A program made the translations under genes and the position numbers. Positions 1-64,000 of a DNA stretch of 64,000 nucleotides are shown here, piece by piece. The notes under the pieces are model-generated. The model had not been told where the DNA came from. It saw nothing but the letters and a program-made list of their open reading frames with translations, and ran no database searches. The DNA comes from Strigamia acuminata (Eukaryota; Arthropoda; Chilopoda; Geophilomorpha; Linotaeniidae). The stretch covers positions 4,232,259-4,296,258 of the forward strand of contig OX442320.1 of assembly GCA_949358305.1 (NCBI GenBank). The letters run 5' to 3'. The stretch's first letter is position 1, and each line of letters begins with the position of its first letter.

Positions 1-743
1 AACGATATTTCTTTGAAATTAAACGATATTTCTTTGAAATTAAACGATATTTCTTTGAAATTAAACGATATTTCTTTGAAATTAAACGATATTTCTTTGA
101 AATTAAACGATATTTCTTTGAAATTAAACGATATTTCTTTGAAATTAAACGATATTTCTTTGAAATTAAACGATATTTCTTTGAAATTAAACGATATTTC
201 TTTGAAATTAAACGATATTTCTTTGATATTTGATGAATTTTCAATGACATTTAACGAAATTTGGTGATTTTCGTTGAAATTAAACGATATTTCTTTGATA
301 TTTGATGAATTTTCATTGACATTTAACGAAATTTGATGAATTTTGATTGACATTTGACGAAATTTGATGAATTTTGATTGACATTTGACGAAATTTGATG
401 AACTTTCATTGACATTTAACGAAATTTGATGAATTTTCATTGGCATTTAACGAAATTTGATGAATTTTGATTGACATTTGACGAAATTTGATGAATTTTC
501 ATTGACATTTAACGAAATTTGATGAATTTCATTGACATTTAACGAAATTTGATGATTTTCGTTGAAATTTAACGATATTTTATTGATATTTGATGAATTC
601 ATATGAAATTTAACGATATTTTATTGATATTTGATGAATTCATATGAAATTTAACGATATTTCATTGATATTTGATGAATTTGTATGAAATTTAACGATA
701 TTTCATTGATATTTGATGAATTTACATGAAATTTTATTGAAAA
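1..743. repeat. AT-rich tandem arrays, 21-, 31- and 41-bp periods
   Basis: Positions 1-235 are near-perfect copies of a 21-bp unit (aaattaaacgatatttctttg). From about 300 to 540 the unit is about 31 bp (gacgaaatttgatgaatttt plus gattgacattt), and from 560 to 730 it is about 41 bp with the same sub-motifs. These look like higher-order derivatives of a single ancestral motif. Open frames here arise only because 21 is divisible by three; there is no coding signal. Confidence 0.93.
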
Positions 744-2210
744 TTGATGAAATTTGATGAAATTTTATTGAAATTTGATGAAATTTTATTGAAATTTGAT
801 GAAATTTTATTGAAATTTGATGAAATTTTATTGAAATTTGATGAAATTTTATTGAAATTTGATGAAATTTTATTGAAATTTGATGAAATTTTATTGAAAT
901 TTGATGAAATTTTATTGAAATTTGATGAAATTTTATTGAAATTTGATGAAATTTTATTGAAATTTGATGAAATTTTATTGAAATTTGATGAAATTTTATT
1001 GAAATTTGATGAAATTTTATTGAAATTTGATGAAATTTTATTGAAATTTGATGAAATTTTATTGAAATTTGATGAAATTTTATTGAAATTTGATGAAATT
1101 TTATTGAAATTTGATGAAATTTTATTGAAATTTGATGAAATTTTATTGAAATTTGATGAAATTTTATTGAAATTTGATGAAATTTTATTGAAATTTGATG
1201 AAATTTTATTGAAATTTGATGAAATTTTATTGAAATTTGATGAAATTTTATTGAAATTTGATGAAATTTTATTGAAATTTGATGAAATTTTATTGAAATT
1301 TGATGAAATTTTATTGAAATTTGATGAAATTTTATTGAAATTTGATGAAATTTTATTGAAATTTGATGAAATTTTATTGAAATTTGATGAAATTTTATTG
1401 AAATTTGATGAAATTTTATTGAAATTTGATGAAATTTTATTGAAATTTGATGAAATTTTATTGAAATTTGATGAAATTTTATTGAAATTTGATGAAATTT
1501 TATTGAAATTTGATGAAATTTTATTGAAATTTGATGAAATTTTATTGAAATTTGATGAAATTTTATTGAAATTTGATGAAATTTTATTGAAATTTGATGA
1601 AATTTTATTGAAATTTGATGAAATTTTATTGAAATTTGATGAAATTTTATTGAAATTTGATGAAATTTTATTGAAATTTGATGAAATTTTATTGAAATTT
1701 GATGAAATTTTATTGAAATTTGATGAAATTTTATTGAAATTTGATGAAATTTTATTGAAATTTGATGAAATTTTATTGAAATTTGATGAAATTTTATTGA
1801 AATTTGATGAAATTTTATTGAAATTTGATGAAATTTTATTGAAATTTGATGAAATTTTATTGAAATTTGATGAAATTTTATTGAAATTTGATGAAATTTT
1901 ATTGAAATTTGATGAAATTTTATTGAAATTTGATGAAATTTTATTGAAATTTGATGAAATTTTATTGAAATTTGATGAAATTTTATTGAAATTTGATGAA
2001 ATTTTATTGAAATTTGATGAAATTTTATTGAAATTTGATGAAATTTTATTGAAATTTGATGAAATTTTATTGAAATTTGATGAAATTTTATTGAAATTTG
2101 ATGAAATTTTATTGAAATTTGATGAAATTTTATTGAAATTTGATGAAATTTTATTGAAATTTGATGAAATTTTATTGAAATTTGATGAAATTTTATTGAA
2201 ATTCGATGAT
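744..2210. repeat. Homogeneous 21-bp minisatellite, about 70 copies
   Basis: A 21-bp unit (ttattgaaatttgatgaaat plus t) is repeated almost without variation for about 1.45 kb; variants appear only at the right edge (2201-2250). It lies immediately upstream of the splice acceptor of the first recognisable exon (2284), so it is probably intronic. Both strands stay open for over 500 codons because the period is a multiple of three. The homogeneity implies recent expansion or active homogenisation. Confidence 0.95.
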
Positions 2211-2283
2211 TTGTATGAAATTTTATTGAAATTTAATGATTTATATGAAATATTATTAATAAATTTGATATTTTTTTCCTCAG

Positions 2284-4182
2284 GTCGCGCCACTGACGAG
2301 GAATTGGAGGAATGGATTCGTTTGAAACTCGAAATCAAGACGGGACAAGTGGTTAAGAACGTGGACTTGTCGAGATTTGTTTATTACGGCATTAAATCGG
2401 GCGTGCGGGTGCAAATCAAACACGTTTATTGTCTACCCGGTTCGTTTATCCACTTATTTTCGTATTCAAATAGGAAATTAAATTTCTTCTTGTATTTTAT
2501 TTTAAGATTTCCAGGACAACCATTACGTTCAGGTGTTGGTGCGTTTGTTGCCCGGAAATAACACGAAGAAGATTAAACCAACCCACGAAGGATGGGGAAG
2601 CGATGAGAAATTCACGACGAAATTTATTAATTTGAAGAGTTTCATGCGCTCGCCGTCGTGGGACGACCAAGCGAGCGTAAATCGAATGTTTATATTTGCT
2701 TTTATGTATTTATTTCAATTTTATTTATTTATTTTTAGCTGCTTCATCCATTTTTGGATAATAATTCGACACTTTTGATCGAGTTGTTTGGGTTGGAAGT
2801 TGTTTACGAGCGTGACCCGACTGGAATCGGTTACGGGAATATTTCGTCCAAGTCCGGATCGCATTTGAAAATCAATTTGGATTTCCCTTTGGCATGGACT
2901 GTTGTCCGATTATTCAATAAGTTAGTGAAAATGCATCAAGAAATGCATTTTTGCATGGCAGAAATGTATTTTTCGGCATAAAAAGTTGCGTTTTTGTTTA
3001 AAAAAAATTAATTTTTGCTTGAAAGGTGCTTTCTTGCATGAAAACAGAGCATTTTTGCTCGCAAAAGGTGCAGTTTTGCACGAAAAAGTGCATTTTTGCA
3101 CGAAAAATGGCATTTTTACACGAAAAAGTGCATTTTTGCACGAAAAAGATGCATTTTTGCACGAAAAAGATGCATTTTTGCACTGAATATTGCATTTATT
3201 TAAGTAAAAAACTCAACTTTTGCAAGTACATTGCATTTATTTAAGTAAAAAACTCACTATTGCACATAAATTGCATTTATTTAAGTAAAAAACTCAACTT
3301 TTGCAAGTACATTGCATTTATTTAAGTAAAAAACTCACTATTGCACATAAATTGCATTTATTTAAGTAAAAAACTCACTTTTGCACATGAATTGCATTTT
3401 TTGTACAAAAATATTATTTTTTTCTTTGAAATAAATCTATTTTGCACGTGTAAAATTCCTTTTTGTCGTTAATTTTAGTGTGTTTTTTAATTGTTGCTTA
3501 TTGTTTTATATAAATTTTCTAGAGGATTTGTTAACTGCGGGTTGCACGTTTATCCACTTTTCAAAGGGAAAATCTCCGAGGAAATTATGACCAAACTTCA
3601 ACATTTATCTTTGGAGAAGGTTTTGAAAGATTCCACCGTCAATGGGAAAATAAAACTTCACGTAACGAAATATCCCGATTCAAATTTTATTTTAATTCTG
3701 AAGTTATTTCGTTTGTTTTAGGACGGTTCGGTGATCGAATTCGCGTTGTGGGACGGGAATTTTATCGATAGCGAACACGCGCCATTACCCGTTAAATATT
3801 AAACAATAAAAGACAAATGTGTTTTACATTTTTCTTCGTTTATTTGCAGAAAAATCGTGAAATGTTGGAATTGTGCGGCGTAAAAGCGCTGGATGTGCAG
3901 AGTTACACTTTGCCTCCAAGTGCGCATAAGGTGTCGTGGCTCGTGTCCAGTGTCATGCCCACCACGCAGCTGACTGCGAATAAAAAGAGGGAGATTTATA
4001 ACAGGGAAAAGGATTTATTCCAGGAATTAGTTCTTAAAAAATACATGAACCTAATGGTATTTTTGAAAAAAATTATTTCCATCTCGGCGCCATTTTCTAG
4101 CGCCATTTTGTGTAATAATTTTGTTGCTTTATAGAATATCGCGCTGAAGAAAGAAGGATTACGTGAATTAATCGACAAATAA
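2284..4182 (+). CDS. 3' part of an unrecognised multi-exon gene
   Basis: Exons read from splice sites: about 2284-2439 (donor uncertain), 2515-2676, 2739-2920, 3523-3661, 3722-3790, 3850-4056 and 4135-4182 (stop TAA). The joined translation is amino-acid-like throughout, with segments such as IELFGLEVVYERD, VNCGLHVYPLF, EFALWDGNFIDSE, KKREIYNREKDLFQELV and a C-terminus GLRELIDK. The frame from the first to the second exon does not join cleanly with the obvious GT at 2440, so that boundary needs transcript data. The 5' part lies outside the window or beyond the minisatellite. I do not recognise the family, and nothing visible (no signal peptide, membrane segment or catalytic motif) fixes a function. 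A retrotransposon sits 55 bp after the stop, and a decayed duplicate of the last exons lies beyond it. Confidence 0.6.
2985..3420. repeat. Intronic minisatellite, 21- then 40/41-bp periods
   Basis: Within the intron 2921-3522. Copies of a 21-bp unit (tgcatttttgcacgaaaaag plus a) run to about 3185, followed by 40/41-bp units starting ttgcatttatttaagtaaaa. Open frames on both strands are repeat artefacts. Confidence 0.9.
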
Positions 4183-4237
4183 ATAAAATAATGTGAAAAT
4201 AATATTCTTGCACAGTATAACAAAAATATGTACAAAT

Positions 4238-5467
4238 TGTGGTGGCCTGTGGTCACCAGGGCAGGGGAAAACAGGAGTAACATTCACAGAGTTGATCTGA
4301 AGTTAATATTATTTTAGCATTTTATTATTTTAGAAGACTGAGACAATAAGTTCTTGTCTAGGGCTGGTTGCCAGGGCAACCAGACAAACAGCTGAGGGGT
4401 TGGCAGGAAGTGCTTCCTGTCAACCAGGAAGAAAATACAGATTTCTTCAGTCTAATACAAAAACCTTTGCTGAACAACACTGAAAATAATTACTCCTGGA
4501 TTTCTACTGTCAAAACCGGATTAATTTGTGCCTTCAACCGAGGATTGGACTCATTCTTGTGATACAACACATTGTGTCACGGGAATTTCATCTTGCCGTC
4601 AAGACATTGACGGAGGGATTTCATGCAACAGTCGAGCCATTCAAACTACGTCGCGGACGCCATTTGAACCACTCGACGATCGTAACCAAGCCATTCCAAC
4701 TACGTCGCCGACGCCATTGGAACCACTTGGAAGAATAGAGCGAGCCATTCCAACTACGACAGAGTCGCCATTGGAACTACTCGTGAGGAGAGGGCCATTC
4801 GGACTACGATATCATCGCCATCCGAACTACCCGGAGAAGAAGTAAAGTTAATCCGAACTACGGTTCTACCGCCATTTGGGTTAACACGGTGCCGAAGTAA
4901 CGCTGCTCGAACTACGACTCGGTCGCCATTCGAGCAAGCGTGTAGAAGAAACCGAAATTGATCGGTCAGAGATTGAAGAAACTGCGATTGAGCAGCCACA
5001 ACGAGAATCATCAGTTGTTGCTGCCGAGAATCGGGAAAACTGTAAGTGAAGAATACGTTATTCGGACGAAGCAGTACGGAAACGTCGCGTCGACGGGACG
5101 AACGGAGCCGGAGACGCCATTTTTATTCCTATTTTCCATTTTCATTAATAATTCGTTAATTTCTAGTCATTATGTATAATTTTAATAGTTTAATCATTGT
5201 AAATCGTTTTTATTAGAGAGATAACTTTATTCAAAGAGCCAGAATAAATGAGAGAGTGTGTTTTTAAGACAGAAGTTTGTTTATTGAATCGGTTGATTTG
5301 TTCAATTGTAAAATTGGATAAATCAATTGTTGAGTTAGAATAGTTAGAAGCCTTAGTTATTTATTTGAGTTTAAAATATAAGACCCGTCGGGGCATTAAG
5401 TAATTTCCACAGCTTATTTTTGATAATTTGAGTGAGGTTTTATTAAGAATAGGCCGGGATTACTACA
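4238..5467 (+). repeat. 5' long terminal repeat (1230 bp)
   Basis: Begins TGTGGTGGCC and ends TTACTACA (TG...CA ends). It is matched base for base, at a constant offset of 13,621, by the 3' LTR at every segment I compared. It contains repeated short blocks of the type 'cgccattngaactac' (about 4660-4930) and an AATAAA at 5243-5248 that may serve as the poly(A) signal. Four small ORFs here recur identically in the 3' LTR and are not taken as genes. Confidence 0.96.
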
Positions 5468-5586
5468 CTTGGGGGCCTGGCCATAGTATTTGAACCTAAA
5501 CAGCTAGTCATTTAGTTGAGGGACATAACTTTGGGTTCTTGTTTAATAGTTAGGTCTGTTTCTTTCTACCTTGTCTTTTATTAACC
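5468..5586 (+). promoter_or_regulatory. Retroelement leader with candidate primer-binding site
   Basis: Directly after the LTR the sequence reads ct then TGGGGGCCTGGCC (5470-5482). The first seven bases, TGGGGGC, equal the start of the tRNA-Pro primer-binding site known from some retroviruses, but the match then breaks down. The primer tRNA is therefore uncertain. The rest of the leader up to the gag ATG at 5587 shows no other feature. Confidence 0.5.
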
Positions 5587-8500
5587 ATGCCTTGGCCACG
5601 AGAGCAACTGCGAGGACAGGGCGGCCCGCGACGTATTAAGACGCGAGGAGGACGTGATGACAGACGAGCGAGATCGTTGTCGCCTTCCGATCATGAAGAA
5701 GGCACCACGCGCCAATTTAGCCAAGACTTTTGGCTCAAGTCCGACAGTCCCACGTCGCAGAAATCTACGCCGGTACACAACGCCCCACCTAGTGTGAAGT
5801 CAACACCGCGCTCGAAAATTGACATTTCATTGCTACCTCGTGACAAGCTTATAGCCGTCGCTACACGTCAGGGTCGTCTATTACGCGGTTACCAGGCGGC
5901 AGCAGCCCAGAAAGCGGCGGACAGCGCACAGTCATCGGGCGAGAATTCACCAATTCGACGTAAATTAAAAGAAGTTAGACAACAGATGCAAGACATTCTG
6001 CAAGAAGCTGAAGACAGCCTAGAACGGCAACGCATTCGATATCAACAAGGCGGTCCAATTTCCGACGATGAAGTCGACGCAATCGCCGCAGCATCGGCGG
6101 ACCGAAGCCGACGGTTAGCAGAAGCCCAGGAAGAGGAATTCCAGTTAGTGAAGCGTCTTCGGTTGGAGGAACTTCAAGCCCAGCAAGCTAAACATGAGTA
6201 CGAAATTCTCAAACAGACTTTGGATGAGGAACGACGACTCGAGAAAGAGCAAATTGCAGCAGCAGAGGCACACCTCCAATCGGAACGGCAGGCGGAAAAA
6301 GAACATCTCGAAGCTACGAGAGTCCGCTTAGAGGCGGAACGCCTGGCGTTGGCATCGAAACTAACCGAAGTGGAAACGAATGCGAACCAAGAAAACGCAC
6401 ATCTTCGCCAGGAAGCGTTACGCGCGCAGGAAGAAGCTCATAGAGCAAAAATGGCGCTAGAAGACGCACAGTATTTGGCGCGAGTGCAATACCCGATTGC
6501 GCAGCCTGACGCAGCGAATCGGGACCCGCCAGAAGTAGTATTAGTTTCAGAGTCTGGGACGAACCCTCTGAAAAGGGGGAGAGAAGGTGGGGATGAGCGT
6601 GGCGACAGAAAACGATCGTCACCTCCCATGCAGAACAGAAAAGTATTTGACGTAATTGATCAACGCAATCAACAGCGTGGAGCTGCCAATCGATTTGACC
6701 AACCAAAGAGTAACACACTGGGACCGATGGACATTCCAAAATGGAAAAATCTGCCAAGAACGGTAGACAAAGATGGCAAATCACGCCCGACGGAACCGTT
6801 GCATCCAAGTGAAACGTCCCAAACCGAGTGTGTCACAATTCCTGCGTCAAAACGAGAGGATAGACGTTCAGTTTATTCACCAAGTGAGCCAACTGATTAT
6901 TATAATAAGTTGAAAAAAGTCGCTGATTTCCAAGAACGTTGGATAAATGAAATCGAGAATTGGAAATCTGAAAGATATCAAGACTCCTCAGCCAATAAAG
7001 ATACTGGCAACAGCGACAGAGCTGAAAGAGAGAGGAGTGAACGTCACACATCTTGGCAAGATCAAGAAGTTCCAACGCATGAATTCTCAAGAGATAATTC
7101 ACGTTCTGCAAGACAAAACCCACAGTCAGGTAATCCTGCACAGCAAGCTGAATATGAATCAACGGGTCAGAAAAGCCTGGGCGCAGGAAGTGCTAGTTAC
7201 GAGAATACTAGCCGAGGAAATGACAGTCAAGGACGCGGCCAAGGTCGCCCCGACGGAGAGCGCCAGCAAAGTAACGAAAACCGTTACGAATATCGCCCAG
7301 GCGACGGAGAACGTTACGGCGGCCAACAACGTCAACAAGACGAAGATCGCCGCAACGAAGAACAACGTCGCAGAGACGAACAGCGTCGAAAAGATGAGTA
7401 CTATCGAAATGAAGAGCAGCGCCGACGCGACGAATTTTACCGCGAAGAAGAGCGACGCCGAAGAAATGATGATGCTCGCCAGCAAGGCACTCACCGAGGT
7501 GACGACCGTTACCAGAGAGACGATTCTCGTCAAAAAGATGAATATCGCCATGGTAACGACCCGCGCCACGAACAGGAGTATCGTCGCAATGACGAACAAC
7601 GTCGTAGAGATGAAAAACGTCATGACGATTACTCACGATGGAGTGAAGACTATACTGGTCGACAAGAAAGGAAATACTCGCAGTCTGAACACTTCCGCCA
7701 CAATGACGCAAGTTACGCGGGTCAAACCGGAAATAGACAGGGCAGACCTGATAATTCTCAATATAGAGAACCGCCACCTGCTGCCAATATGTACGGTCCA
7801 ACAGACAACACCATTAAATTGCAGGAGTACATTGAACAGCAGATAGATAAGCGCTTGGCAAAGATTCCATCCAGATCACAAGAGATGGAAGAGGTACTGC
7901 AAAAGCAAATCCGGAAATATTGCGTAGCAAATTGGACACATGTCTTTGTTAACGCATCCCAAATAAAATGGGACCGCATAACACCCGACACATTTGATGG
8001 TAGTTGGTCAGTAGGAACGAAATTCCTAGATGAAGTGATGCAGATAGTGAGATGCCATGAAGCGGACCCCTACGACACGCTTAAGAGAATAATTCCGAAG
8101 ATGTTGACGGGGGGAGCCGCGAACTGGTTCTATGAACACGCGTTCACACAATGGGATGCGTTTGTTCACGAATTTATGAAAGAGTATGGTGAGTCACATG
8201 CGACTTTGGTGGATCACTGGGACAATTTGCAACAGATGCTAGGTGAGGACCTCCGGTCGTACTTACGCAGGACGGAAGAACTGATAACTCACCTTCCAAA
8301 CAAAGTTTGCAACTTTGCCGCTGATCGTCAATTTCGCAGAGGCCTGACGGAATTTTCGGAGAAGGTGCTGACAATGGTGAACGCACCGATGGCCAGCTCG
8401 TTTGACAGGTTAGCGCAGTTTATGCGCGATAACCAAATGTATATCGAAGACAGATATATAAAATATTTGCCACCCGATGAGCAAAGAGCTCGGGATGAAT

Positions 8501-9135
8501 TGCAACGGAAACGATCCGATCAGGCAAGGAGCAATCCTAAAATGATGCAACCACCGCCATATATCTCGGCACAACGTAAAGAGAGTAACTTTAACCGGAA
8601 TAGAGATACGGGTCAGACACCCTACCCACAGCCAAAAATTCCGATGCGTCCTTCGGCAAAGTTAGTGTCAGAAGTAGACGACAGGGGTGAATTCACGGGC
8701 AACCAAATGTTGTCAATGGACCTCACCGACCAACACATTGAGTCGATAGTGGAGGCAGTCGGCACCATGTACGCACGCAACAACCCAACAGTTGCAAAGT
8801 ACAAACCGCCAATGCAACCAAAGGCGACATCTAAGTCTGAAGCGACAGAAAGTTCGACGAAAGAGTTGAAAACGTGCTCAATTGAATTGACAAAAAAGAC
8901 TCCGCTTGAGGAGATAGCGCAAGCCGGGCAAGCTTCGACTTCCACTGTAAAATTGGAAGGAAACATAGAAGCGTCAACTCAACCCAGGTTGACTCCGGAG
9001 ACAGCCCCTTGTCACAATTGCGGCCAATTAGGCCATTGGTCCAGGAGCTGCCCCCAGCCCAAGAAACAAGCGTCAAAGCCAAGCTATCAGCGGCTAATTG
9101 ACGCCATAACCGAAGCCGTTCAAAAAAACATGTGA
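5587..9135 (+). CDS. gag: Retrotransposon Gag polyprotein (1182 aa)
   Basis: Structural capsid/nucleocapsid protein of the LTR element. Residues about 100-300 are E/A/Q/R-rich and predicted coiled coil. Residues about 570-720 are a low-complexity region dominated by R, D, E, Q and Y. Residues about 790-960 resemble the Retrotrans_gag capsid fold (for example TPDTFDGSWSVGTKFLDEV and NWFYEHAFTQWDAFVHEFM). Near the C-terminus (about residues 1142-1155) is a single CCHC zinc knuckle, CHNCGQLGHWSRSC, for RNA binding. The ORF ends ATG TGA right after a slippery heptamer, so Pol is probably made by -1 frameshifting. 1182 aa is long for a Gypsy Gag; the extra length is the coiled-coil and charged N-terminal half. 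Minus-strand ORFs here are shadows of the charged repeats. Confidence 0.93.
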   Translation: MPWPREQLRGQGGPRRIKTRGGRDDRRARSLSPSDHEEGTTRQFSQDFWLKSDSPTSQKSTPVHNAPPSVKSTPRSKIDISLLPRDKLIAVATRQGRLLRGYQAAAAQKAADSAQSSGENSPIRRKLKEVRQQMQDILQEAEDSLERQRIRYQQGGPISDDEVDAIAAASADRSRRLAEAQEEEFQLVKRLRLEELQAQQAKHEYEILKQTLDEERRLEKEQIAAAEAHLQSERQAEKEHLEATRVRLEAERLALASKLTEVETNANQENAHLRQEALRAQEEAHRAKMALEDAQYLARVQYPIAQPDAANRDPPEVVLVSESGTNPLKRGREGGDERGDRKRSSPPMQNRKVFDVIDQRNQQRGAANRFDQPKSNTLGPMDIPKWKNLPRTVDKDGKSRPTEPLHPSETSQTECVTIPASKREDRRSVYSPSEPTDYYNKLKKVADFQERWINEIENWKSERYQDSSANKDTGNSDRAERERSERHTSWQDQEVPTHEFSRDNSRSARQNPQSGNPAQQAEYESTGQKSLGAGSASYENTSRGNDSQGRGQGRPDGERQQSNENRYEYRPGDGERYGGQQRQQDEDRRNEEQRRRDEQRRKDEYYRNEEQRRRDEFYREEERRRRNDDARQQGTHRGDDRYQRDDSRQKDEYRHGNDPRHEQEYRRNDEQRRRDEKRHDDYSRWSEDYTGRQERKYSQSEHFRHNDASYAGQTGNRQGRPDNSQYREPPPAANMYGPTDNTIKLQEYIEQQIDKRLAKIPSRSQEMEEVLQKQIRKYCVANWTHVFVNASQIKWDRITPDTFDGSWSVGTKFLDEVMQIVRCHEADPYDTLKRIIPKMLTGGAANWFYEHAFTQWDAFVHEFMKEYGESHATLVDHWDNLQQMLGEDLRSYLRRTEELITHLPNKVCNFAADRQFRRGLTEFSEKVLTMVNAPMASSFDRLAQFMRDNQMYIEDRYIKYLPPDEQRARDELQRKRSDQARSNPKMMQPPPYISAQRKESNFNRNRDTGQTPYPQPKIPMRPSAKLVSEVDDRGEFTGNQMLSMDLTDQHIESIVEAVGTMYARNNPTVAKYKPPMQPKATSKSEATESSTKELKTCSIELTKKTPLEEIAQAGQASTSTVKLEGNIEASTQPRLTPETAPCHNCGQLGHWSRSCPQPKKQASKPSYQRLIDAITEAVQKNM

Positions 9136-9168
9136 GCGCGGGTTCAGAAGATTCACTGAAACCCGCGC
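9123..9168 (+). promoter_or_regulatory. -1 ribosomal frameshift signal between gag and pol
   Basis: The slippery heptamer A_AAA_AAC (9123-9129) is in the gag frame. A 6-nt spacer that contains the gag stop follows (ATGTGA, 9130-9135). Then comes a stem-loop: 5' arm 9136-9147 (gcgcgggttcag), 8-nt loop 9148-9155, 3' arm 9156-9168 (ctgaaacccgcgc), giving 12 pairs with one bulged A at 9159. Sequence, frame and spacing match classical -1 programmed frameshift sites. The pol frame is -1 relative to gag and has no stop between the heptamer and the pol ORF. Confidence 0.9.
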
Positions 9169-12100
9169 CAGCAAATGACTCGGAAATTGCGCGAAAAAGA
9201 GAACTGGAAAAACCAACAGCTCCAGAACTTACTACAACAGTCCCAGAACCTACCCCAACTCCAGAACCAACAACGACTTCAGAAACAAAAACTGCTGCTC
9301 CGATAAGAAAAGGATCAGTAATTTACGAAATTAGTAAGGGACAGATTATTGGCATGAAATTCCCACCTGTAGAAATGGCAGCCTTAGCTAAAATAGAAGA
9401 AATCGTAGGAATCTCAACAGCTGCGAAATCTATGGAAGCGGTCGAAGCTATAGAATCTACGGAGGCTACGGGAGCAGCAAACATTGCGGAAGCAGCAAAT
9501 GCTGACGAAGTTCCATCAACATCGGAAGCTTGTGACGTAAAACCCCAAGCGCTATCACTTGATGAAATGGAACTAACGCCTCCAGAGGCAATAGGTACCA
9601 TGCAAGGAAAAGCTGACATGGAATACGACGTTAAGAAGGATTCTGACGGTATGATTTTGTTTCCAACGACTGATTTGTCGGAAGTTCCCAAAACAGAGGA
9701 AATTACGCAAATAGATGCGGCATATTTCACGGCAGAAATAGATCAAGCTCTCAAAAATGTGGGACTTGATGATGAGAATGAAGCCACGATTTTTTGGGCA
9801 AACGTGAGAAGCACGTACGAGAATGAGCCGTCTGAAGCTGCATGGATGGTTGACACCCCGACGGAACCCGTAGAATGGGACCCATTCCTCAAGGAATTAC
9901 CAATAATCGAACCCGAAGAAAAACCAAGGATTAGAGTTTTCAGAGCTCTCATTCCGGATCAAGATATGTTAAGTGGAATGACCACAATGGAAATTTCCAC
10001 GGAAAGTGGAACAATAATGGGTACACTTGATTCCGGCGCAAACCGAAGTTGTATCGCCTTACCTTTGGTCCAAGACATGGAAATGGAAGACCAGATTTCC
10101 AGAGTGGGGCCAAACATGGCCATTAATACGGCCGACAAGAAGGTACAACCGATAGGGTCGCTACGATTGACCTTTCGCTGGTCACACGGCATAATGATAC
10201 ATAACTTCCTTGTCTTGCCACATGAAATGAGATTCATGCTAATGGGCAATGACATAATGAAGCGGATGCGGGTCCAACCTAACCCACTAAATGGTAAATG
10301 GAATTTTGTGCAAACACTTGAAGTTCCTGCGCCATATATCCATCAAGATGTACTAGACAGACTAGAAAAGAAGTTGGAGGAGCCTGAGTCCTCATGGAAC
10401 ACCTTTGCAAAGCGATCGAGCTTCTGTGCTTTTGAGGCCCGACTAAAAGTGGGTAATGGTGTCCATAATTTGGTCGAGGAGGCCAAGCTCCAACTAACGG
10501 AAGCCATGCAACTCGAGCATGTTCTCAAAAAATATGAGCACATCTTAACAAAGACGCCTGGGAGAACGCACGTGTTGCACCACACAATAGATCTCGACAC
10601 GGATAAGCCGATAAGGGTCCCTTACAAAAGCTGGAACCCTCAAAAAAGAGAAATCCTCTCGAAACTATGCCAGGAAATGCTAGATAAAGGCTACGTGTCC
10701 CAAGCAGAAGGAGATTACGGTGCTCGCATTGTGCTAGTCATGAAGCCAGGGTCAGAACCAAGGCTTTGCATAGACTATAGACCAATCAACGAGCATACGT
10801 TATATGACCCTCCGCAGATGCCTACGATCGACGAGATCCTACGCGAATTAGGCGAGTTTAAGTGGGTCACGACAATTGACCTCACTAAAGGATATTGGCA
10901 GATCGAGCTGCGGCCCGAAGACCGACCAAAAACGGCCTTCTGGAGCCCGCTCGGTCGGCTGATGTTCAATGTAATGCCTTTTGGATTGGTGAACGCTCCA
11001 ACAACCTTCCAAAGGCTAATCGAGAAAGTTCTTGGTGATGCCCACAGGAGATATGCCTGGGCGTACCTTGACGATATAGTTATCGTCTCGGCCACCTATG
11101 AAGAACATCTCCGGCACGTGGAGTCAGTTTTAGATAAACTCGACAAGGCGAACCTCCACATAAATCCAGAAAAGTCTAAATTTTGCCGGAAAGAGTTAAA
11201 ATTCCTTGGCTATACGCTAGGAATAAATGGACTTAGTGTGGACCCGAAAAAAGTGGCGGCCATCACACAGTTTCCAGCCCCAAAAGACCTGAAAGGCTTA
11301 CAACGCTTTATGGGTATGGTAAATTTCTTCCATCGCTTATTGAAGGATTTATCTGCTGTTTCTGAGCCGTTACGTCCACTCTTAAAAAAGGGCATAGATT
11401 TCGTATGGACTGACGACCATCAAGCGGCTTTTGAAAAAGTGAAAAGGTTATTGGCTGACGCTGTCACATTGAAGTTGCCCAACCTGAATAAGCCGTTCAT
11501 AGTCCACACCGATGCCAGTTATCAGGGGTTAGGAGCTGCCCTGATGCAGCAACACGAGATTGATGGTCAAACCGTTGAGGTTCCGTGCATGTATATTAGT
11601 CGTAGCTTGCAACAAGCCGAGCTAAATTATAGTGCAACGGATTTAGAATGTCTCGCCGTGATCTGGGCCCTGCGCAAGTTTAGGCCGTACTTGGAATGCA
11701 CCAAGTTTACGGTACAAACAGATCATCAGGCGTTGAAGTGGCTCATGGGACTCGACGAGCCAACGGGACGTTTAGCCCGTTGGCAGATGGAGCTCATGGG
11801 ATATGACTTCAAAATTCATTACATCAAAGGCCCACTGAACGTATTGGCTGATGCGTTATCCAGAGATCCAGTCCAACTGATCTGTGATGAGGAAGATACC
11901 GGGGAAGCTGACGGGTTTATGTCTTATTGCCCGACCAACCACCAGAAATGGACATTCAATAACTGGAACCAACTGCCAGTACCGGAAAGGCGACCAAATG
12001 AAGACGATAAGTTTGTGTCATATTGGTGCAATGCATACAATTTAACGACGAATGAGTCGGAAGAGACGCGAGACTGTCAAGGCGAAGAGCCATGGCCATA

Positions 12101-14159
12101 TGAGCCAGTGTCAGAGAATGAAATGATCAAAACATTCATTGGCAAAGTCACGTCTCAGTTGGATTGCAAACCGCCAACGCGCCAGGAGTTCATAGATCAC
12201 CAGCAGAAGGATAAACATTGTTATGGTTTAAAAAATTACTTAGAAACCGAACAATTTCCGCCATGGGTGACTACGCGACTACAGAGGCGAAATTATAAGA
12301 AATTAGCATCGTGTCACCTTATCGAAAACGACCTACTGTTGAAATACAGCCCAACTATTTCAGACGAGTTCTCAGATGACAATCGCGCACTGAAAGTGGT
12401 GGTCCCGAAAACATTGCGATTTCGAATACTGTGGCTTAGCCATGGACACCCATTGGCCAGCCACTGCGGCATCAGTCGGACACTATACCGGATGCGACGC
12501 ATCTACTCATGGGAGGGCATGAAACCAGACGTAACAAGGTTTATCAAGCACTGCACAAGGTGCCAAGCGTGCAAGCCCCGTCCAAAGACCCAAGTAGAAG
12601 CCGCCGAAATCGGACCATACGCTCCATTTCAGTGCCTGAGCGTCGATTTGGTTGGACCACTGCCAAGAACGATAGAGGGCAATAATTATATCCTAGTGGT
12701 GTTGGATATAGCCACAAGGTGGCCTAAACTATATCCATTAGAAGACCCTACTGCGCAAACGATAGCCGATTGCATCTACGACACCTCGATGGACTGGGGT
12801 TTTCCGGTTAAGATAATATCGGACAATGGCCCACAGTTTAAGGCGCGGTTGTATCAGGAATTTTGCAAGAAGTTCAAGATTTTTCCAAAGTTCACCTCTC
12901 CATATCATCCGCAGGCCAACCCGGTCGAGAGGTTGAACCGGGATATCAAATATTCAATCGCCCTATACACTGCAATCCACTCCAGATGGGACGAATACCT
13001 CCGCGAGATCGCATTTAGTGTACGAACAACCGACACTAGAGGACGGGGATATTCGCCAGCGTACCTTAACACAGGGAGAGAGTTCCGAATCCCATGGGAT
13101 CCGCGAGTCCTCGATGGCATAATGAAGATTGACCCTCAGAAGCCGCACGAATATGTGCAAAGGCTAGAGAAAGTGATACGGGACACCTATCAACATATGA
13201 TGGCCCATATTGTTGACTTGCGCGAACGGGTGCGAAATCACAAAGAAGACAAAAAGTTCGCTGATTTCAGAGTGAATGATTTGGTATGGCGAGAGAGCCA
13301 CGTGTTGTCGCAAGCGGCGAAGGGAATTTCCGCCAAACTTGCAGACAAAAGGATGGGTCCTTACGTTATCACGCAGATCCACCAAGGTGGAGCCGCAAAA
13401 CTGCGAAGACTGCGGGACAATAAGACATATAAGTCAATTCACATATCTGAACTATCACCATATTTCCCTGAACTCAATCAGGAGGTATGGGTGAAAGGCC
13501 AAACTCAAAGTGACCCAAACGCTGAAGTGGTGAACACACTGCTCGATGATGAACCAGCACACGAGTCGGAAGTAGAAAAAATGTCGAAAAATACGACAAA
13601 AAAGCAAAACCGATCGACTGTAAAAAAGGGGGGAAATTTGCCAATTTCCCAAGAACAAATATCATCAAAAGATTTACCACAACAGCAAGAAACGTCACAT
13701 GACGTAGAAAATTCACAAGAAATTCCACGCGACGCCGACGAAATTCAAACACCGTCGACGATGCGAGAAACGCCACAAGACGTCGAAGGCACGTTCGACA
13801 CGTGGGAAACTCAAGTGCAAGACTTGGAAAATTACGATATCGATTTTCAGCGCAATCTACAAACTTCACCAGAAAATGAAGCAGCAGAATTGCGCGAAGA
13901 AAATTCGATTGCTAAAGAAATGGAAGCAACTCCATTATTTTTCCCGGATGAATTTATTTTGGAAACTGAAGAACAAATAAAATCATTTTCCAAAAAGGGG
14001 GGAAGAGTGGTGGAGAAGCCGAAAATCAAAAAGAAATATTCAAATGCAGTTGATAGACACCAACAAACATCAAAACAAACTTCGTTCGAGAAGAAAAATA
14101 CATCAAAATATGTATTACGAGACAGAACGAAGATAAAGACTCCAAAAAGGTTCGAATAA
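9132..14159 (+). CDS. pol: Retrotransposon Pol polyprotein (about 1675 aa)
   Basis: Made as a Gag-Pol fusion by -1 frameshifting; the first codon at 9132 is not a true start. Order of domains: an acidic, proline-rich linker; aspartic protease with DSGANRS (about residue 300); reverse transcriptase with the catalytic YLDD (about residue 645); RNase H starting near HTDASYQGLGAAL (about 795); integrase with an HHCC zinc motif (about 1104-1145, H...H...CTRC), the D,D35E core (D in SVDLVGP, D in SDNGPQF, E in NPVERLNRD, about 1171, 1230, 1265), and a GPY/F-type C-terminal module (RMGPYVI). A charged 200-residue tail follows, carrying two KKGG motifs encoded by polypurine runs. All catalytic residues I can see are intact. 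It overlaps gag by 4 nt. Confidence 0.95.
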   Translation: MSAGSEDSLKPAPANDSEIARKRELEKPTAPELTTTVPEPTPTPEPTTTSETKTAAPIRKGSVIYEISKGQIIGMKFPPVEMAALAKIEEIVGISTAAKSMEAVEAIESTEATGAANIAEAANADEVPSTSEACDVKPQALSLDEMELTPPEAIGTMQGKADMEYDVKKDSDGMILFPTTDLSEVPKTEEITQIDAAYFTAEIDQALKNVGLDDENEATIFWANVRSTYENEPSEAAWMVDTPTEPVEWDPFLKELPIIEPEEKPRIRVFRALIPDQDMLSGMTTMEISTESGTIMGTLDSGANRSCIALPLVQDMEMEDQISRVGPNMAINTADKKVQPIGSLRLTFRWSHGIMIHNFLVLPHEMRFMLMGNDIMKRMRVQPNPLNGKWNFVQTLEVPAPYIHQDVLDRLEKKLEEPESSWNTFAKRSSFCAFEARLKVGNGVHNLVEEAKLQLTEAMQLEHVLKKYEHILTKTPGRTHVLHHTIDLDTDKPIRVPYKSWNPQKREILSKLCQEMLDKGYVSQAEGDYGARIVLVMKPGSEPRLCIDYRPINEHTLYDPPQMPTIDEILRELGEFKWVTTIDLTKGYWQIELRPEDRPKTAFWSPLGRLMFNVMPFGLVNAPTTFQRLIEKVLGDAHRRYAWAYLDDIVIVSATYEEHLRHVESVLDKLDKANLHINPEKSKFCRKELKFLGYTLGINGLSVDPKKVAAITQFPAPKDLKGLQRFMGMVNFFHRLLKDLSAVSEPLRPLLKKGIDFVWTDDHQAAFEKVKRLLADAVTLKLPNLNKPFIVHTDASYQGLGAALMQQHEIDGQTVEVPCMYISRSLQQAELNYSATDLECLAVIWALRKFRPYLECTKFTVQTDHQALKWLMGLDEPTGRLARWQMELMGYDFKIHYIKGPLNVLADALSRDPVQLICDEEDTGEADGFMSYCPTNHQKWTFNNWNQLPVPERRPNEDDKFVSYWCNAYNLTTNESEETRDCQGEEPWPYEPVSENEMIKTFIGKVTSQLDCKPPTRQEFIDHQQKDKHCYGLKNYLETEQFPPWVTTRLQRRNYKKLASCHLIENDLLLKYSPTISDEFSDDNRALKVVVPKTLRFRILWLSHGHPLASHCGISRTLYRMRRIYSWEGMKPDVTRFIKHCTRCQACKPRPKTQVEAAEIGPYAPFQCLSVDLVGPLPRTIEGNNYILVVLDIATRWPKLYPLEDPTAQTIADCIYDTSMDWGFPVKIISDNGPQFKARLYQEFCKKFKIFPKFTSPYHPQANPVERLNRDIKYSIALYTAIHSRWDEYLREIAFSVRTTDTRGRGYSPAYLNTGREFRIPWDPRVLDGIMKIDPQKPHEYVQRLEKVIRDTYQHMMAHIVDLRERVRNHKEDKKFADFRVNDLVWRESHVLSQAAKGISAKLADKRMGPYVITQIHQGGAAKLRRLRDNKTYKSIHISELSPYFPELNQEVWVKGQTQSDPNAEVVNTLLDDEPAHESEVEKMSKNTTKKQNRSTVKKGGNLPISQEQISSKDLPQQQETSHDVENSQEIPRDADEIQTPSTMRETPQDVEGTFDTWETQVQDLENYDIDFQRNLQTSPENEAAELREENSIAKEMEATPLFFPDEFILETEEQIKSFSKKGGRVVEKPKIKKKYSNAVDRHQQTSKQTSFEKKNTSKYVLRDRTKIKTPKRFE
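13992..14013 (+). promoter_or_regulatory. Internal polypurine tract resembling the 3' PPT and LTR edge
   Basis: AAAAAGGGGGGAAG (13992-14005) differs by one base from the 3' polypurine tract AAAAAGAGGGGAAG (17845-17858). It is followed by AGTGGTGG, close to the LTR start TGTGGTGG. A second, weaker purine run lies at 13622-13636. The sequence sits in the pol tail and encodes KKGG. It may be a central PPT or a relic of an earlier 3' LTR boundary. Confidence 0.55.
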
Positions 14160-15280
14160 ATATCACCAGGTGGCGCCACTCGGAAGGCACAAACAAGCGC
14201 CCGACGTCACCGACTCACGTGATTGGAGGAGCAAGATTCAACACCAACTTGTGAATCGCAACCAAAAGTCACGATCGATCGAAGTCAAAGAAAAGTTTGG
14301 AAAAACAACGAGAAAGCTGGTGAAAACTGTTGAAGTTAAAGAAGAAAACGGCAAGAAACATCTCAACTTGTGATCAACGCAAGAAAAGCAGCCGCGATGG
14401 CCTCAACACGCCGATCGAGGCGAGAACAAGAAGCAGAGATGGAGGAGGTATTTTTTGTATCGAATATAAGACAAAACCAATTAGATTCCTCTCTTAACGA
14501 TGTGTGATAGAGAATCCTGGATTATTGGACTGAGAAAAGTATTAATAAAGCGGAGAAAAGCTTTGAGAAATACATAAAGTAATTGAACGGAAACAGATCC
14601 GAAAAAATTCGAAAACATCGCTAAAAATAAATTAAAACAGCTAAAAAGGCTGTAGCAACGTTTATTAAAACAATAAGAAATACTTTTAAGTGATAAAAGA
14701 AATAAAAAGTTAGTAAAAAGCACGTTTTGCGTAACACGCTAATTGAAACCAAGAGCGCCATCTTGTAACCGCTATCAGAAATAAAAAAGCGAACTCAGTC
14801 GGATAAAACAGGAAAAATACTACATATTCGTGAGAGAGAATCTTGATTGGAAATGTTGATAAGAATGATTTCTTTCATTGACGTGTACCACGATTATTCG
14901 CTTGAGAATTCAGAAAATAATGGAGAGATTAGTCACGCTAGACTAGAAAAGTTAACGGATAACCAATACGGAAATTGAGCCGAAAAAATTAGTGCGACTG
15001 AGCATAATAAAAGCCAGCTAAGAGCTGTAATGATTATACACTCCATAGATGATTAATTTTAAGCGAAAAGTAAAAACTAAGTTCACGAAGCGTCTCTATC
15101 AAGCGCTGACCGAAAGCGACATCTTGTAGCAATTAATGGCGCCAAGATGTACGCAATTAAGTAAAAGAGCTAAATGAATCGTGTCACACATGGAAGAGAG
15201 AATATCTGTCAACATAAGATTAAAAATTCGATAGAAAATTAATTTTTTGATTTTATTTATCAAATATTTAGCAAGAATGG
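14160..15280 (+). other. Non-coding spacer between pol and ORF3 of the retroelement
   Basis: About 1.1 kb, A-rich, with no ORF above about 70 codons. It contains two similar blocks reading 'gcgccatcttgta' / 'cgacatcttgtagc' (about 14756 and 15118). A plausible splice acceptor (atttag, 15267-15272) lies just before the ORF3 start, consistent with expression of ORF3 from a spliced subgenomic RNA; this is inference. Confidence 0.6.
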
Positions 15281-17785
15281 ATGTCATCGTGGGACGAGCT
15301 TCCAACCACAGTTCGAGTACCATCTAACATCTTGCGAGGAAAAATCCCCGAGATAGTCCGACAAATCTTTGAAGCCCACGGCTACAGCGCTTGGAGAACA
15401 CGCAAGTGGCTCTCCCAAGCCGCGACCCGAAGATGGGGCACGTACAAAAAGATGAAACATGGATTTAAGGAGTGTTTGTGGGAGCTTGTAAAGGATTTTC
15501 TTGAAACCATCGATCCACCCGGGATGTTATGGAGCCCACTGCTCGCGGAGGATTTCCCGCTCACCTTCGAGGAGGAGAAGGACTACGGCATTTATTTCAA
15601 GCCGGGAACAAATAAATTCCTGTTTCTGCAGGAAATACGGGAGAGATTAAAAAAGGACATGATGACGGTTGCGGCTAGATTCATGGAGGAACAACAAAAG
15701 TACCAAGAAGCTCAAACCAATGCGCCGGGCAAGACCTACGTCTACAGGCCGAATCCAGCAGCCCGCACACAATATCAAATGCACCAGTTGCATATGGCGG
15801 GTGCAATCGGCCAGAATTACGCACCACAAAACCGACCACACACCACCGAGTATGGACCACTGGCTTTCGCCACTAAACCAAAACAGCCAAGGGAGCAACG
15901 AGAGTCACCATTCGGAGAAGGGACATCTCGTAGGAGTAGGAAGCGTCGTCAGATGCGCCAAGCAATTGAGCGAGAAGTGACGATGTCGCAGGATGACAAA
16001 AATAGAATTTTGATTCAGATTAAGGGAAGCGACGACCCCGACGCCCCAATCATCGCCCTCGACGAGTCTTGGCCTGACGAGCTGGTGCTTGTAGACGAAG
16101 CTTCATCCGAGAGCGAAGAAAATTATGAGACACCGGCGGAATGGTCGCCACGACGAGAAACGACCGCGTCGTCGGAACTATGGGATTCGCCACCATTGGC
16201 CCCGCCGGTCCCACCCACACCCACGGATCCACAAGTGGTGGAACCACAAGGAGCGGCAGGAACAAGCACTGGAGCGCGACCAAAACAAACGAAGGACGTC
16301 ACTGCGTCGCGAAAACGTTCGCAAGAAACCGCCCAACGACCAAGTCGTGACACGTCCCAAGACAGAAAAGTGTCGTCATCGGGACGAGAAGGCCGAGATC
16401 GATCCAGTCGACGCGAAAAGTCTCGCCGCCGTAGCAGCCAGGCTCGAGCTTCAAGCAAGAGCCAAACACGGCAATCGAGCCGACCACCATCACGACGACA
16501 GAGTCGATCACGGCCACTCAGCGAGCGAGGAAGATCGCCAGCGTGTCGGCCTAACCCTCACTTGCAACCAGTGAGTGAATTTATTGCGCCGAGGAATCAT
16601 GCCATTCCCGTGCCCGAGATAGCATTGTTGCCGTACGCTGACTCAATGGCGTTGCAACCATCGCCCAATTTTGATGCAGGGTATTATCAACTGTGGGATG
16701 ACGTATTGGCAAACCCACACAGGGCGCAGGAAGTACTATCTGCAAGTTTGGACGCATTTCAAGCGGCGCAGATAAATGAAGCGTTAAATGAATTGAGACG
16801 TCTGGCACTGGAGTTCCGCAGGAAACCGTTGGCAGAGCAAACACAAAAATGGCTGCAAAGATTCCAAAAGCAGATGATCCCCATTTTGACCAGATTGCTG
16901 TTTCCAGGGGTATTCCCAGGCGACGAATCAGCGTTTGTCGCCGTGAGCATTCTTTGGACGACGCCAATGGGGATCCCCAAAGAATTAATAGAGAACTGGG
17001 AGTCTGTCCAGTATGACCCCGTCCTATTAAGGAGTATGTTGATGTGTAGGATGTTGTCCAACGGGGAGGTAGCGTCGCAAAGCGCCTCCCGACTAAGGAA
17101 TGAGTGGCACCAGAGGTTGGTTGAAATCGAGGCTCACAGAGAGGCGCAAGCAACCGGGAGTCAGGTGGTAAATTGGAGACCAGCAGGAGCACCGGCGTGG
17201 CTAGCTGCCCCACCTTCTGCCCCACCAGCAGCCCCAACGGCTTCAACACGTCAGCCAGCTACGGACTACGTCCCTGCATCAGATACGGACATGTTTTACT
17301 TTCGTGCATCGACCAACGCAACTTTGGTGGGAACCAAACTCCCGATTGAACCAGAGCAGTCGTCACAAGCCGAAAGTCAGGACGAGACAGTTAAGAAGGC
17401 ATCGAAATCGGTCGTCATAAGGAACGCCGAATATGGAAAGATCCGACACTTCTTCCCAAGATTGAACTTTTCCAGAGCAACTCGAACATTGCTAATTAAC
17501 AATTCCACGCTCTGCCGAGAAGTCCACAAATGGCTGGAGAATGCAGCTAGAGAGCCGAGGAGAAAAGTTCAGCATAAACGAATCATCGCGGTCCGAAAAC
17601 CACCAAGGACGGATAGAGATCGTTACGACATGCAGTACGAAGAAGTACTTCCACTAACCACGGACATTGCACAGGTGTGGTTACACCTAAACGTTGGTAT
17701 GGCGTCCGGCCCGACCCGGGGGCTCCCGAGGATTTCGGTTTCTGAACAGGAAGTCCCGGAACCCGGTGTCGACGAGAACAACTAG
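15281..17785 (+). CDS. Extra retroelement ORF3 with RS-rich domain (834 aa)
   Basis: An open frame in the position where errantiviruses carry env, but with no signal peptide, membrane span or cysteine pattern, so I do not call it an envelope protein. Residues 1-150 form a helical-looking domain with several W residues (RTRKWLSQAATRRWGTYKKM). Residues about 205-235 are strongly basic (RRSRKRRQMRQ). Residues about 340-425 are serine/arginine-rich (SRREKSRRRSSQ, SRRQSRSRPLSERGRS), like SR splicing or RNA-binding proteins. The last 400 residues are mixed with proline-rich linkers. The start at 15281 follows an A-rich leader; an overlapping out-of-frame ATG lies 4 nt upstream. The ORF is intact beside an intact pol, which argues for selection. 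I do not recognise a homologous family. Confidence 0.8.
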   Translation: MSSWDELPTTVRVPSNILRGKIPEIVRQIFEAHGYSAWRTRKWLSQAATRRWGTYKKMKHGFKECLWELVKDFLETIDPPGMLWSPLLAEDFPLTFEEEKDYGIYFKPGTNKFLFLQEIRERLKKDMMTVAARFMEEQQKYQEAQTNAPGKTYVYRPNPAARTQYQMHQLHMAGAIGQNYAPQNRPHTTEYGPLAFATKPKQPREQRESPFGEGTSRRSRKRRQMRQAIEREVTMSQDDKNRILIQIKGSDDPDAPIIALDESWPDELVLVDEASSESEENYETPAEWSPRRETTASSELWDSPPLAPPVPPTPTDPQVVEPQGAAGTSTGARPKQTKDVTASRKRSQETAQRPSRDTSQDRKVSSSGREGRDRSSRREKSRRRSSQARASSKSQTRQSSRPPSRRQSRSRPLSERGRSPACRPNPHLQPVSEFIAPRNHAIPVPEIALLPYADSMALQPSPNFDAGYYQLWDDVLANPHRAQEVLSASLDAFQAAQINEALNELRRLALEFRRKPLAEQTQKWLQRFQKQMIPILTRLLFPGVFPGDESAFVAVSILWTTPMGIPKELIENWESVQYDPVLLRSMLMCRMLSNGEVASQSASRLRNEWHQRLVEIEAHREAQATGSQVVNWRPAGAPAWLAAPPSAPPAAPTASTRQPATDYVPASDTDMFYFRASTNATLVGTKLPIEPEQSSQAESQDETVKKASKSVVIRNAEYGKIRHFFPRLNFSRATRTLLINNSTLCREVHKWLENAAREPRRKVQHKRIIAVRKPPRTDRDRYDMQYEEVLPLTTDIAQVWLHLNVGMASGPTRGLPRISVSEQEVPEPGVDENN

Positions 17786-17844
17786 AGGAAGACCAAGACG
17801 GCCTGTACTTGGGGTGTATGGGTCAGTCTTATGAAGACCTCCCC

Positions 17845-17858
17845 AAAAAGAGGGGAAG
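17845..17858 (+). promoter_or_regulatory. 3' polypurine tract
   Basis: AAAAAGAGGGGAAG abuts the first base of the 3' LTR (TGTGG at 17859), the expected position for plus-strand priming. Confidence 0.9.
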
Positions 17859-19088
17859 TGTGGTGGCCTGTGGTCACCAGGGCAGGGGAAAACAGGAGTA
17901 ACATTCACAGAGTTGATCTGAAGTTAATATTATTTTAGCATTTTATTATTTTAGAAGACTGAGACAATAAGTTCTTGTCTAGGGCTGGTTGCCAGGGCAA
18001 CCAGACAAACAGCTGAGGGGTTGGCAGGAAGTGCTTCCTGTCAACCAGGAAGAAAATACAGATTTCTTCAGTCTAATACAAAAACCTTTGCTGAACAACA
18101 CTGAAAATAATTACTCCTGGATTTCTACTGTCAAAACCGGATTAATTTGTGCCTTCAACCGAGGATTGGACTCATTCTTGTGATACAACACATTGTGTCA
18201 CGGGAATTTCATCTTGCCGTCAAGACATTGACGGAGGGATTTCATGCAACAGTCGAGCCATTCAAACTACGTCGCGGACGCCATTTGAACCACTCGACGA
18301 TCGTAACCAAGCCATTCCAACTACGTCGCCGACGCCATTGGAACCACTTGGAAGAATAGAGCGAGCCATTCCAACTACGACAGAGTCGCCATTGGAACTA
18401 CTCGTGAGGAGAGGGCCATTCGGACTACGATATCATCGCCATCCGAACTACCCGGAGAAGAAGTAAAGTTAATCCGAACTACGGTTCTACCGCCATTTGG
18501 GTTAACACGGTGCCGAAGTAACGCTGCTCGAACTACGACTCGGTCGCCATTCGAGCAAGCGTGTAGAAGAAACCGAAATTGATCGGTCAGAGATTGAAGA
18601 AACTGCGATTGAGCAGCCACAACGAGAATCATCAGTTGTTGCTGCCGAGAATCGGGAAAACTGTAAGTGAAGAATACGTTATTCGGACGAAGCAGTACGG
18701 AAACGTCGCGTCGACGGGACGAACGGAGCCGGAGACGCCATTTTTATTCCTATTTTCCATTTTCATTAATAATTCGTTAATTTCTAGTCATTATGTATAA
18801 TTTTAATAGTTTAATCATTGTAAATCGTTTTTATTAGAGAGATAACTTTATTCAAAGAGCCAGAATAAATGAGAGAGTGTGTTTTTAAGACAGAAGTTTG
18901 TTTATTGAATCGGTTGATTTGTTCAATTGTAAAATTGGATAAATCAATTGTTGAGTTAGAATAGTTAGAAGCCTTAGTTATTTATTTGAGTTTAAAATAT
19001 AAGACCCGTCGGGGCATTAAGTAATTTCCACAGCTTATTTTTGATAATTTGAGTGAGGTTTTATTAAGAATAGGCCGGGATTACTACA
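17859..19088 (+). repeat. 3' long terminal repeat (1230 bp)
   Basis: Same length and, as far as I compared by eye, the same sequence as the 5' LTR (constant 13,621-bp offset with no net indel). It is followed by the second copy of the AAAT target-site duplication at 19089-19092. Confidence 0.96.
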
Positions 19089-19180
19089 AAATCAATAAAA
19101 ATGAAAATGAGTTCGTCACGGCGCCATCTATTGCCAACATTACTAGAATCACTAAAATTGCATCTTTTTTTTTTTATTAA

Positions 19181-19428
19181 AAACGAGAATTTTATCGACA
19201 GCAAACACTCGTTAAATATTAAACACGAAAAGAAAAACTTATTTTACATCTTTCTTCGTTTATTTGCTGAAAAATCGTGAAATGTTGGAAGTAGCTTTCA
19301 AGAAAGAGAATATCTTTATTATAGTTTTAATTTTGAATCGGCGCCATTTTTCCGCGCCATTTTTTGTAATAATTTTGTAGATTATCGCTCTGAAGAAAGA
19401 AGGATTACGAGAATTCATCGACAAATAA
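19181..19428 (+). pseudogene. Decayed duplicate of the first gene's last exons
   Basis: 19181-19220 matches the exon at 3722-3790 (gaattttatcga...), 19255-19290 matches the start of the exon at 3850 (tgctgaaaaatcgtgaaatg), and 19381-19428 matches the last exon (about 85% identical, ending in the same ATCGACAAATAA). The bulk of the long penultimate exon is missing, so this is a non-functional tandem copy. It continues past the stop through 'ttgcacagtat...acaaat', the same 3' flank into which the retroelement inserted in the first copy, and to a shared downstream block (ttcgtcac..cg.catctattgccaac at about 19112 and 19499). Confidence 0.82.
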
Positions 19429-19993
19429 ATGTTTTTATTAAAATATAATTGCACAGTATCATTAAAATATATTACAAATATTTAAAATAAAAAAAATAAT
19501 TCGTCACAGCGCTATCTATTGCCAACCACGATATAAACGAAGTCAACAAGGAATTACGTCACGTCACGTGCACGTGTGGCGAAAGTGGATAGAAAAATCC
19601 TTCTGTCGTTGCCATTACCAAATGCATAATTTCTAGAAAGCAAAACAAAGGTTTGATCAATTACTCGACCAATTTCTCCAACCTAAAATGAAACCAATGA
19701 TTCCCCTACAATCGACGGAAATCCATAAATAACTAAATTCCTTCTCCACCCAGGTGAGACATTTTGCACCCGTTTGTCGAAAAAACAAAGAAAAGAATTG
19801 AATTTTGCCGAAATTTGTCGAAATTCGACTTAATTTGACTTAATTCGACTTAATTTGACTATCAAATCGTATCAGTAATGAAATAATTCGCTTAATTTCA
19901 CTAATCGCCGTCATTATGTAACGCAATTTCGCCTTTTCGAAACAGCCAATTGAAAGCTTTAATTTTAGATTTCGATTTCAATTGGAAACAAAA
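19429..19993. other. Intergenic region and 5' leader of PHKG
   Basis: Holds the tail of the duplicated 3' flank (to about 19535), then AT-rich sequence with a short degenerate 'ttaatttgactta' repeat (19825-19865). No further coding signal. The PHKG transcript probably starts in the last few hundred bases; no TATA box is obvious. Confidence 0.5.
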
Positions 19994-22498
<2,505 letters not shown>

Positions 22499-22780
22499 TT
22501 TAATTTAATGGAATTGTATATGAAATCTGTATAAAATTGATTTGTTTCTGGTTTTTATCGTTTTGATCTTGTACAAGGAAAGTTTGAAACTGTTTGAAAA
22601 CGCAACAAATTGTAAATATTCCGCCATTTTTATTGGAAAGAAATTTATTTTTATTTTTTAAAAATTAAGTTTTTTTTTTTTTTTCGTAATAAAACAAATC
22701 GGGGATTGTTGATAAATAAAAATGTTTGACACAAAAATAATTACAATGTTTACATGTACTCGGAAAAATGTAAGAAACGA
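22499..22780. other. Convergent intergenic gap PHKG / PAGR1
   Basis: 282 bp holding the two 3' untranslated regions: T-run at 22672-22684 and AATAAA-type signals for both strands (for example 22687-22692 on +). Nothing else seen. Confidence 0.6.
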
Positions 22781-23404
22781 TTAATTATTTGGGTTGTGGA
22801 TCTGGTTTTCGAGTTTCCGGTGCCGAATTATCTCGGACACGACGTTCTGTAAACTCGCCGTCCGTTTCTGGCCGCTGCCCCGCAATTTCGCGTGACCTGA
22901 AATGAAAATTTGAGCAAAAACGATTTTTATTTTCTATTTATTTCGACGTTTATTTCGCTTTTACCCAGAGATCTGCGCGGCTTCATCGCCGTCGCCGGCG
23001 CCACGTCGTCGTCGAACTCGAATTCGTTCGATTCCGCAACACTATTTGGGAGAATTGAATTAAATTGAGTTGGAAAATTATTTTTGTTGGTTGGTTTTGT
23101 ACTTTTTGTGCTCGTCGATTTGGTTTTCGTCGCCCGAGTCGTCTTGCAGCGTCGTGTTGGACGGCGGGGGACTCGGCGATCTCCTTCCGGGACATTTCCA
23201 CTCGATTTCGAGGACGCCTTTCTCGCTTAGAAGTTTGTACAGTTCGACTATCTCTTCGGGTTTCGGTTCCCACATCACTTTGGATTTGTTCGAGGGGTTC
23301 ATGTTGCTATATTTCTCGTCGTCGCTGCACGACACGCTCCAATCTTCCTCTTCTTCGTCATCTTTTTGGATGCAGATTTGATCTTTTTCGCCTTTGTCGT
23401 CCAT
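22781..23404 (-). CDS. PAGR1: PAXIP1-associated glutamate-rich protein 1 homolog (164 aa)
   Basis: Exons (minus strand, 5' to 3'): 23404-23103, 23041-22965, 22896-22781; 495 nt in one frame. The N-terminal acidic stretch leads into EEEDWSVSCSDDE and then PEEIVELYKLLSEKGVLE, which align with the EEDW..CSDEE and SEIQRLYELLAAHGTLE of vertebrate PAGR1/PA1. Exon 2 encodes ESNEFEFDDD (vertebrate TEFDFDDE), and exon 3 encodes SLQNVVSEIIRHRKLENQI (vertebrate LDKVLSDMKRHKKLEEQI). PAGR1 is a small nuclear subunit of the MLL3/MLL4 (KMT2C/D) H3K4 methyltransferase complex that binds PTIP; that role is inferred by homology. It is convergent with PHKG and about 650 bp head-to-head from PITPN. Confidence 0.9.
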
Positions 23405-24050
23405 TTTATGGCGAAAAATAGCTGAATTGAATATAAAAAATGTCAGTCGATGTTTATTTCGACTGAAAAACGATCCAAATACTCACAATTTATGAAATTA
23501 ATCAAATTTTAAAAGATAAATTACTGAACACCTAGAAATATTCGTCATTTTTATTCGCTAATGTCTCGATAGATGGCGCGCTTGGATATTTCCAAGCACC
23601 CGATTGGTTGTTATTCCACAAATTTAAACAAAATGGCGGAAAATATTCACGCGTTTAATTAAATATTAAAATCTTTATTTCACATTAAAACAAAATAAAA
23701 TATACGCAAATTTAAAGTTTATTTCAAACTTCTAGTAAATGTAACAAATTATCTCCGCTAGATGTCCCACCACTGCCCGAAGAATGATTTTCAACGTGAC
23801 CGAAACAAAAACATTTTTATTGATTTATTTATTCATTCGCTTCATTCTCCGAGTCGACATTTTTGAATGACATTCACGATCATACTTCGTACATGAACGT
23901 TAATTTGTTTTTTCTCTCGGCCATGTTTGTTGTGGTCGCGTCGAGCGCATAATAAAATGAACCGGTCCGCCGGAAGCGTGGTTGCATGACGTCAAAGAAT
24001 GACGTCATACGGTCTCTTCGTCTCCCACCTCATGTGTAGATCGGATCGCA
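23405..24050. promoter_or_regulatory. Divergent promoter region PAGR1 / PITPN with twin CRE palindromes
   Basis: Two perfect TGACGTCA motifs at 23987-23994 and 24000-24007 lie 44-64 bp before the PITPN start codon. The palindrome is the canonical CREB/ATF site. The rest is AT-rich with no ORF. Whether PAGR1 shares the promoter is unknown. Confidence 0.6.
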
Positions 24051-27000
24051 ATGATCATCAAGGAGTTGTAAGTTTAAACGATTTGCATGTTTTTTGAATT
24101 TCTACGCCCTAGTTTGAAACCCGCAATTGGAAATTCGATATCCGACCGATCGGAATGGGTGCAGAAATAGGGTTAAACGGGTATTTGGGAAATATTAAAA
24201 AATCTGGTGTAAAATGGAGACTCGGAGTGTTAAAAACCACGAATTTGTCACTCGTGTTTTTCGTCTCGTTTCATTCGGTTTGATTTGTTTCGAAGGTTTC
24301 GACGGTTGGATATCGACGTTTGGGGTTTCAAGTGTCGGTTATTAATTTGTTTGTTAATTTGTTTATTTTTTTTCTTATATTTTTCGTCGATGTTCCATTT
24401 CAGCCGCGTAATTCTGCCGATTACAGTGGAAGAGGTGAGAAATTTTGCATTTGATTTTTGATGATTTTGCTGATTTTGTTTGATTTAGTTTTGTTGATTC
24501 TGTTTGTTAGTTTGATTATTTTGTTAGTTTGATTATTTTGTTCGTTAGTTTGGTTTTTTTTGGTTGATTTTATTGATTTTTTTTGGATTTTTTGTGTTGA
24601 TTTTATTGATTTTTGATATTTTGACTTATTTTGTTGATTAATTTTATTTCTTTTGTGTTAATTTTGTTGATTTTTTCGTTGTTTTTGTTAATTTTGTTGA
24701 TTTATTCGTTGATTTTGTTAATTTTTTTGATATTTTCGTTGATTTTGTTAATTATTTCGATATTTTCGTTGATTTTGTTAATTATTTTGACATTTTCGTT
24801 GATTTTGTTAATTATTTTGATTTTGTTATTGATTTTGCTAATTATTTTGATATTTCACGAAATGTTATGTCAAGTTTTTTATTTTTTATTTGATAAATAT
24901 TTTTTTCTCGATTATTTGTGATTTATTTGTTCATTGAAAGCGGTTTCGTATTGTCATTTATCAGATTTTATTATCAATCTATTTTATTCTATTTTATTTT
25001 TTTTATTTTTTCTCACGTATCAAATGATTGTCATATTAATCTTTTGCATTTTTTTGTTGTTGTTTCGGCAGTATCAAGTGGCTCAGTTGTTTTCTGTGGC
25101 AGAGGCGTCGAAAAACGAAACTGGCGGTGGTGAAGGAATTGAGGTGCTTCGGAATGAACCATTCGATAATGTGCCACTTCTTGGTGGTAGATATAATAAA
25201 GGACAATATACCTACAAGATATACCATTTAGCCAGGTAATTTCGGAAAGATAAGTTGAAAATAAGTAAGCAAATATAGATTTTATTTGAAATATTTTTTT
25301 TAGAATCTTCTCGTTAATCTTTTCGTGTCTTAAAAAAAATTGAATACACCTTAAAGTACAGAAATGTCACTTAAATGTGGCTAAACTGGCTTGAATACCA
25401 CCAAATTTGTCTAAAATTGGCTTGAATATCACCAAATATGTTTAAAATTGGCTTAAATACCACCAAAAATGTCTAAAAGTGGCTTAAATACCACCAGATA
25501 TGACTCAAATTGGCTTAAATACCACCAAATATGTTTAGAATTGGCTTAAATACCATCAAATACGTCTAAAATTGGCTTAAATACCATCAAAAATGTCTAA
25601 AATTGGCTTAAATACCATCAGATATGTCTGAAATTTGCTTAAATACCACCAAATATGTTTAAAATTGGCTTAAATACCATCAAATACGTCTAAAATTGGC
25701 TTAAATACCACCAAATAGGTCTAAAATGAGCTTAAATATGGCTAAATTGGCTTTAATACCACAAAATAAGTCTAAAATTAATTTAAAACATAAATTTACG
25801 TCTAAAATTTGTTAAAAAGGGCAGAAAATATGAGAAAATTGGCCTTGATTTTTAAGTTTTAGCAAAAATATGACGAATTAAGGGTCTAAAATGGCTAAAA
25901 CTGCCTAAAATTGATTAATAAACAGATGACCAATGCCTGAAATCGGAATGTAATTGATTAAACGAGATAAACGAGTGAAAAGAAGAGTCCAAAACTCTTG
26001 CAATTCCATCGCAATCGATTTCCAATTATCAAATCAAACCAAATCAAATCTCAAAGCCAACTCATCACCTTCGTGGCACCTCGCAAAGACACGAAAAACG
26101 AAAACTAACCAACCACTTACACGAAAGATATTTGAAAATAAAATCGCAAAAATAAAAAACCAGAAATTTGAAAGAAAATTTCCAAACGTCGACAAAAATA
26201 ATTGATTTTCCGACAAAATTTGCAGCAAAGTTCCCGCCTTTATTCGACTACTGGCACCCAAAGGCGCCCTGGAGATCCACGAAGAAGCATGGAACGCATA
26301 TCCCTACTGCAAAACAGGTGAGAAAATGAAGAAAATCAAAAATGGCGGAAAAATATTAAAAATCGTTATTTTTTGAATTTCATTTATTCCGCGCGGATCT
26401 TTCCAGTTATTACGGTGAGTCGAGCCACGAAGATAACGCGGACACTTATCTTCGTTATTTCTTATTGTTTATCCGTTTGTTACCTGTTGCCATCCCAGAA
26501 TGCATTGCGGCTATTATGCGGCGCCATTGGTGGCAAAACGGACCGAACATACGTGTCCATGTTATCGTTGAGTAGACGTGATTGAGGGATTTATTTATCG
26601 ATTTGTTTGTGTTTGTAGAACCCCGACTACATGAAGGATAACTTTGTTATATGTATCGAAACGATGCACGCCGGGGACCGCGGGGATCAACCTAACGTGG
26701 GTGGTTTTTGTGCGGTTTTTGTTTGGTTTGTTGTGGTTTTGATGGGAGGTTTTGTTTGTTTCAGGCTCATTTTCTCTTGCCGGATAAATTAAAACACCGG
26801 GAAATTGTTGTTATAGACATAGCGAATGATCCTGTACATAGTAACGTGAGTATTAATGGTGGGATTCAATTCAGGCTGGTTTGTGGTGCAGAATAAGCAG
26901 GATTTGATTGTTTTGCCCGTTATTGCTCTCGTAAATTGCATTTTTTGGTCTAAAATAAATTCGATTTTGTTTAAAATTAGGTTTTTGGTCTAGAATTTTA

Positions 27001-29698
27001 GTTTTTGGTCTAAAAGTTTAGTTTTTGGTCTGAAAATTAAGTTTTTGGTTTAAAAATTAAGTTTTTGGTCTAAAAATTAAGTTTTTGGTCTAAAAATTAA
27101 GTTTTTGGTCTAAAAATTAAGTTTTTGGTCTAAAAATTAAGTTTTTGGTCTAAAAATTAAGTTTTTGGTCTAAAAATTAAGTTTTTGGTCTAAAAATTAA
27201 GTTTTTAGTCTAAAAATTAAGTTTTTGGTCTAAAAATTAAGTTTTTGGTCTAAAAATTAAGTTTTTGGTCTAAAAATTAAGTTTTTGGTCTAAAAATTAA
27301 GTTTTTGGTCTAAAAATTTAGTTTTTGGTCTAAAAATTTAGTTTTTGGTCTAAAAATTTAGTTTTTGGTCTAAAAATTTAGTTTTTGGTCTAAAAATAAT
27401 GTTGTCAGTCTGAAATTGAAGATATTAGTCTAAAAATGGAGGCATTAGACTAAAATTGAAGTTTTTGTTAAAACTAGAGGTATTTGTCTAAAATTGAAGG
27501 TATTAATTTAAAATTGAAGATTGAAGACATTAGTCTAAAATTGAAGATATTATCTAAAAAAAAAGGCATTAGTCTTAAATTGAAAGTATTTGTCAAAAAT
27601 CAATCTTTTTGGTCTAAAAACGGGTTGGTAGCCTAAAAATCTAAGTTTTTCCGTGTAAAACAGAGTTTTTCATTGGCGAAAAAACCGTACCCGTTACCCG
27701 CCCGTAACCCGTCTCCAAAAAAATTCTCTACCCGACCCTACCCGACCCGTACCCGACCCGTACCCGACCCTACCCGACCCGTACCCGTCCCGTACCCAAA
27801 CGCAAATGCGATCACAACATCACGTGTGGTTTTTACGCCAATGCACCTCTCTGGTATGTACAACACGATAACGCATACCCGCGCGTACCCGCGAGACCTG
27901 TACCCGTACCCGTCCGTACCCTACGGGTACGGGCGGGTACGGGTATGGGTACGGGTACGGGTACCCAATGAAAAACACTGGTGTAAAAATGAACATTTTT
28001 TGTCTAAAAAGGGGTTGGTAATCTAAAAATGTCTATCTCTGAGCCTAAAAATGTATTTATTTTGTATTTGGTTAGGATTATAAAGACGACGAAGATCCAA
28101 CCAAATTTAAATCACAAAAGACAGGACGGGGACCTTTGACAGGGATGTGGCAGGTAAACAAAACAAAGTCGTCACCCGAATGAAATTGTAACATATTTGG
28201 TCGAAATTGTTTCAGAAAAACGTCAATCCGGTCATGTGCGCGTACAAATTAGTGACGGTCGAGTTCCGTTGGTTCGGGCTGCAGTCGCGAGTGGAAAACT
28301 ACATTCAAAAAGTGAGTTGAATTGCGATATTTGAATTTCTAAGGCGTTTTAATTGCGTTTTGTTTTTTAAAGGCTGAACGTAGGATATTTACTAATTTCC
28401 ACCGACAAGTGTTTTGTTGGATGGACCGATGGCACGGCATGACTATGGAAGATATACGTGCGCTGGAAGACAAAACGAAGGACGAGCTGGATAAAGTAAG
28501 AGGATAGCTGTGTTGTAATGGAAATTCGTGATTTATTTTAGGAATAACGAATTGATAATCCCGTTGATGTTACGTAGAAAAAAACGTTACGTCTAAAATA
28601 GTGTTTTTCGAACATAAAAATGTAGTTTTAGGCCTAAATTTGCAATTTTCTGTTTTAAATTTGCAACTTTCTGCTTTAAGTTTGCAATTTTCTGCTTTAA
28701 ATTTGCAATTTTCTGCTTTAAGTTTGCAATTTTCTGCTTTAAGTTTGCAATTTTCTGCTTTAAATTTGCAATTTTCTGCCTTAGATTTGCAATTTTCTGC
28801 TTTAAATTTGCAATTTTCTGCATTAATTTGCAATTTTCTGCTCTAGATTTGCAATTTTCTGCTTAAGAAAATGCGTTTTCGGATCTAAATTAGCATTTTT
28901 TTGATAAAAATGTAACAGTAACGTTACTATAACGGTAACTACCAAATTACAGTAACGCGTGCAACCCTGGTAGTAGATAGTGTTTATTTTGGGAGTGTTT
29001 GGGATTTTTATATTTTTGTGTTTGTTTACTTATTTATTACTTTATTTATGTTTTGATTTATTTTATTTGTTGGTATTTGATTTTTAATTTTATTGTGGGT
29101 GTTTCTTTATTTGTTAATTTTATTGTGGTGTTTTTTGGTGTTAAATAAATTGCAGTTTAATTTTTTTAATTGAAAAGTAGGCCTACAAGGAGGGACATTG
29201 AGTTAATTTTAATGTTAATTTTATTGTGGTGTTTTTTGGTGTTTAATTTCTTGAATTTTTATTGGTTTATGATTGAATTTTATTGTACTTTTATTGGTTT
29301 TTAATTGAATTTTTGGATTTTTATTAGTTTTTGATTGGATTTTTAACAAATTTCTAGAATTTTTATAAATTTCTTGAATTTCTGTAGAATTTGTTAAATT
29401 TTTATTGCATTTCTGTAGATTTTTTTAAAAATTTTTCTTGATTTTCTGGGGAATTGGTTAAATTTTTATTGCATTTCCTTGAACTTTAATTGAATTTCTT
29501 GGTTTTTTTCTTGATTCTCTTGAATTTTTCTTGATTCTCTTGAATTTTTCTTGATTTCTTGCACGTTTTTATTGAATTCCTTGAAAATTTCTTAAAATGT
29601 TTGATGAATGACCCATCGCAATGTACTAACGTGTTCAATTTTCACTTTTCCAGCAACGCAAAGTCGGCCACGTGCGGGGCACCAAAGCCGAAGATTGA
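24051..29698 (+). CDS. PITPN: Class I phosphatidylinositol transfer protein (270 aa)
   Basis: Soluble lipid carrier that exchanges phosphatidylinositol and phosphatidylcholine between membranes and supplies PI kinases. Eleven exons: 24051-24067, 24404-24434, 25072-25235, 26226-26317, 26407-26414 (8 nt), 26619-26696, 26765-26845, 28076-28153, 28216-28311, 28373-28495, 29654-29698; total 813 nt in frame, the exact family length. Diagnostic segments: [119 protein letters not shown]. The loop after NVPLL is slightly longer than in vertebrates (GGRYN insert). It lacks the C-terminal extension of RdgB proteins, so it is the single-domain alpha/beta type (Drosophila vibrator). Confidence 0.97.
24470..24870. 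repeat. Degenerate T-rich tandem repeat in PITPN intron 2
   Basis: Repeats of the type gttgattttgttaattattt with phase drift; no coding value. Confidence 0.7.
25375..25790. repeat. 31-bp minisatellite in PITPN intron 3
   Basis: About 13 copies of ggcttaaataccaccaaata plus tgtctaaaatt, moderately diverged. Confidence 0.9.
26940..27420. repeat. 20-bp minisatellite in PITPN intron 7
   Basis: About 23 copies of gtttttggtctaaaaattaa, very uniform in the centre and decaying at both edges (degenerate copies to about 27640). Confidence 0.93.
27661..27980. mobile_element. Non-autonomous hAT-type MITE (320 bp) with 8-bp TSD
   Basis: The ends are inverted repeats: CAGAGTTTTTCATTGG at the left and the complement of CAGTGTTTTTCATTGG at the right. 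The flanks are an exact 8-bp direct repeat GTGTAAAA (27653-27660 and 27981-27988). CAG-type termini plus an 8-bp duplication are the hAT signature. The interior is built of tandem CCCGTAC/CCCGACC hexamer-like units on the left and the inverted GTACGG units on the right, so the whole element folds into a long hairpin. No transposase is encoded. It is inserted in the intron 26846-28075 of PITPN. Confidence 0.92.
28625..28865. repeat. 21-bp minisatellite in PITPN intron 10
   Basis: About eleven copies of tttaaatttgcaattttctg plus c; open frames on both strands are artefacts. Confidence 0.92.
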
Positions 29699-31640
29699 GA
29701 TGTCAGTTCTCTCGTTCACACTCATTTCATCATAACGGAACAAGCAGCTGCCTCAGTTGCCGCAAATGCGAACGGAATAACTTAAAATTATAAATAACAA
29801 ATTAAATTAAAATCAAATAACAGAAATAAAAATAAAAAGAGTGCCGGCAGCTGATGATCTTTTGATTAATTCCTTAAAAATAACAAAAAATCACGTAAAA
29901 CATTTATGCGATTCATGTGTAGCACTCCGATGACATTATTATTAATTATTTTCCTTTTTCCTTTTTTTTTCTTTTGTCCATTTCTGTTAAAATTCAAATT
30001 AATGTATTTTAATGTTACGCTCGTTGGCCTCCTGTGTATGATATGATATACAAACAAAAGCTGTGCATATAATAAATTGAATACTTTTTAAGCTTAATTT
30101 CATTTATTTTGTTTTATTTTTTTAAATTAAATTAAATTAAATATTAATTTCCAATGGCATTGACTTATGAGCGAGTGCTACGCATCATTTGCAGTCAAAC
30201 TTGTTTATTGTTCATTTTTGATGTCATCCATTGAACAGTGTCGTTCTTCCATTCATTTGTGCCGCCGATTTAGAAACTGCAGCCGTGAATTGGCGGCCAT
30301 CTTTCAAACATGGCCGGAAACGGCGAATTGGTTTCCGCCTTGAATTTGTCTCGCGCAGTTACTAAATTGCGGCTTTGGTTTTTTGTTTTTTATTTATCTG
30401 TATTTTTATTTTAAAAAACAAACATGTTTTTGTTGAGTGTTTTTTGTCATTGCCTTCACTTCGGTCGAAGTGCATCCTTTTATTCAACCGATAAAAAATT
30501 GACAACCCAAAATGGCGGCATTTAAAAATATATACATATATATATATATATCTACTAATAATTGATATTAGATAGTTTGAAATCCTAAATGTAAGTGGTC
30601 ATTACAAGTTTTCAGTTGGAAAATACAGTATTATCATGTTTATTATGTAAATACTCACAAAACTCAAATCCTCCATTTTGAATTGGTGTGTTTTACTGAT
30701 TCTACTAATACAAGTCACTCGTGTCTATTTATTATGTGGTCCAATTGAATAAAAACGATGCATTGGAAACGTGAAATGAGGTAATATAATGAAATAAGAA
30801 AAGAAAAACACGAAATCAAAATGGTAATTTCTTTTCAGCGGACCAGATTTAAAAAAACTTGTTGTTTTAATTGTAAATATCCAATATGGAGTACTGGTTT
30901 TTTTTTTTTTGTTTCAATTTAATTTTTAATTTTTAAATTTTAAATTTCTTTTTTAAATTTTTATTTAAAAAGTTAGAAATGGAACTAAAGTGTTTAGGAT
31001 GTTTAAAAACTATCTTGATCTTGTAAAAAAAATTGGAAGTTGTGCAATAATTTCAGAAACCTGCTAAATCCATCCTGATCACATTTTGGTTAGTATATAA
31101 AGAATATTTAAAAAATCTTGAATAAAAATAAGCGATACAGTTTGGCAGTACCACTGTAAATTAATGGAATATCTGATAGATAACATGCATTTGTCCTTAG
31201 AGTTAATTATTTATTATTAACTATTGTGGATAATCATTTTAGTCCGTAGTTTTAAAAGAAATTGGTCAAGTAAAAGTTTCACTGCCCCTTTTGTTTTGCA
31301 GGAAAATTGTAAAAAAAAATATATATATATAAATTATATATTGATATTTTCTTCTGTGAACTGAACAAATTGTAAATTCCTGCATTGCATAAACAAATGG
31401 TGAAAAAAAAAAAACCTAGTTTCTTTAATTCTTTTCTCATTTCCAAGATCAAACAGTCCAAAAATCGTCTTTGGCGCCAAGTGTTGCCAAAGATGCATGG
31501 AGTGATGTGATTGGCCAACTGAGAGAAGAGCCGTGATTGGTCGCGCTTGGGTCTCCACTATGCGGATCCAGATCCAGATCAAAACACGGCGAGTGCAGTT
31601 CAAGCAGTTCACGAGAAAACACGAATAAACTACATTACAC
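29699..31640. other. PITPN 3' untranslated region and intergenic DNA
   Basis: AT-rich. Candidate poly(A) signal AATAAA near 30071. A short (TA)n run lies at 30529-30552. No coding or RNA gene recognised. Confidence 0.5.
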
Positions 31641-31697
31641 ATCCCTGCTAATAACTTGCAGCACTAAACTCGCAAAAATCGTTTTTCCGTCAACGCG
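31641..31697 (+). promoter_or_regulatory. Candidate 5' non-coding exon of p53 paralog A
   Basis: The sequence ends ...AACGCG followed by a strong donor GTAAGTTAAT at 31698. The same motif pair, ...ACACG|GTAAGTTAAT, occurs about 1.1 kb before paralog B (39637/39638), and ...AATACG|GTAAGTGG before paralog C (46466/46467). In all three genes the next acceptor reads TTAG|ATCxxAAA then the ATG. The exon starts are not determined. Confidence 0.5.
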
Positions 31698-32553
31698 GTA
31701 AGTTAATCTTCGGTTTATTAGTTTGAACAATCGCGATCAGCTTTTATTACTGATCACAGCTAATGGGCTAACGCACTCTGGTTAAAACGCTTAAAAAACG
31801 GACAAACACCTTTTATTCAAAAAATGGTGCTTGATTTCTTCATCTTTTTAAAAGCTTTTATTTAACTTGCCATGAATGTTTATGTGTGTGTGTGTTTCAA
31901 CTTCCAGTTTTTGTAATTTTGAAAAAATTGAATTAAAAAATGAATTATAAGATTGGAAAGTAGACTTTTCTGGTGCAGTTTTTGGTCTGCTTTCCAATTA
32001 ATATGATAAAATTGATACTAAAAGTAGTTAAAAGGAAGAAAATGCTGGTAATCAAACATGACGGACCCCGTACACTGAAGGTCGAAATGTGCGCCCGATC
32101 CTCTTTTCGATTGTTTCGGTAGCAAAAATGGTTCGTTAAATTCTGAAACTAGGCTAAACCTAGTTAAAATTAAAATTCCTATCTGTCCATATATTTTATT
32201 CTTTTATTATTAAGTTCTGTTTTGAAACGTGTTTTGACAATCACGAAACAATCTGCGGTAGTAGCGTACTCTGGCGGCGATTTTAAGCACCAATGTAAAA
32301 GCCCTTTTCATTCAACGTGTGCACGTCGTCTGCTTGCGCCTGGATGTTTGTGCGTTTGTTTTTTTTGCCCACAGATGGCAATAGTAGTTGGCGTGAGAGC
32401 ATTTAATTTGTTTCAATTGCTCTAAGCTGATTTACCTCTTTTTAGCGCTTTAGCTCACTAATTTTCCGATAACTAAAAAAGATTTGCGATGGCACGCTCA
32501 CCGCGGTTGTAGTGGTAACATTCTATATATTTTCCTTTATGTTTAGATCGAAA

Positions 32554-35500
32554 ATGTCTCGTGTGTTGGATGAAGTGGAACTTGGGTTAGAAAATTGCCG
32601 AAATTGTAAAAAGTGAAAAAAAAAATTTTTTGTTTTTTTTATTTTATAGAAAGTTTAAACGCTTGATTGGAACTCAAAGTGAAGAAATGTCCGAAGGAAT
32701 GACGAAAATTGACGAGTCGGACTTAGAAGAACAGAACAAACAAGATCTGGTACGTGTATTTGTTTGATTTGTTGTACAGTACTCATTACGGTAAATTATT
32801 GTATTTTTTATTTTCTTTGTTTTGTTTATTACAATTTCTTCGATAGAATTAAGTCGGATTTATTTATTTATTTCTCGATAAAGTCGATGTTTTAGAGCAG
32901 AAATGTTGGATGTTTTAATTATTTTCCACAACCGAAGCAGTTTTGTTTTGAGCAATTTTGAGTCATAATTCGAACATTTAGCTAGCTAGCTTATTTTGGT
33001 TAGAAACAATCAAAAATAGCGAATTTATCGTTAAAAAATCGCACAAAAAATTTAATTATTTTGGATTATTTTCAACGGAAAATTACGGAATTATGCCAAA
33101 TTTGAGCTATTTTTACGAGTAATTTCATCAAATACGATCAAATTTAGTCACAATCTGTCAAATTGACCCACACATTCCGTGAATAACTGCAATTGTGAAC
33201 AGAGTTTACTAATCGTGTGTTTTTCATGCTAACAATGTTGTAGGACCAGAATGTACGGGTAATCGGTATTATTTCTTTAAAAATTGTTTTTTTTAAATAT
33301 TTTATCGATTGTTATTGAAAAATAAAAACTGTTTCACGAACCTACAGGTGAAATCCGACAAAGTATAAAGAGATGAGGCTAAAGAGATTAAATTCGATGC
33401 TTTAGTGAACTGAAAACCTAATGTTATTTCTTTTTATTTATAGCCGCATCAAACCTTGCCGATTATTCCGAACCAGGGCACAATTCCTCCAGAGTAAGTA
33501 AACGTATACGTATACGTATAGTCTATGCAGTGTATATACATGGGTGATGAACATCAGGCCCTGCCATATGGCCGGACTTACGTACAAGCAAAACAAGCAG
33601 TTGCTTAGGGCCGCCGGAAAAAAATCCGCATTTCTGAAAAACATCTGCAAAAAAATCTGCATTTCCCATGAAAAGATGCAGCAGGAGTAGTTTTTTTTTA
33701 TCGATAATGATGATTAATTAGTGTTGTTATTGCTTTTACAGCGGTGAGATTGTTGGTCGGGCAGTGGTTGATGTTAAATGCTGCGCTAAGCCTGGATTAA
33801 ATTGGAAGACCGATGAAAACAAGTGGTCAGCTAACGGAGAAATTCGTGTAAGCAGTTATTGTGTATTTTCCAATTCCATACCCGTGCACTATACTCGAAC
33901 TCACTATAAGTTGGGCCTCACTCCCATTGGCCGAGCCTCATTACTCCTAACTACTACCACCAGGGAAAGTAGTTTTTTTTTTTTTTTTTTTTTTCCTGAT
34001 TATTCTAATGATTCAAATGATTACATTTTATTTGTATTTTATCATAAAATGTTTTTTTTTAATTCATAAAATAATGTTTTAAGTTGTTTGCATTTCATAA
34101 TACATTTTTGTTTAGTTTAGTTAAACAATTTCCTAACAATAGGTAATCGATTGCAATTTCAGGACATCTAATGCAATTCTGGTGTTTTGGTCTATGTGAT
34201 GATTACAAATCCGTATTTATCAATGTTCACAATAGATGGCGCTGTTTACCAAACGCGCGTAATTCAAACTCGATAAAACTAAAAAGTGTAATAAATAATT
34301 ATTTAGACACGGTGAATAAAATATAACTATTTTATTCGACATATACTAAGTATTAATTACTTGATGATGTTGATTCTGTTGAATCAATATCCACGCTACT
34401 TACCTGTCGAAGGGAACCAACTGGACCCTTCCGGACCCCAACTGGGCCCATCTGGACATAGTCATATATTAGGTCCGGACTAGTGACCCACGAATCCGCC
34501 GATTCGTATGCCGATTGGCTGTCGCCAATCTAGTAGTTCTACAGAACTATATAAGCATCAGTTTTTCACCCTCTCATCCCCCTGGCTTGATAACTGTAAA
34601 TGTCTGTAATTGAATTGTTGTTATCGTTTGATTTCACTTTCTTATCGACACATCAGGCCACCTCAGCTCTCCACAATCGGTATTCATTACTATTGTTATT
34701 GTTGTTGTAGGGCCTTTTCGGGAAGGCTAACTCCGGTAATAGACATGCATTCGCATGAAATGGCCCCGTAACGTTAGCCAGCTGTTCTACGGGACAGTAG
34801 GATTTCGTACGGTGGCTTAATATAACGGTCGTATACAGTACGACCTTGCTAAATGAAAGTAGGTCCCTCAGCTAACTGGCCTCAGTCCGCTGCAGGATGG
34901 TTGTTGTAAACAGCCCACGCAGGTTCCCGTCTTTCTACGATTGGTCCTTCCGCTCGTTAAAAGTCGGTAAAGGCCTAATGCACAGGTAACACGCCGGGTT
35001 GGTAGCCCGTGAGTAATATCTTCAGATGTTGCGATAAAATAACTACCTGGATAATGGTAATCCAACGGCAGTGGCCAAGTAATATTTACCCGGTGCTCGA
35101 TCAGTGGATCCCGCCATCGTAAGGCATGCTGGCGGATGGAGGAGTCAAATCCTCCCGCGATGGTTCTCTCGACCGTCGTGACGGTCCCCGCCCCATTGTA
35201 CCCTTCGGGTTAGTAACCCGTGAACGATATATAAAATATGTCGTGCTAAACAAATTACTCGGGCATTGGTAATCCTGTATTGGCAATATCTTTTAAACCC
35301 GGTAAGTCCATAGAAATGTTTACCTGGTGGTTGGTACCACCGATAGCGAGTTAAAACACACAATTAAATACTCGGCGCCTGATCACGAGATCTTGTCGTC
35401 GTAAGGCATGCTGGCGGATGGAGTCTCAACAACTCCCGCGACGTTCTCTCAATTGTCGTGACGGTCCCCGCCCAATTAATATTTATACAACAATTCATTT

Positions 35501-37320
35501 GTTGTATTCCCGAATTATCTATCTCAAAAGGACTAATAAATTAGCCCAAAAGTAGAATCGTCACATCTATTTTTTGGTATCACTACACAAGTGAAATGGC
35601 TCGGCGAATGGGAGTGAGGCCCAACTTATAGTGAGTTAGAGCAGGGTTTCCCGCGCCTCACTGGTGGGGCGCGAGCTGATTATTGGTGGGGCGCACCCAT
35701 CATACATGCCAAAAAATTGCGCGGAAAAATAGCAATATTTTCTATTTTTCCCCGCGATTTTTTCCCGCAGCCAATCACAGATCATTTGCAGCAAACCCTG
35801 GATGCAACGTATCCGCAGCGTATACGCAAGTGTGAACCAAGCTTAAATAAAACAAGCTTATTTTGCAAACTTTTGTAAATTTTTAAGCAAAATTATATAA
35901 AATTATATAAAAAATTATACAAAGTTTTATGCAAAATTACTGTATATAAAAGTTTCTTTTTTTCTTTTTAGTAGTATATTTTTTAAAAATTTAATGCGCT
36001 GGTAGATGAAGTGGGGCGCAGAAGATCGCCTTGCATAAAAAGTGGGGCACGATGCTAAAAAGTTTGGGAACCCCTGAGTTAGAGTATAGTTTCAGAATAA
36101 TGCGCAATAAGCGGAACCCGGAATGCCTATTGTGCATTTTTAAATTTTATTATTTTCAATTGGCTTTTATTGATTTTTATTGATTTTTTAATGATTTGCA
36201 TCAATAGAGAGGGATTTTTAATCTATTTTTAACTGATTTAGGTCGATAGCAAGGAGCATTACATTTGGCTCAAAAAAGTTATTGCTCATTTGGATTCATT
36301 TCCTAGTAAACAGCAAAGGAAGGAGAAGGGCAATTTTATTATTCAAGTAAACAGATTTTTTTTCACCTTTAAATTTATTACTGGTGGTTAGATGATTTTA
36401 ATTTATTTAGATCAAAAACAAGAAAAGAGCCATTTTGCTTTCGGAAGTCTGCCGCTGCCTTAAAACACAACCGAGGTTTCTATTTTTCTATTTTTATGAT
36501 CGCTAATTATTTCTGCATCAATTTGGGAGAGCAATCTTCTAGTTGCTTGTTTTTTTTCTTTGCACTTCCAAAAGTTCTGCTTTTTTGTTTTTAACTGGAA
36601 GTTAATTTTATTGTAAGTTTCAATTATTTCTCTTTAGTTCGTCACATACCACCGGTCCATTTGGGATGGACCAACCCACCGGTCCATCTAGAATGGAACA
36701 ACAAGCTGGCCCATCAGGAATGGAACAAGGCTTAAAAAGGAAAGCCGACAGTGGCTCATCAACTGATGTATGTTTCACGACATCACTGCCAAATCAAAAC
36801 CCTCAAAGTTTTTATTGCCAACTCGTTACCGCCATAATAAAACAGCAAATCCCAAAACCGCTAAACCATTACCATCAATTTTTTATAGCAAAGCCAATAC
36901 CACAAATGCAGGGAGCGTCATTGGAACGTACAGCAAATAACCCAAAATAACCGAAGGTAGCCAAAAATAACCCCCAAAGGATTTCACCGGAGTTGTCGCA
37001 TCTGTGTATTCCCGTAATCTGTGCTCTTGCATTTGCGGTATTGGCTTTGCTATAAATAATTGGCGGAATGGTTTGGCGTTTGGAGATTAATTGGTGGTAA
37101 TGGTTTGGCGGTTTTGAAATAAATTGGCTATATGATTTTGGCGGTAACTGATTGGCAACCGTGACGTCGTGCTACGGCTGCATTACCAAACGATCAGAGC
37201 TAGTAGAATTAATTTTTTTTTCACAATTAGACTTCCAGCAGTGATGCCCGATCAAAAAGAGGAATCAGAAAGAAGATTAAGAAGCCGTGCAAACAGCTCA
37301 ATACAAAACCTGCCAAATGA
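32554..37320 (+). CDS. p53-family paralog A lacking most of the DNA-binding domain
   Basis: Coding exons: 32554-32585, 32650-32749, 33244-33258, (optional 33348-33362), 33444-33493, 33742-33847, 36242-36346, 36411-36475, 36638-36767, 37231-37320; 693 nt, 230 aa, one frame. The proline/linker exon (IIPNQGTIPP) matches paralogs B and C (VPNQGIVPT, VPNQGVVPS). The next exon then jumps to GEIVGRAVVDVKCCAKPG, the last part of the DNA-binding domain. The exons for the rest of the DBD, including the zinc ligands, are absent. Because the flanking exons are both phase 2 the frame is kept. A tetramerisation-like region (VDSKEHYIWLKKVIAHL and IKNKKRAILLSEVCRCL), a triplicated GPSxMEQ stretch and a basic tail follow. 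No MDM2-box is visible. A transposon occupies the intron at 33848-36241. It could be a dominant-negative partner or a decaying copy. Confidence 0.72.
34404..35585. repeat. GC-richer block with promoter-like part and two diverged direct repeats
   Basis: Inside the TIR element. A TATA-like sequence (CTATATAAGCATCAG, about 34544) follows 140 bp of GC-rich DNA. Downstream, two diverged copies of a 220-290-bp unit lie at about 34981-35200 and 35201-35490, each ending with CGTAAGGCATGCTGGCGGAT and TCGTGACGGTCCCCGCCC. TG...CA-like ends suggest a solo LTR, but I found no target-site duplication, so the identity stays open. Confidence 0.45.
35642..36076. mobile_element. hAT-type MITE (435 bp) nested in the right TIR, 8-bp TSD
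   Basis: The left end is CAGGGTTTCCCGCGCC and the right end is the complement of CAGGGGTTCCCAAAC. Exact 8-bp direct repeats AGTTAGAG flank it (35634-35641 and 36077-36084). Terminal CAGGG and an 8-bp duplication identify a hAT non-autonomous element. No ORF. Removing it restores the outer element's terminal inverted repeat, so it is younger than that element. Confidence 0.93.
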
Positions 37321-37339
37321 TTACTTACTTATTTAACCC

Positions 37340-37713
37340 GGGGGTACGACATTCAACCGAATCTCTTAACATGGGCTTTTAAATTCCGCTTCGAATCCCA
37401 AAATCTCCACATACTGATTCGGTATTGTCCCCTTTCGCTGAATCCGGTTTTCTATTTTCTGAAAATAGATAGAAGTGAGTAATCGATCAATTTTTCAATT
37501 TTTGGTTAGGTTAGGTTAGGTCAGGTCAGGTTAGGTTAGGTTAGGTCAGGTTAGGTTAGGTCAGGTTAGGTTAGGTTAGGTTAGGTTAGGTGCCACAAAT
37601 GAAGACGTTTCGACGGCATCGTAAACGCCATTTCAAAAATAATCATCTAAATCTTTCCGAATCCTATGAAAGATTTGAATCTCTGACACACATATTCTCA
37701 TTGTCGTACCCCC
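37340..37713. mobile_element. Small TIR element carrying a TTAGG-type array
   Basis: The left end GGGGGTACGACA (37340-37351) is the exact complement of the right end TGTCGTACCCCC (37702-37713). No clear target-site duplication. Inside, at 37504-37590, are tandem GGTTA units with GGTCA variants. It begins 20 bp after the stop of p53 paralog A. Class unknown. Confidence 0.6.
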
Positions 37714-38088
37714 TGATTTAGGAGTTTTTTTTAAGCCTATATTGATATTGACCTCAAGTATTATTTGTTATTTCTTACATTCCGAGATATGTTAGCTCTG
37801 TGATTCCCAATCAAGTAAAAAATAAATTGGTATCCAAAAAAAATTAATTATTTAGCCCATGTCACAGCTTTGTAAACATTCCTATTTGTTATTGCGGGAT
37901 ATTGGGTGCAATAAACATGTACGTTGTGTAAAAGAGTTAAAGATGGCGCCATTTTGTCCAGTGTATTTGGCAGCAAGGCAGGTTTTGATCTGGACCATCA
38001 ACTCTATAGTCATTTAAAGTCGTTTAAAACGTACAAATAATATTTCGGTGATACTCAGTCTGTTGTGTAGAATAAAGAGTAAATAATA
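37714..38088. other. Intergenic DNA between p53 A and B, no gene seen
   Basis: AT-rich sequence with no ORF or RNA gene recognised. Confidence 0.4.
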
Positions 38089-38657
38089 GGTGCGTTCAAT
38101 CTGGTTAGAAGAAGTGACTTTCACTTTACTTCCTTTCCTCAAAGTCACTTTTCATTGAATGCACTTACTTACCACCAGACTTCCATTTCCATTTACCGTG
38201 AATTTGCCGAATTTACAATGAATTTGCTGAATTTACCGTGAATTTACCGTGAATTTATCGTGAATTTACCGTGCATTGCCACACGTGAATTTACCGTGTG
38301 CCACACGTGAATCTACCGTGTGCCACACGTATATTTACCGTGTGCCACACGTATATTTACCGTGTGCCACACGTAAATTTAGTGTGTGCCACACGTAAAT
38401 TTACCGTGCCACACGTGTGAATTTACCGTGTTCATCGAGAACAAAATGGCTGCCACTGTATTTGTTAAATGTGCAATGCGCATGCGCACGCACATAAGTC
38501 ACTTTTAAAAGGTGGAAAAGGAACTTTCCAGTTACTTTTCTGAAAGTCACTTAGGTGACTTTACTTGGTGAAAATGTGACGTAATTATCGTCACTTTCGC
38601 CCTCTGAAAGTCAGTTAAGTCAGTTAAGTGACTTTCGACTAGCAGATTGAACGCACC
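38089..38657. mobile_element. MITE (569 bp) with perfect TIRs and TA target site
   Basis: The left end GGTGCGTTCAATCTG (38089-38103) is the perfect complement of the right end CAGATTGAACGCACC (38643-38657), and TA flanks both sides. Both ends continue into related blocks containing AGTGACTTT / AAAGTCACTT. The centre (38195-38435) is a tandem array of gtgaatttaccgtgtgccac variants. No coding capacity. Confidence 0.85.
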
Positions 38658-38965
38658 TAATGTTAAACACTGTACTGCCTCAAATTAACTCCGGCTTCCC
38701 AAAAGGGGCTTGGGCCCATTTAAGCACCGGAGGGTCAGCGGCGGTTTAATCAATAAGCGCCGGCCCTGATTAAAAAAGAAAAAAAAAAACATTAAAAAAA
38801 AAAAATTTTATTCATTGTTTAAGACGATCTTTTTTGGTTATGTGCAGGGCCCGAATAAGCGTTAGACTTCAAATAGGCGCCGGGGTTGGGTCGGAAGAAA
38901 ATAAATACCGTAAACACAAATACCTATTTTTCCTGTATAAGCTAATTTATGTATTTATTGAAAAA

Positions 38966-39100
38966 ATGAGTTCCGTTTTCCGTTTTATATTTTTATAAAT
39001 GAGTTCCGTTTTCCGTTTTATATTTTTATAAATGAATTCCGTTTTCCGTTTTATATTTTTATAAATGAATTCCGTTTTCCGTTTTATATTTTTATAAATG
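38966..39100. repeat. 33-bp tandem repeat, four copies
   Basis: Copies begin with atga(g/a)ttccgttttccg at 38966, 38999, 39032 and 39065. Confidence 0.9.
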
Positions 39101-39559
39101 CTTCTAAGTTATGAATTAGAATAAAATCTTATTGATTAAATTTTGTTTTGTCTTGAATTTGTACCAATAATTTGAAATTGATGAATCAGTAGCCATCTTT
39201 GATTTTTTTCAGGACGCATTAGTTCATTTTTTTTTTCTATTTTCATTTGCATATAACTGATGCAATAACAAAATTTTCTTTTGCTGCGAACTCGTAAGAA
39301 AGCCATATCCCGCCATAGTTAGCCGGCGCATGTGTCTATCTGGAGCTGCACACAACATCGAACCGTCCGCGACAGTAAATAGTCCCTCGCAATTCGTAAA
39401 ATTATTTTAAAAATTATTTTAAGGAAATTTGTTTTTTTCACCGAGCAAAAGAAAATGACAAATAATATTAAAAACTTGCAGCAATGTTTACAAATAAAAA
39501 ATAAAAACAATCTGACTTGGCACTGATGTCATCTGGCGCGGATGAATCCCACCTGTTGT

Positions 39560-40749
39560 GTTTATTACACACAGTAGCTAAACATCTCGTCGTTGCTCGT
39601 CAGTGACGATAGATTTCGATCGGTTTGCAGTAACACGGTAAGTTAATCTCTCGTTTACATTTATCAATAATCAATTAATCCCATGCAGCGTGAACTACTA
39701 ACAGTTAATAACGCTAAACGCACTCAGATCGTCCTGAACCCAAACTTAACAATTCCCCGATAACTTTACTTCAAAGTGGTCAAAACACACGCCAGATACG
39801 TTATTTTAACGTTTTCAACCTTAAAATCTGTATCTCCACGCTTAAAAGTTGCAATTTCTCGGATAAAACACCGATGCACCCTCGTCCTGCATGTCAAAAG
39901 CGAGATTTAGTGACGTCACAAATTAAGGATCTTGATCCGGAGTAAACGTTTCACTTGCGTTGGATCAATAAATGGCTGACTAACCTGTTGCTCTTTAAAA
40001 CCTGAAAATTCTTTGTTTATTTTTTACACAAAGATTCTTTTATGCGTGTTTTTAAATTTTAATTTTGCAGAAATATAATTAACTCTTAATTTTTAAATAT
40101 TTCAGATTTTTTCCTCAACAATAGTTGTAAAAACCGCGAAATTGAATAATTTTATTCCCGTTAACAAACATCTTTTTCATTGTGGATTTAAAGGTAAGCA
40201 GTTTTAAATGAAAGTATCAAAGCAGACTTCCTAGTGAAACGACTCACTGGATTAATGTCAAGGTTAAACCGAGTAAGGTTAGGGTTAGTGACACGACCAA
40301 CAAACAGTAGTAGGTAATATGAGTCACCCATAAACAAAATGCGATCATATGCTCACGAACCAATCACCGTCGAGGGTGTGTTAAGGTATGCATCTAGCTC
40401 ACTACCACCGAGCTTTCCCATTGGTTATTTATGATGTCAGTGATGACGTCGTGTATGGAGTGCTTAAATAGTGGGAGAATGGCGGGAAACGACGGGAAAA
40501 GCCATCGATTCGCTCTCGTAGGAGGTTGGCCGAAACACCGCTCGTTTTCCACGCCGAATGCATTTAATCTCGATAATCTTACCACCATTGAAGAGAGATT
40601 TAATTTGATGAGCATTTAACAAGTTGAGTTCATTGAATCATAAGATTTTTGTTGATTTATAAAGAAATGATTATTTGTACAACAATGGCGCTCGGGAATA
40701 ATTTGTATTTGTTTATTTGTTTATTTTTTTTAATAATTTAGATCACAAA
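39560..40749 (+). promoter_or_regulatory. Upstream promoter region of p53 paralog B
   Basis: Contains the candidate non-coding exon donor at 39638 (ACACG|GTAAGT), a perfect CRE palindrome TGACGTCA followed by GGATCTTGAT (about 39911-39937), and a proximal block with TTAAATAG (40464-40471) in place of a TATA box. From TTAAATAG to about 40618 the block is recognisably similar to the region before paralog C (47322-47470), including catttaatctcg.taatctta, whereas sequence between is not. The similarity points to a duplicated proximal promoter and 5' UTR. The acceptor for the coding exon is TTTAG at 40737-40741. Confidence 0.55.
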
Positions 40750-42058
40750 ATGGATAGAATCAAAACTGAATTTGATAATTATTGGGAAAATGTGGGCACG
40801 GAGTAAGAAAAAAATCGAAAATTATTTATTTTTTAATTAATTAAAGCGTAAATAATAAATTAATAATCATTATTTTTTGTTTATTAGTAATTACACTGGA
40901 TTGGTTGCGCGAACTTCGAGTCCGATGGATGAAAATGCCCAGATCTGTCTCCCAGATCTGTTGGACGATTGCAATGTCGATACTAATAGTCAAACGATGA
41001 GAATCGATGATATCGTAAGTATAGTTTGGTATTTGTTGCGTATCGTTCTCGTTAGATGGCGCACGCCGCTATGTCATAATCGATGATTTTTCACGGGGCG
41101 AGTCCGGGCAGGTTCGGGCAAGTTGAGACGAGCAAAAGTTTATAGAAATGTAGATTAGAGAGTGAATTGTGTTTATTTTCATATATTTGCTATTTTTTAG
41201 AAGGTTTTTAAGGAAAGAAATGATTGGGAACATGCATCGGGTTGTTTTAGATGGGTTAAATGGCGGCCGTGATGCAACCGCGATGTTTTGAAATTCGCGA
41301 TGCGTTTTCATTGGTTGGTCGAGTCGATGTGGCGGATTAAAGGTTGTGATTGGTTGTGGGTTGTTAAGGTGTGTGAGTCATCGTTTGGCGGTGGTTAAAA
41401 GGGGATGCGAGCAGACGTCAATTTGTAGTTTGTGAGCAGTCAACTTGAGATGCTTGTGAATTAAATTTTTGTATAGTATTTACGTGTTTTTCACGCAATC
41501 GCAATTTACAACGATCAGGAGGTGTGTCAGGCTAAATACGGTAAAAAATTAAAAATTTTAATTTGATTTTTTTAAATTTTTTTTTTAATTTTTATATTTT
41601 TATATTTTTTATAATAGATTTTTCTCTTTTTTTTTAGTATAATTACTTGAATAATGAAGAGGTGCCAGTTGAGGTAATAAATTAATTTGATTTATTCGTG
41701 ATTTTAAAGAAGAAAATTGATAATTATTGTCATTTCCTGTAATTAAGTACGGAAAAGTGTCAACAGATGGCGCTAATAAGTGCAATTTGATAGTTTTTAT
41801 TTATTAATTTGTTTATTTTATTTCCAGCTGAATCAGATGGAACCATTCGTGCCAAATCAGGGGATTGTCCCAACAGAGTAAATAAATGTATAATTTTTGG
41901 TTATTTAAATTTAAATTAAATATATTTATCATTTTTAGTAATAATTATCTGGGCGATTTTAACTTTTACGTCGATTTCGAGCCGGACGGTGCGAAAATCA
42001 CGAAAAGCTTAACGTGGACGGTAAATATTGATGAAACGTCTAAACATCGCATCCAAAT

Positions 42059-42107
<49 letters not shown>

Positions 42108-44407
42108 GTATTCGGAGAAACTTGGCCGACTTTACGTCGGAAAAGACAAAAAGTGGCCGGTTCGAATGCATTGCGAAGATCCGCCAGAAAATAGCTACGT
42201 TCGTGCGACTTTGGTTTACAAGCAGGCCGATCACATGGCAACATTGGTGACACGATGTCCCAACCACTTGTCGGACGGTAAATATAATAAAATAATAATA
42301 ATAATAACAATATGGCAGTAATGTGGCAAAATAAATAAATAAATAATTTTTTAAATAGATGGTGGTTTGGCCGAAGCTCGAGAACACGTTCTGCGAAACA
42401 TGGACGCACGTGCGATATACCAAGAAGCCGGGGACTCCAAACGCCACAGCGTGGCGTTGTTGCACGTGCCACCTCAAGCTGGGAATTTATATTCCACGTA
42501 CTTCTACTCGTTCGCGTGTCTCACGTCTTGCGTCGGGGGGATGAGTCGGCGACCAGTAAGAGTGATATTCACGTTGGAGATGAAGTAAGTTGATAAAATC
42601 GATTTTAGTTTTTGTGATTTATTTTGATGGTTTTTATCGTTTTTACAGCGGTGGGATCGTTGGTCGAGCGGTGGTGGACGTGAGATGCTGCGCTTCGCCC
42701 GGTCGGGATCGGTTGTCCGACGAAAAGAAGATGGAGATGATGGTCGATCCAGTGAGGAAAAGACCTCGCCTGATGAGGCAGAATAGCAGCGGTGGGTTAA
42801 CGTGCGGTTGTGGTTTTTTTGTTTTGTTTATTTAGTTGTTTATTTTAGACTCTGGGTCGTCCGTGCGGACGGTGGATACGGTGCGAACGGTGGACTCGGT
42901 GCACCGAAGCGAGGTACAGGTGTACAACATTAAGGTAAATGGATTTTTATTTTTTATTGTACGAGATTAAAGTATTTTTGAGTTGTTTAGGTCGATCACG
43001 AGGAGGATTACAAGATACTGCGCAAGATTGCGCGCGGGTTGAAAATGGTTCGGATGGCGCAGTCGAGGTTTGTATTTTTCTAGTCGCTTAATTTGAAGCT
43101 TAATTTTAAGATGGGTATTCGCACTGGCAGTAAGAAATAACTAACTTAAGAATAACACTGGGGTATGAGCGTGCTAAGTGCCACAGTACAATGTGGGTGA
43201 AAAATAAGGCGATAGGAAAGTAATTCAACGAAGTAGCCGCTTGGAAACTGCATTAAAGGAGGTTTTTTTATTGAAAACAAATTTGAGGAATAAAATTAAT
43301 GTGCGATTATTTTTTGGTGTAATATCGCAGTTATATTAGTTTATATTAGTAGTTAAATAGTTTTAAAGGACCTGGGCGCGACTTTCAACGAAGAGGTCAA
43401 ACTTTACAATGATAATCAAGCGGCGGTACAGATGTTAGAAGACGGAATTCAACGGGTGCGGAGCAAGTATTTGAACCGCAAATACCACTTCCTAGTTCAG
43501 GCATTTTTGTTTACACAAAAAATTAATTTTAAAAAAAAATTGTGATTGGTCAAATCGCTTTCTTATTGTTGCTGCCGGTGTAGAACTAGCGTTGGTTTTG
43601 GTAGTTTGGGCGAACGGTCTTCTTATTGCTCGGGTTTTTTCTTTGCGTATTGTATTTCCGCAGTTTAGTCGCATTTGAATTGTAATCTTCGGGCTTGTTA
43701 GTAAAATTTAACAACGGTATTTTTGTTTATAAATAATAATATAGTTATTGTTTTGTCGTTTTAATTTTCAGTTCAATGGCTGGATAGTGAACCAATGGAG
43801 TTTTTCTTAAAGAGGAAAAAAAAGACCAGCGATGAATTTTAATTTAATGGTCGAAAAAGGCCATCAATTGATGCATGATGCAATTGAGAATTGTTTTAAG
43901 TTGGCGGAAGGAGTTGAAGTTGTGGAATTGTTCGCAAAGTGTTTCATAAATAGCATTTTGTATTTTTTTTCAATAATATTATCATTGATTATTATATTAT
44001 TCTGAAATATGAATTCGTTATAGTCTTATTTTAGTGGTTGAATACATCTAATAAAACGTTAGTTGATTTTTTGTATACTTCCTGCCTTATTTTTCTCCCA
44101 CAATGCACCGTGAAGGAATGGACTTAATACATGGTTATGCGTCAAATGTGCGATTTAAGTTTGAATAATTTTTGTTTAGATTGTCACAACCAGGGCCATC
44201 TGGCGTGGAAGAAAGCATAAAAATGGAAGCTGACAGTAGCCAGAGCCAATCAACTGACGTATACTGAAGCATGAAAATATAATTGATGTATGTTAGAATT
44301 GATAATTATTTTTAACAATAAAGAGCTCCAGTGGTGAGTCCCAGCAACAGCAGCCACGAGGAAGGATGAGGATAACGAGAATCAAAATGGGCGCCAGACC
44401 GGAGTAG
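40750..44407 (+). CDS. p53: p53/p63/p73-family transcription factor, paralog B (403 aa)
   Basis: Sequence-specific nuclear transcription factor. Exons: 40750-40802, 40888-41014, 41638-41673, 41828-41877, 41939-42020, 42109-42277, 42359-42584, 42649-42791, 42849-42934, 42991-43067, 44180-44258, 44324-44407 (1212 nt in frame; the last acceptor is weak). The N-terminus MDRIKTEFDNYWENV holds a weakened MDM2-box, followed by an acidic stretch CLPDLLDD. In the DBD the zinc ligands are present (TRCPNHL; CLTSC), as are VGGMSRRP (human R248 and R249 equivalents), DVRCCASPGRDR (R273 and R280 equivalents) and the R175 equivalent. The tetramerisation segment is VQVYNIKVDHEEDYKILRKI. The tail has QPGPSGVE and a basic end ITRIKMGARPE. 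An alternative terminal exon at 43772 would stop after SSMAG. All DNA-contact positions I can align are conserved, so it is probably functional. Confidence 0.92.
41096..41125. promoter_or_regulatory. p53-response-element-like triple decamer, intron 2 of paralog B
   Basis: Three abutting decamers: GGGCGAGTCC (41096-41105), GGGCAGGTTC (41106-41115), GGGCAAGTTG (41116-41125). Each matches the p53 half-site RRRCWWGYYY at 9 of 10 positions. The arrangement recurs at the same place in paralog C. It is located about 270 bp before the candidate internal promoter. Confidence 0.65.
41374..41540 (+). promoter_or_regulatory. Candidate internal (delta-N) promoter and first exon of paralog B
   Basis: TGAGTCA (41374-41380), TTAAAAGGGG (41395-41404) and a first exon ending ...GGCTAAATACG before GTAAAA (41541) match, in order and spacing, a block in intron 2 of paralog C (48763-48953), while surrounding intron sequence is unrelated. 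In B the last triplet is ACG where C has ATG, so a delta-N protein would need a near-cognate start or a downstream ATG. Confidence 0.5.
43369..43490 (+). pseudogene. Ty1/Copia RNase H fragment in p53 B intron
   Basis: One frame reads DLGATFNEEVKLYNDNQAAV followed by QMLED and RSKYLNRKYHF. This matches the Copia-type RNase H core (DNQ.A, then R.K.I..KYHF). No start, no flanking pol domains; a short relic lying in the intron between exons 43067 and 44180. Confidence 0.75.
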
Positions 44408-44727
44408 ACACAAAAGCGGTTGATAATGAAGATACTTAAATTTTCATTTTTGGATTTTTTTTATTTTATAATAATATAATTTGTGATATTCATTTTTATT
44501 ACTCGAATTGTTTTAGTGTTTTGTATGCGCGGTTTTAATTTTTAATTAAATTTTTAGTTTTCAATTCTTTTTATCGCTTTTTCATTAAAAAATTACAATT
44601 TTTTGGATTTTCCAAATTCTGCCGTAATCGTACAAATCGTCCAATCTCGTACGCTTAACGGACATTACGTTGCAATGCATACGTACCTTTACGTTACGTT
44701 CTAAGCGAAATATAAACGAATTTTGCA

Positions 44728-45920
44728 ATGCATTTCATCATTACGTCTTCATCCAGCCATCACGACACAATGAATTTCGCATTAGATTTACCGCTTTTGG
44801 AAGACATTTCGACCGTCGTCACCGCCTTCAGCTTGTGGGTCGAAAACTCGCTCCTCGAAAACTCGTACGCAGATTTTCGGACGTATTACGAATTCCGTAT
44901 CATGTACGACGTGTTCACCGACGATTGTTCAGACCGCCACAACGAGCTGTGGGCGGCAAAATCGGCCGAAATTTGCTCGAATCTCGCAACGAGCGTCGAA
45001 TATCCGGGAGGCTTAAAGCCGGTTTTAACCAAACACGTCCACCTGGTCGGCCGCCAATTAAATCTCTGGTTGTGGCACGTCATCAGAGGCCACCTCGTCC
45101 AATTCACGTACGCCAAATTCGTTGGGTGTCTCCGAGCGACGAAATGAACGACGCACGGCAAAGTGGACGCCATCAAGTCGGCCACGGCGATGCTCGACGT
45201 CCGAGAGCTCACCTGCGACGACCGGACAAATTTAATCGACTGCTTTTGCCTAAAAAATATGGTCATGGACGAGTTTTCTCGTCACACTGACGAGCAGAAG
45301 AAGAAATTCGGTATGTCGTGGTGGGGTTTCTTCTGGTACCGCGAGATCGGCGATCCCAACGATGTTAAGAAATCGTTAGTATTCTATAAGGCAATCCTCG
45401 ACGTGAAATCCCACATCGTGAAATACGTGTGGTCGATTATGGACGATTCGATGCGATTAATATTATGACGTTTTTGTTCGCAAAAATGGGGGAGAGAGAG
45501 TTTGCCGACAGTTGGTTCGCGCGGAGAGTCCCGGGTGAATTGGTGGCCCGATTCGTGGAGGATCCGGTGTATTTTCGTTTTGTATTTCCGTTGGCGCAAC
45601 GGATGCTGGGAGTTTTATTCGTTCGGCAGTTCGGTGATGTGTTTTGGGTGCTGGCGCGACACTGTTGCGCATCCGTTTGCGCACACGCGGCACAAGTCGG
45701 CGAGATTTTCGCAAATTTGTGGAATTGGGCGTCGAAGGAGGCGAAAGGATTGTTTGTGAATGATCCGAACGAGGAATGGGTTTTTTTCCTGTGTCGGATG
45801 CTTTGTGGGAGCGTGTGTCCGGCGCTTGTCAAGTTGGTGTTGGAAGAGATGAACGAGGGGGTCAGGGAGAGGGTTTTGGAGAGGATACAGCAGTTGGGCT
45901 TGAATTTTGACTTTTTGTAA
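44728..45920 (+). pseudogene. Intronless orphan gene with a stop and a frameshift
   Basis: Protein-like sequence runs from the ATG at 44728 (MHFIITSSSSHH...) through an in-frame TGA at 45145-45147, continues in the same frame to about 45465, and then shifts frame near 45440-45470 to continue to a TAA at 45918-45920. The GC content is higher than the surroundings and the hydrophobic/aromatic composition is even (SWWGFFWYREI, DSWFARRVPGELV, LFVNDPNEEWVFFL), about 395 residues in all. I do not recognise the family; the rhythm of W/F and charged residues suggests a helical-repeat protein. Intronless structure between two intron-rich genes suggests a retrocopy or mobile gene. Two lesions make it a likely pseudogene. 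Confidence 0.6.
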
Positions 45921-47571
45921 TTGTATTCTGGATTGCCATCTATCGACATTTTTGTGCACTAAGTGCACTAAATACTACCGTTGTCTATTTTCGTCACATG
46001 TAAATAAAACGAAATAAAATAATTTCAATTTTTCACCAATGGTTTTAAAGGTAATGAGTGATATTGATTTATTTTTTACAAATCGGTTTATATTATTTAT
46101 CCTCCATGTTGACCGGCACACGTGGTGCGCAGTGCTGCCGCTAAACACAACGGGAACAATCCGCGCCATTATAAAGTTCCTGTTTCAAATTCGATTTATT
46201 ACTTGTAGAATTTATTCAACGTTTTATCTCAGTTCGATTATCTTAAAACTGTTTCAAATACAAATTAAAAATATTTTAAAAATAATTATTATGCTTTGAA
46301 TAAAGAAAACGTACAATTTTTAAAGGTGATGTCATTTTTTTCCCCTTTTTTGACCGCGGATGAATACACCCGTCTGTCATTCTGCACGTCTTATGTTGTC
46401 GTAGTTGCTACGCTCACCTGTGGATTAGCAGAGATATTTTTTATCAAATCGTGGTGTTGTAATACGGTAAGTGGATTTATTTATCCTTATCCATCCCCTT
46501 GTTAATCATATCAGCGAACAACGATTGCGAATGGCTATGGGACAAAAAGTCCCGTAATAAGTTTAAAACCGCTTAAAACTTTATTATTTAACGACAACTT
46601 CGCAGAAAAGACGTTTCAAGAACAAATTCCAGCCATTTTGTCGCGAAAATCTGCAAATTTAAGCTTGAAATGAGCAATTTTAAAATTTAGAAAGAAAGTT
46701 TGTAGTGTTTATTAATTCCATCACATAATGTCTCACCCACTATATAAAGTTGAGAATTAATGACGTCATTCTAATTGGATCTTGATTTTAGATTAAGATG
46801 GCGGGGAAATAAGTTTGATCTTAAAACTGAAATTTCTTAAAGTTATTCGTGTTGATCTGTGATGAAAGTGTAAAACTAGACCGAATGGACTTCCTGCGAG
46901 GTTGGAAACGGGATTAATGTCAAGGTCAACTGAAAGTTTTCTGACCTCCGTGTTACGGTATGCTGCGATTGAAAGCTCCCGCCAACGCCTAGTGACGAAA
47001 TTGACAATTAATTTCTTTCTTTCGGTTTTATTTTATTGCATTTTATTTCTCAGGTGTAACTCGAGGAGGTGCACGAGGGTCCGTTTGTAAAGGGGGTGCT
47101 ATTTAAAAGCCTGTATGGGGTGATAACAGGTGGTGAGTCACGAAACTGGTCAAAGTACGCTGCACCTAACGGTAAAATGTAGCAGCTTGTCAGCCATTTT
47201 GGTGGAGATTTTGGCGAACCAATCGGAATCGAGGGTTTGCCGGCTACGTAATCGAATTCACGTCATGAACTCGCGCTATTGGTTAGTTGTGATGTCAAGT
47301 AACACGTGATGTCGTGATGTCTTAAATAGGCGAGTTATGGCGGGAAAACTCCGAGAAAGAGATCATTTCGCTGCCGGAGCACACCCGTCGCCGTTTAATC
47401 AGCTTTATGCATTTAATCTCGTTAATCTTAATCGCCGTTGAAGGAGAATTTAATCCGACGAGCATTTATCGCGTGTTTTACAAGTTGGGAAACAATTTTT
47501 TATAAAATTTGAAATTTGAACGGAAAAAATTGAAGGAAAAAAATATTTCTTTTTGTCTTTTAGATCAAAAA
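45921..47571 (+). promoter_or_regulatory. Intergenic DNA and upstream promoter region of p53 paralog C
   Basis: Contains a candidate non-coding exon donor at 46467 (AATACG|GTAAGT), a CRE palindrome TGACGTCA with a following GGATCTTGAT (about 46762-46785) as before paralog B, and the proximal TTAAATAG (47322-47329) with a downstream block similar to that of B (to about 47470). The coding exon acceptor is TTTTAG at 47558-47563. A block at 46905-46935 (cgggattaatgtcaaggtcaa) also has a counterpart at 40250-40270. No ORF of interest. Confidence 0.5.
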
Positions 47572-50500
47572 ATGGATAGAGTTAATGACCAATTTTCTGA
47601 CATTTGGAATCGCTTAGAGTAAGGCTCGATAAAAATCGATTTAAAATTGAATAAAAAAGTGAAAATAATTTTATAAAATAATTTGCTTTCAACAGCGCTT
47701 TTACGAGCCTCCGCGACCCAAACGGGATCATCGTCGAGGATAATGAAAGGCTCGATTTCGGTGCGGAAACCACGACGGAAGTTTCATTGGAGGAATATCG
47801 ATTGGATTTCGACAGCCAGAAGTTGGAATTGGGTTTCGATGGCCTCGTAAGTGAATTTATTGTTATTTTTCTCAAGTTGAATGTTTGAAAGTTTTGACGT
47901 GAGATGGCGCGCAATGCCGCGCCATCTGATGACCTTGTTGGGCGAGTCTAGGCAAGTCCTGGCAAGTTGAGACACAGAAAATAGGAAATAAATTTAAAAT
48001 ATAATTTTTTTTTTTAAATTTAATTATTTAAATTTAATTATTAAATAAATCACTTATTTATTTATTTTCAAAAATGTGAATTTTTGTTGATTTTAATGCA
48101 AAATAGCCAATTTTTGTTGATTTTCGTGCACAAAATAGCCAATTTTTGTTGATTTTCGTGCACAAAATAGCCAATTTTTGTTGATTTTCGTGCAAAAATG
48201 TGAAATTTTATTATTTTATTGCAAAAATGTGAATTTTTGTTGATTTTAATGCAAAAATATGAATTTTTGTTGATTTTAATGCGAAAAATGTGAATTTTTG
48301 TTGATTTTAATGCAAAAATCTGAATTTTTGTTGATTTTAATGCAAAAATCTGAATTTTTGTTGATTTTAATGCATAAATTTGAATGTTTGTTGATTTTAA
48401 TGCAAAAATGTGAAATTTTGTTGATTTTATTGCAAAAATGTGAATTTTTGTTGATTTTAATGCAAAAATGAGAATTTTTGTTGATTTTAATGCAAAATAG
48501 CCAAATTTTGTTGATTTTCATGCACAAAAAGTGAATATTTTTATTTCTAATGACGTCATCACAAATCCGGATATGGAAATGTCATAAATTGTGGTTAAAA
48601 ATAATGGTTTGCAAGTATCAACTTGTTTAAATGGGTCGAATAGTGCTCGCGATGTATCAGTGATATGTTTTGAAATTTGCGTCCACTCTGATTGGTCGGT
48701 GGGTCGAATTAGGTGGGTGAGAGCTTCCCATTGGCTGCATCTGTTGTACTTACATAATCGCGTGAGTCACCAAATGTTATTGGTTAAAAGGGAATGCAGC
48801 AGACGTGAACTTGTCGCTGGCGATCTCCAACAGTTGTGGTAACATTTCTGCTTCGATTTTACCCAAACTTGACTGTGTTTTGTGACGAGAATGACTTGTT
48901 TGTCGCGCACACGCAAAATTGCACGGATACGGAGGTGTATTAGACCCAATATGGTAAATCTACAGGTACTGGAAGCCATTACAAATTGGTTTTTTGGAAA
49001 ATTATTTATTTTTTAGTTTTTATTTCATTTTTTTGAGGTAAAATTTGGAATTTATCGTTTTTTGTTTTTATTTTTTAGTTGAATTATATGAGCAATACAC
49101 AGTCGCAGCCCCAAACGGAGGTAATGACTTGGATTTTTGTTTAATTCGATAAAACGTAAACAGATGGCGCTATAAATATTTATTTAATCGATTTATGTAT
49201 GCAGGTACAGGCGAACCAACCATCTGTGCCATTTGGACCGGTCGTACCCAACCAGGGCGTCGTACCCTCAAAGTAAAAAATAAATAAATCAATAAATACT
49301 GTATTTCCGTAATTAATTTAATTTTTCTTAGCGTTGATTATCCTGGACCGTACAATTTCACGGTAGAATTCGAAGCCCAGCCTGGAAAAGTATCAAAGTC
49401 TTTAACGTGGACCGTGAGTCATCAAATATCTTTTTAAAAAATAAAATTATATATTTTTTTCTTCTAATTTTAGTATTCGGATGCGTGTAAAAAGTTATTC
49501 GTTGGGAAGGGCAAAAAATGGCCGATTAAGGTGGTGTGTCAACAAACCCCACCGGAAGACACGTACGTGAGAGCGACGCTTGTGTACACTCAAGCGGATC
49601 ATATTTCGAAATTGGTCGCTAGATGTCCCCATCATTTGGTCGAAGTTGAAGGTAAAATATTGACTAGTTAATTTAATTTTTTTGATTAATTAAATTTGTT
49701 ATTTAGTAGACGGGAATTTTCCGGTCGAGCATGTACTTCGCAACATGGACGACGGGGCTGTTTACCAAGCCGCTGAAGATTCGAAGCGCCTGAGCGTTGC
49801 CGTGCCGTACGCGGCCCCACAAGGTAAAATACGATATTTTAAAGTTTAAACAGGAAATGATGTCATTTTTGTTTTAAAATTGAAGTAAAAATATGTTTTT
49901 TATATATTTTTTTTTTATTTTTTAGCAGGAAATTCGTTTTCAACTCTGTTTTATTCGTTTGGGTGTCTTACTTCGTGCACGGGGGGCATGAACAGACGTC
50001 CCGTTAAGATCGTATTTACTTTGGAGGAGAAGTAATATTTTTTTTTTATAAATTAGAATAGTTAAAATTAATTGTTTTGTGTTTTTTTTTTTTTATAGGG
50101 GCGGAATACTCGGCAGGGCCGTTGTTGATGTTAAGTGCTCGGCTTCGCCCGGTCGGGATCGGTTGGCCGAAGAAACTAAGTTGGCGAAAATTGAGACGAC
50201 TAAGAGACCGAGGATGAACAGGCAGAATAGCAACGGTGGGTTTTGATTAGAGTTTGGTTTTATTGGTTTTTTAAATGTGTTTTTTGGGTTTAGATTCTGG
50301 GTCGTCTGTGCGGTCTGTGACTATGGAGACGTTTATTCCACCTTTTAAGAGACCTAAGGTGGAGGGACAAGTGTTTAACATTCAGGTTTGCTTTTTTTTG
50401 GGTTTTTTTTAATCGATTTTTTTTTTAATTGATTTTTTTTGTTTTTCTTTTAATTTTAGGTTGACAATGAGGAAGATTTCAAGGTTTTGAGTAAAGTTGC

Positions 50501-51805
50501 GAGTGGATTGAAACTGTTAAGAACTCAAATGAGGTTTGTATCTTTCTAGTTGCTAATTTTTGCATGAATTTTGTCAAAATTTGATGGATTATGTTTGAAT
50601 TTCGTCAAAATTTTATTGATTTTGCACGAATTTTGTCGAAATTTGATGGATTTTGCATGAATTTTGTCAAAATTTGATTGATTTTGCACTAATTTTGTCA
50701 AAATTTGATGGATTTTGCATGAATTTTGTCAAAATTTGATTGATTTTGCACGAATTTTGTCAAAATTTGATGGATTATGTTTGAATTTTGTAAAAATTTG
50801 ATGGATTTTGTTTGAATTTCATCAAAATCTGATTGATTTTGTTTGAATTTCATCAAAAATTGATTGATTTTGCACGAATTTAGTCAAAATTTGATGGATT
50901 TTGCATGAATTTCTTCAAAATTCGATGGATTTTGTTTGAATTTCCTCAAAATTTGATGGATTTTTGCCTGAATGCGATCAATTTTGCATGAATTTCCTTA
51001 AAAAATTGAATTTTTGACAAATTATTTTTAAATCACTGTAATTTTTAGAAATATTGACAAAAATATCTTGAAAAATTCAGTTTTTTGATCTTTAATTCTT
51101 TGAACGGTCTTTCCTCTGCACTGGGTCTAATTTGGGCGAATGATCTTCTCGTTGCTTGCATTTTTCACAAGGCCAATTTAAATTTGCACTTTTTCAAAAT
51201 TAAAAACTAATAAACAAATGAATAAATCTGGATTTTTTTTTAAATGAAATTTTCAGTTGAATTGCTGGACAATGAAACGACGAAATCATCTCGTCCCGAA
51301 ACAAAAAGACCCGTCGAATTTCTTAAATAAAAATCAAAAAAATTAACACTTAAATTTCACACATATTTACTAATTTATAAACATAATGTTACTCCGCTAA
51401 TAAAAAAGTATTTATTTTTAAAAAAAAAAAAAATATTTTTAATTTTTATAAAAAAAAAGCAACAACGAAATTCCGAGCGTCTCTTCGCAATCTCAATCCC
51501 AGGAACCTCAAAGGTAATTAACAAAAAATCAATTTCATAAATAAATTATTTATTTATTCATTTATTTATTTATTTAGATTATCACAACCGGGACCATCGG
51601 GCGTCGAAAGAACCGTCAGAATGGAAGCCGACAGCAGCCAAGCCACCGACGTACGACTCAAAAATCACTAAAATAAACCAAAAATAACCAAAATAATCTT
51701 TATTAGAGTTCCGGAAACGATTCGCAACCACGCCACCGCTTACCCTGCACCATGCAGAAGATAAAACTCGTCACGAGGATAAAACGCGACCCCGAAGACG
51801 ATTAA
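47572..51805 (+). CDS. p53: p53/p63/p73-family transcription factor, paralog C (about 421-439 aa)
   Basis: Exons: 47572-47618, 47696-47846, 49079-49120, 49205-49272, 49332-49413, 49474-49651, 49707-49823, 49926-50031, 50099-50235, 50294-50385, 50460-50533, (optional 51460-51513), 51578-51650, 51707-51805; in frame with or without the optional exon. The start MDRVNDQFSDIWNRLE carries FSDIWNRL, the FxxxWxxL MDM2/TAF-binding box (human FSDLWKLL). In the DBD the zinc ligands are present (ARCPHHL; CLTSC), GGMNRRP is intact, and DVKCSASPGRDR has K at the human R273 position. The tetramerisation part is GQVFNIQVDNEEDFKVLSKV, and the basic tail is KIKLVTRIKRDPEDD. Compared with B, the exon for the second half of the DBD is split by an extra intron (49824-49925). 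An alternative 3' exon at 51257 gives an immediate stop. This copy best preserves canonical p53 architecture. Confidence 0.93.
47940..47969. promoter_or_regulatory. p53-response-element-like triple decamer, intron 2 of paralog C
   Basis: GGGCGAGTCT (47940-47949), AGGCAAGTCC (47950-47959, a perfect RRRCWWGYYY) and TGGCAAGTTG (47960-47969) abut with no spacer, followed by AGAC as in paralog B. About 790 bp before the internal promoter block. Confidence 0.7.
48055..48535. repeat. 30-bp minisatellite in p53 C intron 2
   Basis: About 15 copies of aatgcaaaaatgtgaatttt plus tgttgatttt; open frames are artefacts. Confidence 0.92.
48763..48953 (+). promoter_or_regulatory. Candidate internal (delta-N) promoter and ATG exon of paralog C
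   Basis: TGAGTCA (48763-48769) and TTAAAAGGG (48784-48792), then about 160 nt ending ACGGAGGTGTATTAGACCCA and ATATG before the donor GTAAAT (48954). The ATG at 48951-48953 would splice in phase 0 onto exon 3 (49079, reading LNYMSNTQ), producing a p53 without the FxxxWxxL box. The same block exists in paralog B. Confidence 0.6.
50545..51000. repeat. 31-bp minisatellite in p53 C intron
   Basis: About 14 copies of gattttgcatgaattttgtc plus aaaatttgatg, with variants; fills the intron after exon 50533. Confidence 0.92.
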
Positions 51806-51944
51806 AGACAGACCGGAACCGGTAAGAAATAGAAAAAATGAGGAAAAATGGCGAAAGCATTTAAAAATGTGTTGCGGAAGCTGGCGGCTCTTGCAATTCA
51901 TTTTATTCACTCGACAACGAAACCGGAACTACAAGAATTTGAAT

Positions 51945-54900
51945 TCATTTTATGTAACTTAAGTAGTAATTCGAGACTGGAGTTTGCGCACTACCGCTCA
52001 GACTCCGCGTCGGCATTCCGGTGCTGTTCTCTTCGTCCGACGAGGAAATCTCGTCCGGCTCCGTCTCGGTCGTCTCGGGGAGCGCCGCGTCCTTTCCGGC
52101 CGATTCGCGCGTCTCGGCGGTCAGTATGTCGGTTTGGGCCACGGCGGCGAGGGGCTCGAGCTCCTCTTTGGCCCGGTTGGCGCTTTCGTCGATTGCGGTG
52201 TAGAATTGGAGCATGTCGGCGTGGGATTCTTCGCTCGGGTCGAGGTTGGCGACGATCTCGTGCCAGGTGCCGGGGAGGCCCTCCCACGTCTGCGCGTCGG
52301 CCATTTTGGTGCGCAGCCATTCGCGGAGGCGGAGTTGTTCTTTGGTTAGGAGTTTTTTCGCCATTTGGAGGGTGGGTTCGGTGTTTTTTAGCTTTTGGGT
52401 GATTTCGATCACTTGTTCCAGGTAGGGGGTCGCCTAGGTTGGGTGGTGGGAGATGGGATTAAGTGGCAATTGAATTTTTGTTGTCTTAAAAGGTGGCAAA
52501 ATGATTTTTTTTTTATCTTAAAATGGAGTTTTGCATCTAAAAATGCACTTTTTAATTTTAAAATGTGCAGTTTTGCATCTAAAAGTGCATTTTTTAGCTT
52601 AAAATGTGCAGTTTTGCATCTAAAAGTGCATTTTTAGCTTAAAATGTGCAGTTTTGCATCTAAAAGTGCATTATTAGCTTAAAATACGCTGTTAAACCTA
52701 GAAATTAATTTATTTTATTTTAAAATGTGTTTTTTTCTATAAAATTTTTGCATCTAAACTTTTTTTTTTCTGTCTAAATAGGTGCGATCGTGGTACCCCA
52801 CATACAATCCTGCTCACATTGGCAACTTTTTTTGGTTTTGAAGTCATAAAGTTATGTGATAAAAATGTGCCAAAATTAAACTATTTTTTTAAAGCTATGT
52901 GATAAATCAGTAATAAATATTTTGGAATTTTTTGATGTAACCGCGATCATTATCTAATCATACTTATAAAATGGAAAACATAAACAACAAATAGAGATGT
53001 AGAAATCACACTTGCACAACATTTTAGAGTAAAATAATGTTGGTGTGTTTAGTTTTGTGGGTGGAGTATGGTTTAGTTTTTAACGGCCAAGCCCAAAATG
53101 GCTGCTGCACTAGTTAGAGCGGGACTAGAACATCAAATGGTTACACACCCAATTCTGTTTTTACACGATTTTGATTTAACACGGTCTAGAAAAATTAATT
53201 CAATTCCGTTTTCACATTAATTTCTTGCGATAAAAAATGTCGTCTTTTTAAAATTTGATTTAAATTTTAAGGAAAAATATTTTCATCAAATGTAGTTTTC
53301 CAGGAAATAGTTAGGGAATTTCATTCGTTTGTTGTCCAGGAAATAGTTAGGGAATTTCCCTTGTTTGTTGTTCAGGAAATAGTTAGGGAATTTCCCTTGT
53401 TTGTTGTTCAGGAAATATTTAGGGAATTTCCATTTTTGTGTTTTTTAAACGGCTTTTTTCTGGAACGTATCTCCCGTGTAAAAACAGTTGGGTGAAATAA
53501 TTTCATTTACTTTGTCGGTGGCACAGAAGTGGTGGAGAATACCCAAGACCAGGAAAAGACTCGTCACTTCGAAGATGGTTATGTATTTCCGGCAAATTTT
53601 TTCCATGAAACTCCGAACAGTCACAACCATTTCGAGCTGTTCGGATACTGAAGCGAAAGAAAGTTTGTTAGTTCAACGTACATAAACAATAAAGAATTGA
53701 CACAACACGAGAATTTAAAGGCGCCATTAACCCGCGGAGGCATAAGGCTATACGCGTTTAGAGACAACCAAACTACATCTCGGGTGAAATTTGTAGTAAC
53801 TGACCACTTATTTAATTAAATATTCAACTTGGAAATCGTTTGGTACACGCAATCCGTGCACGTGTTGTAATTACAAATGGCTCCAGCATAACGTACGTCT
53901 CCGAGGGTTAAAAACGTGATTAATACACGAATGAGATCCTTCTTCGATGTCATAATTGAATTCTTCCGTCTCTTTTTGGTCGAGGTACGCAGTCACGATT
54001 GGCGTTAGATGTTTGTGAGCAACCTTGATGACCTTTCCGAAAAACGAATAAGCCGCCGGTGATTTGTCAAGAAAACTTAATCCCAGATGCAGATAACCCC
54101 ACATTGTTTGGATGCTCTCGGGTCCCCACTGTTCGGCTGCGTAGTACAGCTATGAGACGATCGAAGGAATTAAAACGGTGGCAAAATAGGCCGAAGAGCT
54201 TCTTACGTGTTCCGCTAAGGCATCTCTGCTTTCTTCCACCTGCTCTTTAGCCTCGCAGATTCTTCCTAGCACTTTAAACAGGGAAAATTTGACCGTATTT
54301 GTGACTTCGCCTTTCTGCAGACACCACAAAGCTTGGCTCATGTAATCTTCGGCTTGTTCGAGTCTATTGTTACCTATTTCAAAAGGAAGACGAATTGACG
54401 TATTTGTCTGAAATGACTTCTCTAATGCATCTCTACGAAGTCAATTAAGATTGAAATTGAAATCACTTGTTTGACTTATAAAAGCAACCTCTGGTTGGTC
54501 ATTCATACCTAAACATCCCTCGATGATTCGGCAGTAGGTTGGGATGATTTCGGGTGATGTGGCCCCGTAGATTTCAATGACCCATCTGAGTTCCTGCATT
54601 ATCACGGGCAATGCTTGTTTGTAGTTCTTTACAAACAGGAATTTGTTTCCATTTTCTTGGCAAATATTTAACACGTCGTGCTAAATGTGAGAAGTGAAAA
54701 ACTTTAGTTTGTCAGTTCAAATTTGATTAAAATGTGAGCTAACTCTTAAAGTAATAAGCCTGTCTTTGTATTGCTGTCTCTCAATGTCAGTGACAAAAAT
54801 TGGAACGGTTTTATGTATTTGTTTCAATCTGCTGCAAACATCCTTGTGAATTGCATTCCAGTCAGTGATCCTGTGTTTATCAGAACTGAAATTGACATTG

Positions 54901-55102
54901 GCATTAAATTAGTTTGTTTTATAAATTTTATGGGTTTGTTTTCATACCAATAGATAGCATAGTGACAGTATTTGCATTCTATTTGACCAGGTTGACTGCA
55001 AATAGCACAGTGCACCTTCTTTTTTGTACAATTTTGCATGTTGAAAGGCTGGAGAAATGGAAGATTTAAAAATACATCTGTTGAGTCAGGGCATTGTTTC
55101 AA
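51945..55102 (-). CDS. ZMYND12: ZMYND12 homolog, MYND finger plus TPR-like protein (494 aa)
   Basis: Exons 5' to 3': 55102-54948, 54885-54744, 54680-54509, 54373-54207, 54149-53927, 53647-53511, 52433-51945 (1485 nt in frame). The MYND zinc finger spans the first two exons: CAIC...CKYC..AIYC followed by H...C, with TDWNAIHKDVCSRL matching the vertebrate ADWDSIHEKIC. Then come helical TPR-type repeats (YGATSPEIIPTYCRIIEGCL; QAEDYMSQALWCLQ, cf. vertebrate QAEEYLFQAQW). ZMYND12 is an axonemal protein needed for sperm flagella in mammals; the role here is inferred. The last exon starts with the conserved helix (ATPYLEQVIEITQKL) but extends about 120 residues beyond the usual C-terminus with an acidic tail (SSSDEENS). 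The start could be 55102 or the internal ATG at 55039. It ends 140 bp from the 3' end of p53 C (convergent). Confidence 0.9.
52500..52690. repeat. 40/41-bp minisatellite in ZMYND12 last intron
   Basis: Four to five copies of ttttgcatctaaaagtgcat plus ttttagcttaaaatgtgcag. Confidence 0.9.
52700..53510. repeat. Remainder of ZMYND12 intron with a 36-bp repeat
   Basis: AT-rich with no coding signal. At 53300-53430 there are four copies of a 36-bp unit containing caggaaatagttagggaatt. Confidence 0.7.
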
Positions 55103-56207
55103 ACTGATAGCATTGTATGCTTTTCATGCCATTGTTGTCTGATGTTACTAAGCAAGCTAATGACTTTGATCACTTGATGCAAACAGCCAATCAATTGTTT
55201 TATGTTTCACTATCAAGTGTTTTTCTGGACTTATCATTGCATCAAATGCTGTTTATTCGAGGTTAATTTAGAGCCTTCAACACCTGGGCTGGATATTCAG
55301 AGATGTGAAGTGATAAAAATGAGTAATAAAACAATTATTCATCAGGATTGGTATAATTTTGCAAGGCCAGGATTTCCAAGATAAAAGCTCAAAAAGGAAA
55401 AATTCTCCATTCTTCTGCAATTCTTCTGCAAACACAGGCCTAGACACTGACAAATTAGGCCTACAAGACGGGTTGTGATGTGACCATCATAGACGGTAAG
55501 TAAACGGCAGAGCAGTTATTTATTTATTTATTCGCACTCCAATGGAGTAAAAGAAAAAGTTACAGGAAAATATTTGGGTGGTTTGTCCCAGTGTCCCGAG
55601 AAAGTTTTCGCTGAATTATTTTGGCAGTTTGGATTCCGGCGTGTGTCGTCCAGGTTTTACATTTACCCGGACAACGTATTTCGTATTGCGCCCCACCTCA
55701 GTCACATTTTTTAAAAATTGTATCGTTTTGTTAAAAGTTGTTCTTAGAACTAGACAAATTTCCTTGTGAAATACACAAAACACTTCCCCGTTGTAAATCA
55801 AACAAACGCAGTGAATCAGTCAAAACAAAAAACGGATCTGCTGCTTGCACTGCAAAGATCAATGGCACACAGTCATGGTCACGAGGCTATATGACGTCAC
55901 CTATAAATAAACACGAATGGCGTGACATCTACCGGATATTACGTCAATCCTTTTTGGAATGGCGTACTGAAAGCCAAAAGCAGTGAAAGATCTAACACAC
56001 TATCATGTCCTCCGCAGCGATTTGATAATCCAATCGAGAAATGTCACACTAAACGACACAAACTGCGCTCCGAGAAACACTAAATCAATTATTCAATTCA
56101 ACGAAAAGGTCAGAAAAAAAGAAAAATGTACAAACGACACATATGTTTTAATTAATTTTCCATTTTTATTAATTTGAATTTAAATATTGTTTTTATTCGT
56201 TGACAGA
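55103..56207. promoter_or_regulatory. Divergent region ZMYND12 / RNFT
   Basis: No clear ORF. TGACGTCA (about 55892-55899) is followed by CTATAAATAAAC (55900-55911), a CRE plus TATA-like pair pointing toward RNFT. A GACGGTAAGTAAACGG donor-like site lies at about 55493. A (TTTA)n run is at 55518-55535. The RNFT coding exon acceptor is at 56206. Confidence 0.45.
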
Positions 56208-59200
56208 ATGACGGAAACGAACACAAACAATAACCAGAACCGCGGCCTGCGCTGGACTCTGCAGCGCAACTTCGACCCTCGTTTTCACGCGGCGGCCGAG
56301 GCTCCGCGCAGACTCACCGAGGACATCCAGCAAGTCATCCGGGGCCTGAGCCCGTTGGTCACGAGGTCGCAGATCAACTTGTCGACTTGGCTGAGACATT
56401 CGCGCAATCGCGCCGCGACGGCCGCGACGGGAGCGACGGGGTCGCCGGCGGTGCACACGGAGCCGACGCGTGAACGGAGCGCGAACGAGTTTGTTATTTC
56501 TGTGGATTCTGTGGCGGGTGCGGGCGCCGACGGGATTGTTAACGATGAGCCGGTGTTGGATGCACAAGGGGTTACGAATAATAACGATATGCCGGCGAGT
56601 GGGAACGATGATGCGTTGAGACATAGTCCGGAGTTGAAGAGGCTGTTGTCGGTGGCGGAGAAGTATTTGCCGTTTATTTTGATTTTGCTGGCGAAACTTA
56701 CGTTCGATCACAAGACAGGTGAGGTGGTGGTGTGGTGGTTGGTGAGGGAATTGTTTGTTTTGTTTTTTTTTTATTTTTTTTTTTTATGGGGGAAGTGGAT
56801 TTGGAATATGAATGTTGAGGTTTCCATTGCTGAAGTTTGATTTTTATCTTAAAGTTAAAAGGGATTTTTTTTTTCAAGGGAAAATTGAATTTTTTAAAGA
56901 TGAGATTAAATTTTTCTGCTCAAGTTAAATTTTTCTGTTAAAATTGAAGAAAATTAATTTTTTTTTTTGTTAAAATTGAAGAAAATTTAGTTTTTTCTGT
57001 TAAAATTGAAGAAAATTTAGTTTTTTCTGTTAAAATTAAAGAAAATTAATTTTTTTCTGTTAAAATTCAAGAAAATTCATTTTTTTTCTATTAAAATTTA
57101 AGAAAATTTAATTTTTTTGTGCCGAAATTAAATTTTTCTGCTAAAATTCAATACTTTTTTTGCTAAATTTTAATTTTTTCCTGCTAAAATTCAATTTTTT
57201 CCTGCTAAAATTTAATTTTTTCCTGTTAAAATTTAATTTCTCCTGCTAAAATTTAATTTTTTGTACTAAAATTTAAATTTTCCTGCTAAAATTCAATTTC
57301 TCCTGCTAAAATTCAATTTTTCCTGCTAAAATTCAATTTCTTCTGCTAAAATTCAATTTTTCCTGCTAAAATTCAATTTTTCCTGCTAAAATTCAATTTC
57401 TCCTGCTAAAATTCAATTTCTTCTGCTAAAATTCAATTTTTCCTGCTAAAATTCAAGAAATTTCAATTCTTTTGTTTAAATTTTTCTTTAGACAAAATTG
57501 AATTTTCTTGAATTTTCTTTTTTTCAAACATTTTTAATATCATTCTCCAATGTAAACCCCCCTATCCATTCCCATTGAACAGGAATTTTAGTTTTATTCG
57601 GCCTCGTCGTTACATTTATGCACGCCAATGCAGTCATCAAACGAGAAGTTGGACGACAAGTGAGTCCAAACAAGAAAAGAAAAATCAAAAACCGAAACTA
57701 ATGGTTAATGGATCCTTTCTTTTCAAACAGAGCAAGAGAAATCTGAATAGTTTGGGTGCAGTTGCCATCAATCTCTTCACGTGTATTTTTTTTATCTATT
57801 ATGTTTTTGAATCTGATAAATTATACTACAGGTGAGTGACACGCTTGCTACGAATTGTAAAAGCCGAATACGAATACTCATCTTCTATTTACCCGTAGTT
57901 TGGTATTTTTGCTTCCTTCGCGGGAACACGCGTTGAACTTCTGGGATTTACTCTGGATCGTTGCGATATCCGATTTTGTAGTCAAGTTGGTCACGATTTT
58001 ATGTAAAGCTATTGTTATTTTACTGCCAGCTCAAATTATACCGTTTCAGAAGAAGGTAAAGCAAGTTTTGTTGCGCTTGATCGGGTCGAGCACTCAGGGC
58101 TGGACTGGGAACAAATTTAGTAGCGGGAAATGTGGATAAGTCGGGTTGCGGAACAAATTTATATTGGGGAATTTGGACGGGGTGTGGAAAAGGTTTTACG
58201 TCACGTGGCAATGGGAAATTTTTGGTATCTCGCCGGGCCGGTCCAGCTCTGGGAAGCCGTTAGAGAAATTTGTGGATTTTATAATTTGCTCACTTTTGAA
58301 TTTATCGTCAAATTGGGTCGAAGTGCATGAATTTTGTCAAACGTTATCGACAATTTTTCTAATTTTGTTGAGAATTATCGAAAATTTGTCAGTTTTTGTC
58401 GAAAAGTATCGAAATTTTGTCAATTTTTGTCGAAAAGTATCAAAATTTTGTCAATTTTTGTCGAAAATTATCGAAAATTTGTCAATTTTTGTGGAAAATT
58501 ATCAAAAATTTGTCAATTTTTGTCTAAATTTATCGAAAATTTATCAATATTTGTCGAAAATTATCGAGAATTAGTCAATTTTTGTCTAAAATTATCAAAA
58601 ATTTATCAATTTTTGTCTAAAATGTTCAAAAGTTTAACAAATTTTGTCATAATCTCATAATTTATCGAAAATGTTCGAAAGTTTAACAAATTTTGTCATA
58701 ATTTATCGAAAATTTGTTGACATTCATCAAAAATATGTAGAATTTATTGAAATTATTCGAAATTAGTTGCAATTTGATCAAAAAATTCTCCAACTCCAAC
58801 TCCAACAACTGTTGTCCCGATCAATCTCTAACGGCCCCATTGTACCCACCAACAAACAATCCCCAACACAACCTCAAACCACTAATCCAATAAACTCAAA
58901 CTCCACAGGGCAAATATTACTTGTTCATCGAGCAAACATCCCAATTATATCGCTCATTTATCCCAATCCAACCGTGGTTATGCTATTTATTAGAAGCCTA
59001 CGAAGGTCTAAACAAGATATTCGGCGTCATATTATCAGTTGCATACGTCATCTCCAAAGTAAACCAACAAATCCAACCAAAACCAACAAAAATTCTCACG
59101 TTTGTTTCTCTCTCATTTCAGGGCAAAGACGTGAAGAAAAAAGTGGAATTGTGGCGGTCCGCCTTAACCAAACTGATGCAAAGCGTGGCAAGTGCCCCAA

Positions 59201-59573
59201 TTTAACCCTTAATTAACCCTTAATTGCGGAAATAAAGTAATTGCACACCAAAACTAACTAAAATGTATTGTTTTATTCAGACTTATGGCGTCCAACCGAG
59301 CAAGGAACAGTTGGATCTGACCGGAAACATGTGTCCGATCTGCCAAGATGACTTCAGACATCCCACAATGCTTCAATGCAAAGTTAGACATTTAATTGGG
59401 GTTTAAAACGGTGGATTTATTGTATTTTTTCGCCATTTTAGCACATATTTTGCGAGGAATGCGTGATAATGTGGTTCGACAGGGAGCGGACGTGCCCGAT
59501 GTGCCGCGCTCAAATAGCGGACGATCCAACATGGCGGGATGGGGCCACTTCGTTCTTTTTGCAGTTTTTTTGA
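56208..59573 (+). CDS. RNFT: RNFT1/2-type transmembrane RING-HC E3 ligase (430 aa)
   Basis: Exons 56208-56718, 57583-57659, 57731-57831, 57899-58055, 58909-59058, 59122-59184, 59281-59382, 59442-59573 (1293 nt in frame). The N-terminal about 140 residues are hydrophilic. Hydrophobic segments typical of RNFT proteins follow: [72 protein letters not shown] and [19 protein letters not shown]. The C-terminal RING-HC finger has the pattern CPIC...CKHIFCEEC...[10 protein letters not shown]. Vertebrate RNFT1 works in ER-associated degradation at the ER membrane; whether this is orthologous to RNFT1 or RNFT2 cannot be told from sequence alone. The ATG at 56208 lies 2 nt after a splice acceptor, implying a 5' non-coding exon. 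An upstream in-frame ATG at 56187 lies in the intron. Confidence 0.93.
56880..57490. repeat. 30- then 20/21-bp minisatellite in RNFT intron 1
   Basis: 56930-57070: units of about 30 bp (gttaaaattgaagaaaattt plus agttttttct). 57150-57450: units of 20/21 bp (tcctgctaaaattcaatttt). Confidence 0.9.
58340..58720. repeat. 31-bp minisatellite in RNFT intron 4
   Basis: About ten copies of aaaatttgtcaatttttgtc plus gaaaattatcg; spurious ORFs overlap it. Confidence 0.9.
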
Positions 59574-59820
59574 GTTGGAGAGCGGGGTGAACGGTTAAAA
59601 GACAAATTTGCTTCTTTGTTGGGTTTGTACAGATGTGAGGAAGAATGTAAATTAAAAAAGAGAAACGTTTTATTAATTTTTGGACGTAAAAGTGTTTTAT
59701 TTCGATTGCGTACAGAACAGATACACGGGAAGAAAATATTTTTTGTTTTTTGGTTTTTGTTCTCTTTTCTTCGTGTCGAATTGCGATTTTTTAGTGTTCT
59801 GAAATTGAATTATTTTTTTT

Positions 59821-60290
59821 TTATTGCTGGCCGGGCATGAGAACCCCGAACTTGCAGTTGTCGTCGAAATTTCTGCGGAATTAGAAAAATGAAAAAAAAG
59901 CAATTTTTCCAGTAGAGTTGTGAATCGGGTTTGAGTCGGTTGAGTTCATGAAACATTCACAACTATACTGGGATTAGTTATTTTGGCATACTGCGGGATG
60001 TCGATATCATCATTTCCCACAACGTCCTCGCTGTCTACTGGAAATTCAAATGTATTTAACGGTGGAAAATTTGTATTCTTTCTTCGATTATTTATTGAAA
60101 TTTGATTTTATTTACAGTTCTCATTTTTGCTTTCAACAGAAAATGTGACAATCCGTTTCCGCTTGGCGGGAACCGACGAGGGAAGACGTTCGGTCTCTTG
60201 TTTCACCTTTTTCTCGTCTTCCTCGAAATCGCTGGGAATTCTGCGCGGTGGTTGCGGCGAACGTGGACGTTTACCCAACTTGGACGTCAT
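59821..60290 (-). CDS. Small basic/acidic protein, family not recognised
   Basis: Probable exons 5' to 3': 60290-60116 (MTSKLGKRPRSPQPPRRIP..., ending ...SVESKNEN), 60037-59969 (LDSEDVVGNDDIDIPQYAKI) and 59872-59821. The first junction is in phase. The second is not: the attractive reading NFDDNCKFGVLMPGQQ then TAA needs a shift of one base relative to the donor at 59968, so the last junction is provisional. KRPRSP and KRKR look like nuclear localisation signals. About 100 residues. It is convergent with RNFT (248 bp apart) and divergent from aldolase. Function unknown. Confidence 0.5.
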
Positions 60291-61672
60291 TTTCTCACGT
60301 CTAGACAAAAAAACGAACAAAAACACAAAAAAAATTCAATTTTGGCGCCAAAAAATCGATTTTCTACTCAACTTTTGATTGGTTTTTACCGAATCCCTCT
60401 TGCCTGCAATAAAAAAAACACGTTTTAATATGTAAAATGAATAAATGAATTATCTTTCGTCACCTTTCAAAGGATAAGGAGTTTTGCTTCGATTCGTTTT
60501 TTGTTTTTCCATGATGGCGGCGGGTGATTTGTTTCGATGTTTTAAAAAAATAAATCGCAATTTCTGGCGATATAAAGCACAAATTTGGATTTAAATCGGG
60601 GAAATATTCATCAGAGGCGAAGAATTTTATTTTTTTTAAATATCCCAATCAGATTTTATCAAGACATTTTTTCGAATGAGCTCATTTCGAGCGATCCGAG
60701 TCGACGTAACAACGGAATACGTCACAGCAAGCAACCATGGAACAGCGGTTGCTATGGAAACGCGAATAACAATATCGGGCGAGTGTGCCGCAGTTCTGTT
60801 TGCGAAGGCTCGGAAATGTAAATCGAATATTTGCGCCGAATGTTTGTTTATTAGTTTAATGATTTTGGATTTATTGAATTTCCAAAACGGAGTAAAAGCA
60901 TTGAGTTTTCGTTTTCTTTTGGTAATATAAGTTCTAATTTGTTTCAAGGTCATTTAGAGGATAGTTAGCCGGGAAATTTGAGACGACGTTCGCGATTGGC
61001 CGGTTTGAACACGACATTCGACTCGCAGCCAATCGCGTGAAAGGTAACGTTAAAGCCGAGCTCGCTTCTCGTCTCTCTCTCTCTCACTTGTGCCGTCGAC
61101 GAAGCCCGTGCTCGAGCAATCTTTTCCTAGGTAAGATGGGACGAAAACGCGTTTTAAAAATCGAAAACGATGATTTAAAACGTCGTTTAAGGTGTAATCG
61201 TTGACGATGACAACCGCCATTTAATTTTTTACACGATATGGAATCCGAGTCGAATGAACCCGTTGACCTTGACGGGACGGTCTGCTCGGAAATTCCCGGA
61301 AATTCCGAAAAATTCGCACGAAAACGAAACAAAATCTAAAAAAAACGGCGTTTTAACACGAAGCGAACGATAGAAAGTGATCGGTTTGACGTGGCAAGTC
61401 GTTAAATGCGTTTTATTTGTATTACTTGACCTAAATTCGCAGAAAAATCGGGAAAATTTGGGAAAAAATCCGGAAAAATTGATAAAAATTGCGATTTATC
61501 GTTGTAAAAAATGGCGTGTCATACACCGGCTTGGTTGAGCTATTTAATTAAAAAGAAATTGGCGAAAATCCAGACGGGAGTCTGAAGGGCACCTTTTTCA
61601 AGGTCACGTCGTGTCATTGAGACGGAAAAATGTTAATAAAAATGGAATTTTATTATAAATTTGCAGGTAACC
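60291..61672 (+). promoter_or_regulatory. Aldolase promoter, 5' non-coding exon and first intron
   Basis: A pyrimidine-rich stretch (CTCTCTCTCTC, about 61074-61086) precedes a candidate non-coding exon that ends ...TTTTCCTAG before the donor GTAAGATG at 61132. The coding exon acceptor is TTTGCAG at 61660-61666. 60291-61070 has no convincing ORF; the 84-codon frame at 60676 has no coding character. Confidence 0.5.
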
Positions 61673-64000
61673 ATGGCCCACTTCCAGTTTCTGCCGGTGG
61701 AATTGCAGAAGGAACTTTCCGGGATCGCCAACGCGATCGTTTCGCCCGGAAAAGGGATTTTAGCCGCCGATGAAAGCACGGCGACTATCGGGAAGCGATT
61801 CGCCGGTATCGGCTTGGAGAACACCGAAGATAACCGAAGAAAGTACCGCCAGTTGCTCTTTACCGCCGATAAAGTAGAAAAGGATTTTTTATTTGTATTT
61901 TTGTTTGTATTTATTTATTTATTTGTTTGTTCGTTTATTTGTAGGCGATGTCGGATAATATCAGCGGGGTTATTTTGTTTCACGAGACGTTGTATCAGAA
62001 GACGGACGATGGGACGCCGTTTCCGGAGTTGTTGAAGGGAAGGGGAATTATTCCCGGGATTAAGGTCGATAAAGGAGTTGTGCCGTTGATGGGGACTGAG
62101 GACGAGTGCACGACTCAAGGTGGAAAATTGAACGGGTTTTTGGTGGATTTTTATTTTTTAAGATCATTAAAGATTTTTTTTATCGATTTTTATTGATTTT
62201 TATCAATTTGTATCGATTTTTTATCAATTTTTATTGGTTTCTATCAATTTTTATTCATTTCTATCAGTTTTTATTCATTCTTATCAATATTTATTCATTT
62301 CTATCAATTTTTATCGATTTTTTATCAATTTTTATTGATTTTTTATCAATGATATTGATTTTTTTTTATTTTAATTGTTTTTTTTTTAAATTTTTATCGA
62401 TCTTCTTCCAATTTGTATCGATTTTTGTCGATTTTTTTTCACTTTTTATCGTTTTTTCGATTTTCTTTCAATCGATTTTTTCGATTTTTATTGATTTTTT
62501 TGCAATTTTTATTGATTTTGATGAGCTTTTATTGCTTTTAATTGATAGTTATCGATTTTTTATTGATTTCAATTGGTTTAAATTAATTTTTATTGATTGT
62601 AATTAATGTTAATTGCTTTTAATTAATTTTTATTTTAAAAATTCGTTTCAAGGTTTGGATGATTTGAGCCAGCGATGCGCACAGTACAAAAAGGATGGTT
62701 GCCACTTTGCGAAATGGCGATGCGTTTTGAAGATCGGAAAGAATACGCCGTCACCGTTGGCTATTTTGGAGAATGCGAACGTGTTGGCACGTTATGCCTC
62801 GATTTGTCAAATGGTAAATAATTAAGCTTGAATATAAATAACAAAAAAACAATCGATTTAAATGTCTTAAATTTGCAAAAACAATTTTTCTTCACACAAA
62901 TATCGATTTTAAGTGGATAAAATTGGTGCTGGATTGAAACAAATTCGATTTAATCGACAAAACATGATTTAATCTGATTTAGTGATTATAAAATTGATTT
63001 ATTGCTTATTAAATTAATTTAATAATTATAAAATTGATTTATTGGTTATAAAATTGATTTATTAGTTATAAAATTGACTTATTAGTCATAAAATTGATTT
63101 ATTAGTTATAAAATCGATTTAATCGTTTGAAAAACATGGTTTTCTTGACTTAAAATAAAATTTTGTCGACTTAAAAATGCCCAAATCATGTTTAAATCGA
63201 TTTAAAATGCCCTAAAACCGTTTAAATCGATTTAAAATGCTCAAAAACACGTTTAAATCGATTTCAAATGCTCAAAAACACGTTTAAATCGATTTAAAAT
63301 GCTCAAAAACTCATTTAAATCGATTTAAAATGCTCAAAAACTCATTTAAATCAGTTTAAAATGGCCAAAAAGTAGTTTAAACCGAATGAAAAGGTTAAAA
63401 TGTAATTGCAGAACGCGATTGTACCAATCGTGGAGCCGGAAGTGCTTCCGGACGGCGACCACGACATAATCCGCACGCAGAAAGTGACCGAGAAGGTGCT
63501 GGCCGCCGTGTACAAGGCGCTGAGCGACCACAACGTATACCTGGAAGGAACCCTGCTCAAACCCAACATGGTGATGGCCGGCCAGAGCTGCGCCACCCAA
63601 TTCTCGGCCATCGACAACGCCCGCGCCACCGTGCTCGCTCTCCAGAGGACCGTACCGCCCGCCGTCCCAGGTTGGCTTCGACGACTCTTCTGCGCACGCG
63701 TCAACCGACAAACCCTGGCCGAGTTCGCATCCGAGACGAAACCCCCGACTGGCCCAAGCATCTCGCCCTCAGCCATCCCGGGTTCGTTCTGCGGCGAGAA
63801 GGCGGGCTTTCGGGTCTAGTAACCGAACGATACCGCACTAGCCTCGTGCACAGATTCCTCTAATCTGTGGCCTCGTGTTTGTATTCGACGTTGACGCGTT
63901 TTTGTGCCGGTTTTGTGCTCGTTTTGACGCCTCCGTTGCAATTTTTGCTTCCCTTTTTGTTTGTTTTACTTGCAGGCATCACGTTTTTGTCCGGTGGTCA
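61673..64000 (+). CDS. ALDO: Class I fructose-bisphosphate aldolase (partial, 5' part)
   Basis: Cytosolic glycolytic/gluconeogenic enzyme cleaving fructose-1,6-bisphosphate to DHAP and glyceraldehyde-3-phosphate. Exons: 61673-61873, 61945-62119, 62653-62813, 63412-63670, 63976-beyond the window. Signature segments: [94 protein letters not shown], and [11 protein letters not shown] with the Schiff-base lysine; the last exon begins GITFLSGGQ. Missing are the last third and the C-terminal tyrosine. Wording such as [17 protein letters not shown] and RTQKVTEKV is nearer to arthropod aldolases than to vertebrate ones, the main clue to lineage. Confidence 0.97.
62130..62640. repeat. Degenerate T-rich repeat in aldolase intron 2
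   Basis: Irregular copies of tttatcgatttttattgatt; the 166-codon frame across it is an artefact. Confidence 0.75.
62960..63360. repeat. 20-bp and 31-bp minisatellites in aldolase intron 3
   Basis: 62990-63110: units ttattagttataaaattgat (20 bp). 63175-63355: units aaatcgatttaaaatgctca plus aaaacacgttt (31 bp). Confidence 0.88.

What the first reader, a model, noticed from the sequence alone, without database searches (positions are those of the whole stretch)
32554..51805. Three tandem p53-family genes on one strand
The sequence shows three successive genes with shared exon phases, shared linker (VPNQG), shared tail exons (GPSG.E) and shared 5' splice context. Most invertebrates are described with one or two p53/p63/p73 genes. 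A head-to-tail cluster with divergent DBD and N-terminal motifs would be a natural experiment in p53 subfunctionalisation.
Basis: partly seen in the sequence, partly recalled or inferred. Interest (0 to 1): 0.9.

Follow-up and report, generated by a model that had tools for sequence, protein, structure and literature searches.

The report
Centipede p53 trio, one lacking DNA-binding core
A centipede carries three p53-type genes in a row: two look like complete p53 transcription factors, while the third has lost the core of its DNA-binding domain but can still be read open from start to stop.

Summary
The cluster is real. The window lies on chromosome 7 of the centipede Strigamia acuminata (scaffold lengths match the published assembly). 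Three p53-derived genes lie head to tail on the + strand, from the ATG at 32554 to the stop at 51805, sharing ATG context, linker, most exon phases and tail exons. Genes B (40750-44407) and C (47572-51805) are complete p53 genes (Pfam DBD 168 and 176 bits), saturated at synonymous sites and restrained at replacement sites: old duplicates under selection, not an assembly artefact. C groups with a Strigamia maritima protein (95/91), so the duplication probably predates that split, although a B+C pair is not rejected. Gene A (32554-37320) has no divergent DBD: the core DBD exons are gone, replaced by a 248-bp intron with a dispersed repeat; the rest is open for 234 codons and has two tetramerisation-like exons. 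And B and C each keep a triple p53 half-site array in intron 2, the only contiguous ones of that strength in 64 kb, which suggests auto- or cross-regulation. An MDM2 gene exists elsewhere in the genome. Favoured reading: two working p53 factors plus a DBD-less paralogue that may modulate them. Transcription of A is untested.

The parts
32554..37320 (+). Gene A: DBD-less p53 paralogue, 8 exons 32554-32612, 32650-32749, 33444-33493, 33742-33847, 36242-36346, 36411-36475, 36638-36767, 37231-37320; 234 aa
   Evidence: All 7 introns GT-AG, frame open throughout; 0 of 20000 mononucleotide-shuffled CDS open. PF00870 13.3 bits, under the cut-off of 27 (a partial 154-aa model that includes A's only DBD exon).
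32542..32556 (+). Shared ATG context, gene A (also 40737-40752 in B and 47559-47574 in C)
   Evidence: 3 matches, 0.01 expected
33444..33493 (+). Gene A linker exon (PNQG)
   Evidence: 50 nt, entry phase 0 and exit phase 2, as in B
33494..33741 (+). Intron of A at the place where the core DBD exons are missing
   Evidence: 248 bp against 771 bp of exons and introns in B; no hit of B, C, P0001 or P0002 inside it by tblastn
33570..33683 (+). Dispersed repeat in that intron
   Evidence: Of 51 rows in a genome search of 33430-33860, 49 fall on this stretch give or take four bases; the other two are the self match and gene B (first look capped, a lower bound)
33742..33847 (+). Gene A: the only remaining DBD exon (GEIVGRAVVDVKCCAKPGLNWKTDENK)
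   Evidence: 75% DNA identity to B over 101 bp that include 19 intron bases; strand block of 15 codons pN 0.06, pS 0.49; PGRDR of B and C reads PGLNW
34195..35517 (+). Long repeat inside intron 4 of A (LTR-like by its paired copies, read by eye)
   Evidence: 40 near full-length copies listed, 93-98% identical; only 40 of 2783 candidates were scored
36242..36346 (+). Gene A exon with first tetramerisation-like unit (TD1)
   Evidence: Rank 3 of 2377 AG-anchored open 18-mers; 34 of 100000 shuffles reach its score against 9 other TDs; DNA match to the start of B's TD exon, 78% over 46 bp, E 4e-5
36411..36475 (+). Gene A exon with second tetramerisation-like unit (TD2)
   Evidence: Rank 4 of 2377; 1 of 100000 shuffles; donor resembles that of B and C TD exons (read by eye)
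36638..37320 (+). Gene A tail exons (GPSG repeat and basic C-terminus)
   Evidence: Same frame and phases as B and C tails
40750..44407 (+). Gene B: complete p53-family gene, 12 exons, 403 aa
   Evidence: Spliced model open; PF00870 167.6 bits; p53 DBDs in PDB, E 9e-42
41096..41125 (+). Triple p53 half-site array in intron 2 of B
41939..42791 (+). Gene B DBD exons
42991..43067 (+). Gene B tetramerisation exon
   Evidence: Four Strigamia TDs against 9 other p53-family TDs: hhalign 93.3%, E 2.7e-7
44726..45920 (+). Unrelated broken open frames between B and C
   Evidence: No Pfam family at its cut-off for the two pieces scanned; 5 partial matches elsewhere, 4 on C1 and 1 on C8
47572..51805 (+). 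Gene C: complete p53-family gene, 13 exons, 421 aa; N-terminal FSDIWNRL
   Evidence: Spliced model open; PF00870 176.4 bits; S. maritima relative E 1.1e-83
47940..47969 (+). Triple p53 half-site array in intron 2 of C
49332..50235 (+). Gene C DBD exons (one intron more than B)
50460..50533 (+). Gene C tetramerisation exon

Best explanation
An ancestral centipede p53 gene was duplicated in tandem, probably before S. acuminata and S. maritima split. Two copies, B and C, remained complete tetrameric transcription factors, and C kept the better MDM2-binding motif. Both probably respond to p53 themselves, through a p53 response element in intron 2 (auto- and cross-regulation). The third copy, A, lost the core of its DBD, probably through a deletion at a site that now holds a dispersed repeat. 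It kept an open reading frame with the linker, one DBD exon, a doubled tetramerisation-like region and a basic tail. The most likely role of A, if translated, is to modulate the other two through mixed oligomers or shared partners, not to bind DNA. Shown: gene structures, homology, frames, restraint on B and C, the response-element match. Inferred: transcription, oligomer formation, regulation by the element, and any function of A.
For: Gene models with GT-AG junctions and mostly shared phases; Pfam and PDB matches; B-C DBD pS 0.82 against pN 0.23 over 185 codons; clade support; shared ATG context; TD homology; A's two TD-like units rank 3 and 4 of 2377; A open over 234 codons, other frames with 6 and 19 stops; half-site arrays at the same intronic place in B and C, the only contiguous ones of that strength in the window; MDM2 SWIB and RING exons in the genome.
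Against: No transcript data. A's protein search found no relative, with a model that still lacked the exon at 36411, so no second species shows A. A's TD blocks show little restraint: TD1 against B pN 0.48, pS 0.50; TD2 against C pN 0.45, pS 0.87. Without the AG anchor TD2 (23.25) barely leads the next 18-mers (22.0, 21.25). The helix after the DBD strand has lost PGRDR, TD2 has basic residues where B and C have acidic ones, so mixed tetramers may not form. A's first intron is 37 nt with a weak donor. Pfam's tetramerisation model reaches neither B, C nor the S. maritima proteins. The tree does not reject B+C as a pair (p-AU 0.156) nor B with P0002 (0.085). With spacers of 0-13 allowed, the 10 p53-site hits do not exceed the largest of 30 shuffles (10, mean 4.7).
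Confidence: 0.58

Rival explanations
1. B and C are the working p53 genes and A is a recently dead copy: the DBD deletion killed it and its frame has not yet decayed.
For: The DBD core is lost, PGRDR has decayed to PGLNW, a dispersed repeat lies in the deletion intron and another long repeat in intron 4, no relative of A was found, and the TD blocks show little restraint. At 0.01 neutral changes per site 38% of simulated frames would still be open.
Against: The 12 codons after the strand already carry many replacements (pN 0.33; a block chosen after the fact), which implies some time since the deletion, yet none of 234 codons is a stop and no exon is shifted. At 0.05 neutral changes per site 0.8% of simulated frames remain open with my indel rate of 0.1 per change, 16% with substitutions alone.
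Confidence: 0.36
2. A's 5' exons are an alternative promoter and first exons of gene B (phases would allow the linker exon of A to join B's first DBD exon), and A's own 3' exons are remnants.
For: A's linker exon leaves in phase 2 and B's exon at 41939 enters in phase 2.
Against: A has its own in-frame TD-like and tail exons with a stop; B has its own ATG in the same context.
Confidence: 0.05
3. The cluster is an assembly expansion or unpurged haplotypes.
For: Curation removed 23 haplotypic duplications, so such errors existed before it.
Against: B and C are saturated at synonymous sites and differ in an intron; no N in the window.
Confidence: 0.01

Closest known systems
p53/p63/p73 family of arthropods with MDM2 (chelicerates, myriapods; PMC5543598, passages seen)
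   Same: TAD motif, DBD, oligomerisation domain, MDM2 partner; S. maritima is named there among species whose MDM-binding motif is less conserved
   Different: That survey describes a myriapod gene with all four domains including SAM; here three tandem genes, no SAM found in B or C, and one gene without DBD core
Lineage-specific p53 duplicates of mosquitoes, Nasonia, Tribolium, Ciona (PMC5543598, PMC4803236, passages seen)
   Same: Independent invertebrate duplications
   Different: The tree of PMC4803236 is built on the DBD and describes ecdysozoan proteins that often consist of the DBD alone; gene A is the reverse and would not be seen by such a search
Elephant TP53 retrogenes (PMC5061548, passages seen)
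   Same: Extra copies said to lack residues needed for DNA binding; one co-precipitates with p53
   Different: Retrocopies that also lack residues for tetramerisation; A keeps introns, tail and TD-like exons and loses the DBD core
Delta-N p63/p73 isoforms (recalled)
   Same: Family members that modulate others through mixed tetramers
   Different: They keep the DBD and lack the TAD; A lacks the DBD core

Membership tests
p53 family (gene B) | p53 DNA-binding domain | tested here: met
   PF00870 167.6 bits, cut-off 27; PDB p53 E 9e-42
p53 family (gene B) | Zinc ligands and main DNA-contact residues (human numbering recalled) | tested here: met
   By eye on the alignment: K120, C176, H179, C238, C242, R248, R273, R280 kept; N247 is S, C277 is S
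p53 family (gene B) | Tetramerisation domain | tested here: met
   hhalign 93.3%, E 2.7e-7 for four Strigamia TDs against nine others; but Pfam's own model gave no match
p53 family (gene C) | p53 DNA-binding domain | tested here: met
   PF00870 176.4 bits; by eye the position of R273 is K, C277 is S
p53 family (gene C) | MDM2-binding motif FxxxWxxL | tested here: met
   FSDIWNRL read from the spliced model; binding not testable here
p53 family (gene B) | MDM2-binding motif FxxxWxxL | tested here: inconclusive
   FDNYWENV, last position V
p53 family (gene A) | p53 DNA-binding domain | tested here: not met
   13.3 bits over 29 positions, cut-off 27; an unrelated family, Cep192_D6, scored 17.1 bits, also under its cut-off (partial model). 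Core exons absent. A is a relative by descent, not a DBD-bearing member
p53 family (gene A) | Tetramerisation domain | tested here: inconclusive
   Two similar units, significant by shuffles, but several conserved positions changed and little restraint on the codons; oligomerisation not testable
p63/p73-like | SAM domain | tested here: not met
   No SAM match in the B and C models at E up to 1; an unrecognised downstream exon is not excluded

The most novel reading that the evidence does not exclude
Gene A encodes a natural p53 without DNA-binding core and with a doubled tetramerisation region, kept beside two full p53 genes as an inhibitor or titrator of them. Such genes would be invisible to any survey that finds p53 by its DBD, so they could be common in ecdysozoans.
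Probability: 0.22. Interest if true: 0.85.

Novelty: new variant of a known kind. Interest (0 to 1): 0.6.

Why it matters
Vertebrate p53, p63 and p73 came from genome duplications and sit on different chromosomes. A tandem trio in a genome that also has MDM2 gives an independent case of how p53 copies divide their work: which copy keeps the MDM2 motif, which element they share, and whether a copy can survive with no DNA-binding core. It also warns that p53 gene counts taken from DBD searches would miss copies like A.

Tried and rejected
Rejected: (a) my first reading that A stops in its fifth exon after a lost donor; the intron 36347-36410 restores the frame and matches the family's donor and phase. 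(b) Further p53 genes in the genome: C9:5422566 and C1:31533852 I judged chance from their open frames; C1:48162676-48163765 is a decayed partial copy of C with introns; C8:8077767 and a second place about 3.6 kb on are partial C-terminal copies. (c) A linker A-B codon block was misaligned by one codon and is not used. (d) The TD scoring used a wrong register for TD1 and a wrong exon start; one search replaces it. (e) The p53 element near the MDM2 exon (L055:9102) is one hit in 95,406 bases and no evidence. (f) Two weak p53-site hits lie in gene A itself (35835 in intron 4, 36703 in the tail exon; spacers 5 and 10); with spacers allowed such hits are at the level of shuffles, and I make nothing of them.

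Literature: search listings 23, 25, 26, 41, 59, 60, 61 and 94 (only the top rows seen where many papers matched, e.g. 20 of 881, 15 of 195; one search matched none); passages of PMC5543598, PMC10303687, PMC8901663, PMC4155161, PMC6981761, PMC4803236, PMC5061548, PMC4244043; abstract, outline and section 5 of PMC10556566. In what I saw there was no tandem p53 cluster in a centipede and no p53 paralogue without DBD; p53 has no occurrence in the main text of PMC4244043. The library holds open-licence papers only.

Rows dropped: the tree used B, C and 13 of the 18 database proteins (P0008, P0010, P0011, P0012, P0013 left out), with mis-predicted stretches of P0001 and P0002 masked. The nine comparison TDs are 9 of the 11 non-Strigamia rows of that set (Patiria and Boreogadus left out).
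Full report
Where it is. The window is G000:C9:4232259-4296258 of a 237,517,015-base genome. C1 of that genome is 66,985,994 bases long, exactly the longest scaffold of the Strigamia acuminata assembly qcStrAcum1.1, and C9 at 12,254,865 bases fits its chromosome 7 (12.25 Mb). The two best protein matches are from Strigamia maritima. The species is therefore a geophilomorph centipede. That assembly is HiFi at 98-fold coverage, QV 59.6.

Genes B and C. Spliced models with GT-AG introns give 403 aa for B (12 exons) and 421 aa for C (13 exons). Pfam's p53 DBD scores 167.6 and 176.4 bits (cut-off 27), and PDB p53 chains match B at E 9e-42. By eye, zinc ligands and most DNA-contact residues are kept. 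C has one intron more than B in the DBD. Their tetramerisation exons are not reached by Pfam's model, but the profile of four Strigamia sequences matches that of nine other p53-family domains (93.3%, E 2.7e-7). No SAM domain was found in either model.

Age and selection. Over 185 DBD codons B and C differ at 82% of synonymous and 23% of replacement sites. The four Strigamia proteins form one clade (100/100) and C pairs with S. maritima P0001 (95/91), which puts the duplication before the species split; but a tree that holds B and C together is not rejected (p-AU 0.156), nor one that holds B with P0002 (0.085). P0002 lacks part of the DBD and P0001 the first DBD exon, which may be gene-model faults. 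Both S. maritima names begin T1INQ (cut off in the output), so the genes may be neighbours there too; I could not check this.

Gene A. The ATG context shared by all three genes occurs three times in 64 kb (0.01 expected). A's linker exon, last DBD exon, tetramerisation-like exons and tail exons follow in the order of B and C. The three exons that hold most of the DBD in B have no counterpart: the place is a 248-bp intron with a repeat that gives 49 of the 51 rows of a genome search. The joined frame is open for 234 codons; the other two frames have 6 and 19 stops, and 0 of 20000 shuffles are open. The remaining DBD strand is conserved against B (15 codons, pN 0.06, pS 0.49), the helix behind it is not (12 codons, pN 0.33, pS 0.63), and PGRDR has become PGLNW. 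That pattern fits loss of DNA binding while the frame was kept, but the blocks are short and chosen after the fact. The TD blocks of A show little restraint (TD1 against B pN 0.48, pS 0.50; TD2 against C pN 0.45, pS 0.87), the tail block more (pN 0.17, pS 0.48 against B).

How long A could stay open by chance. In a simulation of neutral decay from A's frame, 38% of copies are still open at 0.01 changes per site and 0.8% at 0.05, with an indel rate of 0.1 per change that I chose; with substitutions alone the figures are 67% and 16%. A recent death is therefore not excluded.

Two tetramerisation-like exons. Of 2,377 open 18-residue frames that follow AG on either strand of the window, the Strigamia TD profile ranks C and B first (they are in the profile), then A's exons at 36242 (27.0) and 36411 (23.25), with the next at 13.75. 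Without the AG condition (54,101 frames) the two keep ranks 3 and 4, but the next are 22.0 and 21.25. Against nine TDs of other p53-family proteins, 34 and 1 of 100000 shuffles reach their scores, and they resemble each other (10 of 100000). I read this as a duplicated unit. Oligomerisation cannot be judged from sequence: TD2 has basic residues where B and C have acidic ones, and positions equivalent to human F328 in TD1 and F338 in TD2 are changed.

A shared response element. The p53 site is two copies of RRRCWWGYYY (quoted in PMC6981761). A scan for contiguous decamer pairs of at least 18 of 20 with intact C and G cores finds four overlapping pairs in the window, all in two triple arrays, 41096-41125 in intron 2 of B and 47940-47969 in intron 2 of C; local shuffles give 0.17 on average, 1 at most in 30. 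With spacers of 0-13 allowed there are 10 hits against 4.7 on average and 10 at most, no clear excess; none of the 10 lies in A's intron 2. With 2 mismatches and no core rule there are 9 contiguous matches against 1.32 expected, four of them in a tandem repeat at 20345 and one at 2363. The two arrays sit in a 34-bp block 85% identical between B and C. An intronic element of this kind could drive auto-regulation or an internal promoter; that is inference.

MDM2. A SWIB exon at C1:23198592 matches MDM2 best in PDB (E 1e-4). A RING exon about 1.3 kb further on matches MDM2 (E 8.7e-18). A second SWIB exon lies at C1:22333063, in DNA 92% identical over 709 bp. C carries FSDIWNRL, B FDNYWENV, A no such motif by eye. 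PMC10303687 (passages) reports very weak or no binding for an arthropod (tick) pair, so the motif alone proves little.

Verdict. It is a real, old, lineage-specific tandem p53 cluster with two full genes. The third gene is the odd one, and its status, a working DBD-less modulator or a copy on its way out, is the open question.

Noticed in passing
C1:22333063 (-) and C1:23198592 (+) of the same genome (L036, L037): Two MDM2-like SWIB exons about 865 kb apart, in DNA 92% identical over 709 bp; the second is followed by an MDM2-type RING (tested) and what looks like MDM2's zinc finger (by eye). A possible MDM2 duplication beside the p53 duplication.
   Followed up: partly
C1:48162676-48163765 (-): Decayed partial copy of gene C with introns, 79-94% identical to pieces of 48600-49830 of the window.
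   Followed up: partly
L034:7771-7899 and L035:1282-1577 (C8): Two partial p53 C-terminal copies; in the first, the two exons around the tetramerisation strand are fused without an intron.
   Followed up: partly
41054, 41765, 47902, 49162: AGATGGCGC (like the fly CTCF motif, recalled) in introns 2 and 3 of both B and C; 7 forward and 4 reverse copies in the window.
   Followed up: no
36520-36556, 43602-43639, 51129-51165: Intron stretch after the tetramerisation exon alike between A and C and between B and C; purpose unknown.
   Followed up: no
43772 and 51257: A possible alternative exon after the tetramerisation exon; in B it would end the protein with SSMAG, much like S. maritima P0002 (SSMAGE).
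   Followed up: no
44726-45920: Broken open frames of an unknown protein between B and C, with 5 partial matches on C1 and C8.
   Followed up: partly
34195-35517: Repeat of about 1.32 kb inside gene A's intron; 40 near full-length copies listed at 93-98% identity (capped list).
   Followed up: partly
20162-21709 and 61640-63816: Flanking genes: two protein-kinase-like pieces upstream, just under Pfam's cut-off (29.8 and 31.6 against 31.7 bits), and fructose-bisphosphate aldolase downstream, over the cut-off.
   Followed up: partly
256-2234, 20863-21247, 48069-48552, 50558-50973 and others: Many minisatellites with periods of 20-21 and 30-31 bases, some inside the p53 introns.
   Followed up: no
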